Assembly: GCA_021793405.1 (NCBI GenBank)
Contig: JAJYSV010000001.1
Location: 62,001-126,000 of the forward strand
Direction: 5' to 3'
DNA from: Acidobacteriota bacterium
Lineage (GTDB): Bacteria; Acidobacteriota; Terriglobia; Terriglobales; Acidobacteriaceae
Length of the DNA stretch: 64,000 nucleotides
A program made the position numbers and the translations under genes. Shown here piece after piece: positions 1 to 64,000 of this stretch. Below the pieces are notes generated by a model, which saw nothing but the letters and a program-made list of their open reading frames with translations, did no database searches and had not been told where the DNA came from. Each line of letters starts with the position of its first letter. Position 1 is the stretch's first letter.

Positions 1-1464
1 GGAGGGATTATAGAAAAGGTTGTGTGTGTTATAGACCTCGTGCATGAGGTAGCCGCCGAAGCTGACGGTGTTGTAAGGCAGAACCTGAGTGAAGCGGATC
101 TGGTCCCCAAACATGTTGCTATGCGGGTTGTTCCACTCGTCCACCTGGGCGCCGCCGGAGAGAGCATCGTCGTTGCGCCGGTGAAAACGGCGAATGTGCG
201 TGTACCATGCCGAATTCTCAAGAGTGGAATTCGGGCTAAGGTACATTCTCTGGCGCGCATAGGTCATAAACATCTCATTGGTGTCGTACTTGTTATAAGA
301 GGCATACGGCAGAGCGCAATAAAATCCGCATCCTGCCTGGCTGAAGTGGATGCCGCTGGTTGGGTCCACGAGTCCGATATCCGTGTTGGGAATCACCGTG
401 GGACGATAGCCGCCGCCTTTGGCGTACAGGACGCCGAAGGCAAAACTGCCAGCTGGAGCTGTCTTGACGGTCTTGCCGAACACCGAGCCGTTCCGAGTGT
501 GGTTGCCGAAGCCGTCCGGAGCAACGCGGAAACTGTCGCCCCGCCCGAGCCCGCCGCCCAGCACTGTAGACCATCCCTTGAAGTGTCCGGTATTGCCAAC
601 GAATGCAAAGTTCTGCTGACCGTCGGGACCTTGCGTGGCGGCTACGCTGAGGTGGCGTTCTTCGGTCGGCTGAACAGGCGTGAACTCCACTCGTCCGCCG
701 ATATCGGTGTACCAGCGGCCATCCGCCGAGCCGGGTCCGTAGTTCACCTGCACATCCTGAATCACCAGATTCTGCGGCATGGTCGCCGACTGCCACAAAC
801 CAGTGGCCGGGTCGACCACCGGAATGCCGTCATACGTAATGCCCAGCGAACCCGCCCCAATGAAGCTCGTCGCCTCGCCTGCCCAGCCCTGCTGAAGGCC
901 ATTCAGGATGACCGTATACTTTGTTGCGCCTGTCTGGCCATAACCCATCACATTCGCGCCTGGGGTGTATTGCAGCATCTGCGCTCCGCCGGCCACCGGG
1001 CCAGCCGCGTCCAGCTGCTTGCGGTCGAGCACGCGCACCGTCTCCGGCATCAGCAAGACGTCTTCGCGGGAGGGCACGGGCGTGGCCTCGGGGTTAACGG
1101 TTCCACGAACGACCACGCTGTCGTTCAATTTTGCCACTTGCAGCGTGGCCGTGATGTTGTTCTGTGTCGCCGGCGAGAGCCGCTCGGAGTACGACTCGAA
1201 TCCCGACTTCTCGATGGAAATAATATATGGCCCGGTGGATACACCGCTGAAGTCGAAGGTGCCGTCTGACCAGGTCGTCGTGTGATTCGCTGTGTTGGTT
1301 GATAAATCGGTTAACGTAACAGCCGCAGAAGAAACTGCGGCTCCTGCGGCGTCAACTACTTTCCCTCGGACCTGTGCCGACTTACTGGGCGGTACGATTC
1401 CTCGGGCACTGGCACAGAAGAAACAGCACAGCACAATTCCACACACGACAAGTAACTTGCGCAC
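1..1464 (-). CDS. TonB-dependent receptor, Oar-like, N-terminal part (runs off left edge)
   Basis: Outer-membrane TonB-dependent receptor; 488 codons are visible and the barrel C-terminus lies outside the window. The GTG start at 1464 is chosen because a perfect AGGAGG lies 9 nt upstream. Residues 1-20 form a signal peptide (RKLLVVCGIVLCC core). Residues about 30-110 are a carboxypeptidase-regulatory-like beta-sandwich (VRGKVVDAAGAAVSSAAVTL), followed by a plug-like domain containing VRVLDRKQLDAAG and ITYDGIPVVDP. This architecture is typical of acidobacterial Oar/SusC-like receptors that import glycans or large substrates; the ligand here is unknown. The gene is transcribed away from the 141-aa gene at 1806. 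Family call is firm, substrate is not. Confidence 0.88.
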   Translation of the reverse strand, partial: MRKLLVVCGIVLCCFFCASARGIVPPSKSAQVRGKVVDAAGAAVSSAAVTLTDLSTNTANHTTTWSDGTFDFSGVSTGPYIISIEKSGFESYSERLSPATQNNITATLQVAKLNDSVVVRGTVNPEATPVPSREDVLLMPETVRVLDRKQLDAAGPVAGGAQMLQYTPGANVMGYGQTGATKYTVILNGLQQGWAGEATSFIGAGSLGITYDGIPVVDPATGLWQSATMPQNLVIQDVQVNYGPGSADGRWYTDIGGRVEFTPVQPTEERHLSVAATQGPDGQQNFAFVGNTGHFKGWSTVLGGGLGRGDSFRVAPDGFGNHTRNGSVFGKTVKTAPAGSFAFGVLYAKGGGYRPTVIPNTDIGLVDPTSGIHFSQAGCGFYCALPYASYNKYDTNEMFMTYARQRMYLSPNSTLENSAWYTHIRRFHRRNDDALSGGAQVDEWNNPHSNMFGDQIRFTQVLPYNTVSFGGYLMHEVYNTHNLFYNPS

Positions 1465-1805
1465 TCTTTAAAACCTCCTGGAAATTTTGCTGTTCGTGCG
1501 GATGGTGGCTGGGTGGGCTCTTCTTCTCCAGCCATTTGTTTCGAGAATGCAAAAGCGGCGAAAGGAAACACCCTCATCTTCGCTGCGCGAAGTTGCAGTT
1601 TGGTTACAGCGACGTCAACATTCCGTTACGGTCTGGCGCAAGTGAAGATGTCGTGCACCGATCGGGGTAGAGAACGATTTGGAATTTCGCGGTCTTACAA
1701 TGGATGAGACTGCGGCATTTATTTTTCCCGGAACGAAGCCCAGGTCCGGTGCGCATTCTCTAAAATCTGAAATCGAGAAACTTCACAAAAGGAAGGAACA
1801 GCGGA
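1465..1805. other. Divergent intergenic region
   Basis: It separates the receptor gene (minus) from the 141-aa gene (plus). Apart from the two ribosome binding sites I see no gene, repeat or clear hairpin. It presumably holds both promoters. Confidence 0.5.
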
Positions 1806-2231
1806 ATGGACATCGAAACGATCGACCAGCAGTACAGCCAACTGCAGAACTCGTCGCAGCAGGTGTATCAGGAGATGAAAGATCTGGCGACGAAGCTGCA
1901 GGCTGAGTCGGGGAACGGAAATCAGCAAGCTCGCGAATGGGTTCTGGACTTGAAGGAAATCGCGCTGGCAATTCAATCGCAACAGCAGCAGACCATGAAC
2001 CTATTGCAGGCCATCCACGGCTTCGTAGCGAACCAGAACCAGAGTTACAATGCCGGCTATCCGCCCCCGATACAAAGCGGCTATGCGCAGCCCGGATTTG
2101 TCCCGGGTGCGCCCATGCAGGGACAACAGCGCGGCGGATTGGGAGGATTTTTGCAGTCGGGATTTGGACGGGCCATGGAAATGGGCCTTGGATTTGGCCT
2201 GGGCGACGACTTGATCAACAAACTATTTTAG
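1806..2231 (+). CDS. Small Gln-rich coiled-coil protein, unknown function
   Basis: 141 aa. The ATG is preceded by AGGAAGG about 9 nt away. Residues 1-75 are heptad-like and rich in Gln (IDQQYSQLQNSSQQ), compatible with a helical coiled coil. Residues 80-141 switch to a low-complexity Gly/Pro/Gln tail (GYPPPIQSGYAQPG, then GGLGGFLQSGFGRAMEMG) ending in a short amphipathic stretch. No signal peptide or catalytic motif is visible. The Gly-rich end resembles a membrane-associating or oligomerising tail, but that is inference. I do not recognise a named family. Confidence 0.75.
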   Translation: MDIETIDQQYSQLQNSSQQVYQEMKDLATKLQAESGNGNQQAREWVLDLKEIALAIQSQQQQTMNLLQAIHGFVANQNQSYNAGYPPPIQSGYAQPGFVPGAPMQGQQRGGLGGFLQSGFGRAMEMGLGFGLGDDLINKLF

Positions 2232-2272
2232 AGCGGGCTTCGCGCACCATGAATTCGGCAAGCACTCTCTGG

Positions 2273-2309
2273 ATTCTTCGCTGCGCTCAGAATGACTCAT
2301 CTCATTTTT
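2273..2309. repeat. Short imperfect hairpin of a type common in acidobacterial spacers
   Basis: ATTCT (2273-2277) pairs with AGAAT (2289-2293) around a TCGCTGCGCTC loop, and TTTTT follows at 2305-2309. From memory, near-identical strings recur in intergenic DNA of Terriglobia genomes. It could also act as a weak terminator for the 1806 gene. The stem is short, so confidence is low. Confidence 0.3.
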
Positions 2310-2508
2310 GAGCGCAGTTTTCGTAAATCCCCCAAGTAAATCCCCCAATAGAGAGCGGTCGTATCCAAACCAGAGCGATCGATGCAAGGGACTTGAGAGA
2401 TGGGTGTATTGTCGCCGCAGGCGCACCACCGCTGGCCGCAGGCAGGCAAAGGAGCCTGTGGGGATCGACCACAAGTCTCTTGGGGGAAACCACGGGGAAC
2501 GGATTTCG

Positions 2509-2787
2509 TTATGCTCGCCGAACCAGTTGCCGCACGCGGCCGCCTTGTTCAGTGATGCCGTCCAGGACACCTTCCAGTCGGCCGAGTAGTTCATGGCCAT
2601 CCTGTAAAAAGCCGGGAACTTGCTTCCAAAGTTCCTTCATCGCTTCAGTATCCTCGGACAGAATGACCGCTGCTCCCAAACCTGAAGCTGTCAATGCAGC
2701 CTTCTTTCGTCCGGTAAGCAACAATGCAGCCCCGGCAACCAGAGAGCCTGCCGCCAGCGCACGCAACCATGTCATTTCCTGTTCCAT
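2509..2787 (-). CDS. Small membrane-anchored protein, unknown function
   Basis: 92 aa with AGGAG 9 nt before the ATG. Residues 6-24 (LRALAAGSLVAGAALLLTG) are a transmembrane helix and residues 28-43 a second, weaker hydrophobic stretch. The C-terminal 45 residues are a charged amphipathic helix (FLQDGHELLGRLEGVLDG). The layout resembles small YtxH/DUF883-like envelope proteins, but no diagnostic motif is present. It stands alone between the plus-strand 1806 gene and the DUF2784 gene. Confidence 0.7.
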   Translation of the reverse strand: MEQEMTWLRALAAGSLVAGAALLLTGRKKAALTASGLGAAVILSEDTEAMKELWKQVPGFLQDGHELLGRLEGVLDGITEQGGRVRQLVRRA

Positions 2788-2962
2788 ATTGGATTACTCC
2801 TTTCGCAAAACTCTATCAGATAACAGATGCGTTCGGCTGCTATTTCAGTTGCGGAAAACTGGTACCAATTCTGTATTCCGCGACGAAATCCAATTCAGGA
2901 ATTTACTTTTGCGCGGATTGGCTTGTGCGCAGACAATTGCATATCGTTGCAAATTCCGCGAT

Positions 2963-3373
2963 TCAGGGCATTTGGATGCGCGGGAAACGATCGCGGCGTC
3001 TTTTCTGAATCTCACGCCAGGCGCGCCACGCATAGATCGCAAGGTTGGCGGCGCAGACGGCCACGCCACAGATTGTCAGGAGCAGCCCGGAGACGTTGGG
3101 ATAGACGATCAAGCCGACGTAGTGGAGCAGAAAACTGCCGCGATACGGTGCCAAGCCGGCATGGCGCTGGAAAAAATCCTCCGCCATCGTCAGTGGACAA
3201 GACCAGGGACCAATCTCCACCGCAATTCCCCACACCAGGGAAGCGAGATGGAACGCGGTCAGCCAGCGCCGGCCGGATGTCCAGAATGCGCCAATGATCA
3301 CCCACAAGATCCAGGCGAGGTGCAGAACCAGGACCAGAACGACGACGGTGTCGTCGAATTGGGGGGAGCTCAT
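2963..3373 (-). CDS. DUF2784 family integral membrane protein
   Basis: 136 aa with three to four transmembrane helices (about residues 8-30, 38-55, 84-103 and 105-120). The N-terminal LHLAWILWVIIGAFW, the central GPWSCPLTMAED and LHYVGLIVYPN segments match DUF2784, a family of small membrane proteins without an assigned biochemical role. The conserved Cys in WSCPLT is typical. The ATG at 3373 has only a weak AAGG next to it. It is divergent from the DinB-like gene at 3521. Confidence 0.8.
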   Translation of the reverse strand: MSSPQFDDTVVVLVLVLHLAWILWVIIGAFWTSGRRWLTAFHLASLVWGIAVEIGPWSCPLTMAEDFFQRHAGLAPYRGSFLLHYVGLIVYPNVSGLLLTICGVAVCAANLAIYAWRAWREIQKRRRDRFPRIQMP

Positions 3374-3520
3374 GCCTTATTTTTTCACGCTTGCAGATTG
3401 CGCTCAATCGTCGTCCGGCGGACCAGAGTGTGGATGATTGGCGCCGAGGAAGTTTTGCCGCGCAGCCGCGCCTCCTGCTACGCTCAGACGTTGGAAAGTT
3501 TCGCACAGGGAGAGTCTCAT

Positions 3521-4105
3521 ATGAAAATGAAGAATCTTGCCGTACTCTCAGTTCTCCTCGCTGGCACCGTGCTGTTGGGGACGCCCCGCATGCATGCGCA
3601 AACGACCATGGGCGGGGATCAAGCTACTTCCGCAGCTACACCCTCCGGGGTGATCGACCAATTGTTAGGCAAAGTCGAGGGGGAGATGGTTCCGCTGGTC
3701 GAAGCCATGCCCGCCGATAAATTCAACTTCGCTCCCACCAATGGAAATTTTACCGGCGTACGTACGTTCGAGCAGCAGGTGCGGCACGTCACCAGCGCGA
3801 ATTACTCCATGTTTGGCGCTGCCGCCTCACTCAAGCCGACTGATATGCCGGATGTAAAAACTTTGAAGACGAAAGAGCAGATGGTGCAGGCGCTCAAAGA
3901 TTCGTTCGCGTTTGCGCACAAAGCCATCGCAACACTCGACACGGACAATGCCCTGGAGGTAGTGAAACCGGTCGATGGAATCGACACGCGGGCGGGAATC
4001 ATGTTGTTCGCCATCATTCACATGAACGACCACTTTGGCCAGCTGGTGGAATATCTGCGCATGAACGGCATTGTCCCGCCCTCGAGCCTTCCCAGGAGCA
4101 GGTAG
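3521..4105 (+). CDS. Secreted DinB-like four-helix-bundle protein
   Basis: 194 aa. The ATG at 3521 follows GGGAGAG and starts a clear signal peptide (MKMKNLAVLSVLLAGTVLLG, cleavage near MHAQ). The mature part is a DinB/DUF664-type metal-binding bundle. The His ligands expected in this family fit FEQQVRHVTSANYSMFG (about residues 83-99) and IHMNDHFGQLVEY (about 165-178). DinB-like proteins in acidobacteria are often exported and may be thiol-dependent transferases; no specific reaction can be assigned. The same frame is open far upstream, but that DNA does not look coding. Confidence 0.82.
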   Translation: MKMKNLAVLSVLLAGTVLLGTPRMHAQTTMGGDQATSAATPSGVIDQLLGKVEGEMVPLVEAMPADKFNFAPTNGNFTGVRTFEQQVRHVTSANYSMFGAAASLKPTDMPDVKTLKTKEQMVQALKDSFAFAHKAIATLDTDNALEVVKPVDGIDTRAGIMLFAIIHMNDHFGQLVEYLRMNGIVPPSSLPRSR

Positions 4106-4456
4106 ACTCGCAAGGAAGGCCGCGCGGCCGCATCCATCGATTCAACTCCCGGCGAGGACACGAATTGTCCAACAAGTCCTCGCCTGCGTCCCAGTTTTGG
4201 CGACGCGAACATCCGCGACGCACAAGCAGGAGAGGGACCCGAAATCCTGTCTAACTTCCTGCTCCCTTTTCATGACCCATGCGGAGCGTGTGCGCCGGCA
4301 TCGGCCCATTCCACGGCCACGCCGATCAGTCAACCTAAACCCAGGCCCCGGCGTCTAAACCTGTAGGAAACATTTTCCGGCAACTATCCGCACGCAGCTT
4401 GTTTTTGCCAAAGGCGAAACCCCACGGACATTCCCACTCGAAGGAGTTGTTGAATC
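4106..4456. other. Intergenic region without recognisable gene
   Basis: About 350 bp between the DinB-like gene and the small zinc-ribbon-like gene. I see no convincing ORF, repeat or strong hairpin. Confidence 0.5.
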
Positions 4457-4717
4457 ATGGTCAGTCACTGTGCAAACCCCAAATGCCTGAAGCCGCTCCA
4501 TTATCTGCGCGAAGGAAAAGTTTTTTTATTCACCGGAAGAAATACCTCAAAAGGGAAATCGACGCTTCCCCGTCTCGAACATTACTGGCTTTGCGGAGCC
4601 TGTGCGAAGGAGTGGACGTTGATGATCAACGAAAACAATGGCGTGCAATTGCTGGAAAGGAAGAGTCGGCGCGCTCGAACGGCCCTTGTCGCGCCATCGG
4701 CAGCACCAGCGCTGTAG
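4457..4717 (+). CDS. Small zinc-ribbon-like protein
   Basis: 86 aa with AAGGAG 10 nt upstream of the ATG. CANPKCLKPLHYL at residues 5-17 supplies a CxxxxC pair and LCGACAKEW near residue 46 a CxxC pair, together a plausible four-Cys zinc site. Between them FLFTGRNTSKG and LEHYWLCG look like a compact beta domain. Short proteins with this layout are recurrent in acidobacteria. The function is unknown; a regulatory or nucleic-acid-binding role would be inference from the zinc ribbon alone. Confidence 0.72.
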   Translation: MVSHCANPKCLKPLHYLREGKVFLFTGRNTSKGKSTLPRLEHYWLCGACAKEWTLMINENNGVQLLERKSRRARTALVAPSAAPAL

Positions 4718-4825
4718 ATTTCGTCTTTCTGAATTCCGAGATGTTTGGATGGATCGCGGTTCTTCAGCGAAGGATCCAGAGCGAAATTCTCGCTCAGGGG
4801 GAACGCAACTACTATCGGAAACTGT

Positions 4826-5632
4826 CTATGCCTTGGCCACCGGTGCGGCGCTCTTTTTGTGACAGGCCCCGCACTGACCCAGGCCAGCATCCTGATATGG
4901 GTCGGTCCGATAGCACCCGGCCAGAGAGTAGAAGCGGACTTTCAATAAATCTTCCAACATCTTCAAACCATCTTTCAGGTAGCTGATTCGGGAGCGCTCG
5001 TCATGTCCCCAGGTGACGGGCACTTCGTCAATGCGCATTCCCAAACGCAAGGCGATATAAAGGATTTCCGGATCAAATCCCCAGCGTTCGATTCGTTGGC
5101 GTGCAAAAATCGTTCGCGCCGCCTCTCGGCGGAATGCTTTAAAGCCGCATTGGGTGTCCGCCAGCGGCAGATGCATGACCAGTCGCGTGAGCCAATTGAA
5201 ACAGCGCCCGAAGAACCGGCGATAGATGGGCTGGCGCAACGTCTGGCGCGAGCGATCGAGCCAGCGGGAACCGATGGCGACATCGGCGCCGTCCGCGATC
5301 GCGGCAAAAAGCAACTCCGCCTCCTCAATGGGCGCCGATAAATCGGCGTCGGTGAACATCACGATGGCGCCTCGCGCCTGCAACATTCCGCTGCGCACGG
5401 AATAGCCTTTGCCACGATTGCCAGGGTTTTCGATAAGGCGGAGATTCGGATATCGGTGAGCGGCCGCGGACACAATGGCCGCTGTCTGATCTTGGGAACC
5501 GTCGTTGACCACCAGCACTTCGGCTGCCCAGTGGTGCGTCTGGACACAGTCCATCACACGTTCCAGCGTCGCGCCGATGCGCGCCTGCTCATTAAAAGCA
5601 GGAATTACGATGCTGTATTGCAGCTCATCCAT
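4826..5632 (-). CDS. GT2 glycosyltransferase, dolichyl/polyprenyl-phosphate hexosyltransferase-like
   Basis: 268 aa. The GT-A fold is complete: YSIVIPAFNEQARIG at residues 6-20, VLVVNDGSQDQT at 40-51, and the DxD-type metal site in FTDADLSAPIEEAE near residue 95. The QCGFKAFRREA motif (about 160) and WGFDPEILYIA (about 183) are characteristic of dolichyl-phosphate glucose/mannose synthases (ALG5-like), which load a sugar on a lipid-phosphate carrier. The C-terminus adds a Cys-containing tail (GQCGACHKK) unusual for the family. GAAGGA precedes the ATG. It probably supplies lipid-linked sugars for envelope glycosylation, perhaps the ArnT-like enzyme at 14029 (inference). Confidence 0.88.
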   Translation of the reverse strand: MDELQYSIVIPAFNEQARIGATLERVMDCVQTHHWAAEVLVVNDGSQDQTAAIVSAAAHRYPNLRLIENPGNRGKGYSVRSGMLQARGAIVMFTDADLSAPIEEAELLFAAIADGADVAIGSRWLDRSRQTLRQPIYRRFFGRCFNWLTRLVMHLPLADTQCGFKAFRREAARTIFARQRIERWGFDPEILYIALRLGMRIDEVPVTWGHDERSRISYLKDGLKMLEDLLKVRFYSLAGCYRTDPYQDAGLGQCGACHKKSAAPVAKA

Positions 5633-5836
5633 TAGTCCTTCAGTCGGCTACGGATTCGGCAAATCTTACAAATGGGGAGCGGATGGCGGACATCCCAATT
5701 ATGGTGGAACATTTCCCTTTCTGCAATCTTCTTACGTCGCCAGGCCGCCTGCCTCTGGCTCCGCCGGGGAACGCCGAACCCGGCCCGCGAATGGGTAAAT
5801 TCAACGCAAAGGCCTTTGGATGCTACACTCGCCGAT

Positions 5837-6778
5837 ATGGACGAACGAACTGAGACGACACGAGGGCACTCCTTCTGGTTTTGGCTGAGCCTGGTGGGTG
5901 GACTGTTCCTGTTGTTTGTTGTCCTGTTGTGGACAGCAGCATGGTATACGCTGCGCTCGTCCGGCACATCCGCGGCGGGCTTCAGTGGTTTCGGTTCCGG
6001 TCAAATCGCAGTGGTGGATCTGAAAGGCGTGATTCTTTCAGCGGACAAGACGGACGAGCAGTTGGAAAAGTTTGCCAATGACGATTCCGTGAAGGCGATT
6101 ATCCTGCACATCGACTCTCCCGGCGGCGGCGCGGCCGCATCGCAGGAAATTTATCACGAAGTCTTGCGCATCCGCAGCCAGCACAAGAAGCGGATTGTGG
6201 CATCCATTGCGAGCGTCGGTGCGAGCGGCGCGTACTACATCGCAACCGCGACCGACCGCATCTACGCGAATCAGGCGAGCATTATCGGCAGCGTCGGCGT
6301 CATCATGCAGTGGATCAATTACGGCGACCTGCTGAAATGGGCGAAACTGAAAGATGTGACCCTGAAGGCGGGCGCGTTGAAGGACGCAGGCTCTCCCACG
6401 CGCGCACTGACGCCAGCCGAGCAGGCCTATTTTCAAGGACTGATCGACAACATGCACATGCAGTTCATTCAGGATGTTGCGACTGGGCGACGACTGCCGG
6501 CGAAAGACGTCCAGGGATTGGCGACCGGTCAGGTGTGGACCGGGGAGCAGGCGCTGGGATTGCACTTGATCGACCAGACCGGCGGATTTCGGGTGGCATT
6601 GCTCGACACCGCGCGCGCTGTGGGCATCAAGGGCGAGCCTGAGATTGTCCGTCCCCGCGAGCGTCATCCGGGGTTGATCGACCTGCTGGGAGCGAGTTCG
6701 AAGCTCCAGTTTCCCAATCCGGGAGAATTGCAATCGCTGCTGGAAAAAAGTCCCGGATTCTATTTTTTGTGGCAATAG
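5837..6778 (+). CDS. sppA: Signal peptide peptidase SppA (S49 family)
   Basis: 313 aa, the short SppA form. The ATG at 5837 is chosen because it places one transmembrane anchor (residues about 12-38) at the N-terminus. The catalytic domain shows HIDSPGGGAAASQEI (about 91-105), the nucleophile Ser130 in VGASGAYYIA, and the likely general base Lys182 in LKDAGSPTRA, the standard Ser-Lys dyad. GSVGVIMQ follows as in the family. SppA degrades signal peptides left in the cytoplasmic membrane. The gene sits 66 bp upstream of the HU/IHF-like gene, but each has its own ribosome site. Confidence 0.93.
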   Translation: MDERTETTRGHSFWFWLSLVGGLFLLFVVLLWTAAWYTLRSSGTSAAGFSGFGSGQIAVVDLKGVILSADKTDEQLEKFANDDSVKAIILHIDSPGGGAAASQEIYHEVLRIRSQHKKRIVASIASVGASGAYYIATATDRIYANQASIIGSVGVIMQWINYGDLLKWAKLKDVTLKAGALKDAGSPTRALTPAEQAYFQGLIDNMHMQFIQDVATGRRLPAKDVQGLATGQVWTGEQALGLHLIDQTGGFRVALLDTARAVGIKGEPEIVRPRERHPGLIDLLGASSKLQFPNPGELQSLLEKSPGFYFLWQ

Positions 6779-6844
6779 GTTGTTGCGGTACCGATGCGCA
6801 ATCCCCAAGTTGCATCCTATACTCTGAAATGAAAGGGCCTGTTT

Positions 6845-7186
6845 ATGACAAAAGCCGATCTTGTAGTGGACGTGATGCGACTAGGGGATCTGACGCGCAC
6901 CGATGCGGAAACGATCATCGAAACTATCTTTGATTCCGTCGTGGCGGCGTTACGCTCCGGCGATAAGATCGAGATCCGCGGCTTCGGCAGCTTCCGAACG
7001 CGGCAGCGCAACCCTCGCATCGGCCGCAATCCCAAGACTGGGGCGCGCGTCGAGGTGCCCTCAAAACGTGTCCCCTACTTCAAACCCAGTAAGGATTTGC
7101 GCGACCTCGTCAACCAGAAGTCGAATGACGCGGACCAGGCAACCCCTGCGCCTGAAGAACCAGCCGCCAACAATCCTACGGCCTGA
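6845..7186 (+). CDS. HU/IHF family DNA-bending protein
   Basis: 113 aa. Residues 1-92 are a complete HU/IHF fold: MTKADLVVDV, the dimer helices, GFGSFRTRQRNPRIGRNPKTG for the DNA-inserting arm (Pro and Arg conserved), and VPYFKPSKDLRDLVN. The last 20 residues are a Pro/Ala-rich tail beyond the usual 90-100 aa. The arm GRNPKTGARVEVP suggests an IHF-like rather than a classic HU subunit. AAAGGG precedes the ATG. It acts as a nucleoid-associated architectural protein. Confidence 0.9.
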   Translation: MTKADLVVDVMRLGDLTRTDAETIIETIFDSVVAALRSGDKIEIRGFGSFRTRQRNPRIGRNPKTGARVEVPSKRVPYFKPSKDLRDLVNQKSNDADQATPAPEEPAANNPTA

Positions 7187-7226
7187 GGCGGTCTCGTCAA
7201 GCAAAAATAGCTCGTGATGACACGGG

Positions 7227-7253
7227 TGAGACCCGCCGCGGCAGCGGGTCTCA
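7227..7253 (+). terminator. Perfect 10-bp hairpin after the HU/IHF gene
   Basis: TGAGACCCGC (7227-7236) and GCGGGTCTCA (7244-7253) pair exactly around a 7-nt loop, 41 bp after the stop at 7186. There is no T-run, so it is either a weak or bidirectional terminator or a stabilising 3' hairpin. It lies between convergent genes (HU plus, cupredoxin minus), a typical place for one. Confidence 0.6.
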
Positions 7254-7380
7254 GGAAATCAGAGGAACCTTTGCCATTCCGTCCGCTTGCGCCGGTGCCA
7301 GGTCATGGCTCCGCCGCCTCTTTGTAGACATGAACCCGTCTCTTCCGCACCTGCATCGCAGGCCCCACCTATTTTTCTTC

Positions 7381-7986
7381 TTACCTCGCGAGACTTAGTT
7401 TGGCCTGCGTGGTGTCTCCGGAAACAACGACCCGCATGGAATGAGAGGTTGCGGCACCCGCGTTCCAGACCGTCGTCTTCGCGTTCCAAACCGTTAGGGT
7501 GTACGTGCCGTCCGGAACATTCTCGATCCGATAGTTCCCCGACTTATCCGCCACAGCAAAATAGGGCGTCGGCACCACGAGGATGACCGCCGACATATCA
7601 GGATGAATCCAGCATTGCAACTGGACGGCGCCCAGGTTGTCGAACTTGAAGCTCCGCCTCTGTCCCTGCGGCCAGGTTCCCATGTTGTGGGACAGCTTCT
7701 CGTTTCCGCCAACCGAGACCCAAGCAACGTTATGGTCCATGTTGTCGCTGTTGAGGAAGTCCACGGTAGTCCCCTGCTGGATGACCAGAAGGTGCGGCAC
7801 AAATCTCATGCCCATTTGGTTCATCACCACATGCTGTATCGGCACAGGGAAGCTCTTCCCCGCGATGGCATTTACATAGACTACCGACGGACCCTTAGCG
7901 CCGGATATTTTGCCGTTAATGGTCCCTGCATGAGCGCTCGTCGCCAGAGCGAAGACCGCCATCCCTGCCCAAATGCTGTATCTCAT
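7381..7986 (-). CDS. Secreted cupredoxin-like protein with carboxypeptidase-regulatory-like C-terminus
   Basis: 201 aa. AGGAGGAG sits 4 nt before the ATG, and residues 1-20 are a signal peptide (ending in TSAHAG). Residues about 60-145 resemble a plastocyanin-type domain: one His ligand in SDNMDHNVAW and Cys, His, Met in CWIHPDM near 130. The C-terminal part (YRIENVPDGTYTLTVWNA) is a carboxypeptidase-regulatory beta-sandwich. It is probably a periplasmic copper or electron-transfer protein; proteins annotated as methylamine-utilisation-like share this layout. The partner is unknown. Confidence 0.8.
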   Translation of the reverse strand: MRYSIWAGMAVFALATSAHAGTINGKISGAKGPSVVYVNAIAGKSFPVPIQHVVMNQMGMRFVPHLLVIQQGTTVDFLNSDNMDHNVAWVSVGGNEKLSHNMGTWPQGQRRSFKFDNLGAVQLQCWIHPDMSAVILVVPTPYFAVADKSGNYRIENVPDGTYTLTVWNAKTTVWNAGAATSHSMRVVVSGDTTQAKLSLAR

Positions 7987-8394
7987 AACTCTCCTCCTTT
8001 AAAGAGCTATGTTGGAATTTCCGCGTTAGCTCCCGACAATCCCATAAGAAACGGGTGTGTTTGGAACCGAAAACATCGACATGAGCGCACTGGGCGGCGG
8101 CGATACTTCTCTGTAAAATTATTCGCCTTGGTGGGGAACCAATTTCAAGCCCGGATCTGCAGGGGGGTGCAGCAATGCGTTGAGAAATACTACATCTCTT
8201 GCGCCATGTCTGGCAGATTTATTTTGAGACGCCCGAGTTTTGACATTCCCGGCCCGCAACCATCGCACTATCCACCCGAAAAGGGAAAGCGCAAGCTGGC
8301 GCTGCGGCGCAGGTGCGGCATCAGTTTTCTGATGACATCGAGGGCGACGGTATCCGCAATGGCCGCTAATGCGATGAAGGCCGTATCATTTTTC
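7987..8394. other. Divergent intergenic region, about 400 bp
   Basis: It lies between the cupredoxin start (minus) and ylxP (plus). An open plus frame runs through part of it, but its composition is not protein-like. I see no RNA gene or clear repeat. Confidence 0.45.
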
Positions 8395-8694
8395 ATGCAC
8401 CTCGCAGTCCTGACGATTGAGTTGAAACTGGAATATGCGCGCTCGCTGAAAGATCGACGCCAATGCGTTCGCAGCTTGAAGGATTCACTGCGCCATGGCT
8501 TCAACGTGTCGGTGGCGGAATTGGACGAAGTTGTCGTGTGGCAGCGGGCCACAGTGGGCATTGCCAGCATTTCGCATTCCCGCGATTACCTGCGGGGACA
8601 AATGCAGGAGATCGAGGACGCGTGCATTCGCATTGCTGAAAATCACGGCGCCCAGGTCAGCGACAGTTACGTGGAATTCTTCCCGGAAGAATAA
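8395..8694 (+). CDS. DUF503 (YlxP-like) protein
   Basis: 99 aa. The family signature is complete: AVLTIELKLEYARSLKDRR at residues 4-22, then LRHGFNVSVAELDEV, a ferredoxin-like small fold. The ATG at 8395 is chosen because DUF503 proteins begin directly with this strand; an ATG seven codons upstream is possible. DUF503 is usually found in the nusA-infB-ylxP-rbfA ribosome-maturation neighbourhood, as here with rbfA 213 bp downstream. A role in translation or RNA metabolism is inferred from that context only. Confidence 0.88.
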   Translation: MHLAVLTIELKLEYARSLKDRRQCVRSLKDSLRHGFNVSVAELDEVVVWQRATVGIASISHSRDYLRGQMQEIEDACIRIAENHGAQVSDSYVEFFPEE

Positions 8695-8907
8695 AGATGG
8701 ACGCGATGGTTGGTGAGAGCGGAACGAAAGTCCGGGCAGGTTTCCGCATCGACGGAAGCATGGATTCCGCATATCGTTGACGATATTGGCTTCCGGACCC
8801 ATCAACAGTAAATCCGCTTGAGTGGCGCAGATATTTGATATCCTCATTCGTTTGCAGGATTCTCGCCGGAGCCGACTTGATCCGGCGGAATCTAGAGAGG
8901 TGACACG

Positions 8908-9351
8908 ATGCCAGAACAACGCGGACGCACCTATCATCAGAATCGCGTGGCGGAAACGTTGCGCGAGGAAATCAGCGCCATGCTGGAAGGCCAACTGAGC
9001 GATCCACGCATCAACTTCGGGTACGTCAGTGAAGTTGTGATGGCTCCCGGCGGAAAGTCAGCGCGCATCTACGTGGCCGTGGACGGCGATGCCAAAGACG
9101 AGGAAGAGATGCTCGAAGGCCTGGAAGCAGCTCGCGGCTACATTCGGCATCAATTGCTGCAACGCATGGGCGTGCGCCATATTCCCGAGCTGTTTTTTCA
9201 GGTGGACCATTCGGAACCGGTCCGGGCCAGAATTGACGAACTGCTGGGCAGAGTCGAACGACGGAACCGGCAGAAAGAGAAACTGCAGCGAGAGAACGCA
9301 CAGGCGACCGGAGCATTGGAGCCGGAACCGAGCAAGCGCGAAAGCGAATGA
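8908..9351 (+). CDS. rbfA: Ribosome-binding factor A
   Basis: 147 aa. RbfA matures the 5' end of 16S rRNA and binds the 30S subunit during late assembly. The KH-like core is intact: RVAETLREEISAML (about 13-26), LSDPRINFGYVSEVVMAPGG, ARIYVAVDG, LEAARGYIRHQLLQRMGVRHIPEL with the typical helix-kink Ala, and FFQVDHSEPVRARIDELL. A charged tail of about 28 residues follows the domain. The stop overlaps the next gene by 4 bp (ATGA), so translation is probably coupled. Confidence 0.95.
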   Translation: MPEQRGRTYHQNRVAETLREEISAMLEGQLSDPRINFGYVSEVVMAPGGKSARIYVAVDGDAKDEEEMLEGLEAARGYIRHQLLQRMGVRHIPELFFQVDHSEPVRARIDELLGRVERRNRQKEKLQRENAQATGALEPEPSKRESE

Positions 9352-10400
9352 CGGATCACGCGACACGACGAACTTCTGCTGGAACGAGCGGAACCATCCA
9401 CACGCAAGGCCGCAAAGTGCCTATCGAAGGGTTGGCGGCCGTGTTGGACGCGATCCGGCAGCGAGAACATTTTCTGTTGACATCGCACTGTCGCCCGGAT
9501 GGCGATGCGGTTGGTTCCCTGCTGGCCTTGTGGATGATATTGAAAGAGATGGGCAAGCACGCGGACATGCAACTCTGCGATCACGTGCCGCTGATCTATC
9601 GCACACTGCCCTGCGCCGAGCAGATCCGCCACGCGAGCACCCTGGCGGAAGGCTTTAAGCCCGATGCAGTGATCTTGCTCGAATGCGACAGTGTCGAGCG
9701 ATCGCGCCTGCAAGGCGTGCGGGACGAATTTCTTATCAACATCGATCACCATACCAGCGGCAATCTGTTTGCCCCGGTGAACTGGATCGATACGGAAGCG
9801 AGCGCGGTCGCGGAGATGGTGTACCGGCTGGCGATAGCTGCCAATGTACGCGTCACTTCGCCGATGGCAACCTGCCTCTACACTGCCCTGCTGAGCGATA
9901 CCGGCTCATTTTGTTATGAAGGCACGTGCGCCGGCACGTTCACGCTCGCCAGGGAACTGGTCGAGCTTGGCGCCAGCCCGTCGCGGATTGCCGAAGATCT
10001 GTACTTCAGCAATCCGCTTTCGAAGATGCGATTGCTGGGCTCTGCGCTGACGACGTTGCAGCGCGAAGGGCGCATCGCGTGGCTCTGGGTGGCGCAGGAA
10101 GACATGGCCCGTCTGGGCGCCAGCGAAGAAGATTGCCTGGGCATCGTCAACTACGCCATCGGAATTTCCGGCGTCGAGGTGGCTGCGTTTCTGCGTGAAA
10201 TGCCAGATGGCCGCGTGCGCGTCAGTTTGCGCAGCAAGAGTAAAATTCGCGTGACCCAGGTTGCGGAACAGTTTGGCGGCGGCGGCCACGAAAACGCCAG
10301 CGGCTGCACTCTCGATGGACCGCTCAATTCCGCGATGGAACGCGTTCTCGGCGAACTGCGGCGTCACCTGCGTCTCCATGCCACAGGCGGAGACGCGTAA
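9348..10400 (+). CDS. nrnA: DHH/DHHA1 phosphoesterase, nanoRNase / pAp phosphatase type
   Basis: 350 aa. NrnA-type enzymes degrade 2-5 nt RNA and dephosphorylate pAp to AMP. Seen here: the metal motif SHCRPDGDAVGSLLA (about 45-59), LECDSVERS, the DHH variant INIDHHTSGN (about 128), MYRLA-like segments, TALLSDTGSFCYEGT, and at the C-terminus the DHHA1 signature FGGGGHENASGC (about 307). The first 20 residues are an extra basic lead. It overlaps rbfA by 4 bp, and this rbfA-nrnA pairing is classic in Gram-positives and acidobacteria. Confidence 0.93.
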   Translation: MTDHATRRTSAGTSGTIHTQGRKVPIEGLAAVLDAIRQREHFLLTSHCRPDGDAVGSLLALWMILKEMGKHADMQLCDHVPLIYRTLPCAEQIRHASTLAEGFKPDAVILLECDSVERSRLQGVRDEFLINIDHHTSGNLFAPVNWIDTEASAVAEMVYRLAIAANVRVTSPMATCLYTALLSDTGSFCYEGTCAGTFTLARELVELGASPSRIAEDLYFSNPLSKMRLLGSALTTLQREGRIAWLWVAQEDMARLGASEEDCLGIVNYAIGISGVEVAAFLREMPDGRVRVSLRSKSKIRVTQVAEQFGGGGHENASGCTLDGPLNSAMERVLGELRRHLRLHATGGDA

Positions 10401-10433
10401 CGAGTCGGGTCGCTGACAGGTTGCGCATGCCGG

Positions 10434-10460
10434 GTTCACCATCCTTTGCGAAGGGTGAAC
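10434..10460 (+). terminator. Hairpin downstream of nrnA
   Basis: GTTCACC (10434-10440) pairs with GGTGAAC (10454-10460) over a 13-nt loop, 33 bp after the nrnA stop. No T-run follows. It lies between convergent transcription units. Confidence 0.4.
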
Positions 10461-10520
10461 ATAGCTGCATCCACTGCACGTTCATGGGTAGAGGCTGCCC
10501 GGCTCACCCGCGATACGTCC

Positions 10521-10913
10521 TTATTGATTCGGTTTGACCTCGATCTGGTTCCGCTGGGCCGAATAGAGATTCGTGCCGTCGGAACTGACTGCGAGGCCTA
10601 CTGAAAGGAGCGATGAGGTATTGAGGGGCGGGGTTACCGTTCCCGATGACGCATTCACCGAGGTGTAGGTTGTCGTTGCATTCGCAAGATCTGCGTATGC
10701 AACGATGACGGCACCATGCGTAACGTCAGCGGTTATGCGGAATGGCGTGCCGGTAAGCACCACCCTCTGCGTGACCTTCAACGTGTTTGCGTTTACAAGT
10801 GGGTTGGGATTTATCACCGCTAGTAAGACCGTAAAACGAAGCAGCGTTATTGGCCGGCTGGACGAGTCCAGCGTGCCATTATCTGCTCCACTCGCAATAC
10901 TACTATTGGGACT
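10521..10913 (-). pseudogene. Fragment paralogous to the C-terminus of the preceding lipoprotein
   Basis: A frame of 131 codons opens 8 bp after the stop of the upstream gene and has no good start or ribosome site. Its product parallels the end of the upstream protein: GTPFRITADVTHGAVIVAYAD against GSYQISADDIHSAVLAYSAD, and both end with a VKPNQ / FKPVPN-like strand. This looks like the remnant of a tandem duplication whose 5' part was lost. A GTG at 10817 could start a 98-aa product, but expression is doubtful. Confidence 0.6.
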
Positions 10914-10920
10914 TTATCGG

Positions 10921-12803
10921 TTAGTTATTTGGCACGGGCTTGAATTCCAAGCCTGCCGCATCGTTCGCCGGATCCCAGCCAATGACGTCGATACTTTTCC
11001 CGTCGAGGGAGAGCACCGAGCCGGCAGCAAGGATTGTGGAGGTGGAGTTGAGCGGGGTCAGCTTAGCCGACGCGGTGATTAAGCGGGATGCAATGCGGGT
11101 TACGCCTTGCGCGCCGGAAACGTCCGCGGAATAGGCGAGCACTGCGCTGTGAATGTCGTCCGCGGAGATCTGATACGATCCCGCAGGCAACGGCACGCCG
11201 CCCGGAACCACTTCGGTCATTGAGGTCGCATTGACGAGCGCAAGCGAGAAGCTCACGCTGCCGTTCGAAGCGTTCAGCACGGGCGCCATGACGGCAACCG
11301 TGCAGGACTTTCCGAACGGAACGACCTGCCAGTTCACTGCATTCGCAAGTTGCGTTTGAGTGAACACGCTTGCCGGGGTAAATTCCGGCAAAAGAACCGA
11401 ACCTTTTGGAGTAGATGTTCCATCCGGCGCGACGGAGAATGAGTAAAGCTTAATGCTCTTCCCATCCCCTTGCGCGTCGAGTACGAACATCATGTTCGTT
11501 CCGCAACCGCTTGACATGCCAAGTGCCTCGGGCGTGCCGATCGCGGGAGTGAACTCCTGGACGGGAGAGTTAAACCCTGTTGGGGGTATCGTACACCACG
11601 CCTCGTGCAAACTTGGTTCGATCGTGCAGCCGATATGCTCGTTAGCAGCGATGCCAATTGTGGGGTTGTTATCTCCCACAGCTCCTTGTCCATTGCCATC
11701 TTTATCGGACCAAGCTATAGATCCATTTTGGTTAATAACGACGGCATTTGTAGTCCCGTCAGAATTGCAATCAACGGCAATGCCACCATTATACGTTCCT
11801 CCAAAATTGAAATCCGTGGGATTGGATCCATCCGCACGGTTGAACCGGCGGATAGTTCCTGGCCCTTGACTGTCAGCAAAGACGTAGTCGTTGCATGCCG
11901 CGGCGATTGGTACGGTGCCGAGGCTTGCGAACGGTACGGTGTTGGATTTTCCCGTCCCGTCAGACTGCGTCCCATATATATTAATGAAGCGTGGACGCAT
12001 CTGGCCATTCAGAATGGCCTGAATCATATCCGGCGGAGTACCGTTAAGTAGCGTCACGGGTTTCGGATAGCCAGAGGCATAGAACAGTTCCCCTCCAGCA
12101 AAGCCACTTCCTGTAATCGTCATCAATGGTCCGAATGAGGTCGGGTTAAAGAACACGTTCGGCGAGATCGAGTCGATTACGATCGGCGCTTGCGTCACCG
12201 TGACGGTTGCGGAAGCAGTTGCGCTTCCGCCGCACCCGTGCAGGTGAGCGTGTACGTTGCCGTACCGATGGCCGAGGGCGTCTCCGTTGTGGAGCCGCTC
12301 GTGGCTTCCGTTCCGGACCACGCGCCCGACGCCGTGCAAGACGTGGTGTTTGTGGAACTCCATGTAAGCGTCGTTGAACTTCCTACCGTGATGGTGGAAG
12401 GTGACGCCGTGAGCGTGGCCGTCGGCGGCACTGGAGCCGCCGTAGTCACGGTGATCGCAGCGGTGCCGGATTTTGTCGCATCCTGCGTGGAAGTTGCGGT
12501 GATGGTGGCCGCGCCCGAGGCCGGGACGGTGGCGGACGCTGTATACAGCCCAGAGCTGGAGATTGTGCCGGAATTCGCCGACCAGGTCACTGTGGTGGCA
12601 TAGCTGCCAGTCCCCATCACCGTCGCCGAGCACTGGCTGGTCTGTCCGGTCTGCACGCTGGTTGGGTTGCAGGAGGCCGTCACCGAGGTGATGGTGGAGG
12701 ATGCAGGTGGCGGAGTGCCGCCGCCGCTGCTACCGCTGCCCCCGCAACCGACGACACACAACGAACCAAAGAGAGAGAAGGCAAGCAAAGTCTTGCACGT
12801 CAT
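10921..12803 (-). pseudogene. Ig-like/beta-sandwich surface lipoprotein, interrupted by a one-base frameshift
   Basis: The ATG at 12803 starts a lipoprotein signal (LLAFSLFGSLCVVGCGG, lipobox VVGC), then a Gly/Pro linker and two Big-like domains (VTASCNPTSVQTGQTSQCSA; LTASPSTITVGSSTTLTW). Near 12225-12240 the coding frame changes: the first frame ends at TLTCTGAAEAQ, while the next frame resumes as GGSATASATVTVTQAPIVIDS and runs to 10921. One missing base in a G/C-rich GCGGCGG stretch explains it. The C-terminal 400 residues resemble an IPT-like domain followed by a beta-propeller-like region. Either a real null allele or a sequencing error. Confidence 0.75.
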
Positions 12804-13024
12804 ATACGCTTCTTCCAAGCCAAATTGTCCGGGGAGGGTTTGACGCTGCAAGTGTAGCACGCGGTAAACTTCCCTTCGGCTGATTCTTCAAGGAGTTTGA
12901 AAAGGACGACGGCAGTATGTGGTGATTGCCGCAGGCGGAGGAAGAGACCGCGCCAGTCCGTCGGGTGGAGTCTACGTCGCGTTCAGTTTGCCGCGATAGT
13001 TACGAATGCCGAAATCTGGGAGAG

Positions 13025-13891
13025 CTACACATCACAGAGGTTGGTCGCCTGCAAGAGTCCCGCATACGGGTCGCCGGCGGGAACAAACTCGTGCGCCACG
13101 TAGCCTTGAAAGTTGGCCGCGAGGATTCCGCGCATCACTCCATCCCACTGGACTTCCTGCTGGTCATTGAGTTCATGACGTCCCGGAACGCCGCCGGTGT
13201 GGAAGTGGCCGAGCCACTGAATATTCGCCTGGATCGTCATGATCAGATCGCCTTCCATGATCTGCATATGGTAGATGTCGTACAGCAACTTCACATTGGG
13301 CGAATTTACCTGCTGCACCACCTCCACGCCCCAGGCAGTGTGGTCGCACATGTAGTCTTTGTGATTGACCTTGCTGTTCAACAGTTCCATGCAGATGGTG
13401 ACGCCGTTGTCCTCGGCAATTTTCTTAACGCGGTTTAAACCCAGGATGGTGTTGCGCGCCCCTTCTTCATCGGAGAGCCCGGCGCGATTGCCGGAGAACG
13501 TGATGACATTGGGCACGCCCGCCTTGGCTGCTAAAGGAATATTGCGGCGAAAGCCGGCTTCAATCTCGGCGTGATTTTCGATTCGGTTCAGTCCATGGGC
13601 AATCACGCCGCCGCCAGCCTCACCCATAGTACAGATGAGTCCGTAGCGGCGCGGAATCTCATATTGCTCGGGCGGCAGCAGATCGACTCCTTTGAGGCCA
13701 ATGTGCGCCGAATAGGCGCAGAGATCGTCCAGAGTGATCTTGCGATAGCACCAGCGGCAAACTGACTGGTGAATGCGGTTTTTTCGTTGGATGGGAGCGG
13801 CGCTATCCGGCCATGCGAGTTGCGAGCCGGAAACAAGCGCGGCGCCGGCTAACGCGCCCCGCAACATCCTGCGTCTTGAAATGGGTGTCAT
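13025..13891 (-). CDS. Tat-exported hydroxypyruvate isomerase-like TIM-barrel enzyme
   Basis: 288 aa from the ATG at 13891 (a TTG two codons earlier is possible). A Tat signal opens the protein: SRRRMLRGALAGAALVSG, with the twin Arg and a hydrophobic core. The mature part is an AP-endonuclease-2-like TIM barrel: IGLKGVDLLPPE, VITFSGNRAG, CMELLNSKVNH (metal Glu), LLYDIYHMQIMEGD (Asp/His), GHFHTGGVPGRHELN and YVAHEFVPAGD (Glu). These match the hydroxypyruvate isomerase/sugar-phosphate isomerase group. Export by Tat is common for such proteins in acidobacteria and Planctomycetes; the physiological sugar is not known. Confidence 0.87.
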   Translation of the reverse strand: MTPISRRRMLRGALAGAALVSGSQLAWPDSAAPIQRKNRIHQSVCRWCYRKITLDDLCAYSAHIGLKGVDLLPPEQYEIPRRYGLICTMGEAGGGVIAHGLNRIENHAEIEAGFRRNIPLAAKAGVPNVITFSGNRAGLSDEEGARNTILGLNRVKKIAEDNGVTICMELLNSKVNHKDYMCDHTAWGVEVVQQVNSPNVKLLYDIYHMQIMEGDLIMTIQANIQWLGHFHTGGVPGRHELNDQQEVQWDGVMRGILAANFQGYVAHEFVPAGDPYAGLLQATNLCDV

Positions 13892-14028
13892 CGGCAACGG
13901 CCTTTAGTCTAGAAAGAAATTTGAAATCGGTCTATATGGAATCCTTCTCCTAATGCGACGATGCATCGATCCGGTCTGATTCCCTTCGTTTTTGGCGACC
14001 GGTTTGATAGGCTGAGTAGGGTCTTTGC

Positions 14029-15798
14029 ATGGATTCCGATGCGAAGCCGAGTGCCTGGAACAAAGTGACCGTAAACAGAATCGACAATTGGAAGCAATAT
14101 CTGCCGGGTGGAAGCTTCTGGCAGAAGCTCACCGCCGCCGGGGTGGTTGAGTTTGCCACGTTGATTGGCTTCACGACGTTCTTTCTTGGTTACGGCCTGG
14201 TCCCCTACCTGGGAGGCTCGGTAATTGGACTAGTCGGCACAGACGAACCGCGCTACGCCCAGATTGCACGGGAGATGCTGGCGCGCCACGACTTTATTAC
14301 TCCAGTGCTGTACGGCAAGCCCTGGCTGGAAAAGCCGGCCCTCTACTACTGGCGCGCGATGTTCTCTTTCAAAGACTTTGGCGTACATGGCTGGTCGGCT
14401 CGTCTGCCTTCAGCCGAGTTCGCATTTATTCTGATTATCCTGATTTATCTGCACATGCGCCGTTTTCGGCCGGGCGGTCAGCTCGATGCCGCGTTGATTA
14501 CGGCATCGTGCGCGGCCATTATCGGATTCGCGCGCGGCGCTTCGACCGACATGCAACTGGCCGCGCCATTCTGCATCGGGATGCTGGGCTGGTATGCCTG
14601 GTATGAAACGGACAAGAAGTTCTGGCTCTTCGATCTGTATTTTTTCGGCGGCGCAGCCACGCTCGCGAAGGGTCCTGTCGCGCCCTTCATGACCTTCTGC
14701 ATCATTTTTCTGTTTGCGGCGTTGCGCAAGGAATGGTCACTGCTGCGACGCACCATCTGGTGGCCGGGAATTGTCCTCTATCTCGCCATGGTGTTGCCGT
14801 GGTTCATTGCGGTTCAGCATCGAAATCCGGAATTCCTGCGGGTATTTTTTCTGCAGCATAATCTGGAACGCTTCGCCACCGACCGCTTCCGGCATCAGCA
14901 GGCCATCTGGTACTACATTGTTGTGATGGCACTGGCGCTGATGCCGTGGCTCGCTCTGGCAGCCCGGGCGCTGTGGGACGCGGTACAGGATTCCATCGAT
15001 GAATGGAAGGTCCGCCGCAATCCGGACAGATATGTTGGCAATCCACGGGCGGGCGATGCCTTTCCTGAATTTCTTGTCCTGTGGGCCTTGTTTCCTGTCG
15101 TCTTTTTCAGCTTTTCGCAGTCGAAGCTGCCGGGATACATTCTTCCCGCGGTTCCTCCCATCACCATCTTGTGCGGCGATTATCTGAATCGAATTCGAAA
15201 ACGGGAGCTGGATGTGCCTATGCTGACGCTACATGCCATTGTCGTCGGCATCCTGGTGGCTACCGCATTGATGCTTCCGCTGATTCTGGTCCATCCGCAT
15301 CAAATGCTCCCGCTGCGGGTGATTGCGGCGGCCATCATGGAAGGCGCCGCCGTCGCCGTTGCGGTACTGGTGGCGGTGATGCGGTTTGGAATGGAGCGCC
15401 TGCGGATCGCGACGCTGATCCCGGTTGCGCTGATTCTTATCTTTATGCTGGGCACGCGGAACGGCATCCTGCTGGACCAGAGATATTCGGCCCGCACGCT
15501 GGCGCACGAACTGGTCGCGCTACCGGATGCACCCCGCCCTGTCGCCGTGTTCCAAGCCCGTCGCGATGTCCAATATGGCCTGGCATTCTATCTGGACGAG
15601 CGCGTTTCGAACTACCAGGAATCCGGGGTTCCGGCGCAGGCGCATTTGCTGGTCGTACAAAACTACGCCAACCAGCAGGAAGAGCGGCAATCGCAGGCCG
15701 ACCTGAAAAAGATGTTGACAGGGCGGGAGTACGAACCCCTGTTTTTTTACCGGCCTCAGCGTCTGACTATCTATCGCGTTAGTCCTGCGGCACCGTAA
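14029..15798 (+). CDS. ArnT-like GT83/PMT-family membrane glycosyltransferase
   Basis: 589 aa with about twelve transmembrane helices. The first periplasmic loop carries the acidic catalytic signature GTDEPRYAQIAREM (about 65-78) and GKPWLEKPALYYW, both diagnostic of ArnT and related polyprenyl-phosphate-dependent transferases that modify lipid A or proteins. LPGYILPAVPPI (about 365) is a conserved late motif. The C-terminal 100 residues form a soluble domain. The sugar donor is presumably a lipid-phosphate sugar such as that made by the GT2 enzyme at 4826 (inference). The true acceptor cannot be read from sequence. Confidence 0.88.
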   Translation: MDSDAKPSAWNKVTVNRIDNWKQYLPGGSFWQKLTAAGVVEFATLIGFTTFFLGYGLVPYLGGSVIGLVGTDEPRYAQIAREMLARHDFITPVLYGKPWLEKPALYYWRAMFSFKDFGVHGWSARLPSAEFAFILIILIYLHMRRFRPGGQLDAALITASCAAIIGFARGASTDMQLAAPFCIGMLGWYAWYETDKKFWLFDLYFFGGAATLAKGPVAPFMTFCIIFLFAALRKEWSLLRRTIWWPGIVLYLAMVLPWFIAVQHRNPEFLRVFFLQHNLERFATDRFRHQQAIWYYIVVMALALMPWLALAARALWDAVQDSIDEWKVRRNPDRYVGNPRAGDAFPEFLVLWALFPVVFFSFSQSKLPGYILPAVPPITILCGDYLNRIRKRELDVPMLTLHAIVVGILVATALMLPLILVHPHQMLPLRVIAAAIMEGAAVAVAVLVAVMRFGMERLRIATLIPVALILIFMLGTRNGILLDQRYSARTLAHELVALPDAPRPVAVFQARRDVQYGLAFYLDERVSNYQESGVPAQAHLLVVQNYANQQEERQSQADLKKMLTGREYEPLFFYRPQRLTIYRVSPAAP

Positions 15799-15928
15799 TT
15801 TCGCAGGCTTTCTGTCCCGCCCACACCTTCCCGAAATGATGCCAATTGATATACGCTTGGCAGAACACGTTCCATTTCTGAATTTCCGGCTTTTCGATTT
15901 GGGCCGCAATACCGTACACTCGCGCCAT
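15779..15928 (-). CDS. Possible 49-aa small protein
   Basis: A minus-strand frame gives a compact, protein-like product (MARVYGIAAQIEKPEIQKW..., then INWHHFGKVWAGQK) ending at 15779, overlapping the end of the ArnT-like gene by 20 bp in antisense. The frame stays open upstream through a run of seven C and into the GNAT start region without a good start codon, so the 5' end is unsure and the C-run may hide a frameshift. Aromatic content and spacing look real. I do not recognise a family. Confidence 0.38.
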   Translation of the reverse strand: MARVYGIAAQIEKPEIQKWNVFCQAYINWHHFGKVWAGQKACEITVPQD

Positions 15929-15996
15929 ACGGTCGGTGTATTGGGCTGTTCGCTCGAGGGGGGGCCTGCCCCGCCAGATTCGCAGTAATCTCGACC

Positions 15997-16998
15997 ATGA
16001 CTTCCGCGCTGCAACTCGAATTTCTCGATCTGCGTCATTTTTCCGCCCAGCATCTGCATCCGCTGCTGGAAGAGGAGAGTGCGCTATGGAGCCAGCGTCT
16101 GCACTGGGACTATCGCAACTCGGCCAGCCTGGTGCTGCAATACGTTGAATCCCATTTATTAAGCGGTTACGCCGCGCTGGACCAGGGCCGGGTCTGCGGC
16201 TACATCTTCTGCATTTACGAAAATAACAAGGCTGTGATTGGAGACGTATTTGCCTCGCGCCAGGGAGTGGACGAATCCGCCGCGGTCGCGATTGAGCTGC
16301 AATTGATCGATCGGCTGCTGGAGACCCTGCAGCGCACGCCCGATCTAAGCCGCGTCGAATCGCAGCTACTGCTGCATTCGCACGGCCTGCATCGCGAACC
16401 TTTTGAACGGGCTGGCTTTCACCTGTATCCGCGGCTCTTTATGGAACTGGACCTGCATCGTCCAGAATTTCCTCCGACATCTTTGGGTGCGCGCCCCCTT
16501 GCAATGGAAGGACCGGGCGGCGGCCACTATCGCCCGTGGAGATCTTCCGATTTCGGCCTGTCACCCCAGGTGATTACCTCCTCGTACGCGGGACACATCG
16601 ACAGCGAAATCAACGATCAATATTTGTCCCAGGGCGGAGCACAGCGGTTTCTCCATAACATTGTGCGTTTTCCGGGTTGCGGGATTTTCGAGGAACAGGC
16701 CTCCTGGGTACTGGCCGCGCCGAACAATGAAACATTGTTTGGCCTATTGCTCTGCTCCCGAGTCAGCGCGGGTGTCGGTCATGTCACGCAGGTATGCGTT
16801 TCGCCGGAATTTCAGCGGCGCGGAGTTGGAGAAAACCTGCTGGAGCATTGCGCGGCCTCTCTTCGAGCAGACGGATGCCACGCGGTCACGCTGACCGTGA
16901 CGGAACAGAACGTGAGCGCAGTCCGACTCTATCGACGGCTTGGGTATCGTGTGCAACACCGCTTTGACGCGATGCTCTGGGAGAAGCGCACGCGTTGA
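15997..16998 (+). CDS. GNAT family N-acetyltransferase, two-domain
   Basis: 333 aa. The C-terminal half is a clear GNAT fold: GHVTQVCVSPEFQRRGVGENLLEHC (about 257-281) carries the acetyl-CoA pyrophosphate loop (Q/RxxGxG/A), followed by VTLTVTEQNVSAVRLYRRLGYRV. The N-terminal half is a degenerate GNAT-like domain (GYAALDQGRVCGYIFCIYENNKAVIGDVF), so it is a tandem acetyltransferase as in MshD-like enzymes. The acceptor is unknown. The ATG is well placed, and the gene is convergent with the small minus-strand genes that follow. Confidence 0.85.
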   Translation: MTSALQLEFLDLRHFSAQHLHPLLEEESALWSQRLHWDYRNSASLVLQYVESHLLSGYAALDQGRVCGYIFCIYENNKAVIGDVFASRQGVDESAAVAIELQLIDRLLETLQRTPDLSRVESQLLLHSHGLHREPFERAGFHLYPRLFMELDLHRPEFPPTSLGARPLAMEGPGGGHYRPWRSSDFGLSPQVITSSYAGHIDSEINDQYLSQGGAQRFLHNIVRFPGCGIFEEQASWVLAAPNNETLFGLLLCSRVSAGVGHVTQVCVSPEFQRRGVGENLLEHCAASLRADGCHAVTLTVTEQNVSAVRLYRRLGYRVQHRFDAMLWEKRTR

Positions 16999-17064
16999 TG
17001 GAGCCTCGGCGGCACAGGATTTTCCGAGGACTGCGCTGCGACCAGGGATGGCGGTCGTTGTGCT

Positions 17065-17244
17065 TCAGTGTTTGATCAGCCACATCACCCAGCTGGCTGC
17101 AATCGTTCCCAACACAAACAGGGAAAAGCAGTACACGCCGTAGCGGACCATGGCGCGCGTCTCCGAGCGTTGGGTTATGCCGAAAACAACGGAGGCAAAC
17201 AGAGCGAACAGCAGTACGGCGGTGAAGTGCGAGGGAGTGTACAT
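17065..17244 (-). CDS. Small two-helix membrane protein coupled to the DUF6677 gene
   Basis: 59 aa. Two transmembrane helices are evident (about residues 8-24, TAVLLFALFASVVFGI, and 37-57, GVYCFSLFVLGTIAASWVMWL) separated by a short charged loop with RSETRAMVRYG. The ATG overlaps the stop of the upstream gene (TAATG at 17242-17246), so the two are translationally coupled and probably act together. The function is unknown. Confidence 0.75.
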   Translation of the reverse strand: MYTPSHFTAVLLFALFASVVFGITQRSETRAMVRYGVYCFSLFVLGTIAASWVMWLIKH

Positions 17245-17669
17245 TAGCGTTTCCTCCCGACGCGGAGGCTGTGAGCATCGACGGCGGAAATAAAGTTGAG
17301 CAGTCCGGCCACCACGATGAACTTGGTGCCGTAGTCCGCGGTGACGACCTGCACGATATGGTGTCCCCAGCCAAATACGGCGGACAGGATATACAATCCC
17401 CCATCCCCCAGGTCCCCAACAAATCCCAGCATATCCAGGACGTCGCCGGTGTTAGGAGCGTAGACCATCCCCCGCATGGCGAGGCCCAAAGCAAACATGC
17501 AGGTGATGGAGATAAAGAGCAGAATCGCGCGGATCCAGCGGCCCTGCATCCAATGGCCGAGTCCGGGTATCAGCCAGCCTGCCAGCAGGATCACCCCGGC
17601 TGAGAATTTTTTCGGGCCGGCTTTGGACTGCACGGCGCTTTCCTTCATGATGGCTTTGGTCGTAGACAT
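17244..17669 (-). CDS. DUF6677 family membrane protein
   Basis: 141 aa from the ATG at 17669; a TTG at 17675 is an alternative. After a polar N-terminus, AGVILLAGWLIPGLGHWMQGRWIRAILLF (residues about 26-54, TM2-like GxGHxxQGR turn) is the family hallmark, followed by two more helices and the GWGHHIVQVVTADYG segment. DUF6677 is found mostly in Acidobacteria and has no assigned function. It heads a two-gene unit with the 59-aa membrane protein. Confidence 0.8.
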   Translation of the reverse strand: MSTTKAIMKESAVQSKAGPKKFSAGVILLAGWLIPGLGHWMQGRWIRAILLFISITCMFALGLAMRGMVYAPNTGDVLDMLGFVGDLGDGGLYILSAVFGWGHHIVQVVTADYGTKFIVVAGLLNFISAVDAHSLRVGRKR

Positions 17670-17733
17670 CTCCAACGAATATACCAGTTTACTACCCAGC
17701 TTTTATCTGGCCGCGGATCGCAATTGGAACAGG

Positions 17734-18900
17734 CTAGATGCGGACCAAATCTCGCTGCACCCGGCCTGTCACCTTCGCCTCGCCGGGACGCGTCATCATG
17801 TCGATTTCGCTGCGCACGCCAAACTCCGGCAGATAAATCCCAGGTTCGACGGAAAAACACGTGTTCGGCAGAATCAGACGCTCGTCATGCGTTTCGAAAT
17901 TATCCAGATGCGCGCCGTTGCCGTGAATTTCCGTGGCGATATTGTGGCCGGTGCGATGGGTGAAGTAGTCGCCAAATCCTGCCGCCCGGATCACATTGCG
18001 AGCTGCGTCGTCGGCCTGCCAACCAGCGATAGGCTCCTGGGCCGCGAAGGCGCGCTCGACGAGCTGAATGGTGGCATCGCGGGCCGCAATAACGGCTTCG
18101 AAGACTTGTTGTTCACGCGCGCTGGGCTCTCTGCCCACTACTCCGGTCCAGGTAATGTCGTAGAAAACTGTGCCCGGCGCATTCTTGCGCGCCCAGATAT
18201 CGATCAGCACAAAGTCACCCGCCGCGATGGGCAGCGTATGCTCCACTGTTGACTCATAGTGGGAATCGGAACTGTTGCGGTTGACGGAAACATTCGGTCC
18301 GCTGTCCCAGACGAGATCTTCGCGCCGCATGGCTTCCTGGAGCCAGGAGACCATGGCAAACTCCGTTGTGCCGCCCACACGCACGCGCTGTCCGATCTGC
18401 CGAAAGCCTTCCGCGAGGATCGCGTCGAGAGATCGCTGAGCGGCGTAGTGGCTGGCCATCTGCTGCTCGGTCAGAACGGCTTCAAAATGGCTGACCAGGT
18501 CCGCGGAGCTGACAATTTCCTTGCCTAGCTCGCGTAGCAATTCCACCGTGCCGGCATCGACCAGAGAAATATACATGATGGCGTTGCGCGGGGAATATTG
18601 CATGGCCAGACGCGTACGATTTTCAAGCATCGCCGCCAGCTGCGCTTCCAGTTCCTGCCAGGTGGAGTAGAAGGCTTTGGAGCCGGGCAGCGGATCGAGC
18701 CTTCCCTGCTCAATGCGATGCACCAGTTTCTTCGGTTCTCCATGCGCAGGAATCAGATAGAACCAGCGGCGCGTGACGTGCAGCGAGTCGCTTAAACCGA
18801 GGATGCGATAGGCCAGCGGATCGCGATGGTGATGATCGTAAAACAGCCAGCCGTCAAGCTTGGCCTGCTGCAGGGCGGACTGGATCGCTTCAAGTTCCAT
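17734..18900 (-). CDS. M24 family metallopeptidase, Xaa-Pro aminopeptidase-like
   Basis: 388 aa. Creatinase-type N-terminal domain (about 1-145) followed by the pita-bread catalytic domain. Metal ligands can be assigned: Asp in VLIDIWARKN and Asp in FYDITWTG, His in HRTGHNIATEIHG, Glu in FSVEPGIYLP and Glu in VRSEIDMM. All five are present, so the enzyme is predicted active, probably removing N-terminal residues before proline. A cytoplasmic location is likely as no signal peptide is seen. The next gene (msrB) starts in the same direction further upstream with its own ribosome site. Confidence 0.9.
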   Translation of the reverse strand: MELEAIQSALQQAKLDGWLFYDHHHRDPLAYRILGLSDSLHVTRRWFYLIPAHGEPKKLVHRIEQGRLDPLPGSKAFYSTWQELEAQLAAMLENRTRLAMQYSPRNAIMYISLVDAGTVELLRELGKEIVSSADLVSHFEAVLTEQQMASHYAAQRSLDAILAEGFRQIGQRVRVGGTTEFAMVSWLQEAMRREDLVWDSGPNVSVNRNSSDSHYESTVEHTLPIAAGDFVLIDIWARKNAPGTVFYDITWTGVVGREPSAREQQVFEAVIAARDATIQLVERAFAAQEPIAGWQADDAARNVIRAAGFGDYFTHRTGHNIATEIHGNGAHLDNFETHDERLILPNTCFSVEPGIYLPEFGVRSEIDMMTRPGEAKVTGRVQRDLVRI

Positions 18901-18956
18901 CAGGAAGGTTTGATTGTAATCTCTCCGTTTGCAGGACGCAGTCGAAGATGCGGCTT

Positions 18957-19370
18957 CTATTCCTTTTCAAACTTCAGGGCTGCGGAATTGATACAGTAGC
19001 GCAGGCCGGTCGGCTTGGGCCCGTCGGGGAAAATGTGGCCGAGATGAGCGCCGCAGCGAGCGCACGTCGCTTCCACACGACGCATCCCATGGCTCGTATC
19101 CTCGTGCGTTTCGACGGAGTCAGGCGTGACGGGAAGCCAGAAGCTTGGCCAGCCGGAGCCGGATTCAAACTTGGTGTCGGACTTGAACAGTTCCGCATCG
19201 CAGTCCACGCAGCGATAGATTCCGTCGTCGTGATTTTGATAGAGCGCACCGGAAAAAGCCGGCTCTGTTCCCTTCTCGCGGGTCACATAATACTGTTCCG
19301 GCGTCAGCTGTTGACGCCACTCGGCATCACTCTTCTGAATTTTTTCGGTTTTTTGCGCGTTCTGTGTCAT
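18957..19370 (-). CDS. msrB: Peptide-methionine (R)-S-oxide reductase
   Basis: 137 aa, full length for MsrB. It reduces methionine-R-sulfoxide in proteins. Zinc-binding pairs CVDC (about 54) and CARC (about 101) are present; [10 protein letters not shown] and the catalytic Cys in [13 protein letters not shown] (about 127) are intact. No signal peptide, so it acts in the cytoplasm. It lies directly upstream of the tRNA-Phe gene on the opposite strand. Confidence 0.95.
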
Positions 19371-19526
19371 GGCTTCCTCGCTGCTTTCAGAGTATGCTGG
19401 CCGGCTTTGTCCTTCAACTCTGTTTGGCAGTCTTCGCCACGGTTGATATACTCACCAAGAAGCAATAATCGGAAATCTTCATTTCCCTCCACTCGTGTGT
19501 AGAATTCCCTTCCGGAAAATCTCCAC

Positions 19527-19601
19527 GGCCAGGTAGCTCAGTGGTAGAGCGCAGCCCTGAAAAGGCTGGCGTCGGGGGTTCAATTCCCTCCCTGGCCACC
19601 A
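19527..19601 (+). tRNA. tRNA-Phe (GAA)
   Basis: A complete cloverleaf can be drawn. Acceptor stem GGCCAGG/CCTGGCC (19527-19533 and 19591-19597) is followed by discriminator A and encoded CCA. The D-arm contains AGCTCAGTGGTAGAGC. The anticodon stem CAGCC/GGCTG encloses loop CTGAAAA, giving anticodon GAA. The T-arm has the TTCAATT loop. Its 3' half is the integration target of the island that starts here. Confidence 0.96.
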
Positions 19602-19606
19602 CATTT
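19557..19606. repeat. attL, left 50-bp direct repeat
   Basis: It begins in the anticodon loop (CTGAAAAGGCTGG...) and runs 5 bp past the CCA to ACATTT. It matches 51498-51547 base for base and regenerates the tRNA 3' end at the insertion site. The flanking bases on each side differ from attR. Confidence 0.92.
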
Positions 19607-19672
19607 CAAAGGACTTGCACGATTCGCCCTGCAAAATCCAACCCACACTCAACCCACATTCGCCAAATAAGT

Positions 19673-20893
19673 TCACGAAACCGCCCATTCTACAGGCGTT
19701 CCCGCATTTACCGACGCTGTGAGCAGATCATCCACGATGCGTGTGTGCGCGCGCCGTTTCGAGGGAGTGGCCGCCTTGGCATACAGGTCAAGAGTGGTTT
19801 TGCTCTGTGCGTGACGCAACAATTCCTGCGTGACCTTGACGTTCTCGTCGTTATCGATCAGCCAAGTCGAAATCGATCTTCGGAACGTATGCCAACCGAC
19901 TGCTCCCGTGATCCCCGCTGCCGCCGCGGCAACCCTCAGATGGTTCGCGACCAACGTGTTCGCGCGAAACGGCTTCTTGCCACGCATCCTTGGGCTGGCA
20001 AACACCCAATCCGACGAAGCGGCATAGGGCGTCTCCCGTCGCCAGGCCTGCAGCGAGTTGAGTACGGAGATGGCAAGCGGCATTCGGCTACTGGAGGCAT
20101 TGGTTTTGGTTTCACCGACGACGCCGGAAACGATCGCGCGTCGCACGTGAAGCACCCCCGTATCGAAGTCGATGTCCTGCCAGCGCAGCGCCAACAACTC
20201 ACTGACGCGCAATCCTGTCGTTGCATCGAGCCAGGCCATCGTCTTGACTGGCTCTTTGAGGTACGTCAGGATGGCTATCGTTTCTCCCGTCGTGAGAATG
20301 GTGTGCTCACGGGTTGATTGCCCGCTCTGCCGCACATACTTCATTGGATTTGCCTGCGCATCTCTGGGCAGGAATCCGTGACGGATGCCATGGCGAAATA
20401 CGACACTCATGATGTTGCGGATTTTCAATCGTGTTCCATTCGCCAACTTGTCGGGTCCGCGGCCTAATTCAGCAAGCCAGTCCTCGATAGCAATCGGCTC
20501 CATTTCGCTGATCAGAGCCTTTCCCCATCTCGGCACAATCCAGAGGTTGAGATAACGCCGGTTAGCGTCAATCGTGGAATGCGCCTTGGGAGACCTTGCA
20601 TTCTGCTGATCTCCGTCCAGTTCTCTTGCGATGTAGTGTTTCGCCAGGTCCGCAAATGTCATCCCCATGACTGACAGACGCGGAGTTGTCGTGTTGATGT
20701 TGATCCGAAGCGCCTCGGCGGCTTTTTCAGCAGCCGCCTTCGTGCGATAGTCGAGAAGGGTCCCAATCACGCGATTGTTTTCCTTTCGCGAACCGTCCGC
20801 GTGAATGCTCCGCCAGCGGAACACCCACACGTCGGGTCCATTCTTCCGCGCAATGCGTCGAATGCTTCCTTGTTGATAGCGTGTATTGCTCAA
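19673..20893 (-). CDS. Tyrosine recombinase (integrase) of the island
   Basis: 406 aa. I choose the TTG at 20893: GGAGG lies 8 nt upstream, it overlaps the stop of the previous gene (TTGA), and it gives the normal integrase opening YQQGSIRRIARKNG. An N-terminal SAM-like core-binding domain (FADLAKHYIARE... about 85-190) precedes the catalytic domain: Arg in TTGLRVSELLALRW, HTFRRSISTWL, His in LLRHAQSKTTLDLY and the Tyr nucleophile at its end. All key residues are present. It presumably integrates and excises the island at tRNA-Phe. Confidence 0.93.
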   Translation of the reverse strand: MSNTRYQQGSIRRIARKNGPDVWVFRWRSIHADGSRKENNRVIGTLLDYRTKAAAEKAAEALRININTTTPRLSVMGMTFADLAKHYIARELDGDQQNARSPKAHSTIDANRRYLNLWIVPRWGKALISEMEPIAIEDWLAELGRGPDKLANGTRLKIRNIMSVVFRHGIRHGFLPRDAQANPMKYVRQSGQSTREHTILTTGETIAILTYLKEPVKTMAWLDATTGLRVSELLALRWQDIDFDTGVLHVRRAIVSGVVGETKTNASSSRMPLAISVLNSLQAWRRETPYAASSDWVFASPRMRGKKPFRANTLVANHLRVAAAAAGITGAVGWHTFRRSISTWLIDNDENVKVTQELLRHAQSKTTLDLYAKAATPSKRRAHTRIVDDLLTASVNAGTPVEWAVS

Positions 20894-21153
20894 TTCGGTT
20901 TCCTCCGATTCGAGCAACACGGATGGCATTCTGAGTTTACCTTCCGCTGCATCCACTCGCGAACTTCTGAACGAAGAAAGCGCCAGGTTTTGCGTTCGCC
21001 TTCCCCCAGCGGATGGGCGGGGATATCCCCGTCCCGGGCCATTTGCTGTACTGTTCGGTGGTGGAGGCCAATCATGACCGCAATCTCCAAGGCGTCCACA
21101 TAGTACTCGATCGCGGTTGTAGGTTCAGGGAGCGGAATTTCTATCTGAGTCAT
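20890..21153 (-). CDS. AlpA/excisionase-like helix-turn-helix protein
   Basis: 87 aa. A MerR-type wHTH typical of excisionases: YYVDALEIAVMIGLHHRTVQQMARDGDIPAHPLGEGERKTWRF (about 17-59), with the wing in the GEGERKTW turn, then a basic tail. Its stop overlaps the integrase start by 4 bp, so the pair is an operon. In islands and prophages such proteins direct excision or control integrase expression. Confidence 0.85.
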   Translation of the reverse strand: MTQIEIPLPEPTTAIEYYVDALEIAVMIGLHHRTVQQMARDGDIPAHPLGEGERKTWRFLRSEVREWMQRKVNSECHPCCSNRRKPN

Positions 21154-21270
21154 CGTTTACTTTCCGTTACGTTACCTGCGCTTCGTTTGGCACAGGGCTG
21201 CGCCGAAGGTACTCCGGTGCTGCTGACTCGACTATGCCGAAGGAAGCTTTTCTACCAATGCGTCACCAAT

Positions 21271-21314
21271 GTTTTATTTCCTATTGCGAACGGTTTTATT
21301 TCTTATTGCGAACG
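21271..21314. repeat. Two tandem 22-bp direct repeats
   Basis: Copies at 21271-21292 and 21293-21314 (GTTTTATTTCYTATTGCGAA + CG) differ at one base and abut exactly. They lie in the AT-rich divergent gap between the AlpA-like gene and the MarR-like regulator. Candidates are excisionase or regulator binding sites. Confidence 0.7.
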
Positions 21315-21405
21315 ATTTCCCCCTCTGGGCGCCCATTACCGGCAGACAGCAATTTACCTATGTCATTACAAACACAGGGATTACAATCGCAATTGGCCTC
21401 GTAAT

Positions 21406-21427
21406 ATACTTGCAGATATGCAAGTAT
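21406..21427. promoter_or_regulatory. Perfect 9-bp inverted repeat over the start of the MarR-like gene
   Basis: ATACTTGCA (21406-21414) and TGCAAGTAT (21419-21427) flank a 4-bp spacer. The ATG at 21418 lies inside. This is a strong candidate operator for autoregulation by the encoded winged-helix protein. Confidence 0.65.
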
Positions 21428-21972
21428 CGAGGAAATTCGAGCGACTGGTTCGGGCCATGGCGCCTTCCGGCAATCTGTTTTTTCTGCTCAGCCTGCAGGA
21501 ACTCCGAAGGCAGGGCCTGACGTTTTTGGCCTTCTACATCCTGCAGCGAACCATCGAGGAGCGAGCATTCTTCGAGGTCTGGGCTCGCCGGGAGACCGGG
21601 CTGGACGACTATGAGGTCAGCCGCGCCTGTGCGCTGCTCGCGCGAAGCGGTCTCATTGAAAAAAAGAAATACGGAGCGGATGCCCGAGTTCGAGTACTCA
21701 CACCGACGGATCGGGGAGTTCATGTCCTGAACACGATCCTGTCGACGGCTGCCGAGCGACTCAAGGAGGGCGTGCCGCGTTCAGGACGTTTGCGGCGGGT
21801 GTCCGAGGCGGCTCAATTGCTTCAACAAGGCAATCGCATTCTCCTCGGGCCGCTGCAACTGTCGTTCTTCGATACCGATTTGTTTGAGGATGAAGCCCCG
21901 AAATCGGTAAGGAAGAAGCGTAAAGCCAGGAAGCCTGCCCAGGGTCGTCCCAAGCGATCGGAACCCTCGTAG
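21418..21972 (+). CDS. MarR-like winged-helix transcription regulator
   Basis: 184 aa. Residues about 15-125 look like a MarR fold: helices around LFFLLSLQELRRQGLTF, the recognition region DYEVSRACALLARSGLIEKKKYG and the wing DARVRVLTPTDRGVHVL. The C-terminus is an unusual basic extension (PKSVRKKRKARKPAQGRPK). The ATG at 21418 is chosen because it starts within a palindrome and the protein upstream of it is not family-like. It has no Shine-Dalgarno in the normal place, so translation may be leaderless. Probably regulates itself and perhaps the neighbouring integration genes. Confidence 0.72.
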   Translation: MQVSRKFERLVRAMAPSGNLFFLLSLQELRRQGLTFLAFYILQRTIEERAFFEVWARRETGLDDYEVSRACALLARSGLIEKKKYGADARVRVLTPTDRGVHVLNTILSTAAERLKEGVPRSGRLRRVSEAAQLLQQGNRILLGPLQLSFFDTDLFEDEAPKSVRKKRKARKPAQGRPKRSEPS

Positions 21973-22199
21973 AGCCTTTTGGAACATCTTGCCAGCTACT
22001 TCTTGTGGCTTGGCAACTGTCTTCAGCCGCGCGGTGTCGCAGAGGCCTTCGGTGGCAGAGCTTCGGCTGCCATAATTGTTACCTTTGTCGCGTCAATTCG
22101 CTTGGCACTGCCGTTTCTGCATTCAGCATGTGGTACGCTCCCCTCGGGAGTCTCCTTCGTAAATCGGGTAGTTGGCTGATGCACCGCTGCATGCCGCAT

Positions 22200-22217
22200 T
22201 CGGAGAATGATCTCCGA
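22200..22217. promoter_or_regulatory. 7-bp inverted repeat upstream of the DUF5131 unit
   Basis: TCGGAGA (22200-22206) and TCTCCGA (22211-22217) are separated by ATGA. It lies about 90 bp before the 231-aa gene and could be an operator or a small hairpin. The remaining DNA between 21973 and 22307 shows no convincing gene, only a 25-codon ORF (22217-22294) of doubtful value. Confidence 0.4.
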
Positions 22218-22307
22218 TGGAGCAAGAATTCGCAAACCTGATGTCCGCCGTGGTACGGGCTGCGCGGCCTTCAGCCACCTTGGGCAATCAGTAAACTTGG
22301 AGGCAGC

Positions 22308-23003
22308 ATGAGGAATGAACCTTATACGAAGAGATTTGACAAAATGTCAAATCTCTCCACAGAACTCCAGCGGGTAGAGAAAACGTATATCCCCACCGAG
22401 AGCGCCAAGTTAGCGCAGACACGGAACTCTGTTGTTGGAGGTCTCCAAGCATTCGGGAACAGCCGCTTCCAACTCGGGCGCGTGTTGCGCCAATACAAAA
22501 TGCACTTTAAGTCTGGGCACGGCTGGGTAGCGGCAGCCAAGCTCATCGCTGCCGCCATGGATCGCGAGGAGAGGACTGTTTTCAGGATTATTGAAGACTA
22601 CGAGCGGGCAAGCCAGTTGCCTGCAATCCTCCTCGAGGCAATGCTGGAACAGCAGATCGAGCCGGCAGCAGCGAAGAATATTGACGTCGTTGAGGCTCTG
22701 CTCCGGATACCGGAGCCGAAGACAAGCGAGAAGGCGTCGGCCGTCGTTCGCGAGGCTTTCAAAACGCACGTGCTGCAAAAGACCAAGAAAGCATCGGCCA
22801 AGCCGGACCTGGAAGCATTCGCCAATCGAATTGTGAAGCAGTTTGAAGATCGCTACCGCTCTGCCGCACCCCAGCAGAGGGACGCGGAGGTGCAGTACAT
22901 CCTTGAACTGCTGATCAACAGTCTGCGGGCCCCGATCCGCGAACTGCGGCAATTCGGCCGTCCAACCCTGGTGCCTAAACCGCCGAAGCAAGGGGCCGCG
23001 TGA
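22308..23003 (+). CDS. Unknown 231-aa protein coupled to DUF5131
   Basis: GGAGG stands 5 nt before the ATG. The protein is mostly helical and charged: LAQTRNSVVGGLQAFGNSRFQLGRVLRQYK (helix with basic face), HGWVAAAKLIAAAMDREERTVFRIIEDYERA resembling a DNA-binding helical segment, and a C-terminal PIRELRQFGRPTL. No family is recognised. Its stop overlaps the GTG of the DUF5131 gene (GTGA), implying joint translation. Proteins of this DUF family usually pair with TcmP methyltransferase-like partners; this partner looks different. Confidence 0.72.
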   Translation: MRNEPYTKRFDKMSNLSTELQRVEKTYIPTESAKLAQTRNSVVGGLQAFGNSRFQLGRVLRQYKMHFKSGHGWVAAAKLIAAAMDREERTVFRIIEDYERASQLPAILLEAMLEQQIEPAAAKNIDVVEALLRIPEPKTSEKASAVVREAFKTHVLQKTKKASAKPDLEAFANRIVKQFEDRYRSAAPQQRDAEVQYILELLINSLRAPIRELRQFGRPTLVPKPPKQGAA

Positions 23004-23953
23004 GCCTGGATTCCTCCGGAATCTCATGGACCGACGGAACGCTCAACAGCCTGTACGGTTGCGTGGAGTGCTCCGTCGGCTGCCGCCTCTGCTACGCCGT
23101 GGGCCGGGTCTACCGGAATTCGTGCAATCCTAAACGAAACGGCGACGGGAGCTTCAACGGCTTGGTAAAGAATGGGCGCTTCACAGGCAAACTACTCTTC
23201 GACCCGGCGCATTTGTATGCGGTGTTGACGGACCGGCATCCGAAAATGATCTTCGTGAATGAATTCTCCGACCTTCTGCACGATGCGCTGCCGATGGAAT
23301 TGATTCTGGAACACGTCCGAGTTTTCCGGGCGGCATCGTGGCATCAGTTTCAGGTTCTGACGAAGCGCAGCCATCGACTGGCTGCACTCAACGAGTCCGT
23401 CCTCGCTGAGTTCGGCTCCTGGCCGGAAAATCTATGGCTTGGCGTTTCCGTTTGTTCGGGAACGAAGCTCGAGATGCAGCGCATCGAGCATCTTGGCGCC
23501 ACGGACGGAGACCTCAAGTGGGTCTCGTTCGAGCCCTGGGTTTCCGATATGAATGCGCCGCTACGCGAAACATCTCCGAATCTTCGGCACATGCTGCGGA
23601 AGAACAAGGTCGCGTGGACTGTGATTGGCGGCGAATCCGGACCACGCGCGGATACGAACCTGATGACACTCGACGATGCGCGATATCTTCTCGAGGAGAG
23701 CAAGGCAGCTGGCTCGAAGGTGCATTTCAAGCAACTCGGAACAGCACTCGCGATTCAGCGTGGTGTTTACTCGACCCGCGGTAAAGGCGAGCATCGCGCC
23801 AAAGGTGGCAACCCTGACCAATGGCCAGAGGACCTGAACATCCGCGAATGGCCGGAAGTGCCCTGGAAGAGTGTGGCAGAGCCGCCGGAGTTCTATCCGG
23901 CCTACAACTCTGGTCAATGGAAGCACTATCGACTTGCTGCCGGACAGAAGTAG
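23000..23953 (+). CDS. Phage Gp37/Gp68-like DUF5131 family protein
   Basis: 317 aa, full length. Hallmarks are present: SGISWTDGTLNSLYGCVECSVGCRLCYA at residues 5-32 with the three-Cys cluster (CxxxxxGCxxCYA), FVNEFSDLLHDALPM, HQFQVLTKRSHRLA, LWLGVSVCSGTK, KWVSFEPWVSDM, VIGGESGPRA and the C-terminal FKQLGT. The Cys cluster and TIM-barrel-like motif order suggest a distant radical-SAM-like fold. Members occur in phages and islands, and the reaction is unknown. It starts with GTG inside the previous gene's stop. Confidence 0.87.
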   Translation: MSLDSSGISWTDGTLNSLYGCVECSVGCRLCYAVGRVYRNSCNPKRNGDGSFNGLVKNGRFTGKLLFDPAHLYAVLTDRHPKMIFVNEFSDLLHDALPMELILEHVRVFRAASWHQFQVLTKRSHRLAALNESVLAEFGSWPENLWLGVSVCSGTKLEMQRIEHLGATDGDLKWVSFEPWVSDMNAPLRETSPNLRHMLRKNKVAWTVIGGESGPRADTNLMTLDDARYLLEESKAAGSKVHFKQLGTALAIQRGVYSTRGKGEHRAKGGNPDQWPEDLNIREWPEVPWKSVAEPPEFYPAYNSGQWKHYRLAAGQK

Positions 23954-24006
23954 CCGCCAGGTTGCACGCAATCAGTTCCTATCCTCAGCGAATTGCTTCT
24001 CGAATT

Positions 24007-24582
24007 CTACGGCTTTGCAATACGCTTCGTTCGGGCGGCTTTCGCTGAAAGTCTCGTTGGCAGCGCTTCGGCCATTTTCAATGCCGCAGCCGATTCCGCT
24101 TGTAGAAGTACCTTCGTGGAACTTAGCCGTAGCCTGGCGTACCAATTCGCAATAGAAGAAATGGAACTGCTCTCCTCTTCCGCTTGCAGCCATTCGATCG
24201 ACTCCAACTTCTTCGAGGCCGATTGCTGAAGAAAGTCTGTCGCCAACTGGCGTTTGCCACCTGCCCACAATACCAACAGCGCGACTCGAAGGTCGGCATC
24301 GAGATCGCCGCTGGGGCCATCCTCGATAAGTGTGTGCCAGCCATTCTTCAGAAATTTCCTGCCCGCTGGAGTGATGCTGTGGTCCGTTCGGCGTCGGGCG
24401 CCTGATTTTCCCTGGCGAACGAACCCGGCTTCCAATAGTCTTTGGAGCGCCGGAATCGTCGCTCCGGGTGAAAGCCCGGCCGCTTTTTGAAAATCGTACG
24501 GAGTCGAAATCCCGCTATCGATCAGGGCCAGGACAAACAGATCGAGATCCGTCCGGCGCCGTTTGTCACGTGTCTCAGGCAT
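24007..24582 (-). CDS. PadR-like winged-helix regulator
   Basis: 191 aa. Residues 10-80 form a wHTH: LDLFVLALIDSGISTPYDFQKAAGLSPGATIPALQRLLEAGFVRQG, then the wing RRTDHSITPAGRKFL. The PadR-type LIDSGISTPYDFQ opening is clear. The C-terminal half is helical with a Ser/Glu-rich patch (AEEESSSISSI) and would be the dimerisation part. It runs convergent to the DUF5131 pair and ends 54 bp from it. The target is unknown. Confidence 0.78.
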   Translation of the reverse strand: MPETRDKRRRTDLDLFVLALIDSGISTPYDFQKAAGLSPGATIPALQRLLEAGFVRQGKSGARRRTDHSITPAGRKFLKNGWHTLIEDGPSGDLDADLRVALLVLWAGGKRQLATDFLQQSASKKLESIEWLQAEEESSSISSIANWYARLRLSSTKVLLQAESAAALKMAEALPTRLSAKAARTKRIAKP

Positions 24583-24719
24583 CTGCGATCAGTATACGGA
24601 CCACGTACCCCGAGCGCGACGAACCTGCGGCGCCCGGGATGCGTGAGTCTTGGATCTGACGTTATTATTGGCCCCGTTTCCTGCGCCAGCTACCTTTACA
24701 GAAGGCAGCCATTTCATCT

Positions 24720-24959
24720 TCATCTCGCTGCCAACGCGGCAACGTGCGATTCAAGGAGTGCGGTCATACGGTATGGATCAGAAAGGTCGACGAGGGTCAG
24801 TCTGTTTGCGTTCCAGATCCTTTCAAGGCCTGCTGCGAGATTGCCTAACGTTGGGATTTGCGAACGGAAACGCACCAGAGCAGCCGAGGCATAAATCGAA
24901 AACAGGACACGAGCTTCAATCGGAAGCTCTGCGAACGGTACATGCAATGAAGTTTTCAT
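24720..24959 (-). CDS. Possible 79-aa protein, unknown
   Basis: The product has a natural composition (VPFAELPIEARVLFSIYASAALVRF, then LERIWNANRLTLVDLSDPYRM), but there is no strong ribosome site and the opposite strand is also open. The rest of 24583-25375 contains nothing I can support as a gene. Confidence 0.35.
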   Translation of the reverse strand: MKTSLHVPFAELPIEARVLFSIYASAALVRFRSQIPTLGNLAAGLERIWNANRLTLVDLSDPYRMTALLESHVAALAAR

Positions 24960-25375
24960 GCTTTGATTCTGACTGATCCGTCTCCCCTACCAAACACAAG
25001 GAAAAAGCTACGAGATCGCCTCGGTCTGCGATGATTCTTAATTGAGATCAACAATGAATCACTGGAGTCCCGATCGACGCAGTAGATAGAATCGGCGTTG
25101 GGATCGGCGTCTATCAGTAGCTATCCTCAAAATCAGAGCGTAAGTCTTGCGAAGTGCTGAGGTTGCGGGGCCGAATGCAACAGTGGTGAGTGAGCCAAAT
25201 TTCCGTACGGCTGGCACGGACTTTGAACGGTCTCGCAGATCCGGGAGAGGGTTCTGACGCCCGAAATGTCCGGAAGGCCGGTTGTAACTGCCTCCAAAAG
25301 CACCGGGTAAAGGGAAGGAAGGTTCCCCATCCGCCAAGTTAACATTGAATAGAAAGATTTCCCCGTTAGTCCGTC

Positions 25376-26110
25376 ATGACTCTAAATGCCTGTCGCGTAT
25401 CGATCACTGAGCCGTTCCAAATTCGCATCGTTGCTGGCTGGTTCTCCATGGGATCCGACGTCGGTCAGAGTGTGGAAGGCCCTGTTCATCGCGTCTGGCT
25501 CGATTCCTTTGCCATGGCGGCAACCCAAATCACCGTTGAAGAGTACGCGCGGTTTCTGGACGCCACGGGGAACGTGCCGCCCCCATACTGGAGCGATCCC
25601 AACTTCTCTCATCCTCAGCAACCTGTGGTGGCGGTATCGTGGTTGGATGCTGTGGCATATTGCGCGTGGCTTTCGTCGATGACCGGCTCGCACTATCGGC
25701 TTCCTACAGAAGCCGAATGGGAGCGGGCCGCGCGGGGCGGCGCCGAGGGGATGTTATTCCCCTGGGGCAATGAACCGCCGATTTCACGCCCGGCCTACCA
25801 CACTCGTTGGAAAACCGGGCCTGAGCCGGTCGGGCAATCACAGCCGAATGCCTTCGGATTGTTCGACATGTGCGAGAACGTGCATGAGTGGTGCAGCGAC
25901 TGGTACGGGCCCGACTACTATGCGATTTCACCGGACCGGAATCCGCAGGGACCGGAAGAAGGCAAGAGAAAAGCTTCGCGCGGAGGTTCCTGGCGGCACC
26001 AAATCAAGATTTCACGATGCTCGGCACGTTCCAGCATCCCGCCGGAATTCAAATACGCTGATTATGGCTTTCGGGTCGTTTGCGACGGGGCTCGTGGAGA
26101 CAAGCTCTGA
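25376..26110 (+). CDS. SUMF1/FGE-domain protein lacking the canonical catalytic Cys pair
   Basis: 244 aa covering the complete FGE-sulfatase fold: PFQIRIVAGWFSMGSD, ITVEEYARFLDA, VVAVSWLDAVAYCAWLSS, YRLPTEAEWERAARGG, FPWGNE, NAFGLFDMCENVHEWCSDWY, SRGGSWRHQ and YADYGFRVV. Formylglycine-generating enzymes carry two Cys in the GGS(F/Y)xC...C region; here the first position is Arg/His (GGSWRHQ) and only one Cys (SRCSARSS) remains. It is therefore more likely a C-type-lectin-like or other SUMF1 enzyme. It is convergent with the ACP-like gene. Confidence 0.85.
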   Translation: MTLNACRVSITEPFQIRIVAGWFSMGSDVGQSVEGPVHRVWLDSFAMAATQITVEEYARFLDATGNVPPPYWSDPNFSHPQQPVVAVSWLDAVAYCAWLSSMTGSHYRLPTEAEWERAARGGAEGMLFPWGNEPPISRPAYHTRWKTGPEPVGQSQPNAFGLFDMCENVHEWCSDWYGPDYYAISPDRNPQGPEEGKRKASRGGSWRHQIKISRCSARSSIPPEFKYADYGFRVVCDGARGDKL

Positions 26111-26194
26111 CCCGCTGTCGTTTACCCTTCGTCGGCCTTCCGGCAATATGGCCGCTCTGGGCCCCGGGTAACCTCGAATTTGTCGGAAGGCCGG

Positions 26195-26581
26195 TCACAC
26201 GCTCACCTGGCCGGGAGTGCTGCCCGCTGTGCCTCTGGCCTTTCGCACCGCCTCAAACAGTTCCCCAACCGTGAACTCGCGGATTCTCGGCTCGACCGAG
26301 TCGAACAGTGAAGTGAGTCTGAATGGTGATGAGTTCCAGCCTTCGGAATGGAAAAGGTATTCATTGGGTCCGAGGTTGAATGTTTCGCGCCCTCCTGTTT
26401 CCTCAGAGCCGAGTGAGACACCGAAACGCTTCTCTGCGGCCTTCAACAGGTCGTCTCCGTTGTCGCCGGTCAGGCCCAGATCGCGCTCGAACTGGGTCTC
26501 CGGTAAGACCTTCTTTCGATGCAGAACGTGCCAGTACTGGCGGATGAATGCGGCGAACTCGTCGAAGGTTAAATCGTCCAT
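26195..26581 (-). CDS. DUF1493-like, acyl-carrier-protein-like protein
   Basis: 128 aa. Residues 1-60 resemble the ACP-type four-helix unit of DUF1493: FDEFAAFIRQYWHV, then LPETQFERDLGLTGDNGDDLLKAAEKRFGV. There is no DSL phosphopantetheine motif; the corresponding stretch reads TGDNGDD, as in DUF1493. The C-terminal part (FTVGELFEAVRKARG) resembles the last ACP helix. Function unknown. The end of the gene lies 84 bp from the FGE-like gene on the other strand. Confidence 0.72.
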   Translation of the reverse strand: MDDLTFDEFAAFIRQYWHVLHRKKVLPETQFERDLGLTGDNGDDLLKAAEKRFGVSLGSEETGGRETFNLGPNEYLFHSEGWNSSPFRLTSLFDSVEPRIREFTVGELFEAVRKARGTAGSTPGQVSV

Positions 26582-26748
26582 GCTTCAATGACCGGATTCG
26601 AGCGTAACTCCCGGTAGGTCGGCTCTGCGCCAGTCTTCCTGAATTGAGCGATGGCCGAGAGGTTCCTTGCTGCCGGGGCAGTCCCGATAGGGACCTATAG
26701 TTTGTCGGTACTAATTCGCACACTGGGGCGTACCCATCGCGGCGGTAG

Positions 26749-27072
26749 AATACGCACAAGCAAGTCACGTTTCAGGAAAATGAAAAGTACGGGCAGTTTG
26801 TAAGATCCGTCGCGCAAAAGCTTGGCGTATTCGATTTCGATCCGGAGCAAACTGTTTGGCAGTACACCGATGGAGCCGGTCTCTTGGGCATTCTGCAGCC
26901 TGCGTCTTTACATGCCACGCAGGTCTCATAGCTGAACGACGCAAATGAGACAAAATACGCGACGGATCTCGATAAGGAGGTCGTCCAGGAGTTGATGCAA
27001 GATCGCAGAGTTAAGTTCGCAGCCAGGCGTCGAATGCCTGGTGGTAATGAAACGGAGGGGAAGCGTGAGTAA
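26749..27072 (+). pseudogene. DUF2971 gene remnant with in-frame amber stop
   Basis: The plus frame reads FDPEQTVWQYTDGAGLLGI, then LQPASLHATQVS, stop, LNDANETKYATDL. This is the N-terminal signature of DUF2971 proteins (YTDxxGLLGILxSGxLWAT...xFLND), with a TAG at 26929-26931. No start codon is visible upstream of a stop at 26746, and the frame ends after about 45 codons past the TAG, so the gene is broken at both ends. Its tail overlaps the ribosome site and start of the DUF2235 gene. Confidence 0.7.
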
Positions 27073-28117
27073 GAAGATCATCTTATGCGCTGATGGAACG
27101 TGGAACAAACCGCATGGTCCGGCAGCCCAGCCCAACGACACCAACGTTCGCAAACTCTACGAATTGGTGCACGACGATCCATCCCAGTTGAAGTACTACG
27201 ACAGCGGCGTAGGCACAGATGGTACCCCCTTCGAGCATTTCTTCGGCGGAAGCATGGGTGCCGGCTTGTTCCAAAAGATCCAGGATGGCTATGCGTTTCT
27301 TTCCTATGTTTGGGATCCAGGGGATGAGATTTATATCTTTGGCTTCAGTCGGGGCGCCTACACAGCCCGAAGTCTGGGCGGGATGATCGCGTCTTTCGGC
27401 GTGCCCAACAGGAACCTTGATAACCAGACCGTTAAGCGCATCTTCGATGCCTATCGAATTACCGACCGCACGCAGCGTTTGGCAACTAAGAATCTCCTGA
27501 ATGCGGACTACGGCCTGGTCGATGTCACCATTCGAATGGTCGGAGTGTGGGATACTGTCGGCGCGCTTGGCATTCCAGGACACTTGTTCGATAGTTTTGA
27601 CCAGGAGAGATACGGGTTCCTCGACACAACCCTCAATCCGTGTATTGAAAAGGCATTTCACGCGATTGCCATTGACGAACGACGAGCCTCCTTTCTCCCT
27701 ACGTTGTGGTCAAATCCAGATGGAACTCCACGAGCCAATGACGACAAGGTGCAGCAGGTGTGGTTCCCAGGCGTGCATTGTGATGTAGGAGGAAGTTACG
27801 CCGAAGCTGAGCTCTCCAACATCACCTTGCGGTGGATGATCGACAAAGCCGAGGCACAAGGCCTGGTCTTCGATCAGACGGCAGTCGACGCCTGTCTCAG
27901 CCCCAAGCCGTTCAATCCTGCAGGCAAGGCTCATGACGAATGGAAGATTATCCCGTGGGGTATGCCAAAACATAGAACGGTCCCGGCGAATGCCGTGCTT
28001 TCTAACACCGTCAAGATTCGGATGGATCGAGATCCCACATACAGACCCGAGAATGTTCTAGGTTGGTCGGTGGATGGCTATGCCATAGCAACGGTCATAC
28101 CCGCTTCGGAACTCTAG
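27065..28117 (+). CDS. DUF2235 alpha/beta hydrolase (Tle1-like)
   Basis: 350 aa. The GTG at 27065 is chosen because GGAGGGG lies directly upstream and the protein then opens KKIILCADGTWNKP, the DUF2235 start. YDSGVGTDG, YIFGFSRGAYTARSLGGMI (nucleophile elbow GxSxG, Ser about 97), VGVWDTVGALG and VWFPGVHCDVGGSY (late Asp/His region) are all present. Related proteins include type VI secretion phospholipases Tle1, but no secretion genes are near. It may be a cytoplasmic lipase or esterase. Confidence 0.88.
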   Translation: MSKKIILCADGTWNKPHGPAAQPNDTNVRKLYELVHDDPSQLKYYDSGVGTDGTPFEHFFGGSMGAGLFQKIQDGYAFLSYVWDPGDEIYIFGFSRGAYTARSLGGMIASFGVPNRNLDNQTVKRIFDAYRITDRTQRLATKNLLNADYGLVDVTIRMVGVWDTVGALGIPGHLFDSFDQERYGFLDTTLNPCIEKAFHAIAIDERRASFLPTLWSNPDGTPRANDDKVQQVWFPGVHCDVGGSYAEAELSNITLRWMIDKAEAQGLVFDQTAVDACLSPKPFNPAGKAHDEWKIIPWGMPKHRTVPANAVLSNTVKIRMDRDPTYRPENVLGWSVDGYAIATVIPASEL

Positions 28118-28331
28118 CAGGCGGATATTGTTTTGACAGTTTCGATTGAAAATTCTCCCGCGTCATTCGGGCGCATTGTCCTCATCATCGTACCGACTCA
28201 GCTAGTGCGGAATCGCCGATGCACTCCGGGAGCCGACCAGGAAACGAGACTACTGTTCCTAGTGAACTGGCACTTAGACTCCTGGTCACCATTGAAGTAG
28301 GAAGTAGCTTCTTTGCTTTGTACATAACGTT

Positions 28332-29064
28332 TCAAGCAGCGGCAAGGATGGCTCGGCCGACGACGCCGGTCAGTCCGTCCTGCGCGGCGAGGGCAGCCTC
28401 ACGAGCCGGATTGTTGAGACCGCGCAGATGGTCGGCAAAATCCCAGGCGAGATCGCGAGCGCGGCAGATGTCCCAGAAGGCGAGCAGTCGCCCGACTTTG
28501 CCCGTATCCTCAGCGAGTACGCCCAACGTGTCGGTTGCGAGCATATTAAGCGCCGAAGGCATAACAGTATTGAGCAACTCGTTGACGGATTGGTAGTCAG
28601 TAGATTCGGGGCTGCCGGGTGCGGGAACGATATTCGAATCGTCGTCTGTGGCCAGCAGGGCCAGTGCGAGGTCGTGGTTGATGTGAGCGTTCATACCCGC
28701 CAGCGCAAACTGGATGCGATCGATGCCGGTGCGGTAGCGGGCCTCAAAAAAATGCGCTCCATGCCGATGGTACCGCCTGTCCACCGAGAGATCCGACGAT
28801 CGCGCGGAAATAAAAGCCGGCAAAGACAACATCGAGGCAATTGAGCCAGACGGGACTCTGCCACGCCCCACCGGGCGGATTGAGATCGACCTGCTGCGTC
28901 ACCATCAGATAGAGAAGGTTGAACCACTTGAGTCCGTCACTCGCCGGCAGCAGCGCGTCAATGGCCTGCATGCGTGCGATGACGTCGGCGATAGTCGTCG
29001 GAGACGGACCGTTGACAAGATCGTAGAGCGGTTGGTCAGCAAGGGACAGGGTGGCGGTGGACAT
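28332..29064 (-). pseudogene. DUF5995 family gene split by a homopolymer frameshift
   Basis: The ATG at 29064 starts a DUF5995 protein (YDLVNGPSPTTIADVIARMQ, GLKWFNLLYLMVTQ, LDVVFAGFYF, SAWSAFF) that hits TGA at about 28744. The next frame continues the family exactly: EARYRTGIDRIQFALAGMNAHINHDLALALL, down to 28332. The break lies in a run of seven T (minus strand; seven A at 28746-28752); with six T the gene would be continuous, about 243 aa. DUF5995 function is unknown. Either an error in the run, a dead gene or slippage. Confidence 0.8.
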
Positions 29065-29548
29065 GCGATGCCTCCAGAAGTGGTCTTGCGAATTACGCTG
29101 CGCATGGGTTCGGTGTCGCTTTCATAGGCCTTTCGCCAGCTCAAAGTGGCAACTCACCTCCATCTGCTTCAGGTTTGTCGCGAATTCATCGAGAATGGCG
29201 ATGGGTCTCCAGAGATGGGCTTGGCTATCCAACCCTTGGAATCCGTCTAGGCTTAAGCAACGAATCGGCAGAATCAAGCGGATTGGTCAGACTCGCGACC
29301 GGGTCGATATGCTTAACCTTGTTTTACCACTCTGCTCGGCTCGCTCCAGCAGTGACAATTCAGGGCGGCCGGGCGATTTGGATTGGCCACTGAAGTCGAG
29401 GTGCTATTGATCATTCCTGGCATCGCGGAATGACCCTCCGATCGGGTCACGTCCTCGGAATGCTGTCATCCCGGGCAGCGGAACAAAGTGAAGCGAAGTA
29501 CGTCTCCGCCAGCATCTTCCCGTCGCTCGTCAAGGAGCTGACAATGTT
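29065..29548. other. Intergenic region, about 480 bp
   Basis: Upstream of the DUF5995 gene and downstream of the debranching enzyme. Several short frames are open, but none looks like protein, and I see no clear repeat or RNA gene. Confidence 0.4.
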
Positions 29549-31714
29549 TTATTCCCGCACGATGATGTCCAGCTCGCCGGACCGGCGCAGCACATTGACG
29601 CCCACCGTCTCCAAGTGGCGCTCGAATGCCAGGTCGACCGTGGATTCGCCGACCCGTAAATTGCGGATTTCAACCCGCCTGAGTGACTCTGGAAGGGCGC
29701 TATGGCAAAGGCGCAGCTGTGATTCGCCCGCGTGAATCGACAGCCCCAGGCAGGCCTGCAGCGCCATAAAGACAGCGCCTGCCGCCCACGCCTGCGGCGC
29801 GCAGGCCACCGGGTACAGTGTTGGTCCTTTGCCTTGCCGCCGGGCAAACCCGCAGATTAGCTCCGGTAATCGATGCAGATCCACAAACAGGGACAGGTTC
29901 AGCAGTCCTGACAGGATACCCAGGGCGAGTTTTTTGTCTCTGCGTTTCCTATCGCCGAAAGAGATCAGGGCATTGTCGTGCGGCCAGACGGAGCCATCGT
30001 GATAGGACATCGGGTTGTAGCGTTTCTCTCCGCTAGCGATCGTGCGGACACCCCATCCGGAAAACATGCCCGGCGACAGCAATGCTTTTGCTGTTTTGGC
30101 CGCCTGTGATTTGGACGTGATGCCGGAAAACAGGCATTGTCCCGCGTTGGAGCTCCGCACCTCGCACTGTCGCTTGTTTCCATCCAGTGCCATGGCAAAC
30201 ATCCCCAGCTCGTCCGACCAGAAGGCTGCGGAAAACCGGCTGCGCAGGGTTTCCGTCTCTAATCTAAGCCGCTTCGCCAATTCAGCATGGCCCAGGTCTT
30301 CGGCGGCCTTTGCAATCTCGTTTTTGGCCGCATAGACATACCCCTGCACCTCACAGAGCGCAATGGGGGCAGCGGCCAGCGTTCCATCGCTGTGAAATAC
30401 GGAATCCTGAGAGTCTTTCCAGCCTTGTTGGACTAGTCCGGCCTTGTTCTTCTGGGCATACTCCACAAAGCCGTCCCCGTCGGTATCGCCGTAGCGGTCG
30501 ATCCAGTCGAGCGCGGCCAGAATGTTCGGCCAGATACTGCGCAGAAATTCGGAATCCGCGGTGCGCTCGTAATAGGAGGCGGCCAGCAGAACAAACAGCG
30601 GAGTCGAATCCACGCTGCCGTAGTACCGTCCAAACGGGACCTCGCCGAGCTTAGCCATCTCGCCTTTGCGGGCCTCGTGCAAAATCTTGCCGGGCTCCGC
30701 CTCTCTCTCCGGGTCGACGCTCGTCGCCTGCGTTGCCGCGAGATAAGACAGGACACCCTTGGCCACGTCGGGCGCCAGCCATAGCAACTCCAGGGCGGTG
30801 ATGATGCCATCGCGTCCGAAAACCGTGCTGAACCACGGCACGCCCGCATACGGATATGGCCCAAATTCGGTCTGGCTAAGCATCATCTCCAAGTCCGAGC
30901 GAGAACGGTTGAGCCAGTCGTTGAACTGTTCGTTCGAGGTGTAGACATCAACCTGGGCCAGAGGCGAAGCGTCGCGCTCGGTCTGGACGGTGTGCAGCGC
31001 TTCCTCGAAGCGGACCGTGTTCGCTTTTTGGCCGTTCTGCTCGCAGATCACATCCAGCATGAATACGGTTTCTTCTCCAGGGTCGAGCCGGATCGGAACC
31101 GTAATCTCTTCGTTTCGGATCCTGACCGACTCTGCGCGGCACCGAATCACTGCGCTCCGCATAACGTGATCCAGCCCGATGTACGCCAGCAACAGGCCGT
31201 CGCTCTCCGTCTCCAGTGGAAGATATCTCCCGCGATGCTCCCGCGTCTGCCCGCGCACCTCGAAAATGTCCTTGAAATCTGCCCCGAATGCGAATGACAG
31301 CTCGACCTCCACTCGCTGGGGTCCGAAGTTCTGCACCCCGATCCGGTCGAAGCACGTCCTTTCAGCAAGGAACTTGTTGCGGCGGATATGCAAGATGCCA
31401 CGCTTCAACTCCCCTGACGGCAGTTCCATGTCTGGGTTGGTGAGGTCGACCGTCACCATCACATTGTCTTCACTGGTCGTCGAGCTCAGCAGAAGCGGCT
31501 TATGTCCGCTGACCTCTATCTCCAGCTTGGACAAATAGCGGGTCCCCTCATAGAAAAGCCCCTGCTGACCCAGGCCCACCGGCTGAATGTCTCCGTAGCG
31601 GTCGAAGACGGCGAAGGTATCGTTGTGCAGCAGCACCAGTGTGCGGGTATCGGCAAGCGACGACTCCGCGCGGATGTAAAACTGATTTTCGTGTTCGATA
31701 ACATCGGGTCTCAT
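29549..31714 (-). CDS. Amylo-alpha-1,6-glucosidase (glycogen debranching enzyme family, GDE_N_bis)
   Basis: 721 aa. The N-terminal beta-sandwich (NDTFAVFDRYGDIQP, LFYEGTRYLSKLEIEV, about 30-230) is followed by an (alpha/alpha)6 toroid from about 265: PYAGVPWFSTVFGRDGIITALELLWL with the catalytic-site GRDG, FVEYAQKNKAGLVQQGWKDSQDSV, and YNPMSYHDGSVWPHDNALI. The motifs fit GH63/GH133-like debranching enzymes that remove alpha-1,6 branches. Its start overlaps the stop of the GT4 gene by 4 bp (ATGA), so the two are an operon; the pairing suggests metabolism of an alpha-glucan-type storage or surface polymer. Confidence 0.9.
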   Translation of the reverse strand: MRPDVIEHENQFYIRAESSLADTRTLVLLHNDTFAVFDRYGDIQPVGLGQQGLFYEGTRYLSKLEIEVSGHKPLLLSSTTSEDNVMVTVDLTNPDMELPSGELKRGILHIRRNKFLAERTCFDRIGVQNFGPQRVEVELSFAFGADFKDIFEVRGQTREHRGRYLPLETESDGLLLAYIGLDHVMRSAVIRCRAESVRIRNEEITVPIRLDPGEETVFMLDVICEQNGQKANTVRFEEALHTVQTERDASPLAQVDVYTSNEQFNDWLNRSRSDLEMMLSQTEFGPYPYAGVPWFSTVFGRDGIITALELLWLAPDVAKGVLSYLAATQATSVDPEREAEPGKILHEARKGEMAKLGEVPFGRYYGSVDSTPLFVLLAASYYERTADSEFLRSIWPNILAALDWIDRYGDTDGDGFVEYAQKNKAGLVQQGWKDSQDSVFHSDGTLAAAPIALCEVQGYVYAAKNEIAKAAEDLGHAELAKRLRLETETLRSRFSAAFWSDELGMFAMALDGNKRQCEVRSSNAGQCLFSGITSKSQAAKTAKALLSPGMFSGWGVRTIASGEKRYNPMSYHDGSVWPHDNALISFGDRKRRDKKLALGILSGLLNLSLFVDLHRLPELICGFARRQGKGPTLYPVACAPQAWAAGAVFMALQACLGLSIHAGESQLRLCHSALPESLRRVEIRNLRVGESTVDLAFERHLETVGVNVLRRSGELDIIVRE

Positions 31715-32811
31715 CGAATATGCATTCTCCCTTTTTTGGCCACGTCGGCGGAGGAGAGGAACTCCCCGACGCAGGGATCATGCTCTCGACTCCCGATCCG
31801 CCGGTAAATTTCAATGTAGTCGTGGCACATTCGGCGCGCGCTGAAGCGGTCTTCAAACACCTTGCGAATCTTTAGACGATTCAGGGCCGGGATTCGTCCT
31901 ACGGCTTCCACGGCATCCTCCATATTGTCCACGATATACCCGCTGACGCCATCGTCGATCACCTCCGGCACAGAACCCCTGCGGTAGGCAATTACAGGCG
32001 TGCCGCATGCCATGGCTTCGGTCATCACCAGCCCGAATGGTTCCTCCCAGTCGATCAGGAAGAGCAAGGCATAGGCGTTTCCGAGGAACTCCGATTTTTC
32101 GGATTCGCTGATTTCGCCCATGTATTCGACAAGAGGATCGCGCAAAAGTCCGCGAATATGGCTCTCGAAATAATCCCGGTCGACCGCGTCGATCTTTGCC
32201 GCGATCTTGATGGGCATGCCGACTCGGCGGGCAACCTCAATCGCTCGATCGACCCGTTTTTCCGGCGAAATGCGGCCCAGGAATGCCAGATATTGTCCTG
32301 GCTGTTCCTTTGCGGTGTGCAGGTCCTCGGGCAGTCCGTGATGCACCGTGCCCACCCAGTTCGCCCACTCCATCGGCAGCCGCTGGGCGTCTGAAATGGA
32401 CACCAGATTCATTTCCGGAAACTCCCGGAAAAGAGGGTGCAGATCGGGAATATCCAATCGCCCGTGTAGCGTCGTGACGGATACAAAATTCTGCCGGCGC
32501 GTTACCGGAAAGTGCAGGTAATCGATATGAAAATGCACCACATCGAAGTCGCTTGCTTCCTGGGCCACCATCTCCAGCATGCGTATATGGTGGGCCAGCG
32601 GGTCGATGACGTTTTTGCCCTCCAGCCGCAATGCCCGGGAACACATGGGACGCAGTTCGGCCGTGGTCACCGAATCGGCGCTCGCAAACAGGGTCACCTC
32701 ATGACCTTGCCGGACCAATTCGTCAGTGAGATACGCAACCACTCGCTCCGTTCCTCCGTACATTAAAGGAGGCACACTTTCGTACAACGGAGCGACCTGG
32801 GCGACTTTCAT
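31711..32811 (-). CDS. GT4 family glycosyltransferase
   Basis: 366 aa, GT-B fold. N-terminal acceptor domain opens MKVAQVAPLYESVPPLMYGGTERVV with the Gly-rich loop; FHIDYLHFP and TTLHGRLDIPDL follow. The donor domain has YLAFLGRISPEKRVDRAIEVA (about 194) and the nucleotide-sugar-binding EEPFGLVMTEAMACGTPVIAYRRGSVPEVI (about 268), the E-x7-E motif of GT4. It is the first gene of a two-gene operon with the debranching enzyme. The C-terminal 25 residues are an unusual Asp/Lys-rich tail. Confidence 0.9.
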   Translation of the reverse strand: MKVAQVAPLYESVPPLMYGGTERVVAYLTDELVRQGHEVTLFASADSVTTAELRPMCSRALRLEGKNVIDPLAHHIRMLEMVAQEASDFDVVHFHIDYLHFPVTRRQNFVSVTTLHGRLDIPDLHPLFREFPEMNLVSISDAQRLPMEWANWVGTVHHGLPEDLHTAKEQPGQYLAFLGRISPEKRVDRAIEVARRVGMPIKIAAKIDAVDRDYFESHIRGLLRDPLVEYMGEISESEKSEFLGNAYALLFLIDWEEPFGLVMTEAMACGTPVIAYRRGSVPEVIDDGVSGYIVDNMEDAVEAVGRIPALNRLKIRKVFEDRFSARRMCHDYIEIYRRIGSREHDPCVGEFLSSADVAKKGRMHIR

Positions 32812-33297
32812 AAGTTTTCTCCTTGCGTATCCGTTCTACAAGGGACCCGCATCAGTTTTCTTGTTCAGTTAGATGAGGATTTCAGCACGATCGACTAGCC
32901 GGCGGTGAGATAGATCACGACGAAGCCGATCATTAGAGGGAAAATCGCAATCAAAACTGTTGCGATTCAACAGCATCGCAAGGTGAGAATGAAACCGACG
33001 AAAAGCTGCAGCACTCCAGCGAGCCGCTTCCAGGAGCCGAATTTCACGCCCGGAACCGCTCGAAAGCGTTTCGCAAAAACAAATTATCATAAAGGAACGA
33101 GGCGCAGCTGGACACCCCGCTGCCATCGTTGCGCGTGGTTCGTGTGCTGGACCGGCTGCGGCTGGAACGAGGACTGCCGGAGCGGATCGTCATCCGGGTA
33201 TCTAGTGCCGGAAACGATAGATCACGTATTTTGCTAAAAAACTTCTCTCCTATTCCGGAGGCAAGAACTGACTCCCAGGACCGGGTCCGGAGGGCCG
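32812..33297. other. Non-coding stretch before the inverted repeat
   Basis: About 480 bp upstream of the GT4 gene. A TTTTGCTAAAAAAC string (33234-33247) recurs inside the repeat at about 33459. I see no supported gene. Confidence 0.45.
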
Positions 33298-33493
33298 GAA
33301 CTGGTCCGCATGGTGGAGTTTCTGTTGCGGCGGGCGGGGGCGGGAGAATGGGAGACAGGCGACCCGGAAAAGAGCCAGGTTGATCGTGCTTGATAGAAGG
33401 CAGAACAGAAAGCAGGAACCTTCCACGTTTGATCCTGCGAAATAATAATTCCGGTGTTTTGCTAAAAAACCTTATACTAGGTCGGGCATTTCG

Positions 33494-33772
33494 ATGGAGA
33501 CGCGAGTCTCTAAGTTGTTGATAAGTTCTAAAAAGTGCCGTCTTCCGCCATTTGAGATACAAATCCTCGAGGCGAGCTGGAAGGCAGGAAACAACTATTT
33601 TGAAGATTTTTATGCTTTTTTCCGCCTCGTTTCGGATGCAACACAGGGTCTGGAAGGGGTCGAGGAGGCTACCGCCCAGGCTAAGGCGGACTGTTTCCCT
33701 GCTTTCGAGGGGGATCTCCCCTTCCTTCATGGCAGGAATATTCCTCTATGTAATTGCAAGGAATTAAGTTAG
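33494..33772 (+). CDS. Possible 92-aa protein in repeat copy A
   Basis: The product is protein-like (PPFEIQILEASWKAGNNYFEDFYAFF, then LEGVEEATAQAKADCF), and the corresponding stretch in copy B (42720-42968, minus) encodes a similar sequence but with a one-base frameshift after LQASERP. Differences between copies are often conservative in this frame, hinting at past coding. There is no good ribosome site. It may equally be structured non-coding DNA of the element. Confidence 0.3.
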   Translation: METRVSKLLISSKKCRLPPFEIQILEASWKAGNNYFEDFYAFFRLVSDATQGLEGVEEATAQAKADCFPAFEGDLPFLHGRNIPLCNCKELS

Positions 33773-34033
33773 ACGAGTTTCAGCCCTCCATCTTCCGTGA
33801 AAAATCCTCTATCCTGCTGAAATACGATGATTTACCGTCTTCCTGGCGCAGCTTCGCTCGCGAGAGAATGCCTCTATCTGAATGAAAATGAAGAAGAAGT
33901 GGAATCGTGACATTCCGGCTAGATGAGGCCGATCCGACCCGGAGGGGGAAAGTCCCCTGAAAACTGCTGTCGGCCACTGAAACAAGGCAGCTCACCGGCT
34001 TTCCCGTGCCGCTTCGCTCGACTGGGAATATTT

Positions 34034-34609
34034 CTATCTAGTTGAAAAAGAGGGAGAATCGTGGCATTCCGACTGGTCGCGGCGCATCCCGGCCCGGCAG
34101 GGTCGGGACTGCCTCCCGCGGGCGCGAGGAGTTTTCTGTGCGGCGGAACAGAGGCACCTGGTCATATTGGGGGTAGCCGCATCGACCGAAGCGTTGACCA
34201 CATTGGAATACACCAGCGTCCCGTCTTTCCACACGCTCAGAACTCCGGCGCTGTACCAGATCTGATAGCGGGTGCCTGCATCGGCGGTGACGTCGCTGAA
34301 GGTGATGTCAAAACCAGCAGTGGTTGTACCCGCCGTGGTGTCGAGACCCACACCCTTGAGGACCATGGGCTTGGCGCCGCAACGGAAGGCCTGAATGTTG
34401 TCGGAGTTGGTGGCGCACTCTTCAATGCCGCGCTCGAGCGATCCGGAGAATCCGAACTGCTTGGCGGCCAGAGCACGGTCCGTCACCTGGTAAGGGGTGT
34501 TGATTATTCCCTGGCCGGCGGTGCCGATGATGAGGATGGAATCGTCCTCAGGGGCAAAAGCGGCTGTCAGGCCGCCATCGAGGGTATTAACAATGACCCC
34601 TGGAAGGTT
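34034..34609 (-). pseudogene. Tail-sheath-like gene fragment, copy A
   Basis: The frame opens after a stop with NLPGVIVNTLDGGLTAAFA and continues through DSILIIGTAGQGIINTPYQ, ALAAKQFGFSGSLERGIEE and TAGFDITFSDVTADAG. LPGVxVxxLDGG plus a VxGTAxxGxxNTPYxV strand is the opening of contractile-tail sheath proteins. No start codon precedes it, and after about 130 residues the frame runs into the repeat-rich spacer, so both ends are missing. Homology to sheath proteins is my recognition and needs a profile search. Confidence 0.5.
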
Positions 34610-34626
34610 CGATATCGAAATTTAAT

Positions 34627-34639
34627 ATATCTCAGATAT
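34627..34639. promoter_or_regulatory. Palindrome ATATCTCAGATAT, candidate recombinase site
   Basis: A perfect 6+1+6 palindrome 26 bp before the recombinase ATG. Its core TCTCAGATA recurs in direct orientation at 35316-35324, just after the recombinase stop, and equivalent motifs flank the recombinase in copy B (41848-41858 and 41162-41170). The arrangement fits crossover or regulatory sites. Confidence 0.5.
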
Positions 34640-34664
34640 GTGATATGCTCATCTCATACCCTCC

Positions 34665-35300
34665 ATGAAGCGTGCCGCCTTGTATCTGAGAGTCTCGACC
34701 CTCGATCAGCACCCGGAAACGCAGCTGCTCGACCTTCGCCAGATGGCCACGCAGCGCGACTACGAGATCGTCCATGAGTATACGGATCGGATCTCCGGTG
34801 CCAAAGCCAGGCGTCCGGGTCTCGACGAAATGATGGCCGATGCCCGCCGCGGCCGCTTCGATGTGGTGTTGGTCTGGGCTTCAGACCGTCTGGCAAGGTC
34901 AGTCAAACACTTCCTGGAAGTGCTCGATGAGTTGAATCGTATCAATGTCGAGTTCGTAAGTTTCCGCGAACAGATCGATACCGGCGGCCCACTGGGTCGG
35001 GCGGTCGTGGTGATTATCGGCGCCATCGCGGAACTCGAACGCAATCTGATTGTTGAGCGGGTGCGCGCCGGCATGCGCCGCGCGAAGCTCGAAGGCCGTC
35101 ACATTGGCCGCAAACCACTCGACCTCGATCGCATCGGGATCCTGCGGGATCGAACTCAAGGACAGAGCCTCGGCCAGCTCGCCAAGAGTTATCGCGTCTC
35201 CCGCGCCACCATCCATCGCGTTCTGCACCCGCCGGCCTCGGGTGCAGAAAAGCTCCCGTCGACAGGTGTTCCAGAAGGCCTCGAAAAACAGGCCTCTTAA
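34665..35300 (+). CDS. Serine recombinase (resolvase/invertase family), copy A
   Basis: 211 aa. Complete small serine recombinase: nucleophile Ser in AALYLRVSTLDQHPETQ (about residue 11), VLVWASDRLARSVKHFLEVLDEL, FREQIDTGGPLGRAVV, AELERNLIVERVRAGMRRAKLEGRHIGRKP (helix E) and a C-terminal HTH (GQSLGQLAKSYRVSRATIHRVL). It is of the Tn3-resolvase/Hin-Gin type. It is divergent from the sheath-like fragment. About nine in ten residues match the copy at 41186, so the copies have diverged but both remain intact. Confidence 0.94.
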   Translation: MKRAALYLRVSTLDQHPETQLLDLRQMATQRDYEIVHEYTDRISGAKARRPGLDEMMADARRGRFDVVLVWASDRLARSVKHFLEVLDELNRINVEFVSFREQIDTGGPLGRAVVVIIGAIAELERNLIVERVRAGMRRAKLEGRHIGRKPLDLDRIGILRDRTQGQSLGQLAKSYRVSRATIHRVLHPPASGAEKLPSTGVPEGLEKQAS

Positions 35301-35451
35301 CTTCAACAGAATCAGTCTCAGATAGGTCCAGTTTTGCTGTTCCACAAGCTGTGGGTTAAGAGACAACCAAGAGGCGAGCAGACGAGTGATCACGCCCTTA
35401 TCGGGCACGCTTGATAGGGAAAACAAATCGAGTTCAGAACGAGAGGAAACT

Positions 35452-35538
35452 ATGACACCGAACCTTGCCAGATACATCCGAATTGCCCGCCACCCTCGAC
35501 GTCAGCTCTCATCCAGCCCGCGGAGAGGCACAAGCTGA
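35452..35538 (+). pseudogene. 5' stub of the 130-aa accessory gene, copy A
   Basis: MTPNLARYIRIARH matches the first 14 residues of the protein at 40662-41054, including the GAGAGGAAACT leader. The sequence then departs at 35493 and stops after 29 codons. It marks the inner boundary of repeat copy A. Confidence 0.7.
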
Positions 35539-35680
35539 GGAGATTCGCCGCCGCGTCTTTACTTCTGTCTTTGAAATCGGATCATGATGACCGCTGATGC
35601 CGATGTCGAACCTTTCGCGCGCTTGATTGAGGGCCGTTCGAGCCGGGTCCGGCCATCGTTCAGGGCGGGCCGAGGCGCGT

Positions 35681-35941
35681 TCAGCGGTAGGCTTCACGGC
35701 GATGGTTGACGGCCAGGACGAGGATGGAGTTGCCGTAGTCATAGAATCGGACGCGGTAGTCGCCGACGCGCAAGCGCAGTTCGGGCGGCTTGATGTCCTG
35801 GAGGCGCTTCACGTCGCCTTCGCCTGAGGCGAGATAGCGGGCGACGGTGTGCAGGATGCGCAGCGCCGTGGGCTGATCGATGGCGCGCAGATCGGCCTTA
35901 GCCTGATCGGTCCAGGCAACGCTCTTCTTGCCCATGCTCAC
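35681..35941 (-). CDS. RelE/ParE-type toxin
   Basis: 86 aa. SVAWTDQAKADLRAIDQPTALRILHTVARYLA (helical hairpin), LQDIKPPELRLRVGDYRVRFYD and ILVLAVNHRREAYR form the RelE/ParE barrel. The C-terminal His/Arg-Arg-Glu-x-Tyr is the usual RelE-type ending. RelE toxins cleave mRNA at the ribosome; ParE relatives poison gyrase, and sequence alone does not decide. Its ATG overlaps the antitoxin stop by 4 bp. Confidence 0.9.
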   Translation of the reverse strand: MSMGKKSVAWTDQAKADLRAIDQPTALRILHTVARYLASGEGDVKRLQDIKPPELRLRVGDYRVRFYDYGNSILVLAVNHRREAYR

Positions 35942-36258
35942 TGTCCGGGGTGGTGCGGTTCAGGTTCGAGCGGGGTCTGTCCCATGCGCTCGAAGTCTTC
36001 GGCGGTGAGGCCGAACTCGGCCAGGACTTCCTCGTTGGGGATGGGTTCGTGATCCTTGAGCCAGGCCTTGGAAGCGGCAACGGCGCGGGTCTCTTCCTCG
36101 CTGATTTCTTCGTCCTCGAAGGGCGCGTTGGCGATGGCGCGGTCCACCGGATCGAGCATGGATGTAATCAGGGTGACGACGGCGGAGGCCTGCGCGGTGG
36201 ATATGCGCTCGATAAGTTCGTGAGCCTGCTGCTTCGGGTTGGTTGCGGCGGTTGCCAT
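35938..36258 (-). CDS. Antitoxin partner of the RelE-type toxin
   Basis: 106 aa from the ATG at 36258, which has AAGG 9 nt upstream; the open frame before it is not coding-like. The N-terminal half (QQAHELIERISTAQASAVVTLITSML) is helical and probably contacts DNA or dimerises. The acidic middle (FEDEEISEEETRAVAASKAWLKDHEPIPNEEVLAEFGL) is typical of RelB-like toxin-neutralising tails. The antitoxin-first order and 4-bp overlap support a type II pair. Confidence 0.85.
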   Translation of the reverse strand: MATAATNPKQQAHELIERISTAQASAVVTLITSMLDPVDRAIANAPFEDEEISEEETRAVAASKAWLKDHEPIPNEEVLAEFGLTAEDFERMGQTPLEPEPHHPGQ

Positions 36259-36607
36259 CGGGGAATCCTTCTCTCTAATCCTGAGCCGCAGCCAGGAATT
36301 TATCAATCGTGGTCAGCAAAGCCCACTGTTCATAGGAGGCAGCGCCTCAATCTGTTCGATGCGGCGCTGCACCTTGAGGCTGGGCTTCTTGCTGGCGGGC
36401 TTCTTCAATCCAAGGGTAGTTTCTGCACAGTGGGCCTCTTCGGAGCAGTTTATGGCGTACCCCCAATAATCCTTGACGTAATACTACTGCATATTCCATT
36501 GGATGTGGCCCACTTCACCGGAATACGCAAAAGGACCGGAACGATATTAAATTAACGCTCGAATCCGCAGTGCATGATTTGCGCGCGGTATCGGTCGCCA
36601 GGAATGC
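36259..36607. other. Spacer within the toxin-antitoxin block
   Basis: About 350 bp. It holds a 9-bp inverted repeat, GCCCACTGT at 36321-36329 and ACAGTGGGC at 36427-36435. A short minus frame between them would encode a Lys-rich peptide (KKPASKKPSLKVQRRIEQIE); I do not call it a gene. Confidence 0.4.
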
Positions 36608-37144
36608 TTACGCTGCCGCTTTGAGGTTGTAGGTATAGCCGTTTTCAGCGTGGTCCAATTGGACGCGCACAGGATTGGTTTTCGATTCAATCGCGCTGAG
36701 GTGCTGCAAGATGGCGTCGTAGCGTCCAAGTCGCTTGAGCTTATCGAGAAGCGTGGGCTCATGAACAAGGGCGAGCATTCTCACCAGGCGATCAGTCTGT
36801 CGGCTAATCGCCATCGCTCCATTCTCCACTCTTGAAAGATGGGAACGATCGATCCCGAGCATTTGTGCAAACGTCCCGCTTCCTTCATCAAGGAATTTCC
36901 TGAGGAATCGAACCTCATCCCCGGCTAGTTCTGACGGCTTGTCAATGAGCGCTACGGCAATGGTCCGTATCAAGTCGTCGTGGTTCAATATCCTTGGCGA
37001 CTCGCTCTTGCACTTTGGACAGACCACCACTTCAATGTCCCTGAGAAAGACGTTGTTCAATCCGCTTTCTATAAAGCGGTAGTCCTTGTGTACGATCTTG
37101 GCATTGCCGCCGCACTCCCGGCATACCCGCTGCTTTGCTTTCAT
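36608..37144 (-). CDS. MqsA-like antitoxin (YgiT zinc finger plus HTH)
   Basis: 178 aa. N-terminal zinc ribbon: VCRECGGNAKIVHKDY with one CxxC and VVCPKCKSESPRI with a second (about 42). A central Xre-type HTH follows: TFAQMLGIDRSHLSRVENGAMAISRQTDRLVRML (about 90-123). The C-terminal 45 residues are an extension not seen in standard MqsA. It lies 18 bp downstream of the DUF4258 gene and would neutralise it and repress the operon. Confidence 0.86.
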   Translation of the reverse strand: MKAKQRVCRECGGNAKIVHKDYRFIESGLNNVFLRDIEVVVCPKCKSESPRILNHDDLIRTIAVALIDKPSELAGDEVRFLRKFLDEGSGTFAQMLGIDRSHLSRVENGAMAISRQTDRLVRMLALVHEPTLLDKLKRLGRYDAILQHLSAIESKTNPVRVQLDHAENGYTYNLKAAA

Positions 37145-37162
37145 GATGCCCCCTTTTCCCGC

Positions 37163-37468
37163 TTACCGCCTATCGAGCATGATTGTGATGACGAGCACTT
37201 CATCCCTCTCCAAAAACGCGATTACCACCTTTAGCTTGTCGCTATCCGGCGGTTTTCCTTCGACTTTATAGCGCCATTCCTGGAAGCGGATGTCCAACTC
37301 CGGCTCGTCATATATGAAGCCATTGCGGAGTACATATTGTGCATCCCGCGGATCAACGCCGCGCTCCCGGCACCGCCGCTCGAAATGCGGGTGGTATTCA
37401 ACAATGCCGCCCTGCAAGCACTTACGCAGGAGTTTGAGCGCATCCGTTTTGCTGACTCGCGGAACCAT
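37163..37468 (-). CDS. DUF4258 family putative toxin
   Basis: 101 aa from the ATG at 37468; a start 11 codons upstream is possible but would lie within the operator. FERRCRERGVDPRDAQYVLRNGFIYDE (about 31-57) and VVIAFLERDEVLVITIML show the DUF4258 barrel, which is related to RelE/MqsR-type RNase toxins. The HFxxR (PHFERRC) motif at residues 29-35 is the likely catalytic centre. Toxin-first order with a YgiT-type antitoxin is typical of MqsRA-like pairs. Confidence 0.82.
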   Translation of the reverse strand: MVPRVSKTDALKLLRKCLQGGIVEYHPHFERRCRERGVDPRDAQYVLRNGFIYDEPELDIRFQEWRYKVEGKPPDSDKLKVVIAFLERDEVLVITIMLDRR

Positions 37469-37473
37469 TCCTA

Positions 37474-37490
37474 TGTGATAATATATCACA
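37474..37490. promoter_or_regulatory. Inverted repeat TGTGATA-ATA-TATCACA before the DUF4258 gene
   Basis: Perfect 7-bp arms around ATA, 6 bp upstream of the chosen start. Position and symmetry fit an autorepression operator bound by the MqsA-like HTH. Confidence 0.6.
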
Positions 37491-37593
37491 TCAACAGTCA
37501 ATCAAGCCGCCCAGCAGAACGGTCCTTTCACCCCTCAGCCTCCCCCTTCTCCCTGTTCCACAAGCTTGCGGTTGGGGAACAGTCCACACGACC

Positions 37594-37650
37594 AGAATGG
37601 GTGAAAATGGGTTAGATTGTGGTTCGATAGAATGGGTGCAATTGGGTGTA
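37594..37650. promoter_or_regulatory. Two 22-bp direct repeats upstream of fic
   Basis: AGAATGGGTGAAAATGGGTT-AG (37594-37615) and AGAATGGGTGCAATTGGGTG-TA (37629-37650), starts 35 bp apart, end 12 bp before the fic ATG. Candidate operator for the Fic protein's own C-terminal HTH or another regulator. Confidence 0.5.
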
Positions 37651-37662
37651 TCCTTGGGTGTC

Positions 37663-38712
37663 ATGCTCCAATCCACCTCGCTTCAGATCACGCCAGAAAT
37701 ACTCGGCCTGATTTCCGAACTCGATGAATTCAAAGGCGCATGGCGAGCATCGGGGACACTGTCGCCGGACCGTCTCTCCGCGCTCCGGCGACTCGCCACC
37801 ATCGAAAGTATCGGGTCATCCACACGTATCGAAGGCAGCCAGCTCTCCGACCGTGAGGTCGAACGGTTGCTTTCCAACCTCGAAATCAAATCCTTCGATA
37901 CTCGGGACGCACAGGAAGTCGCAGGCTATGCGGAAACTATGGAGTTGATCTTCCGATCATGGCAAGAGATTGCTCTCACAGAAAATCACGTCAAGCAACT
38001 GCATCGCGACCTGCTCCGATACAGCGAGAAGGATGCACATCACCGTGGCGAATATAAAACCCAGCCGAACAGCGTGGTGGCATTGAACGAAGCCGGCGAG
38101 CAGGTTGGTATTGCGTTTGAAACAGCGGCGCCGTTCGATACGCCGCGCCTGATGACGGAAGCTGTGGCCTGGGCGAAAGACGCGCTGGAAACCCGGCAGC
38201 TACATCCCCTGCTGGTGACAGCCATCTTCATCGTCGTCTTCCTTGAGATTCATCCCTTCCAGGACGGCAACGGGCGGCTGAGCCGGATTCTAACGACGCT
38301 GCTGTTGTTACGCACGGGATACGCCTACGTGCCATATAGCTCACTGGAAAGTGTGATTGAACAGAGCAAGGAGAGCTACTATCTCGCTCTGCGGCAGACA
38401 CAGGGGACGATCAGAACCGAGAGTCCGAACTGGCAGCCCTGGTTGCTGTTCTTCCTGCGCGCGCTTCAGCAGCAGATGAAACGCCTGGCTAGAAAAGTTG
38501 AGAGAGAGAGAATCGTACTGTCGGCCATGCCGGAACTGTCCGTGCAAATCGTGGAGTTTGCACGCGAACACGGCAGGGTCACCATTGGCGACATCGCTAC
38601 GCTGACCGGCACGAGCCGGAATACGCTCAAGCCGCATTTCCGGCATTTATCGGAAAAAGGACACCTCGTCCTGCATGGCCGCGGGCGTGGCGCCTGGTAT
38701 GCGCTGCCATAA
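37663..38712 (+). CDS. Fic family protein, self-inhibited class, with C-terminal winged helix
   Basis: 349 aa from the ATG at 37663. The N-terminal inhibitory motif (S/T)xxxE(G/N) is present in GSSTRIEGSQLSDREVERLL (about 50-69). The active-site loop HPFQDGNGRLSR (about 197) is canonical HxFx(D/E)GNGRxxR, so AMP transfer should be possible when inhibition is relieved. A wHTH (RVTIGDIATLTGTSRNTLKPHFRHL) closes the protein. Such Fic-wHTH proteins modify target proteins and often autoregulate. Its last 60 codons are duplicated at 39707. Confidence 0.92.
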   Translation: MLQSTSLQITPEILGLISELDEFKGAWRASGTLSPDRLSALRRLATIESIGSSTRIEGSQLSDREVERLLSNLEIKSFDTRDAQEVAGYAETMELIFRSWQEIALTENHVKQLHRDLLRYSEKDAHHRGEYKTQPNSVVALNEAGEQVGIAFETAAPFDTPRLMTEAVAWAKDALETRQLHPLLVTAIFIVVFLEIHPFQDGNGRLSRILTTLLLLRTGYAYVPYSSLESVIEQSKESYYLALRQTQGTIRTESPNWQPWLLFFLRALQQQMKRLARKVERERIVLSAMPELSVQIVEFAREHGRVTIGDIATLTGTSRNTLKPHFRHLSEKGHLVLHGRGRGAWYALP

Positions 38713-39010
38713 TGTAGGCGGCAAAATCATATGAATGAGCGAAGTCTCCAATTCACGGTCAAAGCGGGATAATATTGAGTCCGGGAATGCGCCCAGCCAG
38801 CCTTGCAATTTCCAGCGTCAGTGGATATACGGCAACGGTTCGATAGAGCTCTTCGACGAAGGCTTCTCTCCGCCGAAGGTGAGCTTCTGTTTTGGACCGG
38901 TATACGAGTGCGTCGATTCAACGGCGGTCACAACCGAGAGCGCCGAAACAGCTTCTCCTCGCACCGACTGCACACGCTCGAGAATCTCCCACACCGTGTC
39001 CCCGCGACGT
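38713..39010. other. Spacer between fic and higA
   Basis: About 300 bp. Frames are open on both strands, but the products are Arg/Ser-rich and not protein-like. No repeat recognised. Confidence 0.4.
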
Positions 39011-39334
39011 TTACTCCTCCCCTATACGGACGCGCTGAAAAGCTGAACCGGGCAACGAAAAGCGACCTACCCGGATCTCCTTCTCACGCTTCCGCGTCTG
39101 AGCGATATCGTAGGACGACTGCATCCGCATCAAGGTGTCCATCTTGACGCCGAAGACTTTCTCCACGCGCAGCGCCATGTCGCCGGAAAGGCCGGCCTTC
39201 CCATTGAGCAAACTGGACAAGGTAGGCCGCGATACGCCCAACAGATTGGCAGCCGCAGTGACCGTTAATCCCGCGGCCTCGACGATCTCCGTCCGGATAA
39301 AGTCTCCGGGGTGTGGCGGGTTCTTCATGGGCAT
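39011..39334 (-). CDS. higA: HigA-type antitoxin
   Basis: 107 aa from the ATG at 39334 with GGAGAG 8 nt upstream. Opening PMKNPPHPGDFIRTEIVEAAGLTV is the HigA/VapI signature, followed by the HTH TAAANLLGVSRPTLSSLLNGKAGLSGDMALRVEKVFG (about 28-64). It binds DNA and neutralises HigB. The last 15 residues are a basic tail. It lies 20 bp downstream of higB. Confidence 0.93.
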   Translation of the reverse strand: MPMKNPPHPGDFIRTEIVEAAGLTVTAAANLLGVSRPTLSSLLNGKAGLSGDMALRVEKVFGVKMDTLMRMQSSYDIAQTRKREKEIRVGRFSLPGSAFQRVRIGEE

Positions 39335-39354
39335 AACCGTTCTCTCCTTCGCGT

Positions 39355-39645
39355 CTAGTGGTAATCTTCCAAATTCACGTCGCAAATCTCGCGCTCGGCA
39401 AGGTCAATCCGAAATGTCAACCGCCGATTGGCGGTAACGCTCAGGCTCCACGTGCCTTTGCGATCGCCGGTAAGGGTGTGAGCTTTCCAGGAGGGGAGCA
39501 TCCGCAATTCTTCCGGGTCTTCCATTTCGTCGAGAAATGCCAGCATCTTGCGCAGTTTGTCCACAGTGTCGGGTGGAACGCCTCGCACTCTGTCATCTGC
39601 GTAGAGCTTCTTCAGACCCTTATGAATGAAATTCCCCACCCGCAT
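39355..39645 (-). CDS. higB: HigB-type toxin
   Basis: 96 aa from the ATG at 39645; the long open frame upstream is not coding-like. FIHKGLKKLYADDRVRGVPPDTVDKLRKMLAFLDEM is the HigB/RelE helical part, LPSWKAHTLTGDRKGTWSLSVTANRRLTFRI the barrel with catalytic-type His and Arg residues, and CDVNLEDYH the usual ending. HigB cleaves mRNA on the ribosome. Toxin-first order is normal for HigBA. Confidence 0.93.
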   Translation of the reverse strand: MRVGNFIHKGLKKLYADDRVRGVPPDTVDKLRKMLAFLDEMEDPEELRMLPSWKAHTLTGDRKGTWSLSVTANRRLTFRIDLAEREICDVNLEDYH

Positions 39646-39706
39646 TGCAACCACTGTAGCCCGTAGCCTAACACTTGTCAATTGCGCCGGCGACGATTCC
39701 GGCTTT

Positions 39707-39897
39707 ATGGCTACTCCGGAACTGTCCGTGCAAATCGTGGAGTTTGCACGCGAACACGGCAGGTCACCATTGGCGACATCGCTACGCTGACCGGCACGAA
39801 CTGGAATACGCTTAAGCCGCATTTCCGGCATTTGTTGGAGAAGGGACACCTCGTCTTGCATGACCGCGGCCGCGGCGCCTGGTATGCGCTGCCATAA
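39707..39897 (+). pseudogene. Duplicated 3' end of fic with a one-base deletion
   Basis: The DNA repeats the last 185 bp of fic (38528-38712): PELSVQIVEFAREHGR is restored, then one G is missing relative to fic (CAGGTCACC against CAGGGTCACC) and the frame changes, and VTIGDIATLTG...GRGAWYALP resumes in the other frame. HigBA sits between the two copies. This records a past duplication or insertion. Confidence 0.75.
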
Positions 39898-39981
39898 GAT
39901 CTCTATGTCTTTGAATGCATTAGGCTTGGCGAAGCAATGCGGATGTGGTAAGATTTCCTTGTTTCCTTGAATGAGGATATC

Positions 39982-40206
39982 ATGCTGGCTAAGAAGACTA
40001 CCAAAAACCAGATCACCCTCCCCAAGACGGTGATCACTCGTTTCGCCGGGGTGGAATACTTCGACGTGAGCACGGATGGGGAGTGCATCATTTTGCGTCC
40101 ATTGCAGCAGAGCCGTGCCGATGAAGTGCGGGCCCGGCTTGCGGAACTTGGGATTGACGAAGGGGACGTTGCAGCCGCCGTTTCCTGGGCGCGTAAAACC
40201 GCGTGA
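39982..40206 (+). CDS. AbrB/SpoVT-type antitoxin
   Basis: 74 aa from the ATG at 39982 with AGGA 6 nt before it. KKTTKNQITLPKTVITRFAGVEYFDVSTDGECIILRPL is the swapped-hairpin AbrB domain, here with longer loops than in AbrB. The C-terminal RARLAELGIDEGDVAAAVSWARK would bind and block the toxin. It overlaps the PIN gene by 4 bp (GTGA). Confidence 0.88.
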   Translation: MLAKKTTKNQITLPKTVITRFAGVEYFDVSTDGECIILRPLQQSRADEVRARLAELGIDEGDVAAAVSWARKTA

Positions 40207-40622
40207 GCCGACGTGTGGTCTTCGACACGACGACAGTCGTCTCGGCCCTCTTATTTGCAAATGGTAGCTTGCGGTGGTTGCGGCAGCACTGGCGGGAGGG
40301 TGGCTGTGTGCCTTTGGTCTCTCGCGCAACCGTTTCGGAACTTACACGGGTTTTCGGATATCCGAAATTTCAGCTGTCCATGAATGAACGTCGAGAGCTG
40401 TTGGCCGAATATCTTCCTTACTGCGACGTCATCGAGTTGACAGAGAAATGCATTCCTGTGTGCCGGGACGCAAACGATCAGCCATTTCTCGACCTGGCCC
40501 AAAGCGGCAGAGCCGACGTGCTGGTCAGCGGCGATCGAGATCTGCTGGCACTGGCCGGGCAAACAACATTTCTCATCGAAACTCCTGAAGCATATCTGCG
40601 CAGAGTATCCGAAGTTGTCTGA
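40203..40622 (+). CDS. PIN-domain toxin (VapC-like)
   Basis: 139 aa beginning with GTG inside the antitoxin stop. Acidic metal ligands of the PIN fold are visible: Asp8 in VVFDTTTVVSALLF, Glu in ATVSELTRVF (about 46), Asp in QPFLDLAQSGRADVLVSGDRDLLAL (about 98 and 111). PIN toxins are endoribonucleases that act on tRNA, rRNA or mRNA. The C-terminal AYLRRV is usual for this subgroup of putative PIN toxins. Confidence 0.92.
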   Translation: MSRRVVFDTTTVVSALLFANGSLRWLRQHWREGGCVPLVSRATVSELTRVFGYPKFQLSMNERRELLAEYLPYCDVIELTEKCIPVCRDANDQPFLDLAQSGRADVLVSGDRDLLALAGQTTFLIETPEAYLRRVSEVV

Positions 40623-40661
40623 ACTATACAAGGGATCCAGGTACTTTCTGAATCAGGCCAC

Positions 40662-41054
40662 TCACCGGAAAGTCGCGCGGTCCAAGGCGTCACCGATCGC
40701 GACGAGGAGATGATCGGTCAATTGCTGCCGGTCTTGATCCGGCAGTACCGTAAGTAGAACCTTATCTCCATTCAGCTCATGAAACAGACGACAGCCTTCG
40801 TCCTGGTGAGCCAGGAGGAAGCTGTGGCTATCCACCGAGAACTGAACCGAGGCTCCGATTGCGTCGTCCCAGGACCAGTTTCCGGGAGCAAACAGTTCCA
40901 TCCGGACTGAAATGTCTATCTTCCGCACGACGTAAGTTTGGAGGTCCTCAATCGCACTGATCCTTTGCTGCTCGATCCGGCTTTCTTCATCCAGCGGTGT
41001 GCCATGAACATGGTGGCGAGCAATTCGGATGTACCTTGCCAGGTTCGGGGTCAT
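40662..41054 (-). CDS. 130-aa accessory protein of the repeat module, unknown
   Basis: It has GAGAGGAAACT before the ATG, a feature shared with the stub in copy A. The protein is soluble and mixed alpha/beta: IEQQRISAIEDLQTYVVRKIDISVRMELF, SWDDAIGASVQFSVDSHSFLLAHQ, LLTVLPDQDRQQLTDHLLVAIGDAL. No family recognised. The first 41 bp belong to inverted repeat B, the rest is unique. Confidence 0.7.
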   Translation of the reverse strand: MTPNLARYIRIARHHVHGTPLDEESRIEQQRISAIEDLQTYVVRKIDISVRMELFAPGNWSWDDAIGASVQFSVDSHSFLLAHQDEGCRLFHELNGDKVLLTVLPDQDRQQLTDHLLVAIGDALDRATFR

Positions 41055-41185
41055 AGTTTCCTCTCATTCGGAATGTCGATCTATTTCTTGTAAATAAAGC
41101 GCTTGCGTTGAACCTGTTGCTGTCTCATAACCCACACGTTGTGGAACAGTAAAACCACATCTATCTGAGACTGATTCTGTTGGGG

Positions 41186-41821
41186 TTAAGAGGCCTGTTT
41201 TTCGAGGCCTTTTGAAACACCTGCTGGGGGGAGCTTTTCTGGACCGGAGGCAGGGGGGTGAAGAACGCGATGGATAGTGGCGCGGGAGACTCGGTAGGTC
41301 TTCGCCAGTTGACCGAGGCTCTGTCCTTGAGTTCGATCCCGCAGGATGCCGGTGCGATCGAGCTCGAGCGGTTTGCGTCCAATATGACGGCCTTCGAGCT
41401 TGGCCCGGCGCATTCCGGCGCGCACCCGCTCGACGATCAGGTTTCGTTCGAGCTCTGCAACGGCGCCGACGATCACGATGATGGCGCGGCCCAGTGGACC
41501 ACCGGTATCGATTTGTTCGCGGAAACTGACAAACTCGACATTGAGATGATTGAGTTCGTCCAAGACTTCGAGGAAGTGTTTCACCGACCGGGCCAGACGG
41601 TCGGAGGCCCAAACCAAGACCACATCGAAGCGGCCGCGGCGGGCGTCTTGCATCATTTCGTCCAGACCAGGGCGCCTGGCTTTGGCACCGCTGACCTTAT
41701 CGGTATACTGCCCGACGATTTCGTAATCGCGCTGAACCGCCATCTGCTGGAGATCATAGAGCTGGGTTTCGGGGTGCTGGTCGAGGGTGGAAACTCGTAA
41801 ATACAAGGCGGCGCGCTTCAT
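41186..41821 (-). CDS. Serine recombinase, copy B
   Basis: 211 aa, all motifs as in copy A: nucleophile in LYLRVSTLDQHPETQLYDL, WASDRLARSVKHFLEV, IDTGGPLGRAIIVIVGAVAELERN, helix E and the terminal HTH GQSLGQLAKTYRVSRATIHRVL. About 22 substitutions from copy A, mostly conservative (Ile/Val, Asp/Glu, Lys/Arg), which suggests selection on both copies. It is divergent from the sheath-like fragment at 41877. Confidence 0.94.
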   Translation of the reverse strand: MKRAALYLRVSTLDQHPETQLYDLQQMAVQRDYEIVGQYTDKVSGAKARRPGLDEMMQDARRGRFDVVLVWASDRLARSVKHFLEVLDELNHLNVEFVSFREQIDTGGPLGRAIIVIVGAVAELERNLIVERVRAGMRRAKLEGRHIGRKPLELDRTGILRDRTQGQSLGQLAKTYRVSRATIHRVLHPPASGPEKLPPAGVSKGLEKQAS

Positions 41822-41876
41822 GGAGGGGTTGAAATCAGCATATCATCTATCTGAGATACATGAAAGGCCGATTTAG

Positions 41877-42707
41877 AACCTTCCAGGGGTCATTGTTAAC
41901 ACCCTCGATGGCGGCCTGACCGCCGCTTTTGCCCCTAAGGACGATTCCATCCTCGTGATCGGCACCGCCGGCAAGGGAGTGACAAACACCCCCTACCAGG
42001 TGACAGACCGGGCTCTGGCTGCGCAGCAATTCGGATTCTCCGGAACCCTGGAACGCGGCATTGAAGAGTGCGCCACCAACTCCGATAACATTCAGGCCTT
42101 CCGTTGCGGCACCAAGCCCATGGTCCTCAAGGGTGTGGGTCTCGACACCACGGTGGGTACAACCACTGCTGGTTTTGACATCACCTTCAGCGACGTCACC
42201 GCCGATGCCGGCAGCCGTTATCAGATCTGGTACAGCGCCGGAGTTCTGAGCGTGTGGAAAGATGGGACGCTGGTGTATTCCAACGTGACCAACGCTTCGG
42301 TGGATGCGGCTACCCCCAATATGAGCAGGTGCCTCTGTTCCGCCGCACATAAAACTCCTCGCGCCCGCGGGAGGACCCGTCCCGACCCTGCCGGGCCGGG
42401 ATGCGCCGCGACCAGTCGGAATGCCACGATTCTCCCCCATTTTCAACTAGATAGAAATATTCCCAGTCGAGCGAAGCGGCGCTGGAAAGCCGGTGAGCTG
42501 CCTTGTTTCAGTGGCCGACAGGAGTTTTCAGGGGACTTCCCCCTCCGGGTCGGATCGGCCTCATCTAGCCGGAATGTCACGATTCCACTTCTTCTTCATT
42601 TTCATTCAGATAGAGGCATTCTCCTTCGAGCGAAGCTGCGCCAGGAAGACGGTAAATCATCGTATTTCAGCAGGATAGAGGATTTTTCACGGAAGATGGA
42701 GGGCTGA
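41877..42707 (+). pseudogene. Tail-sheath-like gene fragment, copy B
   Basis: The frame opens after a TAG with NLPGVIVNTLDGGLTAAFA, DDSILVIGTAGKGVTNTPYQ and later TAGFDITFSDVTADAGS, WYSAGVLSVWKDGTLVYSN. The sheath-like part ends near residue 140 (TPNMSRC), after which the frame continues by chance into the repeat-rich spacer. A start at the GTG/ATG within the frame (41955) is possible but lacks a ribosome site. Broken at the same two points as copy A. Confidence 0.5.
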
Positions 42708-43190
42708 AACTCGCCTAACTTAATTCCTTGCCGCAACATAGAGGAAATTTACAGCCAGGAAGGAAGGGGACCTCCCCCTCGAAAGCGGCAAACCAGTCCG
42801 CCTTAGCCTGGGCGGTAGCTTCCTCGACCCCTTCCAGATCCTGTTTTGCATCCGAAACGGGGCTGAAAAAAGCACAAAAATCTTCAAAATAGTTGTTTCC
42901 GGTCTTTCGCTCGCCTGCAGGATTTGTATTTCAAATGGCGGGAAAGGGCTGTTTTCAGAAATTATCAATAACTTAGAGGCGATGACCTGACCGAAATGGC
43001 CCGACCTAGTATAGGGTTTTTTAGCAAAACACCGGAATTATTATTTCGCAGGATCAAACGTGGAAGGTTCCTGCTTTCTGTTCTGCCTTCTATAAAGAAG
43101 ACCAACCTGGCCCCTTTTCCGGGTCACCTGTCTCCCATTCTTCCGCCCCGCCCGCCGCAACAGAAACTCCCCCACCCGCGGACCAGTTCT

Positions 43191-43506
43191 CACTATGAAC
43201 CCGGATGTTCTTCCGGGTATCTGGGTAGGGGGTTGATTTCTGGGTGGATTGGAGGAGCCAATCATGATTTCTTTCCTCTCTCTCGCTTTGACCACGGCTA
43301 CTGAACTTTACCACTCAATCCTCTCCTTTCCGCCCCGGCCAGCCCTGACAACAAACCATGCTGTCGGTTTCTATCTCCGACGCGCTTTATCCGCATCGCA
43401 GCCACCCGCTTTCGCAACCCCTATCCTTCGCTGAGTTTTCAGGCTTGGCTACATACATAACACTCATGGCGCACGCCATTGGACGGACGAAAGAGCACCC
43501 GACATC
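43191..43506. other. Spacer between repeat B and the HEPN gene
   Basis: About 315 bp, C/T-rich on the plus strand. No gene or hairpin recognised. Confidence 0.4.
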
Positions 43507-43950
43507 TCAAGCGAGCTGCGGATGTTTGGTCTTGATCCACGCCTCGACCATTTTCTTGAACTCCTTGGCGTGTAGCAGGACTTCCGCGGCTTCGGTCGCC
43601 GTGGCGATGCGGACGCCGGTATAGTCGATGACGTTGCGCTTCCTTCGGCATCCCTCAAAATAATCCAACAGACTTTTTGCCTGGTTCCCCAGCGCAAGGG
43701 CGGCAGCTTCAAACGTGAGGGCGTGATTGCCCGGCACAGCGCCGACGCGATAGCCAGCGCAAGCGATCGCCATCTTTGCGGTTTGAAGTGCGGCGTTGTA
43801 AGCGGTGGCGAATCTTCGGTCCTCAGACAGGGCTGGGATTGCAGCGTCTTCGAGATCGCGCTCCACAATGGAACGAAGCTCGTCCAACTCCTGCTTGCTG
43901 GTCTGGTGCTTATGCACTTTGCGCGTCGCGAGCAACTGCGTCCAACTCAT
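43507..43950 (-). CDS. HEPN-domain protein, partner of MNT nucleotidyltransferase
   Basis: 147 aa, all helical. LRSIVERDLEDAAIPALSEDRRFATAYNAALQTAKMAIACAGYR and FEGCRRKRNVIDYTG fit the small HEPN fold; the RxRNxxxY segment stands where the RNase motif (R-x4-6-H) lies in other HEPN proteins, and the His is replaced here. HEPN proteins act as RNases that the MNT partner inactivates by AMPylation. It overlaps the MNT gene by 41 bp, so the pair is one operon. Confidence 0.83.
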   Translation of the reverse strand: MSWTQLLATRKVHKHQTSKQELDELRSIVERDLEDAAIPALSEDRRFATAYNAALQTAKMAIACAGYRVGAVPGNHALTFEAAALALGNQAKSLLDYFEGCRRKRNVIDYTGVRIATATEAAEVLLHAKEFKKMVEAWIKTKHPQLA

Positions 43951-44524
43951 CCTCAGATCCCTTCAGCATGATCTTATCGCCACGCAATACGGTGCGAAGA
44001 AAATGGTTCTTCTTCTTGAGGGAATCTTTGAAATCTCTTTCATTGAAAATCGTCTCGTTGATGGGACGACCCACAGCCTTCTCGACGCGGCGAAACACTG
44101 GGACAATGTCCATCGTACTCACGGGGCCAATCAACATCACATCCACATCGCTCGCGGCATCCGCCTCGCCCCGCGCTAGGGAGCCATAAACAAAGGCCCA
44201 TTTAATTTTGTTCTTGAGCCTGGCAATCTCTTGACTGAGCAAGGGAATGATACCGGACGTTTTCTCCATCAACCCATGAAGTTCCGGAAAAATCGGGGAA
44301 TTTCCATTTGCCTTAACATACGTCCGACGGCCATCGACACGCCTCTCCAGGATGCCGGCCTGAACCAATGCCTCGACCTCCCGCTGCAGGCTGGAGACCC
44401 GCGTCCCGATGTGATCGGCAATTTCGCTGAGATACCACCACTTGCCGGACTGAAGAAAAGTCGTGGCTAGGACACGCTGGCGGACAGGTGGCATCAATGC
44501 GTCCAGCAATCCATTGCTACGCAT
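43910..44524 (-). CDS. MNT-type nucleotidyltransferase with N-terminal winged helix
   Basis: 204 aa. Residues 1-85 are an ArsR-like wHTH (VLATTFLQSGKWWYLSEIADHIGTRVSSLQREVEALVQAGILERRV and the wing RRTYVKANGN). Residues about 105-200 are the minimal nucleotidyltransferase: AFVYGSLARGEADAASDVDVMLIG contains GS-x10-DxD. It probably both represses the operon and AMPylates the HEPN toxin. The ATG lies within a palindromic operator. Confidence 0.88.
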   Translation of the reverse strand: MRSNGLLDALMPPVRQRVLATTFLQSGKWWYLSEIADHIGTRVSSLQREVEALVQAGILERRVDGRRTYVKANGNSPIFPELHGLMEKTSGIIPLLSQEIARLKNKIKWAFVYGSLARGEADAASDVDVMLIGPVSTMDIVPVFRRVEKAVGRPINETIFNERDFKDSLKKKNHFLRTVLRGDKIMLKGSEDELDAVARDAQSA

Positions 44525-44552
44525 AATGCGTTAATAGTTACGCATTATGCGT
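44519..44552. promoter_or_regulatory. Twin 13-bp palindromes, MNT-HEPN operator
   Basis: ACGCATAATGCGT (44519-44531) and ACGCATTATGCGT (44540-44552) are each perfect palindromes around a central base, centres 21 bp apart (two helical turns). The start codon of the wHTH-MNT gene overlaps the first. Strong candidate for cooperative autorepression. Confidence 0.75.
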
Positions 44553-44681
44553 TAGTTGTCAATTCTGATTTCGGCTTAGACTAGACCAACATCTCGGACG
44601 ACCGGGCCTTTAGGGTCGGGACCGATATCCGATCTGGTCGAAAACGAACATCGATCCCTTGCTGGCTTCGAAATACAGATC

Positions 44682-45218
44682 TCACTGATTGACTGCGATT
44701 GCGCCATTTGCGCCACGTGAAGACATCTTCTCTGCGGAATAAATCCTTTTGGCAGGCTGCTTCGGGACCGCTCCATGATTGAAGGAATAGACGACAGCTT
44801 CCATCCTGCTGGACACGCCGAGCTTATCGAAAATATGGATCAAATGATTCTTGATCGTGTGCTCGCTCAGCTTGAGCGTTGTTGCGATATCTCGATTGCT
44901 TAGACCTTCTGCCAGTAAATGAAGAATGTCCTCTTCGCGTGCAGTAAGGATCGGCTTCCCATTTGCATTCACAATCCTGAACGCCTTAGGTTGCGAGAGA
45001 GATTCAATTAGGCAGACCAGTTGCTCACTATTTGCCCAGATCTGTCCGGAATGCACGCAGCTAACACATTTGCAAAGGACTGCGAAGTCTGCGCTCGAAC
45101 CTGAGAGAACGCCACGCGCCTGGGCGCGGAAATATGCCACTGTCTTCTCATTGGTAAGATTGGCGGAAAGGATGACGGCATGCGCAGCCGAGCCGATGAG
45201 AGAAAGCTGGCGAGCAGC
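44682..45218 (-). pseudogene. 5'-truncated LuxR/NarL-type response regulator
   Basis: The C-terminal LuxR HTH is intact (LTAREEDILHLLAEGLSNRDIATTLKLSEHTIKNHLIHIFDKLGV). Before it the frame retains only the second half of a receiver domain (AHAVILSANLTNEKTVAYFRAQARGVL) and ends at a TAA at 45219-45221; the phospho-acceptor Asp region is absent. A GTG at 45140 could start a 152-aa protein, but the receiver would still be missing. The cut end faces the cut end of the heparinase-like gene. Confidence 0.72.
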
Positions 45219-46634
45219 TTAGAGTTGGCAGAGCGCGTGATTTCATGGGTTCTGTTGTATCCGCGCATCGCAGACCGGGTCGCGCACGACCAGGATTTCC
45301 GCGAGCGCTGGCTCAGTTCGATCTATTTGCACCTGGCGCGGATCGCTCGCAAGCTGAGCCTTTATTCATCGGCGAACAATCACCTGATCGGCGAGTTAGT
45401 AGGCTTGTATGTGGGTTGTTCGTGTTTCGACTTCTGGCCGGACTGCCAAGCGTGGAGCAATTTCGCGCGTCAATCGCTGGAGCGCGAAATCCGGTCCCAA
45501 GTAGGGGCAGATGGAGTCAATCGGGAACAGGCAATGTCCTACCACCTGTTCACACTCGAACTCCTCTTGCTTGCTTTCATCACCGCCCGTAACCTCGGAG
45601 CTCCGTTAAGCGACGGATATGCAGAGCGGTTGAAAGGGATGGCGCAATTTCTGGACACGGTTGCGACGTCCAAAGGGGATCTGCCCTGGTACGGCGATTC
45701 GGACGACGCGCGTGGATTTCTGTTCTCAGAAGCCGAAACTGCGCTGGAGGTCACTACACAATTGGCAGGTCTTCTGTTCGAAGAGTCCGCGTGGCTTCGT
45801 TTCCGGACTGCGCCTACGCAAGCGGCACGAGCGCTGGTCCCAGACCTGCTTTCAAAGCTCAATCACAGCGCGCAGGCCGGACTCCCGCCACGCGAGTTGT
45901 TTGTCGATGCCGGACTGGCCTGCGTTCGTACAAACGACGGCAATGTGCGTCTACTAATGGATTTTGGCCCGCTCGGATTTAACGGTACCGCCGCGCACGG
46001 CCATGCCGATGCGCTGTCCGTTTGGCTGTCGATCTGCGATGAATACTTCCTTGTCGATGCTGGTACCTACGCATACCATTCACATCCTGAGTGGCGCAGG
46101 TTCTTCCGCGGCACTGCGGCACACAATACGGCGCGGGTTGATCGTTGCGATCAGTCCGAAATGACGGGCCGTTTTCTCTGGGGCTCGAAGGCCGCTGCTC
46201 GCCTCCTACGGATGGAAAGCGCCTCCGAATATGTGACCATCGAGGCCGAGCACGACGGTTATAGCCAGCTGCCGGACCCTGTGATCCACCGGCGTTCCGT
46301 CGGCTTCGACCGCGCCACCGGCAGTGTTCGCTTGGAAGATAGTTTCCAATGCGCCGGAAGGCACCAAATCGAGTTATTCTTCCATCTTCATGAGGAAGCT
46401 GCGATCCTCGAGGTTGGCGACGAAGAAGTCCAGGTAGTTTGGCGTGGGCACAGAGTAGCATTTTCTTCTCCCGGCTCCAACGCTCGCTGGGATGTCACCT
46501 CCGGCTCCGAGAGCCCTATGCTAGGCTGGCGCTCGCGCCAATTCAATCAAAAACAGCCCATCTCCACGTTGCGATTCAGTGCAGAAATCTTTGGCCCAAG
46601 CAGAATACATACCAATCTGGACGTCTACTTATGA
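45180..46634 (+). CDS. Heparinase II/III family protein, probably 5'-truncated
   Basis: 484 aa. The alpha/alpha toroid part (SSLELAERVISWVLLYPRIA, FWPDCQAWSNFARQSLEREI, YHLFTLELLLLAFITAR) is followed by the heparinase II/III C-terminal domain (GLACVRTNDGNVRLLMDFGPLGFNG, AHGHADALSVWLSICDEYFLVDAGTYAYHSHPEWR, FRGTAAHNTARVD). Family members in polysaccharide clusters usually have 600-650 residues, and here the first homologous stretch begins directly at SSLELA after 12 unrelated residues. It is probably a lyase for the exopolysaccharide, possibly inactive. It overlaps the next gene by 4 bp. Confidence 0.8.
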   Translation: MRSRADERKLASSLELAERVISWVLLYPRIADRVAHDQDFRERWLSSIYLHLARIARKLSLYSSANNHLIGELVGLYVGCSCFDFWPDCQAWSNFARQSLEREIRSQVGADGVNREQAMSYHLFTLELLLLAFITARNLGAPLSDGYAERLKGMAQFLDTVATSKGDLPWYGDSDDARGFLFSEAETALEVTTQLAGLLFEESAWLRFRTAPTQAARALVPDLLSKLNHSAQAGLPPRELFVDAGLACVRTNDGNVRLLMDFGPLGFNGTAAHGHADALSVWLSICDEYFLVDAGTYAYHSHPEWRRFFRGTAAHNTARVDRCDQSEMTGRFLWGSKAAARLLRMESASEYVTIEAEHDGYSQLPDPVIHRRSVGFDRATGSVRLEDSFQCAGRHQIELFFHLHEEAAILEVGDEEVQVVWRGHRVAFSSPGSNARWDVTSGSESPMLGWRSRQFNQKQPISTLRFSAEIFGPSRIHTNLDVYL

Positions 46635-47908
46635 ATATCAGCATCATTGGTCTCGGTTACGTGGGCACCGTGTCGGCCGCCTGTCTGGCCTGCAAAGGGC
46701 ACCTCGTTTGGGCTGTCGATATCAACAGCGAGAAGATCCGTATCGTCAATGAAGGCGGATCGCCGATTGTTGAGAACGGTCTTGCCGACAAAGTTGCGGA
46801 AGCGCGGCGAGCCGGACGGCTGCACGCCACGGGCGACATTGAGCAGGCCCTGCAGGAGACAGAAATTTGCTTTGTCGCCGTGGCTACGCCAAGCCGTCCG
46901 AATGGGCAGATAGACCCAACGCACCTCTTGCGCGCCTGCGAGCAAATCGCCCGCGCGCTCGTTAAGCTTGATCGCTCCCAAGTCGTGATCATCCGTAGCA
47001 GTGTCCTTCCTTCGGTGTTGAAGTGTTGTGAAGACGTTCTCAATGCCATCGCACCGGGCAAGACAAAGCTATGTGTTAATCCAGAATTCCTCCGCGAAGG
47101 TACGGCGATTCGCGACTTCGAGAACCCTCCTTTCACGTTGCTCGGCGTTGAGGAGCCTACGGTGGAACTCGTGCTGAGATCCCTCTACATCGACTTCGGC
47201 TCGCCGTTGTATGTTCTGCCACCTCAAGAAGCTCTTCTGGTGAAGTATGCAAGCAACGTCTACCACGCGCTGAAGGTTGCGTTTGCCAACGAGATCGGCA
47301 CGTTGTGCGAAAGCTCTGGCATCAATGGCCAGGCGGTTATGTCGATGTTCTGTAGGGACAACCGCTTGAACATCTCAGCACGTTACCTGATGCCGGGATT
47401 CGCTTTCGGTGGGTCGTGCCTGCCAAAGGATCTGCGTGCGATATTGCAGTTGGCCAAGCAATCCGATCTTGATCTTCCCCTGATCAATGCACTGTTTGCC
47501 AGCAATGAGAAGGTGATTGAGCGAGCAGTGCGCCAAGTGATGGATGCCGGCGTCCGCCGTGTCGGTCTCATCGGATTGAGTTTCAAGCCAAATACCGATG
47601 ACCTGCGTGAGAGTCCATATGTAGAGATTGCCGAGCGGCTTCTGGGCAAGGGCTGCGATCTTAGAGTTTACGATCCAAACGTGCTATTAGCGCGGCTGAC
47701 AGGTGCCAACAAGGACTATATTGATCGAGTCATTCCCCATCTTTCCCGCTTGCTTGTACCGTCGCTAGCCGATTTGGCTGACTCAGAATTGGTGATCGTC
47801 GGCCATAACTACACGGAAGTGGCAGCTTTTCTTGAAACGGTAGACACAACAGTTGTCGATCTCACCGGCCAGCATGCACGCCCTACATTAAAGGCGGAAT
47901 TGGTTTGA
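46631..47908 (+). CDS. UDP-glucose/GDP-mannose dehydrogenase family protein
   Basis: 425 aa. NAD-binding fold MNISIIGLGYVGTVSAACLACKGH (about 1-23), CFVAVATPSRPNG, NPEFLREGTAIRDF, VKYASNVYHALKVAFANEIG, the catalytic Cys in FAFGGSCLPKDLRA (about 263) and GLSFKPNTDDLRESPYVEIAERL. The GSCLPKD and Asn-Pro-Glu-Phe motifs place it near GDP-mannose 6-dehydrogenase AlgD. It produces a uronic acid sugar nucleotide for the polymer. It overlaps both neighbours by 4 bp (ATGA, TTGA). Confidence 0.92.
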   Translation: MNISIIGLGYVGTVSAACLACKGHLVWAVDINSEKIRIVNEGGSPIVENGLADKVAEARRAGRLHATGDIEQALQETEICFVAVATPSRPNGQIDPTHLLRACEQIARALVKLDRSQVVIIRSSVLPSVLKCCEDVLNAIAPGKTKLCVNPEFLREGTAIRDFENPPFTLLGVEEPTVELVLRSLYIDFGSPLYVLPPQEALLVKYASNVYHALKVAFANEIGTLCESSGINGQAVMSMFCRDNRLNISARYLMPGFAFGGSCLPKDLRAILQLAKQSDLDLPLINALFASNEKVIERAVRQVMDAGVRRVGLIGLSFKPNTDDLRESPYVEIAERLLGKGCDLRVYDPNVLLARLTGANKDYIDRVIPHLSRLLVPSLADLADSELVIVGHNYTEVAAFLETVDTTVVDLTGQHARPTLKAELV

Positions 47909-49179
47909 AACCTGAGCGCAACATCTTAATCATCGTGCAGAACTTGCCAGTGCCGTTTGACCGCCGCGTGTGGCAAGAGGCTACCAGCCTGCACAGGGCC
48001 GGTTTTGGCGTTGCCGTGGTCTGCCCCAAGAAGAAGATTTATACGAAGAGCTACGAGCAACTCGAAGGCGTCGACATCTACCGTTATCCCTTGATCTACG
48101 AAGCAGACAACGGGGTGGCCGGATATTTCGTGGAATTCGTTTACTGCTGGATGGCATCACTATGGCTGGCGCTGAAGGCTTACTCCCACCGTCGGTTTCA
48201 CGCCATACACGCGTGCAATCCGCCGGATACGTTCTTTGCGCTCGCCATGATATTCCGGCCCCTCGGGGTGAAGTTCGTTTTCGATCACCACGACCTCTGC
48301 CCGGAGATGTACGTCGCTAAGGGTCGCCCGCGTGCGGGATTTTTATATCGTATGCTGCTACTGCTGGAGCACTTGACATTGCGATCGGCAGATATGGTGA
48401 TTGCGGTAAATAGGTCTCATCGCGATATTGCTCTGCAGCGGGGCGGTGTTGATGCCGCCAAGGTGGTGATTGTTCGCAGCGGGCCGCCTCGCGCCTGGGC
48501 TGACTTTCGCGTCGCCGAACCCCGCCTGAAAGGCGGGCGCAAGTACCTTGTCATGTACCTCGGCGAGATGTGCCAGCAGGACGGAGTCGACCATCTCTTG
48601 CGCGCGGTTCGCCACTACGCCGATTCGTGCCCGAAGGATACGCTGTTCGCGTTCATAGGCGGCGGTCCCGACCAACAGCGAATGAAGGACATGGCCCAGA
48701 AAATGGAATTGAACGATTGGGTCCACTTTACTGGACGCGTCTCCGACGAAGTCCTGTGGCAGTACCTCGCGACTGCGGACCTCTGTGTCGATCCCGATCC
48801 GTACACCGAGTGGAGTGACCTCTCCACCATGAACAAGATCATCGAGTATCTCGCATTTGGCAAGCCCGTCGTCGCCTTCGATCTTGCTGAACATCGCCGG
48901 TCGGCGCAGGACGCTGCCGTGTATGTCCATCCCAACGACGACACAAAATTGTACGCGGCCATTCACGAATTGCTGATTGACAGCGAGCGGCGCCAAACGA
49001 TGGGGCATTATGGTCAGAAGCGCTTCCGCGAGCAACTCTCATGGGAGAACTCGGAGGAAGCGCTCGTAAAAATGTATTCAAGTTTGTTTCACTACCGCGA
49101 AGATCCCGTGGGTACAGCCTCAGCCTCGGCGGACGATCTGAGAGATGCAAAAAAACAATTAAATCGACGAGCGGAGTGA
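47905..49179 (+). CDS. GT4 family glycosyltransferase of the exopolysaccharide cluster
   Basis: 424 aa. TTG start overlaps the previous stop. GT-B fold: ILIIVQNLPVPFDRRVWQEATSLHRAGF, FDHHDLCPEMYVA, MVIAVNRSHRDIA in the acceptor half; MYLGEMCQQDGVDHLLRAV, FTGRVSDEVLWQYLATADLCVDPDPYTEWSDLSTMNKIIEYLAFGKPVVAFDL in the donor half. The NKxxEYxAxGKPxVxxDL motif is the GT4 donor site. It follows the dehydrogenase directly and likely adds one sugar to the repeating unit. The sugar is unknown. Confidence 0.9.
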   Translation: MKPERNILIIVQNLPVPFDRRVWQEATSLHRAGFGVAVVCPKKKIYTKSYEQLEGVDIYRYPLIYEADNGVAGYFVEFVYCWMASLWLALKAYSHRRFHAIHACNPPDTFFALAMIFRPLGVKFVFDHHDLCPEMYVAKGRPRAGFLYRMLLLLEHLTLRSADMVIAVNRSHRDIALQRGGVDAAKVVIVRSGPPRAWADFRVAEPRLKGGRKYLVMYLGEMCQQDGVDHLLRAVRHYADSCPKDTLFAFIGGGPDQQRMKDMAQKMELNDWVHFTGRVSDEVLWQYLATADLCVDPDPYTEWSDLSTMNKIIEYLAFGKPVVAFDLAEHRRSAQDAAVYVHPNDDTKLYAAIHELLIDSERRQTMGHYGQKRFREQLSWENSEEALVKMYSSLFHYREDPVGTASASADDLRDAKKQLNRRAE

Positions 49180-49181
49180 TT

Positions 49182-51164
49182 ATGTGTGGAATTCTGGGCG
49201 GGATCAACATTGAGGGATTGGCTTCTTCGTTGCCGGCGTTGTTGGACATTATTGCACATCGAGGACCTGACGCCGTCGGCACGTATGTGGAAGAGGGCGT
49301 GGGTGGAACCATTGCCCTCGGTCATCGGCGACTTTCGATCATCGACCTCAGCGCGGCGGCTAACCAGCCCTTCGAGAAGGACGGCCACATACTCGTTTTC
49401 AATGGAGAGATATATAACTATCGACAGCTGATGCAAGAGCTGAGGGCGCTCGGGGTCATCTTTCACACTCATTCGGACACAGAGGTGGTGCTTGAAGCGT
49501 GGAAAAACTGGGGGGCTGATAGTCTGCACCGCATGCGCGGAATGTTCGCATTCGCCATCTACGAAAGGCATACTGGGCGTCTGGTGCTGGCACGCGATCC
49601 ATTCGGCATCAAGCCGCTCTATGTTATGAAGCGAGCCGACGGCCTAGCATTCTCTTCGGAACTGAAAGCTCTGGTGCCATTGCTTGGGGCCGCGGCCCGC
49701 GTAAACGACGGTGCCGTCCTCGCGTCGCTAGTCTATAGCTGGTTGCCTGATGATTACTGCCTTTACCACGACGTTTTCAAATTGGCGGCTGGGCATTGGC
49801 TGGAGGTGCAACCCGGCGGAATTATGACAGAGCATGTCTACTGGGACGAAAGACGTGATTTGACGCAATCAGATCGTCCCGAAGTCGGAATCGAGGAACT
49901 ACGCGCAATCATCGAGGAATCTGTGAAACTCCACATGGTCGCCGACGTTCCTGTCTCGACGTTCCTGTCCGGCGGCCTAGATTCCAGCATCCTCACTGTC
50001 CTCGCCAAACAGCATGCAGGTCGCCTGGAAAGCTATACGACATTCTTTCGCGCCGAGGATAAGGCACTTGAGGCAATGCCCGACGATCTAGGATACGCGC
50101 GGCAAATTGCCAAGCTACATGGCATAACCCTACATGAGATCGAGCTGCAGCCCGACGTCATTAACTTATTGCCGCAGATGGTCAATGTCCTAGACGAGCC
50201 ATTGGGGGATGCTTCAGCTATCAATGTCTTTCTCATCTGCCGCGCTGCGCGAGACGCCGGAGTAAAAGTGCTGTTGTCGGGAATTGGAGCAGACGAAATC
50301 TTCGCCGGCTATCGCCGGCAATACGCCTGCGTGCTCGCCGGCCGCTACCAGCATCTGCCAGCATGGCTACGGGACGGCGTAATCGCCCGGCTCGTTTCGG
50401 CGCTGCCGGTAGCCGGAGAGAAACGCAGCTACCGCACCGTCCGTTGGGCCAAACGTTTTCTCAGCTTTGCCAACCTGCCGCAGGAGGAGGCATTCCTTCG
50501 CAGCTATGCGCATTACGGCCAATCTGAACTCGTTGCGGCGATGGGACGCGAGATGCCGGCAGAGGTCGAGGAGCTGTTTCACCGTCATGCCGTCCTCTAC
50601 GCGCAGGGGTCGGCTAGCGATCACGTGAATCGTATGTGTTTCACGGATCTGAGGCTATTCTTGCGTGGGCTGAATCTCTTCTTGACAGATCGCGCCAGCA
50701 TGGCCGCCTCGACCGAGGTGCGGGTACCTTTTGTCGATCTCGAAGTGGTCAAGGCAGCTTTCGCCATCCCTGGTTCCCGAAAGATCGTCGGTCAGGAACG
50801 CAAGGCCATTCTGAAGACGGCGGCCGAGGCTTGGCTACCGCGGTCGATTATCTATAGGCCGAAAGCTATGTTCAGCATGCCACTGCGGTCCTGGATCCGG
50901 CGCGATCTGCGTGAGTTGGTGGATGACACCCTCTCCGACGGAGAGATCGTCGGTCGAGGCTATCTCAGTCGGCAACACCTCCGCACGCTAATTGAGCAGG
51001 ACCGCGCAGGGATCGTGGATAATTGTCGCGAGATCTGGAAGCTCCTGACGCTCGATCTGTGGTTGCGTCGGCAGAAAGAGCAGTCCGTCGTTGCACGTGG
51101 TGGGCTGATTCGGACTATCACCGTCCGAACGAAAGCGCCGTCCTCATTGGCAGGAACCTTTTAA
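49182..51164 (+). CDS. asnB: Asparagine synthase (glutamine-hydrolysing) family, EPS-associated
   Basis: 660 aa from the ATG at 49182, chosen so that Cys2 becomes the N-terminal nucleophile (MCGILGGI). Glutaminase domain: IIAHRGPDAVG, LGHRRLSIIDLS, NGEIYNYRQL, DPFGIKPLY. Synthetase domain: PPi loop FLSGGLDSSIL (about 262), GIGADEIFAGYRRQ, RVPFVDLEVV. In polysaccharide clusters such enzymes amidate a uronic acid or peptide group rather than make free asparagine; the uronate-forming dehydrogenase upstream fits that (inference). Last gene of the operon. Confidence 0.92.
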   Translation: MCGILGGINIEGLASSLPALLDIIAHRGPDAVGTYVEEGVGGTIALGHRRLSIIDLSAAANQPFEKDGHILVFNGEIYNYRQLMQELRALGVIFHTHSDTEVVLEAWKNWGADSLHRMRGMFAFAIYERHTGRLVLARDPFGIKPLYVMKRADGLAFSSELKALVPLLGAAARVNDGAVLASLVYSWLPDDYCLYHDVFKLAAGHWLEVQPGGIMTEHVYWDERRDLTQSDRPEVGIEELRAIIEESVKLHMVADVPVSTFLSGGLDSSILTVLAKQHAGRLESYTTFFRAEDKALEAMPDDLGYARQIAKLHGITLHEIELQPDVINLLPQMVNVLDEPLGDASAINVFLICRAARDAGVKVLLSGIGADEIFAGYRRQYACVLAGRYQHLPAWLRDGVIARLVSALPVAGEKRSYRTVRWAKRFLSFANLPQEEAFLRSYAHYGQSELVAAMGREMPAEVEELFHRHAVLYAQGSASDHVNRMCFTDLRLFLRGLNLFLTDRASMAASTEVRVPFVDLEVVKAAFAIPGSRKIVGQERKAILKTAAEAWLPRSIIYRPKAMFSMPLRSWIRRDLRELVDDTLSDGEIVGRGYLSRQHLRTLIEQDRAGIVDNCREIWKLLTLDLWLRRQKEQSVVARGGLIRTITVRTKAPSSLAGTF

Positions 51165-51497
51165 AGGATGACTAGCGCACTCTCACTGAGAAGCGACCAG
51201 AATTGGATGGATCCTCCATAAACCTCGGGCTTTACATTTGCGGCAAGTCCTCTCCGTCACCTTCTTCGAAAAATACCCTTCACAGACACTTCAGCAAGAG
51301 GACTACGTAAACTCGCAGATCACTTATTCCAAGCAATTGATTTCTGCTTGAGTTTTAACCCACCGCAGTGATATCGGTCCTCTGCCCTTTTCCAACCCAC
51401 TTCTGTACCCACACTGAGAAATCCATACACTAACTTACTGTGAGTTACGGTGCCATCCGTGTCGCTCAAGTTGTTGTAAATACTACTTATCTAAGTA
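51165..51497. other. Right end of the island, non-coding
   Basis: About 330 bp between asnB and attR, lower in GC. No gene, hairpin or RNA recognised. Confidence 0.5.
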
Positions 51498-51547
51498 CTG
51501 AAAAGGCTGGCGTCGGGGGTTCAATTCCCTCCCTGGCCACCACATTT
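51498..51547. repeat. attR, right 50-bp direct repeat
   Basis: Exact copy of 19557-19606, containing only the 3' part of the tRNA-Phe sequence (from the anticodon loop to CCA). No 5' half precedes it, so it is not a working tRNA gene but the distal junction of the island. Confidence 0.92.
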
Positions 51548-52205
51548 TCAATATCCCAGCGATTCCAACAACATCCAATAACCCCTAACCCCGTGGATGC
51601 ATGATTTTTCTTGGTGAGGTGTGCGATGGAGAGAGGAGAAGTCGGTAATGGACTCGGTCTCGAAATATAACCAGAAGTGTAATCGAAAACCCATCAAGAC
51701 CTTCGTGGCTCTCATGGAATATATAAACAGCAATATTCGCCTGATCACAATCCAGGTCTCGCCGCAAATGGAGGGATGCTCTCAAAATTACATGGAGACT
51801 CTGCGGCCGGATCAGAATATGTGAGCCACCCTTTAAGACTTAGGACAAGCTCCGCCAGCGATCAATGGGCAGGAATTGAGCCGGACTTCCGCGGCGATGG
51901 ACCGGCAGAAATCCACCGAGGTTCGGAGGTCATGGCTGCCATCCGTTTCGGTTTCACCGGCGAGGAACAATAATGTCCGCACAATTCCACAACAATTCCA
52001 TGAAAAGCTGCATCCCGCGTTTCCGGTTTCCTGGCCAATGCGTCCTTCCGCCGTGTACCCAAGGTAAGTACCATCGATATTTCAGACGCCAAGAATCCGC
52101 CGGATAGGTCCGGTTATAGGCAAACACTTTTCGAACCCAGCCACCGTCATTCACAAATCGTAGAATTGGCGAAGCCGCGCGAGACACCTATATAATGTGG
52201 AGAGC
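51548..52205. other. Intergenic region right of the island
   Basis: About 660 bp of chromosomal DNA. Short frames are open, but none resembles a protein. It may hold the promoter of the DUF882 gene. Confidence 0.45.
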
Positions 52206-52748
52206 ATGTGCTTGAGGAAAACCTTCGCCATTGCGGCCGCCTGTGCTGCCCTGTTCGCGGGTACGATGCACGCGGCCGACCGAGATGCAACTGCATCGCC
52301 AGAACAATACCGCCTCCGGCTCTACCATCTTCATACCGGGCAGCACATCAATGTGGTGTACCGCGTGGGCGATCACTACCTGCCAGATGCGGTGGCGCAA
52401 CTGGATCATTTCCTGCGCGATCATCGCACCGGGGACGTCAAAGATTACGACCTGAAAGAGTTCGACCTGCTACACGATTTGATGGCCCGCCTTGGCGATC
52501 CCGACGGAACGATTGATATCGTCTGCGGGTATCGCACTCCGTGGAGCAACAACTACCTGCGCGAGCATGGACATGGCGTGGCGCTGCATAGCGAGCACAT
52601 GCAAGCCAAGGCCATCGACATCCGCATTCCGGGAGTGCCGACAGCCAAAGTTCGCGACGCAGCTCTGGCCCTGCATCGCGGCGGCGTGGGCTATTACAAG
52701 CAGTCGAATTTCGTTCACGTGGATGTTGGTCCCGTGCGCCGCTGGTAG
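52206..52748 (+). CDS. DUF882 (YcbK/MepK-like) murein peptidase
   Basis: 180 aa. The ATG at 52206 has GGAGAGC directly before it; a GTG three codons upstream is possible. Residues 1-24 are a signal peptide ending in GTMHAA. The metallopeptidase motifs of the M15-like DUF882 family are complete: CGYRTPWSNNYLREHGHGVALHSEHMQAKAIDIRI (His/Asp zinc ligands) and SNFVHVDVGPVRRW (terminal HVD). Such enzymes cut peptidoglycan cross-links. It faces the L,D-transpeptidase gene, with stops 5 bp apart. Confidence 0.9.
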   Translation: MCLRKTFAIAAACAALFAGTMHAADRDATASPEQYRLRLYHLHTGQHINVVYRVGDHYLPDAVAQLDHFLRDHRTGDVKDYDLKEFDLLHDLMARLGDPDGTIDIVCGYRTPWSNNYLREHGHGVALHSEHMQAKAIDIRIPGVPTAKVRDAALALHRGGVGYYKQSNFVHVDVGPVRRW

Positions 52749-52753
52749 TTGTT

Positions 52754-54463
52754 CTAGCCTGGATAAGGGGGTCCCTTTGCCAGCAATGCCTTCAGCGATT
52801 TGTCGTGGCCGTAGATGTCATTGAAGAAATGCACTGAGCCATCTTCTTCAACCACCGCGGTGATGTAGAGAATCAGCACTGGAATCGGCACCTTCAAGTC
52901 GACCTGCTGATTGTTCGGGCCAGTCTCCATCGCGGCTCGCACTTTCTCCGGCGTCCACGGCGGCTGATCGCGCAGCAGATAGGCAGCCAGTTCCGTTGGC
53001 TGTTGCACTCGAATACAACCGTGACTGAAGTCCCGCCGCGACTGCGAAAATAGTTGTTGTGCCGGCGTGCCGTGCAGATACACGCTGTGTTCATTCGGGA
53101 ACAGAAATTTCACCAGCCCGAGAGCATTGTCCGGACCGGGCTTCTGCCGTACCGTGAGTTTTGCGGCGCGCAATTGCGCCAGTACATTGTCATTGATGGA
53201 CCCACTTGTCACCACTGTGCCGCTGTAGGTGACAACTTCAAAATTCTTCTTTGCGATGTAATTTCTGTTTTTCACGATCGCAGGAATAATTTCGCTGCGC
53301 ACGATGCTCCTGGGAACATTCCAGTAAGGACGAAACACAATGTACTGCATGTCTTTCGCAAACACGGGGGTCTGATGTCGGACAGCCTTTCCGACTACGA
53401 CGTTCATTCTCAACGCAACCTTGTGATCCGCGGAAAATACTCGCAGAACGAATTCCGGCACATTGACAACTATTGGCGGCTGCGGGAAAGAAGGCGGCAA
53501 CCAGCGCCAACGCTCCAAAGCATCATCCAACTGTTGTACCCGAAACAACAATGGCACGTTCAGTTGACGGATGGTCTGCTTGCCCAGCTTGCCGTCCACC
53601 ACCAGACCATGACGATCCTGAAACAGCTTCACTCCATCCACCAACGCTTCGGTATAGAGATGCGAGTCTGCGCTCACTGACGCAGTCTGCGAAAGGTCGC
53701 CGAGCAGTTCCAATCGCTGCGTAAGTTGCGCGGTTCCCGGGTATGTGTCGCCCGGAGCTACCGTCTTTCCCGCTTCAGGAAGCAGCGGACCATCGCCTTT
53801 CGCGGCGAGCTGCAGATATCGCTGTAGTGCGACCTCTGTTCGCCTGTAACCGGCGTACGGAGGCTCCACGTTGTTCAGGATGGCCTGCACATTGGCGGCA
53901 TGAATCACATCCTGGGTGACAAATTGCGGCAGATTGTATTTCTTGTTCTGAATTTCGATATCGAAATTGAAATGTTTCGGATTGAGGCGGCCGATGTGCA
54001 GATCAGAGATGTAGCGCAGCGTGCACACCGTGAGCGCCGCTTCAAAATTCGCTTGGATTGTCGGATCTGCTGTGGTACTCAGCGCGGCGAGGCGACCCTG
54101 CCAGCGCGCAGCATCGTAGTCTTCCGGGATCAACCCTTTTTGTCGGCTGCTTTCCAGTGCCTGGATCACTGCAAGTGCCTGCGGCGTAAGGTGCCCGCTG
54201 GCGGTTAGCCACAAGGGAGAAAAGTTAGACGCTTGATACAGCTGCAGAAAATCTGTGCGATGGTCAGAAAAACTGGGCCAACGTAGTACGGAAAGTTTGC
54301 CCGACGCAGCAATTTCCTGCAGGCGGACCGACAGCGGTGTGGCACCGGGCAACGTCATTGCCGGCTGCGTTTGCTGAAGACTCCTCGCAACACCAAACGA
54401 TGCTGCCACACACAACAAAAGCACGAAAGTCCGCGAGTAAGGCCGAAAGGCTGCTGGGAGCAT
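52754..54463 (-). CDS. YcbB/LdtD-type L,D-transpeptidase
   Basis: 569 aa. Signal peptide or anchor at 8-28, a helical scaffold domain (about 60-250), a peptidoglycan-binding domain (VDGVKLFQDRHGLVVDGKLGKQTIRQLN, about 275-302) and the YkuD catalytic domain with HGTPAQQLFSQSRRDFSHGCIRV, nucleophile Cys near 482. The YcbB-specific IVVNVPEFVLRVF and FRPYWNVPRSIV motifs are present. It forms 3-3 cross-links in peptidoglycan. Together with the DUF882 peptidase this is a cell-wall remodelling pair. Confidence 0.93.
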   Translation of the reverse strand: MLPAAFRPYSRTFVLLLCVAASFGVARSLQQTQPAMTLPGATPLSVRLQEIAASGKLSVLRWPSFSDHRTDFLQLYQASNFSPLWLTASGHLTPQALAVIQALESSRQKGLIPEDYDAARWQGRLAALSTTADPTIQANFEAALTVCTLRYISDLHIGRLNPKHFNFDIEIQNKKYNLPQFVTQDVIHAANVQAILNNVEPPYAGYRRTEVALQRYLQLAAKGDGPLLPEAGKTVAPGDTYPGTAQLTQRLELLGDLSQTASVSADSHLYTEALVDGVKLFQDRHGLVVDGKLGKQTIRQLNVPLLFRVQQLDDALERWRWLPPSFPQPPIVVNVPEFVLRVFSADHKVALRMNVVVGKAVRHQTPVFAKDMQYIVFRPYWNVPRSIVRSEIIPAIVKNRNYIAKKNFEVVTYSGTVVTSGSINDNVLAQLRAAKLTVRQKPGPDNALGLVKFLFPNEHSVYLHGTPAQQLFSQSRRDFSHGCIRVQQPTELAAYLLRDQPPWTPEKVRAAMETGPNNQQVDLKVPIPVLILYITAVVEEDGSVHFFNDIYGHDKSLKALLAKGPPYPG

Positions 54464-54559
54464 GGCCCATTACATCACCTCTTCTATTCGCGCTGGAAGA
54501 ATTTCTGTCGTGAGTGATCTGGAATCACGGACGTGGATGGAAAGCTTGTTGAGCCACGG

Positions 54560-54805
54560 CTAAACCCGCACCAGCAGCGGCACTCTTGCCAGCGAAGCCA
54601 CGTCACGACCATTGACAACCACTCGCGATCCGCGACCGTTGAATTGATACACGGTCTTCGTTCCCGACCCGACCACGGTAAGCCGGCTGTTGCCGGTGTA
54701 TTGAAACAGCGCAGCACTGTACATGGCGCGATCTACGCGAACGGTACCAGGATAAGTCTGCGGCTCCTGGGTCAGTATTCTTTTTCCATTTCCGCAACAG
54801 GACAT
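54560..54805 (-). CDS. Small 81-aa protein, unknown
   Basis: The product is beta-rich (GTVRVDRAMYSAALFQYTGNSRLTVVGSGTKTVYQF, SRVVVNGRDVASL) with a Cys-rich start MSCCGNGKR. Its start lies inside the end of the upstream membrane-protein gene (34 bp overlap), so the two are coupled. Similar small proteins are found beside phage-like or DUF1360-like genes, but no family is recognised. Confidence 0.68.
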   Translation of the reverse strand: MSCCGNGKRILTQEPQTYPGTVRVDRAMYSAALFQYTGNSRLTVVGSGTKTVYQFNGRGSRVVVNGRDVASLARVPLLVRV

Positions 54806-55131
54806 GTCGACTTCTCCTCTCGAATCGGTTCTTCATCGAACCATGCGCCTTCGGGTTCTTCGTCGGTAAGACGGTTGGCCAGGATTGCCGCTCCAGAAAG
54901 CGCCAGCCACAATGTCACTCGGTCTCCCCACCCCGATCCCAGCATCATCGCAAATGGAGCGGACACCCACAGGCTAAGGCAATAGAAGCAGTCGGTCGCG
55001 CCCGAAAGAGACATTCGCCGCAACCAATATCGGCAGCGGGCAAATATCCTTAGCGGACCGTCTTCGGCGTGCAACAAATGCGTCAGCCTCCACACAGCGA
55101 GCATGGCAAGCACAATTCGTAACGTAGTCAT
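54772..55131 (-). CDS. DUF1360-like membrane protein
   Basis: 119 aa from the ATG at 55131. TTLRIVLAMLAVWRLTHLLHAEDGPLRIFARCRYWL, then ATDCFYCLSLWVSAPFAMMLG: the WRLTHLLxxEDGP and CxxCLSxWVS motifs match DUF1360-type proteins with two to three transmembrane helices. The CFYC pair may bind metal or form a disulfide. Function unknown. It is upstream of and overlaps the 81-aa gene. Confidence 0.75.
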   Translation of the reverse strand: MTTLRIVLAMLAVWRLTHLLHAEDGPLRIFARCRYWLRRMSLSGATDCFYCLSLWVSAPFAMMLGSGWGDRVTLWLALSGAAILANRLTDEEPEGAWFDEEPIREEKSTCPVAEMEKEY

Positions 55132-55195
55132 AGATTCCCCTTCGCTTCCCGGCACGGTGGGTGTCGAACCGGGAAGCGGGTTGGTAGACGACGGT

Positions 55196-57328
55196 CTAAA
55201 GCGACGTCTGCAGGCAGAAGCCGACCGAGGCAGACGCGTAGTTGTTTAATCCCGGCGAGCTGTTGACGATGCTGCGATCCCACACGTTTAACTGCACGAC
55301 GTAGCCGCATTTTGGCAGCAACTTTGTAGTGAGCGTCCATGGGTTGCCGACAGAAGGCAGCGGTGCCGTCGGCGCAATTCCACTTGCAGGCGTCAGAGGT
55401 CCCGAGTATGGCTGCGAGCCCATGCTGAACCGTCCAAAGTTGAGGTCATAGGCGACATAATGACCATTCAACAGAGTGCCAATGACGAACTGACTGCAAT
55501 CGAGATTGTTGTCCAGATGCAAAGCGGCCTGTGGCGCTGTATTGTCGAGTTGCAGCAGGTGCACATCTGGCAGCGATCCCAGCACGGGATTGTCCGCCAT
55601 GTCCGCAATCTGCAGCGTGATCTGCCACAAATCATCGCCACTCGTGTCCCACTCGCCCAGCAGTGAATCAATATTCAGCGTGGGATCCATGTAGGTGAAA
55701 TATCCATTCACATCGGGAGCGCTGGTGTAGGTTGTCCCGTCCCAACGCGTCAACAACAACGGCGTTGTCAGCGTGATTGGAGATCCGCCGCCGGTGTTTT
55801 GTACTGTCAGCTTGTACTTGTATCCCACGAACAATTCACCTTGGACAGCCACTCTGCCGCCAAACGGGCATGCGCGCCCATGGGCATCGGCCGCCGTGTT
55901 GGTCAAGGCAAACACTGCGTTGGAGGTTGTCTGACCCGTTGTGCTGTCGATCATGCTGGTCGGGATTCCGCCCAGGATGCTGATCGTCGGCGTCAGGTAA
56001 TTCGGCTTCGAGCCGGGTTGAATCTGCACATGCGTATCCAGCAAGTTGCCCCAGCTTGTCAGCGCGTTCGGATCTGTTGTGGAAGGCGCAACCGCCCAGG
56101 AAAGTACAGCACGCACCCGACCGATTTTAGGCGTGTTGCATGGATTGCGATGATTGCTCAGGTTGACGGGCAACACCGCGGAGTACACCAGGCCTCCGGC
56201 TGGAATGCTGGCAATATCGTGCACTTGCACACCCACGGTTCCCAGGTAGGTGTATTCGCAGGTGTTGTCCCAGTCCACCCAGAAGGCAACATATTCCGTG
56301 CTGCCCGCCGTGCACAGTCCGCCGCCGTACCCGGTGGGCCGCTTGATCACGAATGTCGCAACCAGCCGCTCCAGTCCGTAGCCGCCTTCGAGTCCAAGAC
56401 ATTCCAGTTGCTCGAATGACACATCCGCGTCGACCTCGGCCAAGCTGGTCAGCGCCGATTGCCAGTCCAGTCCCACGTTTTTCCATTCTGCGATATTGAG
56501 TTGAATCGAACTGGGATCGGCTGCCTTGGCATTCAATGCCTGATGGAGTTGCGCAAAACCAAAGCGGTGAGACGGTACCGCGCTGTTGGCCGGGGTGGCT
56601 TTCTTCTCCGACTGCGGCTGATATAACTTCGCCAACTGCTCCACGGATAACGGCCCGGGATCGGGCAACGGAATCGGAATCTGCAGCGCCTGTTCAAGTT
56701 CTTGCGGCGGCAGAATCTTCTTCACGTTCTCGTCGACAGTGGCTGCGATTTCTTTCAGGAAGAGTGGTCTGGGTCGTATCTGGATTTGCGCATCCAAAGT
56801 ATTGCCCCATACCGGTGTGTAGGATGGATCGCCTGCCGTCGGGATCGCGTTCCAGGACAGAATCGCGCGAACTTTTGGCAGCATTGGAAAAACGCACCAG
56901 TTCGACTTTGGAGACAATTGGACGGAGGCGGCATAGCTCAGTGGCTTTTCAGCATCCTTGTGGCAGTCCGTCTGCTCCGCAATATCGTGCACATTGATCG
57001 CTGCGACGCCCGCATCTTCCCAACCCGCACCGTAGTCAACGAAAAATCTAACGTACTCGAATGATCCGTTTTGACAGAGCGAGCCATTGTACCCAGTGGA
57101 TTGATTCACCTGCACCACCGCTTCCAGAATGTTGGTCGCTGGATTGAATCCCAGGCAGGTCACTTGCTCATAAAACACATCGTTCGCAATTGAAACGACG
57201 GGTTTATATTCGCTGTCCTTCAGGTTGCCGAAGTAATTTGGATTGCTTGCCACCAGACCGGAAAAGTTGAGCCTGTGCGTCTTCACCGCTTCCAGGGCCG
57301 CCGACTCATTGCTCGTAATTTTCGCCAT
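55196..57328 (-). CDS. Large 710-aa protein with two homologous beta-rich domains, unknown
   Basis: The ATG at 57328 has GGAGGAAATC upstream and fits the start better than the longer open frame. Residues about 45-180 and 340-475 are homologous: DVFYEQVTCLGFNPATN / DVSFEQLECLGLEGG, then STGYNGSLCQNGSFEYVRFFVD / PTGYGGGLCTAGSTEYVAFWVD, INVHDIA / VQVHDIA and VRAILSWN / VRAVLSWA. A C-terminal 200 residues form a third beta-rich part. No signal peptide. Unrecognised family; it is the last gene of the CHAT/sigma block in the same direction. Confidence 0.8.
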   Translation of the reverse strand: MAKITSNESAALEAVKTHRLNFSGLVASNPNYFGNLKDSEYKPVVSIANDVFYEQVTCLGFNPATNILEAVVQVNQSTGYNGSLCQNGSFEYVRFFVDYGAGWEDAGVAAINVHDIAEQTDCHKDAEKPLSYAASVQLSPKSNWCVFPMLPKVRAILSWNAIPTAGDPSYTPVWGNTLDAQIQIRPRPLFLKEIAATVDENVKKILPPQELEQALQIPIPLPDPGPLSVEQLAKLYQPQSEKKATPANSAVPSHRFGFAQLHQALNAKAADPSSIQLNIAEWKNVGLDWQSALTSLAEVDADVSFEQLECLGLEGGYGLERLVATFVIKRPTGYGGGLCTAGSTEYVAFWVDWDNTCEYTYLGTVGVQVHDIASIPAGGLVYSAVLPVNLSNHRNPCNTPKIGRVRAVLSWAVAPSTTDPNALTSWGNLLDTHVQIQPGSKPNYLTPTISILGGIPTSMIDSTTGQTTSNAVFALTNTAADAHGRACPFGGRVAVQGELFVGYKYKLTVQNTGGGSPITLTTPLLLTRWDGTTYTSAPDVNGYFTYMDPTLNIDSLLGEWDTSGDDLWQITLQIADMADNPVLGSLPDVHLLQLDNTAPQAALHLDNNLDCSQFVIGTLLNGHYVAYDLNFGRFSMGSQPYSGPLTPASGIAPTAPLPSVGNPWTLTTKLLPKCGYVVQLNVWDRSIVNSSPGLNNYASASVGFCLQTSL

Positions 57329-57421
57329 GATTTCCTCCGTGCAGAGTTTGGCTGCGCTCGCGGTGAATGCAAAGACACGCCTGCGTTCGCACGCACGAAG
57401 CGCGCGCAGTCGCCGCATTTC

Positions 57422-57453
57422 CGTTGCAATCGGGTCTAGATCCGATTGCAACG
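57422..57453. promoter_or_regulatory. 12-bp-arm palindrome before the 710-aa gene
   Basis: CGTTGCAATCGG (57422-57433) and CCGATTGCAACG (57442-57453) pair perfectly around GTCTAGAT. It lies 94 bp upstream of the 710-aa start and 248 bp after the CHAT stop. No T-run, so an operator or 5' mRNA hairpin is more likely than a terminator. The rest of 57329-57700 has no gene. Confidence 0.65.
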
Positions 57454-57700
57454 AATTTCCACCAGAACCCTGTTCATAACGATGGTGCTGAAATACCGTC
57501 GCACGTTTCACTCGCACGAAAATAAATCATCGGATTGGCTCGCGGAGACACGGAGAGGATGCGTTCGGGAATGGGCGCCTCTTCGAGGCCGCCGTGAGGA
57601 TTCAGGTTGTTGTGGTTACGCAGGGATTTCAAGCGAGGACGACCTGTTCGGGGACCGTAATCCAGCCGCGAGTGAGAGCAGTGCCCACACGAAGCGGTTC

Positions 57701-60163
57701 TTACCCACCCGCATATAGCTGAAAGGCGGCCCAATACAAGGGCTTGCGGTACACCGACTGAGAATGAATAAGCGACAGCTTCGCCGTTCTGAGCGCTGCA
57801 TCGGGTTGGTGACCGGTTTGGATCTCGCTATAAAGCCGATCCATCAGCTGCGGCATGGCCGCGTCGCTGGCTTCCCATAACGCTCCGATGGCGTTATGCG
57901 CTCCAGCGCGCAGAAATGCCCAGGACAGCCCGACAAGTCCTTCTCCCGCATACGCACGGAGGCCGGATCCATAGCAGGTCGAGATGGTGACCAGCCGGGC
58001 ATGGAGTGGCTTGTGCACAATTTCTCTGGCGTACAGTTTGAAGGTATCCGGATGCCCTCTCGGTGGGGAAAGTATCACAGCGGAATCCATAGGGCTCAAT
58101 CGGCTCGCAGTACCATGGGCAACGAAATGAATGTAAGAAAAATCGCCAGGTTGGCCTGCGGTATACGCCACCGGCACAGCACTTGCCCGCGTCAGCACCA
58201 CTTCGCGATCGGGCGCAAAATGCTTTTCGATGCTGTGAATCTCAGCCTCCGCATTCAGCAGCCTTGGATAATCGCTTCCGGGCGAGATCGGATCGCCAAT
58301 CAATAACATCCCGTTGCCGCCTGCGCCATCATCCTGCGAATCCAGAGCGGAGATCAACCGTATGGCGTTGGTATTCGCAATCGTGACATCTTCGATCCAA
58401 TAGTGGACACCGGTCTTTCCAGGAGCGAGAAGGGTTTCAAAGTTCAATTCATCCAGGCTTCCATCTGAGATCAAAACGACCCTTGCACCCTTGCGCAAGT
58501 TCGCTGCCGCGGGAGCGACAAGGATATCGAAAAGATATCGAGCGTCTTCATCTTCCTGGCGGATGGGATCAATCGATCGAAGGATGGCTCTCTGATAGTT
58601 TTTTACGTGTGAGTCGATCTCCGACTTCCCGGGAAGTCGAAAGATGCGGATGTGATGGCCATCGATCGCCCATAAGTAAGATTGCTCTGGACAAAGCGCA
58701 TAGAACAGGATGGTTGCGTTCAGTTTTCGAGCGACTGCCTGGGCATTTACGGATCGCTGATGAACCACCCAGGACGCATGGCTTGTGATCCCCAGACCTT
58801 CTTCCAGGGTCTGTGCGCGGCCTCTATCCAGCAGCTGCAACGCATCTCGCGAACGATGCGACTCGATGAGGAAGTGGGCGTAATCCTTGTAGAGAGAGTC
58901 CGCATTTGCAAAGAACGGAAGCTTCATCTCATCGTCTTTAAGAGAAGAACGTTGCGCTTCAAAGGTAGCCACGGATTTTCTGAACCAGACCTCGGCCGCG
59001 CGCTTATTGTGGACCCGTGCATAGTACTTTGCGACCGCATTCTCGACCTCTTCACGAAGCGACGGCATCGTCACAGGATCTCGATATACCTGCATCAGTA
59101 GGCCGATGGCGTCCGGGCCTGATTTGCTGCGAGCTGCCAGAAGACCCTGCAGAAACAAGACATCCACCACTGCGGACTGACTGCCCCAGGCATGTGCCGC
59201 CTGGAGTGCTTCCAGGCTCTGTCGCTCCGCCAGATCGAATTGGCGGCGTTGAAAAAAGAGAAACCCCAGCTCCGTATGCGTCGTTGCGATTAACTCTTTG
59301 TCATTCACCGCTTGTGCTTCGCTCAATGCTCGCCGGTAGTTTGCCTCAGCCGATTTCAGATCTCCCAGACGATAAAAAGACAAACCACTGTTGGTGGCCC
59401 AGACGATCTGGTCATGGACTGAACCAAGCTGCCTTGCTTGTTGTTCTGCCTGCTGAAAGTCGAAAAGCGATTTCTCAAAGTCTCCAAGCTTGTAATAGGC
59501 CCACCCTGCATTGCCCAGCGCTAACTCCAGGGCCAACCGGGTATCCGTCGAGCGAGCGATCTGGGACGCATCTTCAAATCTGGCCAGGGCTTCGTCGTAT
59601 TCTTCGGAACGCAGGGCAACTGTACCCAGATTCATGAGGTCTGTTGTCTCCAGGAACTTGTCGCCATGCTGCCTCGCGAACTCCAGGCTTCTCTTAAATG
59701 AATCCGAAGCGGTGGCAAGCTGATCACGGTGGACGGCAATCAGTCCTTCTGTTTGCAGTAGCTCTCCCTGCAACGCAGAACCACTTTCCGTGGAAAGTTG
59801 TTGCGCCGTTTGTAACTCGTGATTGGATCGGATGGGTTGATTGAGACGGGTGTGAGCCAGACTCAGGAGCAATTGCCGTTTGATCTCAATATCGGCAGCC
59901 GCAAAGGAAGTTGGATGATAGCCGCTAAGTAACTGCTCCACCCGCGGGCTGTTGCCCTGATAGGTAAGGATCTCCGCTTCCAACAAGCGAAACTTGATAT
60001 CCCAATTTCGATTTCTCCCGGAGAACTCTTTGCAAGCTTCTGCCGCATCCAGCTGTGCGTCGCCCAAATCACCCCGCAGGAATTCAGTATAAATTTTCTC
60101 GTAGGTAGACTCAGGAGAAAGGCACATGCTACGCTGGCAGCCTGAAAGAGCAAGAGCAGCCAC
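57701..60163 (-). CDS. TPR-CHAT protease
   Basis: 820 aa from the GTG at 60163, which has GGGAGG 4 nt upstream; this is the only in-frame start after the previous stop, and it leaves a very short lipoprotein-like signal (ALALSGC). Residues about 50-430 are TPR repeats (GNAGWAYYKLGDFEKSLFDFQQAEQQARQLG, HTELGFLFFQRRQFDLAERQSLEAL). The C-terminal CHAT domain has the catalytic His in FSYIHFVAHGTASRL (about 684) and Cys in LVTISTCYGSGLRAYAGEGLVGLSWAFLRAGA (about 730). Predicted active peptidase, downstream of sigma/anti-sigma genes. Confidence 0.9.
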   Translation of the reverse strand: MAALALSGCQRSMCLSPESTYEKIYTEFLRGDLGDAQLDAAEACKEFSGRNRNWDIKFRLLEAEILTYQGNSPRVEQLLSGYHPTSFAAADIEIKRQLLLSLAHTRLNQPIRSNHELQTAQQLSTESGSALQGELLQTEGLIAVHRDQLATASDSFKRSLEFARQHGDKFLETTDLMNLGTVALRSEEYDEALARFEDASQIARSTDTRLALELALGNAGWAYYKLGDFEKSLFDFQQAEQQARQLGSVHDQIVWATNSGLSFYRLGDLKSAEANYRRALSEAQAVNDKELIATTHTELGFLFFQRRQFDLAERQSLEALQAAHAWGSQSAVVDVLFLQGLLAARSKSGPDAIGLLMQVYRDPVTMPSLREEVENAVAKYYARVHNKRAAEVWFRKSVATFEAQRSSLKDDEMKLPFFANADSLYKDYAHFLIESHRSRDALQLLDRGRAQTLEEGLGITSHASWVVHQRSVNAQAVARKLNATILFYALCPEQSYLWAIDGHHIRIFRLPGKSEIDSHVKNYQRAILRSIDPIRQEDEDARYLFDILVAPAAANLRKGARVVLISDGSLDELNFETLLAPGKTGVHYWIEDVTIANTNAIRLISALDSQDDGAGGNGMLLIGDPISPGSDYPRLLNAEAEIHSIEKHFAPDREVVLTRASAVPVAYTAGQPGDFSYIHFVAHGTASRLSPMDSAVILSPPRGHPDTFKLYAREIVHKPLHARLVTISTCYGSGLRAYAGEGLVGLSWAFLRAGAHNAIGALWEASDAAMPQLMDRLYSEIQTGHQPDAALRTAKLSLIHSQSVYRKPLYWAAFQLYAGG

Positions 60164-60174
60164 CAGTCCTCCCG

Positions 60175-61017
60175 CTACGAAGGAGGCATAGTGCTGCCGT
60201 TGATACTTAGTACAGACGCGCTTAAGTGCGCTTTCACGTTGCAGCCGAGCTCGGCCCGAACCATGGTGAGTTGAATCGAATGGGGAAAGGCCAGGATTTC
60301 TCCGAGAAAAATTCTGCCAAAATCTGGAATTTCCACGAAGTGGCCGATCGTCTTGCCAGGAAATGTGCCTTCTACGCCATCCACCAGGGAACATAGAACA
60401 CATCCGTCTTTTTTCTGCTCACGCTTCTCGTCCATCCAACCATACCGTTGCAACGCCCATTCCCAGCCGCTTCGGTTCGCACGGTCGGTTATGCTTTGGA
60501 CTATTTCGCGGGCCTGTCCGTGACCTGTTTGCAAAAACACCGGCCCCAGGATCCGCGAGGAGTTATTATCCTCCTCCGAACCGGTACCCATCAAGCGCAA
60601 ATTCAGTCGGGGACAAACTTCACTTCCGCCAATGCGTAATCCCTCGAAGTGGCTGCCGGCAAATGAGATACTCGCCGCACTTCCCGCGCGGGGATGCTCT
60701 ACAGATATTTGAGCCACGATCTTTTCTGCTGTGACGATTTCAAGAATGTTCAGCCCTTCGACAACAGAGGTCGCCAGCGTCGACCATGGCCCATCCTCAG
60801 CAATCGTGCGTCCGGATACTCGTGTATAGGCGGAACGAAAGGAGACGATCTCCTTGAAATTCAATGCTTCCATGCGGTGTGTTAGATAACCACCCACTGG
60901 GGGCAGGGATATCGAGGATGCATCTGGAACGATCGCTTCAAAAGGCGCTTCGATGAACCCGCCAAGCGAGTTGGCATCCGCATGGTAACAAAACACTTTT
61001 TTGGAGTTGGATTGCAT
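60175..61017 (-). CDS. Unknown 280-aa beta-rich protein of the CHAT block
   Basis: The ATG at 61017 has GAGGAG 5 nt upstream. Beta-rich throughout: ISLPPVGGYLTHRMEALNF, TLATSVVEGLNILEIVTAEKIVAQISVEH, ISFAGSHFEGLRIGGSEV and HFVEIPDFGRIFLGEILAFPHSIQLTMVRAEL. The alternation of ATS/VEGL and FEGLRIGG strands recalls choice-of-anchor-P-like domains, but this is a weak resemblance. No signal peptide. The stop lies 12 bp before the CHAT start, so the two are tightly linked, and it may be a CHAT substrate or partner. Confidence 0.78.
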   Translation of the reverse strand: MQSNSKKVFCYHADANSLGGFIEAPFEAIVPDASSISLPPVGGYLTHRMEALNFKEIVSFRSAYTRVSGRTIAEDGPWSTLATSVVEGLNILEIVTAEKIVAQISVEHPRAGSAASISFAGSHFEGLRIGGSEVCPRLNLRLMGTGSEEDNNSSRILGPVFLQTGHGQAREIVQSITDRANRSGWEWALQRYGWMDEKREQKKDGCVLCSLVDGVEGTFPGKTIGHFVEIPDFGRIFLGEILAFPHSIQLTMVRAELGCNVKAHLSASVLSINGSTMPPS

Positions 61018-61040
61018 ATCCACTCCTCGAGGCGCAAATG

Positions 61041-61730
61041 TTATTTCTGAGTCTTCAGGACGAAGCTATACCGCGCCAGGTCGACTGAAGTTTCTGGATT
61101 GGGCGACCCTGCATTCCCCTGCACCAGCAGCGAATATTTTCCATCCATTCTGTTTGCCGGGGGGATGCTGATCGGAACCGTATCTTTCGCCTGTTGCGCC
61201 GACACCTGGACCTGCCATGCGAGCTTGCCGGCTGGAGAATACAGCGAACATGTATAGGTCGAAAAACGGTCTTGCGTCGGGATATCCATGAGCAACAAGA
61301 ACGGATGGCCAGCAGGAACAGTCATCGATGGAATTGCACCGCCCCGGCTGTCGCCGCCGATCAATGAGACGGAAGGTAAAATCTCTGGCGAGCTGAATTG
61401 CGCGATTTGCTGGTGCAACCGCGGAACGACCATTGTGTTCTGATACGCAATGAAAAACAGGCAGGCCGCCAACGCCGGCACGACAAAGGACGGCCTCCAC
61501 AGCCATGATCCTCTCGTCTTGGGGATAGCAACAGGCAATCGTTTTGTAGCGGAAGCAGCCTTGAATTCGGCCTTTGCCGCATCCAGAAATGCGGTGGTAG
61601 CGCGCAGATCCATCGCGCATTCTACGCACTCGAAATAGTGCTCTTCGAATTCGGCGCGCAACTCGGGGGTCAACTCGTTGAGTACATATTTCTCGACCGC
61701 CATGGTCTGCATCGCATCATGATGATTCAT
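61041..61730 (-). CDS. Anti-sigma factor with zinc-finger HC2 domain
   Basis: 229 aa from the ATG at 61730. N-terminal zf-HC2: VEKYVLNELTPELRAEFEEHYFECVECAMDL with HxxxCxxC (about 31-38), then one transmembrane helix near residues 79-97 (PSFVVPALAACLFFIAYQN) and a periplasmic part of 130 residues (GHPFLLLMDIPTQDRFSTYTC...). Zinc-finger anti-sigma factors sequester ECF sigma factors at the membrane. It lies 53 bp after the sigma gene and is the obvious partner. Confidence 0.9.
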   Translation of the reverse strand: MNHHDAMQTMAVEKYVLNELTPELRAEFEEHYFECVECAMDLRATTAFLDAAKAEFKAASATKRLPVAIPKTRGSWLWRPSFVVPALAACLFFIAYQNTMVVPRLHQQIAQFSSPEILPSVSLIGGDSRGGAIPSMTVPAGHPFLLLMDIPTQDRFSTYTCSLYSPAGKLAWQVQVSAQQAKDTVPISIPPANRMDGKYSLLVQGNAGSPNPETSVDLARYSFVLKTQK

Positions 61731-61783
61731 CAATCACGTCCTACTTGTATAGTGCCAAACGTGCCACGAACGTTTCATCCTCT

Positions 61784-62362
61784 TTAAAAAGAATCCTTTT
61801 CGCCCACCTGCTGAACATATAAAGACTTGAATGACTGCTTTGCGCGGTGGACCAGGACCCTGAGATATTCTCGGGTAATTCCAAACTCAGCGCACACAAT
61901 ATCTTTGTCGCGTTCATCCAGCAGCACCGCCTCAAGCAGGTTCCGATCCCGCTCCGTGAGCTGATTCAGAATCTTCCGCACTGCCTTGGTCGTGTCCTCT
62001 GTTTCCAGCATGTTGAGCACAGTTTGCCCCTGATGAACTAACACTGCTTCCGGTTCTTCATCTAGGCTCGATTCCTTTTTGCTTTTGGAACGATAGTGCT
62101 CCAGCAGGACGTTATTGCAAATCGAATTCACAAAGGCTCCCAGCCGCTCCGCCTGTCGGACGCCGCCTTCGGCTCGCAACAAGCCAATCACTCGGGCGAA
62201 GGTCTCCTGGCGCACGTCTTCGATCGCCTCGCTGGAGCTCAGTCGGGACCGCAGTTTCAACCGGATGAGTTCACTGAAATAGCCCACGAAATGGGCTTCG
62301 ATTCGAGCATCACCCGAACGAAGTTTTTCGACATAGGATGCGTCAAACGCGAAGAACTGCAC
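61784..62362 (-). CDS. ECF-like RNA polymerase sigma factor
   Basis: 192 aa. Region 2: YFSELIRLKLRSRLSSSEAIEDVRQETFARVIGLL (about 29-63); region 4: LTERDRNLLEAVLLDERDKDIVCAEFGITREYLRVLVHRAKQSFK (about 135-179). Linker rich in Glu/Lys. Typical ECF size and layout. The upstream frame includes no earlier start. It heads the block sigma, anti-sigma, 280-aa protein, CHAT protease, 710-aa protein and probably transcribes it. Confidence 0.92.
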   Translation of the reverse strand: MQFFAFDASYVEKLRSGDARIEAHFVGYFSELIRLKLRSRLSSSEAIEDVRQETFARVIGLLRAEGGVRQAERLGAFVNSICNNVLLEHYRSKSKKESSLDEEPEAVLVHQGQTVLNMLETEDTTKAVRKILNQLTERDRNLLEAVLLDERDKDIVCAEFGITREYLRVLVHRAKQSFKSLYVQQVGEKDSF

Positions 62363-62431
62363 GCGCCGTTCCTCCGATTCCGCTGAAGCCTAGGCCCCAA
62401 TCTTACACCGGGAGGAACAGCATACAAATAT

Positions 62432-62830
62432 CTATGTTGTTGAAGATTCGCTTCGTTCCGCGTTATTGGAGGATTGCTGGATTGCGGCCATCTGATCGTA
62501 TCGATCCAGAAAATCCATCACGCTGTCAAAAAATGTTGCGCGGTAGAAAAAGACGGGTTCGTTTGCCATCTCACTGTCGTTCGCAACGGGAAAAGAACCT
62601 GTTTCTTGGCTTGCCTTGCCATGCATGCAGCTTTTAGACCCCGCTGCAACCGCGCGACCCGACAGAATGCTTTCTGCTGGAGCTATTTGACCGGTCGCAG
62701 AAAGCTTTCCGTCGAATCGTGCTGCCTTGCGTGTCAAGAGAACCGAAGCAGAAGAATCTCCAAAGGAGGCAAAGTCGTAATTATTCCGATAAGAACGAGT
62801 CGGGTACTTCCGATGATTAGTGGATTTCAT
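62432..62830 (-). CDS. Possible 132-aa protein upstream of the sigma gene
   Basis: The product is polar with a short helical end (FYRATFFDSVMDFLDRYDQMAAIQQSSNN). Composition is plausible, but there is no clear ribosome site or family. Lies 69 bp before the sigma gene on the same strand. Could be a small regulatory protein or a chance frame. Confidence 0.42.
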   Translation of the reverse strand: MKSTNHRKYPTRSYRNNYDFASFGDSSASVLLTRKAARFDGKLSATGQIAPAESILSGRAVAAGSKSCMHGKASQETGSFPVANDSEMANEPVFFYRATFFDSVMDFLDRYDQMAAIQQSSNNAERSESSTT

Positions 62831-63185
62831 GTAGGCAACCCTCTACGGCTGGATAGTGAACGCTGTCTGGAGAACGTTACAAACTTCCAAATGGATGTGA
62901 GCACGAAATTGTTGTGCTTCTGAAATAAATAAAACCAACCTTCATCAGAAGGAGCCATGTCCCCCCGATTCGCGTTTTGACCAATGCGAATCCGATCAAA
63001 TGCTCCCACCCCCCCTGCCCTGTCGCCTGCGATTGAGAAAAAAGTTAGGTATTGTGAAACGCTTCGGTCCGCCGACACACTATCAGCTCAGTGGAGATGG
63101 ACCGGGCCAGATTCTTCAATATCTGAGTTCCTCGACAACTTAAAGAAGCCAGTTGTCCAAACCCGCCTGTTCCAGGGGAGTGACT
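62831..63185. other. Divergent intergenic region
   Basis: About 355 bp between the possible 132-aa gene and the plus-strand gene at 63186. No RNA gene, long repeat or strong hairpin recognised. Confidence 0.45.
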
Positions 63186-64000
63186 ATGGGATATACCGAC
63201 CATTGCGACCTGTACGCTGCCGTCCAGGAGGACGGTATCAACCTCGTTGCGCAACATGTCATGCGACAACGTCCGTCGTGGTTCAATTACGCGACGCAAT
63301 ACGTCAGCGATCATCCACAAATTGCCTGCGTGCCGGTGGCACATACCATCGACGTTACCCACTACAGCAATCCGCTCTTCAAGGTTGTCAGTCCGGTTCC
63401 GATTCTGGGCGCGGACTCGCCACCGGTAGGTCTCAATTTCTGTGTGCAGCTGGTCAAGGCCCAAGTGGACTTTCATCCGGGAAACGTAGTGACCCTGCCG
63501 GCGGCACTGAGCCCGCCGCTCGCCGCGCAGCATCTCGCCATGCATGTGAAGATCTGCGGAGGAATGGATTGCCCGAGTGAGTTTGTAAAAGACTTCCTGC
63601 CGACACCGACTTCCTATGGCGAAGCGACCAACATCCGGCAGCCACAGCAAGTGGTCCCGCCCACACGCAAACTTGTCTGTTTCTGCCTGGATGCGTACCT
63701 GGTGGCCCACATCGGGGTACAGTCGATCGCAGGAAAACCCTCTCTCGTGGGAATCGTCGACAGCGTGGATGTCGTCGGAATTGAGCCGAAGGGGCTCTCC
63801 GAAAACATCAACTGCTATCTGAAGACGACCTTCGAATTGATGTTGAAAGAGAAGCTGATCTTCCCCATATCCACCATGCTCTTCGACCTGCCGCTGCTGA
63901 GCCTCGCCACCATTACGGCGCAGCTCACCCCGAATCCTCCCATCCCCAACAACCCTGCAATTGACGACGATCAATTGAAGGTATTCATCACGATTACGGT
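63186..64000 (+). CDS. Unknown protein, runs off right edge
   Basis: At least 271 codons. The ATG at 63186 has GGGGAG 5 nt upstream. Product soluble and beta-rich: CDLYAAVQEDGINLVAQHVMRQRPSWFNYAT, then ACVPVAHTIDVTHYSNPLFKVV, LNFCVQLVKAQVDFHPGN, RKLVCFCLDAYLVAHIGVQ and ISTMLFDLPLLSLATI. No signal peptide or catalytic motif. It is divergent from the sigma/CHAT block and shares its beta-rich, Cys-containing style with the 280-aa and 710-aa proteins, so it may be part of the same system (inference). Confidence 0.72.
   Translation, partial: MGYTDHCDLYAAVQEDGINLVAQHVMRQRPSWFNYATQYVSDHPQIACVPVAHTIDVTHYSNPLFKVVSPVPILGADSPPVGLNFCVQLVKAQVDFHPGNVVTLPAALSPPLAAQHLAMHVKICGGMDCPSEFVKDFLPTPTSYGEATNIRQPQQVVPPTRKLVCFCLDAYLVAHIGVQSIAGKPSLVGIVDSVDVVGIEPKGLSENINCYLKTTFELMLKEKLIFPISTMLFDLPLLSLATITAQLTPNPPIPNNPAIDDDQLKVFITIT

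Follow-up and report, generated by a model that had tools for sequence, protein, structure and literature searches.

Integrons comprise the tyrosine integrase IntI, an attI site and attC cassettes. In CRISPR-Cas adaptation, a host locus stores pieces of phage genes, and phage satellites such as PICI and PLE are small elements tied to one phage group. Here we describe a serine recombinase module of soil Acidobacteria that repeatedly holds a piece of a virion gene, in a fixed slot and in a fixed direction; a tail-sheath fragment in the DNA analysed is one example.

The window, a stretch of 64,000 nucleotides from a member of the Acidobacteriaceae (contig JAJYSV010000001.1), contains two inverted copies of a unit of about 2.2 kb, at about 33306-35494 and 41012-43149 plus edges, with arms that are 87-93% complementary. 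Along the forward strand, the parts are:

33306 to 34111: distal non-coding part of copy A, common to both copies and partly repetitive
34112 to 34163, minus strand: 3' border element of copy A (ACCAGGT...AAAACTCCTCGCGC...); 48.8 bits, E 3.4e-13 with border model R1, of which it is a training sequence
34163 to 34609, minus strand: insert of copy A, a tail-sheath gene fragment (residues about 9-152 of 738), with no start codon
34610 to 34664: divergent intergenic region of copy A, from insert to recombinase, with the TATCTCAGATA motif
34665 to 35300, plus strand: serine recombinase of copy A, 211 aa, with a Resolvase domain and a C-terminal helix-turn-helix (HTH)
35301 to 35494: right end of copy A, in which a conserved gene persists only as its first 14 codons
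35495 to 40661: segment between the inward-facing recombinases, with ParE-like, MqsA-like (below cut-off), DUF4258, Fic and HTH genes
40662 to 41054, minus strand: 130-aa gene downstream of recombinase B; a relative adjoins the copy in genome G008
41186 to 41821, minus strand: serine recombinase of copy B, 90% identical to that of copy A
41877 to 42323, plus strand: insert of copy B, the same sheath fragment as in copy A (by alignment and protein search)
42324 to 42375, plus strand: 3' border element of copy B; 47.2 bits, E 1.1e-12 with R1, also a training sequence
42376 to 43180: distal non-coding part of copy B

The 130-aa gene has no Pfam match at 0.01. Inside the segment between the recombinases, a 136-nt direct repeat (at 38577 and 39762) suggests a duplicated Fic gene end.

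Each insert has 149 open codons, without a start, and is divergent from the serine recombinase. The copy A fragment aligns with residues 9-152 of the full-length 738-aa sheath of an IMG/VR phage contig (L031) at 66% identity (66-67% for both copies), and matches PHROG "tail sheath" families with E-values of 4.5e-6 and 3.5e-5; the full-length relative itself matches the identical PHROG at 9e-30. Alignment and profile matches thus bear out the resemblance to a contractile-tail sheath that a sequence-only reading of this DNA had proposed, with only about the first 20% of the sheath present. That reading placed the fragment at 34034-34609; the sheath part extends to about 34163-34175, and 34034-34162 consists of conserved border and an unrelated frame. 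A fragment is indeed shared by both copies, of about 145 residues rather than 130. Alignment of the copies (93% identical as protein) agrees that the start codon is missing and the break points are identical, and the common downstream cut point is the conserved 3' border element of about 52 nt. Copy B has a stop codon immediately ahead of the fragment, and the earliest in-frame start in copy A is a GTG about 40 codons into it. BLAST extends copy B weakly to sheath residue 215, beyond the 3' border, which we treat as chance.

A full-length version elsewhere in the genome, also considered in that reading, was not found: protein search of the genome returned two matches only, namely the two fragments themselves. 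Among 100 genomes (this one and its relatives), one further genome matched, G008, from another species of the genus, with two segments at one locus. This locus (L032/L045) has the sheath fragment, borders and recombinase as in the window, as has locus L044. G008 also has the downstream gene, and its fragment is longer in frame by roughly 100 aa of additional sequence. We therefore reject an origin as chance debris, because of this orthologous copy and because the arrangement recurs with fixed orientation and borders. The fragment belongs to the element, as had been supposed, and a role as donor or recombination segment is possible. Read by eye from translations, the G008 copy adjoins apparent cas1 and cas2 genes and a CRISPR array (G008:C409, about 1000-3100).

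The recombinase of the window matches PF00239 (1.6e-43), HTH_7 (3.2e-5) and PHROG 125, "DNA invertase". Its catalytic domain with R9 and S11, its DRxARS motif and its C-terminal HTH place it in the resolvase/invertase family; R9, S11, D74, R75 and R78, which we take to be the catalytic residues, are invariant across 14 aligned rows. In many relatives, a small HTH gene and a gene of the ribbon-helix-helix (RHH) type come before the recombinase. Both are absent from the window group, with a short region containing TATCTCAGATA in their place. The sequence TCTCAGATA flanks the recombinase in the window copies (34630 and 35317) and is also present downstream in L043, and TCTCAGA takes its upstream place in L044/L045. 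As recombination sites these repeats were rejected, since the window group alone was seen to have them on either side of the gene.

Scanning genomes with the recombinase as query yielded 30 loci; almost all are in metagenome-assembled genomes of Acidobacteriota, and one is labelled Bacillota. Comparison with the phage of L031/G100 showed that many loci have, upstream and on the opposite strand, DNA similar to other genes of its virion region. For counting inserts, the queries were six-frame segments of G249 (0-211.6 kb), of G100 and of two further phage stretches. A virion-cluster fragment lies within 2.5 kb upstream of the recombinase in 27 of 42 loci, on the opposite strand in 27/27, and downstream in 0/42; the few downstream matches fall outside the virion cluster. 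Three of the 42 loci (L108-L110) came from a phage-gene search and L114 from a weak DNA match (24/38 without these four), and the 27 include near-duplicates (L044/L045 and the identical L033 pair). L114, in the genome of the window (G000:C130, 3920-4336), is an HTH-RHH pair with the recombinase cut off. In the other 15 loci no virion insert was detected; most have broken genes or lack upstream DNA, and L036 and L058 are intact.

All detected inserts originate from the virion cluster, in this one orientation and with this anatomy. They map to 152-179.5 kb of G249 or the equivalent region of other phages and represent head, tail and other virion-cluster genes, a restriction that may partly be detection bias, since virion genes are the well-conserved phage genes. 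Insert length is about 200-650 bp, usually with one insert per cassette; a single frame is open in 18 of 26, and the remaining 8 have a frameshift or stop.

Loci of the HTH type have a CCAAAG-like sequence (read as CTTTGG on the module strand) where the insert starts. Towards the module, this is followed by an operator-like palindrome (ATGAGTACATACTCAT and its variants), then by a TTGACA-like box and the start of the HTH gene. The frame of the insert varies relative to this 5' border (by eye). At the distal end, many loci have the conserved element of about 52 nt, ACCAGGT[C/G]TC...GTCCTGCCGGCA...AAAA..CCTCGCGC..GCGCG, which occurs after inserts from different, unrelated genes. Model R1 of this element was built from 13 copies and is sequence-only, because RNAalifold gave no pairs; the E-values of these 13, window copies included, are not independent tests because they match by construction. 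A genome search with the 3' border alone led to a further cassette, G030:C25, in which an insert and the start of a recombinase were then recognised. Other independent finds include L220, L224, L230 and L238, and L225, L226 and L231 were loci already known. R1 has no match in eight loci with inserts (L038, L048, L050, L055, L061, L108, L110 and L123) nor in L047, where the inserts run off the contig, and weak matches in L052 and L033. Compared with shuffled sequences, folding of the 3' border is better than most in 3/6 loci (z about -2) and shows no advantage in the window copies (z 0.04 and -0.10). A structure common to the border copies was set aside for lack of consensus pairs, and neither the window stretch nor six loci matched Rfam. 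A second 3' border lies farther out in L040 (2571-2618) and L051 (5557-5598), with no recognisable insert between, possibly from an older cassette. Tandem cassettes in these loci were rejected, the DNA between the borders giving one weak phage match only (E 0.006).

Searches starting from phage genes lead back to the module. A head protein had three matches in 200 genomes of the family, 3/3 beside the module. A second gene, which we call sheath-adjacent because its PHROG label, "major head protein", conflicts with its tail-tube-like place, had 12 distinct strong places in overlapping draws of 200 family and 399 class genomes, nine of them beside the module; weak matches at residues 36-140, an Ig-like Big_2 domain, were excluded. 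The other three are a place with a weak 3' border only (G041:593357), a contig end and a degenerate copy in the genome of the window. In that genome, a degenerate sheath-adjacent fragment lies at L112 (G000:C137, 3969-4124). A protein of about 1700 aa had 29 matches at 27 distinct places in 398 family genomes: 15 have module parts within 1.5 kb, all divergent, five have a 3' border only and seven have neither, so the module was undetected at 12/27. No full-length gene for any of these three proteins was found in the host genomes searched.

The contents of the slot change. The recombinases of L035, L038 and L039 are about 91% identical, and their inserts are two different parts of a head gene and the sheath-adjacent gene. 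Insert turnover thus outpaces recombinase divergence in at least one group, and a single ancestral insertion inherited vertically is ruled out because such similar recombinases carry different genes. On a tree of 24 recombinases, with many weakly supported nodes, six insert labels require at least 10 changes, five being the least possible; none of 200 shuffles was as low (mean 14.3). The labels are therefore clustered, and inheritance plays a part.

The source phages form one group, represented by seven IMG/VR loci, and inserts are closest to different members of it. The L123 insert has 91% DNA identity over 511 bp, from codon 4 of the gene, to phage contig L121. L123 lies at one end of a 214-kb contig (G249). 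A sheath gene of the phage group and a tyrosine-integrase-like gene are on this contig too, which we interpret as a prophage adjoining host DNA. This phage's own version of the gene has only 36% protein identity to the insert; in this single case, the neighbouring phage does not match the insert. A tyrosine-integrase-like protein is also encoded in the window (19673-20956, minus strand), and the beginning of this protein, judged by eye, looks similar to the terminal integrase-like gene of G249.

These data bear on whether the module once resided inside prophages of the group, the host loci being what remains after prophage decay. The supply of all inserts by a single phage group, the frameshifts in several of them and the presence of phage and module on the G249 contig would fit such an origin. 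However, a prophage remnant with its own recombinase would have relatives of it in related phages, and the recombinase was found in 0/7 phage records, an empty answer that alone shows nothing; its only close IMG/VR relative is located beyond an integrase-like gene, in apparent host DNA (by eye). The virion DNA is moreover one-sided, conserved borders adjoin different inserts and the genomes searched gave no full-length gene. We consider decay of this kind an improbable origin.

Wherever two modules were seen on one contig, they face inward: in the window, L033/G041, L047, L059, L064 and G524. The outward-facing inserts of G693 are consistent with such a pair, and the two module copies in the one-contig genome L033/G041 read alike. 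The G041 pair (L033, 5300-12100) encloses Thoeris-like ThsB proteins and candidate defence proteins. As judged from their open reading frames, the L047, L059 and L064 pairs enclose ordinary genes, and a rule of defence cargo was rejected. L224 (G587:C110, 1452-2225) has two outward-facing pieces of the ~1700-aa gene about 185 bp apart, each with a 3' border and with no module between, resembling a collapsed inverted pair.

Inward-facing pairs of a resolvase/invertase-family recombinase might flip the enclosed segment in the manner of Gin or Hin, with the sheath DNA incidental, and the sequence-only reading had been reminded of Gin/Mu-type tail systems. That likeness was not supported: no invertible tail-fibre gene was seen, toxin-antitoxin-like and Fic genes are enclosed, and homologous loci carry fragments of other virion genes. 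Enclosed genes vary without pattern among pairs (toxin-antitoxin-like, Thoeris-like and others) and inversion leaves the inserts unexplained, making it very unlikely as the purpose of the arrangement.

Alternatively, an excised element might recombine with a phage genome through the insert, be packaged as a cointegrate and so reach new hosts, in effect plasmid facilitated transduction occurring naturally. Such hitch-hiking is consistent with phage homology beside a recombinase, with the recurrence of inward-facing pairs around chromosomal segments and with inserts whose closest relatives are different phages of one group. It does not predict a single fixed orientation or virion-only inserts, though, and an internal fragment integrating by a single crossover would interrupt the carrier's own virion gene; the excised form remains putative. 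We rate it as rather unlikely.

The inserts could also act as protein. The 32 differences between copies A and B fall 8/4/20 on the three codon positions, a third-position bias (chi-square p 0.0015), and dN/dS in the sheath frame is 0.21 (A-B), 0.39 (A-C) and 0.44 (B-C), C being the G008 copy. In the two shifted sense frames it exceeds 1, and in one antisense frame it is 0.34-0.48. Identity between A and B is patchy, with 96% at 34162-34400, 90% at 34400-34609 and 80-88% in the recombinase. Translation could explain the low dN/dS and the third-position bias, and so could divergence in phages that preceded capture. Expression of a truncated, dominant-negative virion protein, its coding frame under selection, would agree with these values and with the 18/26 inserts open in a single frame. 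Yet a protein product is weakened by the lack of a conserved start, the variable frame and the 8/26 disrupted inserts; the pre-capture alternative would leave an identical signal, and the antisense frame has similarly low values. That selection acts on such a protein seems doubtful.

Fixed sense orientation and virion-gene origin indicate a use against, or with, these phages. Because 8/26 inserts are disrupted and the frame is not fixed by the border, we rank interference with matching phages first, without choosing its route, followed by homology-based hitch-hiking and prophage relics; interference is our best guess for the function, judged from sequence. The platform is the recombinase gene, in many relatives behind the small HTH and RHH genes, and the slot divergent from it holds one virion-cluster gene fragment from the large-phage group. 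Infecting phages would be the source of the inserts, with the recombinase or a repair process perhaps responsible for capture, and sense transcription would start in the divergent promoter region, where the operator-like palindrome of HTH-type loci is located. Either fragment RNA or a truncated virion protein might mediate interference, or else the internal fragment might recombine into the phage gene. For the sheath fragment, capture from a phage as a cassette insert, sense transcription and interference as the likeliest use together make a reading that we favour tentatively, its chance falling a little short of even. A stronger version, a phage memory in which a serine recombinase updates the bordered slot with sense virion fragments of large temperate phages and so blocks matching phages, would be unlikely. 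Inserts that act on phages would give bacteria a CRISPR-independent way to store and swap pieces of virion genes; inserts that serve transfer would instead make this an element built for carriage by large phages. Each locus names its phage gene, and in one case (L121/L123) a near-identical phage.

We know of no system with this arrangement, and the listings and abstract openings from literature searches showed no description of such a cassette. Like a CRISPR-Cas locus, it is a host locus with pieces of phage genes that differ among related hosts. However, CRISPR-Cas adaptation does not share its inserts of about 200-650 bp in fixed sense orientation from virion-cluster genes only, and the module is without repeat array and Cas proteins; no tandem repeats were found at 28000-48000 of the window, and no cas genes were seen by eye among open reading frames near its copies. 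Phage satellites are likewise small elements tied to one phage group, but gene fragments only were seen in the cassette, with no packaging, replication or capsid genes. A decayed prophage would also leave virion gene pieces within a bacterial chromosome; the cassette differs in being one-sided and bordered, with a constant module and no other adjoining virion gene. With Gin/Hin invertases and Tn3 resolvases it shares the recombinase family and inverted copy pairs, whereas its module has HTH and RHH genes and phage inserts, and the window segment holds toxin-antitoxin-like, Fic and HTH genes rather than the alternative tail-fibre ends of Gin/Hin/Mu inversion. Integrons have the tyrosine integrase IntI where the cassette has a serine recombinase, and complete open reading frames where it has internal fragments of phage genes, usually one per locus, recombination at the border being putative. 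Common to both are a recombinase gene divergent from the cassette slot with the promoter region between, uniformly oriented inserts and, behind them, a conserved border, which may form a hairpin in some loci.

What the first reader, a model, noticed from the sequence alone, without database searches (positions are those of the whole stretch)
55196..62362. Sigma / anti-sigma / CHAT-protease block, a candidate proteolysis-driven signalling pathway
In transcription order: ECF sigma, membrane zinc-finger anti-sigma, unknown 280-aa protein, TPR-CHAT protease with both catalytic residues, and a 710-aa protein with a duplicated domain. CHAT proteases are known to release sigma factors in type III-E CRISPR (Craspase) by cutting an adaptor. 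Here no CRISPR is present, but the parts suggest that a trigger sensed by the TPR/CHAT protein could change sigma activity.
Basis: partly seen in the sequence, partly recalled or inferred. Interest (0 to 1): 0.75.

Follow-up and report, generated by a model that had tools for sequence, protein, structure and literature searches.

The report
Sigma-factor operon with periplasmic caspase-like protease
Soil Acidobacteria carry a strictly conserved four-gene switch in which a gene-activating sigma factor and its membrane-bound inhibitor are always paired with an exported caspase-like (CHAT) protease, and the promoter sequence this switch very probably uses can be read from the DNA, so it looks like an envelope-signalling system distinct from the CRISPR one it was compared with.

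Summary
The five genes are present as described. Four of them (ECF sigma, zf-HC2 anti-sigma with one TM helix, "P280", TPR-CHAT) form a fixed cassette in Acidobacteriota. Among the 80 closest TPR-CHAT relatives, 70 have it complete and 8 are cut by contig ends. The 710-aa protein (P773) is a frequent partner with its own promoter. His and Cys are intact in 104/104 CHAT copies, and about 102/104 carry an N-terminal export or anchor segment, mostly a lipobox, so the protease is predicted to be extracytoplasmic. That argues against a Craspase-style cut in the cytosol. I found the likely sigma promoter, TGAAACG-N16-CACTAT: 140 sites at 108 cassette loci against 2 for the reversed pattern, in 19/22 cassette-bearing versus 5/98 cassette-free genomes. 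In the window it precedes anti-sigma-P280-CHAT, P773 and a divergent gene. In two other acidobacterial families an ECF sigma gene precedes a fused zinc finger-TM-TPR-CHAT protein, which supports joint function. Best model: an ECF/anti-sigma envelope pathway in which a periplasmic CHAT protease regulates, perhaps by cutting, the anti-sigma, and switches on exported-type proteins. Cleavage is untested. A CHAT association is published for ECF54, described as lacking an anti-sigma. New variant of a known kind.

The parts
61784..62362 (-). ECF-type sigma factor, 192 aa, GTG start with GGAGGAAC ribosome site
   Evidence: TIGR02937 E 4.5e-13; orthologues in all complete cassettes
61041..61730 (-). 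zf-HC2 anti-sigma factor, 229 aa: cytosolic HX3CX2C zinc finger, one TM helix (about residues 77-96), C-terminal periplasmic beta-type domain
   Evidence: Pfam zf-HC2 above cut-off; H31, C35, C38 conserved in 99% of 89 rows; hydropathy
60175..61017 (-). P280: 280-aa beta-rich protein without signal peptide, distant relative of choice-of-anchor P exported proteins
   Evidence: NF040603 matched by 20 of 21 members, best E 2e-12; AF2 pLDDT 87, no PDB fold match
57701..60244 (-). TPR-CHAT protease with N-terminal lipoprotein-type signal (...VAGGLVAALALSGC, Cys codon 60139-60137); start uncertain, CTG at 60244 the best candidate
   Evidence: CHAT 5e-41, TPR_12 1e-16; His/Cys 104/104, export segment 102/104
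61750..61777 (-). ECF promoter TGAAACGTTCGTGGCACGTTTGGCACTA between sigma and anti-sigma, driving anti-sigma-P280-CHAT
   Evidence: exact motif; same position in 54 of 85 loci with an independently trained matrix, 0 of 85 in controls
57483..57510 (-). ECF promoter TGAAACGTGCGACGGTATTTCAGCACCA upstream of the 710-aa gene
   Evidence: exact motif; an equivalent site lies upstream of 13 P773 genes
63055..63082 (+). ECF promoter TGAAACGCTTCGGTCCGCCGACACACTA for the divergent gene
   Evidence: exact motif; equivalent site and gene in a congener, G009
62400..62407 (-). extended -10 (TGTAAGAT) of a primary-sigma-type promoter for the sigma gene
   Evidence: recurrent TGnTA(A/T)ACT-type element upstream of sigma in most loci, by inspection
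55196..57328 (-). P773: 710-aa beta-rich protein with duplicated domain, no signal peptide; associated regulon gene
   Evidence: adjacent to the cassette in 14 loci, upstream or downstream; no Pfam match
54772..55131 (-). small DUF1360-family protein that follows P773 as a pair
   Evidence: 22 family hits next to P773 or sigma genes; DUF1360 E 1e-6 in relative L240
63187..64000 (+). divergent target gene (274 aa, MGYTDHCDLYAAV...), running past the window end
   Evidence: starts 104 nt after an exact promoter motif; no Pfam match

Best explanation
This is an envelope-sensing ECF sigma/anti-sigma pathway built around an exported CHAT protease. The sigma factor is held at the inner membrane by a single-pass zf-HC2 anti-sigma with a periplasmic domain. 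TPR-CHAT is exported and tethered as a lipoprotein, or by a TM or signal segment, in the periplasm. When its TPR/CHAT part senses an envelope or extracellular trigger, it relieves the anti-sigma. The most likely way is a cut in the anti-sigma's periplasmic part, after which ordinary intramembrane proteolysis would free sigma. Sigma then uses TGAAACG-N16-CACTAT promoters to transcribe anti-sigma-P280-CHAT (feedback), P773-DUF1360, neighbouring genes and a few distant ones, many of which encode exported-type proteins. Well supported by sequence: the cassette, intact catalytic dyad, predicted extracytoplasmic CHAT, and the promoter and its link to the cassette. Inferred: CHAT acts upstream of the anti-sigma; it does so by cleavage; the trigger; the role of P280.
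For: Synteny: 70 of 80 closest TPR-CHAT relatives complete, 8 more cut by contig ends, also in other families of the phylum. Distance-matrix correlation r 0.74-0.88 for all six protein pairs, permutation maximum 0.16. His and Cys 104/104; export segment 102/104, about 82 with a lipobox-like Cys. Promoter: 140 sites in 108 loci versus 2 for the reversed pattern; 19/22 cassette-positive versus 5/98 cassette-negative genomes, Fisher p 1e-14; a matrix trained on target-gene sites finds the site before the anti-sigma gene in 54/85 loci and in 0/85 of each of three controls. Fusion evidence: in two other acidobacterial families an ECF sigma gene is followed by one protein of HX3CX2C finger, TM, TPR and CHAT, which puts CHAT outside.
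Against: No cleavage data. The most conserved periplasmic Arg of the anti-sigma (SRG, R129, 72 of 89) is replaced by W/Y/F in 15, which suits a structural residue better than a cut site. CHAT lies in the sigma-controlled transcript and so could be an output rather than the activator. P280, the fourth invariant part, has no role in the simplest model. Lipoprotein export rests on sequence pattern and hydropathy only, with no dedicated signal-peptide predictor, and the CHAT start codon is unresolved. The zinc finger in the fusions is an HX3CX2C motif, not a Pfam hit. Genome counts are not corrected for phylogeny.
Confidence: 0.45

Rival explanations
1. CHAT is an output, not the switch. Sigma and its anti-sigma respond to another trigger, and the induced periplasmic CHAT protease processes envelope or exported proteins (P280, P773, other regulon members) or acts as a damage-response protease.
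For: CHAT is transcribed from the sigma-type promoter together with the anti-sigma and P280; many targets are exported-type proteins, some themselves peptidases.
Against: Fusion of the finger-TM anti-sigma-like part to TPR-CHAT next to a sigma gene in other families suggests a regulatory role. CHAT is near-invariant in the cassette whereas target genes vary.
Confidence: 0.3
2. CHAT's TPR/CHAT body works as a sensor or scaffold for the anti-sigma without cutting it; proteolysis is by housekeeping proteases.
For: TPR arrays are binding modules, and in the fusions CHAT sits as the periplasmic part of the anti-sigma-like protein.
Against: Both catalytic residues are invariant in 104/104 copies, which a pure scaffold would not need.
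Confidence: 0.12
3. Craspase-like pathway: cytosolic CHAT cuts a cytosolic adaptor (P280 or P773) and releases sigma.
For: Same broad ingredients as type III-E loci (TPR-CHAT, ECF sigma, unknown proteins; PMC10028731); P280 lacks a signal peptide.
Against: Conserved export/lipobox segment on CHAT; a membrane anti-sigma is already present; no Cas7-11-like neighbour in the gene listings; P280 has no sequence match to a solved protein and resembles exported choice-of-anchor P proteins.
Confidence: 0.08
4. The genes are co-inherited neighbours without a shared pathway.
For: Synteny alone can persist by chance in close relatives.
Against: Retention across several families of the phylum with overlapping genes, a shared promoter motif and genome-wide co-occurrence of motif and cassette.
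Confidence: 0.05

Closest known systems
ECF sigma with membrane zf-HC2 anti-sigma controlled by periplasmic proteolysis (E. coli RpoE-RseA-DegS, B. subtilis RsiW)
   Same: ECF sigma, single-pass anti-sigma, predicted extracytoplasmic protease, autoregulated anti-sigma gene, TGAAAC-type -35
   Different: The candidate protease is a TPR-CHAT (caspase-like) lipoprotein encoded in the operon rather than a PDZ serine protease; an extra conserved protein, P280; a small, mostly local regulon
ECF54 group (CHAT, subtilase and carboxypeptidase proteins in the genetic context; PMC8999054)
   Same: ECF sigma with CHAT proteins in its neighbourhood; proteolytic control proposed
   Different: [quoted passage not shown] here a membrane anti-sigma is always present between sigma and CHAT
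Type III-E CRISPR CASP/Craspase (Csx29 TPR-CHAT, Csx30, Csx31, CASP-sigma; PMC10028731)
   Same: TPR-CHAT protease genetically tied to an ECF-like sigma and to proteins of unknown function
   Different: No CRISPR effector; CHAT predicted extracytoplasmic; inhibitor is a membrane zinc-finger protein; no Csx30-like partner detected
Choice-of-anchor P family (NF040603)
   Same: P280 members match the profile (20 of 21)
   Different: P280 lacks the signal peptide expected of exported members, and the window copy is below the family cut-off (22.6 versus 27 bits)

Membership tests
ECF sigma / zf-HC2 anti-sigma system | sigma regions 2 and 4, ECF superfamily score | tested here: met
   TIGR02937 49.2 bits against a cut-off of 42.9
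ECF sigma / zf-HC2 anti-sigma system | adjacent anti-sigma with zinc finger and TM helix | tested here: met
   zf-HC2 23.8 bits against 22.2; H31/C35/C38 at 99%; TM near residue 77
ECF sigma / zf-HC2 anti-sigma system | autoregulated ECF-type promoter | tested here: met
   TGAAACG-N16-CACTAT before the anti-sigma or sigma gene in most loci; recognition by this sigma is inferred
Periplasmic regulated proteolysis (DegS/RseA-like) | extracytoplasmic site-1-type protease | tested here: met
   predicted export segment in 102 of 104 and catalytic dyad in 104 of 104; location by sequence only
Periplasmic regulated proteolysis (DegS/RseA-like) | the protease cuts the anti-sigma | not testable with these tools
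   needs biochemistry; no strictly conserved cut-site candidate found
Type III-E CRISPR CASP/Craspase | Cas7-11 (gRAMP) effector and CRISPR array next to the CHAT gene | tested here: not met
   no such gene among the neighbours listed for 23 cassette loci; no separate array search was run
Type III-E CRISPR CASP/Craspase | cytosolic Csx29-type TPR-CHAT | tested here: not met
   conserved export/lipobox segment
Type III-E CRISPR CASP/Craspase | Csx30-like sigma inhibitor | tested here: inconclusive
   P280 profile finds no PDB sequence at E up to 10, but presence of Csx30 chains in that library was not checked; fold search has no significant match
ECF54 | CHAT protein in context, no anti-sigma | tested here: not met
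   a membrane anti-sigma is present in every complete cassette
ECF54 | sigma sequence belongs to the ECF54 subfamily | not tested
   no ECF-group models were available
Choice-of-anchor P family | profile score over cut-off and signal peptide | tested here: not met
   window copy 22.6 bits against 27; no N-terminal hydrophobic segment

The most novel reading that the evidence does not exclude
Acidobacteriota use exported TPR-CHAT caspase-like proteases as dedicated site-1 proteases (or protease-sensors) for ECF anti-sigma factors, found either as a separate lipoprotein in a sigma/anti-sigma/P280/CHAT cassette or fused to the anti-sigma finger. This would be a signal-transduction class not previously described.
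Probability: 0.4. Interest if true: 0.8.

Novelty: new variant of a known kind. Interest (0 to 1): 0.62.

Why it matters
CHAT proteases are known from CRISPR and death-like conflict systems, and their role outside them is largely open. A fixed operon with intact catalytic residues, a membrane anti-sigma and a readable promoter motif gives a small, testable system for a caspase-like protease in bacterial envelope signalling, in a poorly studied soil phylum. It also supplies a predicted regulon and a natural fusion that can be tested directly. No paper describing this cassette was found in the open library searched.

Tried and rejected
(1) Craspase homology: rejected on topology and lack of an effector gene among the neighbours. 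(2) P280 fold by AF2 plus Foldseek against PDB: good model, no significant match. (3) P773 structure: low confidence (pLDDT 56), so no fold search was run. (4) A conserved SRG motif in the anti-sigma as a CHAT cut site: Arg is replaced by aromatics in 15 of 89, so not claimed. (5) Sigma operon driven only by its own sigma: many loci, the window included, show a primary-sigma extended -10 before sigma, while 26 loci carry the ECF motif upstream of sigma. (6) Defence-system library: only TPR-type and marginal matches. (7) A first version of the P773 query was out of frame and its hits were discarded. (8) A first automated count of lipoboxes mis-set the region and was replaced by an alignment-based one. 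(10) The 3-5 kb of DNA after distal motifs was called by a crude ORF rule, so only first genes close to the motif are trusted. (11) Literature searches for ECF sigma plus CHAT found only Craspase papers and the ECF54 remark.
Full report
OBSERVATION. The sigma factor scores over the ECF superfamily cut-off. The anti-sigma has a zf-HC2 finger over its cut-off and one hydrophobic segment. The 280-aa protein (P280) has no Pfam match. The next gene is TPR repeats plus a CHAT domain (E 5e-41). The 710-aa protein (P773) has no Pfam match and a repeated N-terminal domain. The genome has one other CHAT gene, elsewhere and without such neighbours.

CONSERVATION. P280 was found in 22 of 120 related genomes. 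Fetching those neighbourhoods showed sigma, anti-sigma, P280 and TPR-CHAT in the same order and strand in nearly all of them, and again in a phylum-wide sample that includes other families. A scan of the species-level genome collection with the TPR-CHAT alignment returned 80 best relatives, all titled as Acidobacteria or their subgroups. Seventy carry the full cassette, eight of the other ten run into a contig end, and two (L166, L167) lack detectable sigma and anti-sigma. In one small group (L103, L104) the anti-sigma gene follows CHAT instead. Pairwise distance matrices of the four proteins over 89 loci correlate at r 0.74-0.88, with a permutation maximum of 0.16. P773 is next to the cassette in 14 loci, upstream of sigma in most and downstream in the window's genus, and is followed by a small DUF1360-family gene in most of them.

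TOPOLOGY. Reading the CHAT frame across the P280 stop codon shows a positively charged stretch, a hydrophobic stretch and usually a Cys (window: KYQRQHYASFVAGGLVAALALSGC). Aligned over 104 distinct copies, 102 have a strong hydrophobic segment at this place, about 82 with a lipobox-like Cys and most of the rest with an AxA-type ending. The catalytic His and Cys are present in all 104. TPR-CHAT is therefore predicted to lie outside the cytoplasm. This rests on sequence pattern; no dedicated predictor was available. P280 has no such segment. P280 members match the choice-of-anchor P profile (20 of 21, best E 2e-12), although the window copy is below the family cut-off. Its AF2 model is good (pLDDT 87) with no significant PDB match.

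PROMOTER AND REGULON. Upstream of P773 genes there is a common element, TGAAACG-N16-CACTAT, of ECF promoter type. At 108 distinct cassette loci (1.54 Mb) the pattern TGAAAC-N17-CACYA occurs 140 times against 2 for the reversed pattern. It is placed between sigma and anti-sigma, before sigma, before P773, before divergent neighbours, or just after CHAT. In the window three exact copies lie at 57483-57510 (-), 61750-61777 (-) and 63055-63082 (+); they are half of the six in the whole genome. A matrix trained only on target-gene sites finds the site before the anti-sigma gene in 54 of 85 loci, and in none of 85 shuffled sequences, P280-upstream windows or CHAT-upstream windows. Across 120 genomes the strict motif is present in 19 of 22 cassette-positive and 5 of 98 cassette-negative genomes (Fisher p 1e-14; not corrected for relatedness). 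It is absent from 20 loci of other CHAT genes. The sigma gene itself often has a primary-sigma extended -10. The simplest reading is that this sigma recognises the motif; binding has not been shown.

TARGETS. In the window: anti-sigma-P280-CHAT, P773 with its DUF1360 partner, and a divergent 274-aa gene starting at 63187 that is conserved with its motif in a congener. Elsewhere, first genes after distal motifs include a multicopper oxidase/galactose-oxidase-like fusion, a BNR-repeat protein, a glutamine deamidase-family protein, and a 711-aa protein followed by a DUF1360 gene. Others look like secreted peptidases or FAD oxidases by inspection of the sequence only. Most resemble exported or surface proteins, several without a recognisable signal peptide. 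ORF calling there was crude and some links will be chance.

RELATED ARCHITECTURES. Among 20 other acidobacterial CHAT loci, three (L286, L288, L295) have an ECF-like sigma gene directly before a TPR-CHAT without an evident export segment, and a fourth (L283) has one nearby on the same strand. In two families (L298, L300) an ECF-like sigma gene (TIGR02937 E 6e-8 and 4e-9, below the curated cut-off) precedes one long protein of HX3CX2C finger, TM helix, TPR and CHAT. Pfam does not call the finger, so this is motif evidence. It nevertheless argues that anti-sigma and CHAT functions belong together, with CHAT on the outer face.

MECHANISM. I favour a periplasmic CHAT that relieves the anti-sigma, probably by cutting it, with ordinary intramembrane proteolysis following (0.45). 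The main rival is CHAT as a sigma-induced output protease (0.3). Neither is shown. A conserved Arg in the anti-sigma is not strict enough to be named the cut site. The role of P280 is open: it could be an inhibitor, a substrate or an exported component.

KNOWN SYSTEMS. Type III-E Craspase couples a TPR-CHAT to an ECF-like sigma through Csx30 in the cytosol (PMC10028731). The defining CRISPR effector and the cytosolic protease are not met here. [quoted passage not shown] here an anti-sigma is always present, and subgroup membership was not tested. The closest working analogy, from general knowledge and as cited in PMC10028731, is DegS/RseA. No paper on this cassette was found in the open-access library searched; subscription papers and ECF-classification supplements were not available, so prior mention cannot be excluded.

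VERDICT. Observation confirmed; interpretation partly supported; a new variant of a known kind, with a clear experimental test.

Noticed in passing
window 60137-60244 (-): TPR-CHAT has no ATG/GTG/TTG start before its signal sequence and overlaps the end of P280; a CTG at 60244 sits where some relatives have TTG or GTG. A conserved non-canonical start or translational coupling is possible, though P280's reading frame may itself explain the conserved NTG.
   Followed up: partly
L298:4255-8635, L300:4040-8120: ECF-like sigma gene followed by a single protein of HX3CX2C finger, TM helix, TPR and CHAT: an apparent anti-sigma/CHAT fusion in other acidobacterial families.
   Followed up: partly
L286:4824-8263, L288:1457-5076, L295:1781-6072: ECF-like sigma gene directly before a TPR-CHAT without an export segment or an intervening anti-sigma gene, perhaps like ECF54.
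   Followed up: no
window 62432-62830 (-), site 62854-62881 (-): 132-aa ORF upstream of sigma, preceded by a one-mismatch copy of the ECF motif (TGTAACG...CACTA).
   Followed up: no
L240:2054-4846 (-): A 711-aa protein distinct from P773 but of the same size, also followed by a DUF1360 gene and preceded by the motif: a possible recurring large protein/DUF1360 pair.
   Followed up: partly
L233 (-), motif at reverse-strand position 6801: The motif lies 422 nt before a gene resembling a contractile-injection-system sheath protein, followed by a tube-like protein; the link is weak because of the distance.
   Followed up: no
L230 (-), motif at reverse-strand position 5840: The motif lies 449 nt before two consecutive genes that look like caspase-type (C14) proteins by inspection.
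   Followed up: no
L040:8906-11649, G026: The cassette's TPR-CHAT is split into two frames in this finished genome, so the gene may be decaying there or carry a sequence error.
   Followed up: no
window 52754-54463 (-): L,D-transpeptidase with Scaffold, YkuD and peptidoglycan-binding domains downstream of the block; ordinary envelope gene, no motif in front.
   Followed up: no
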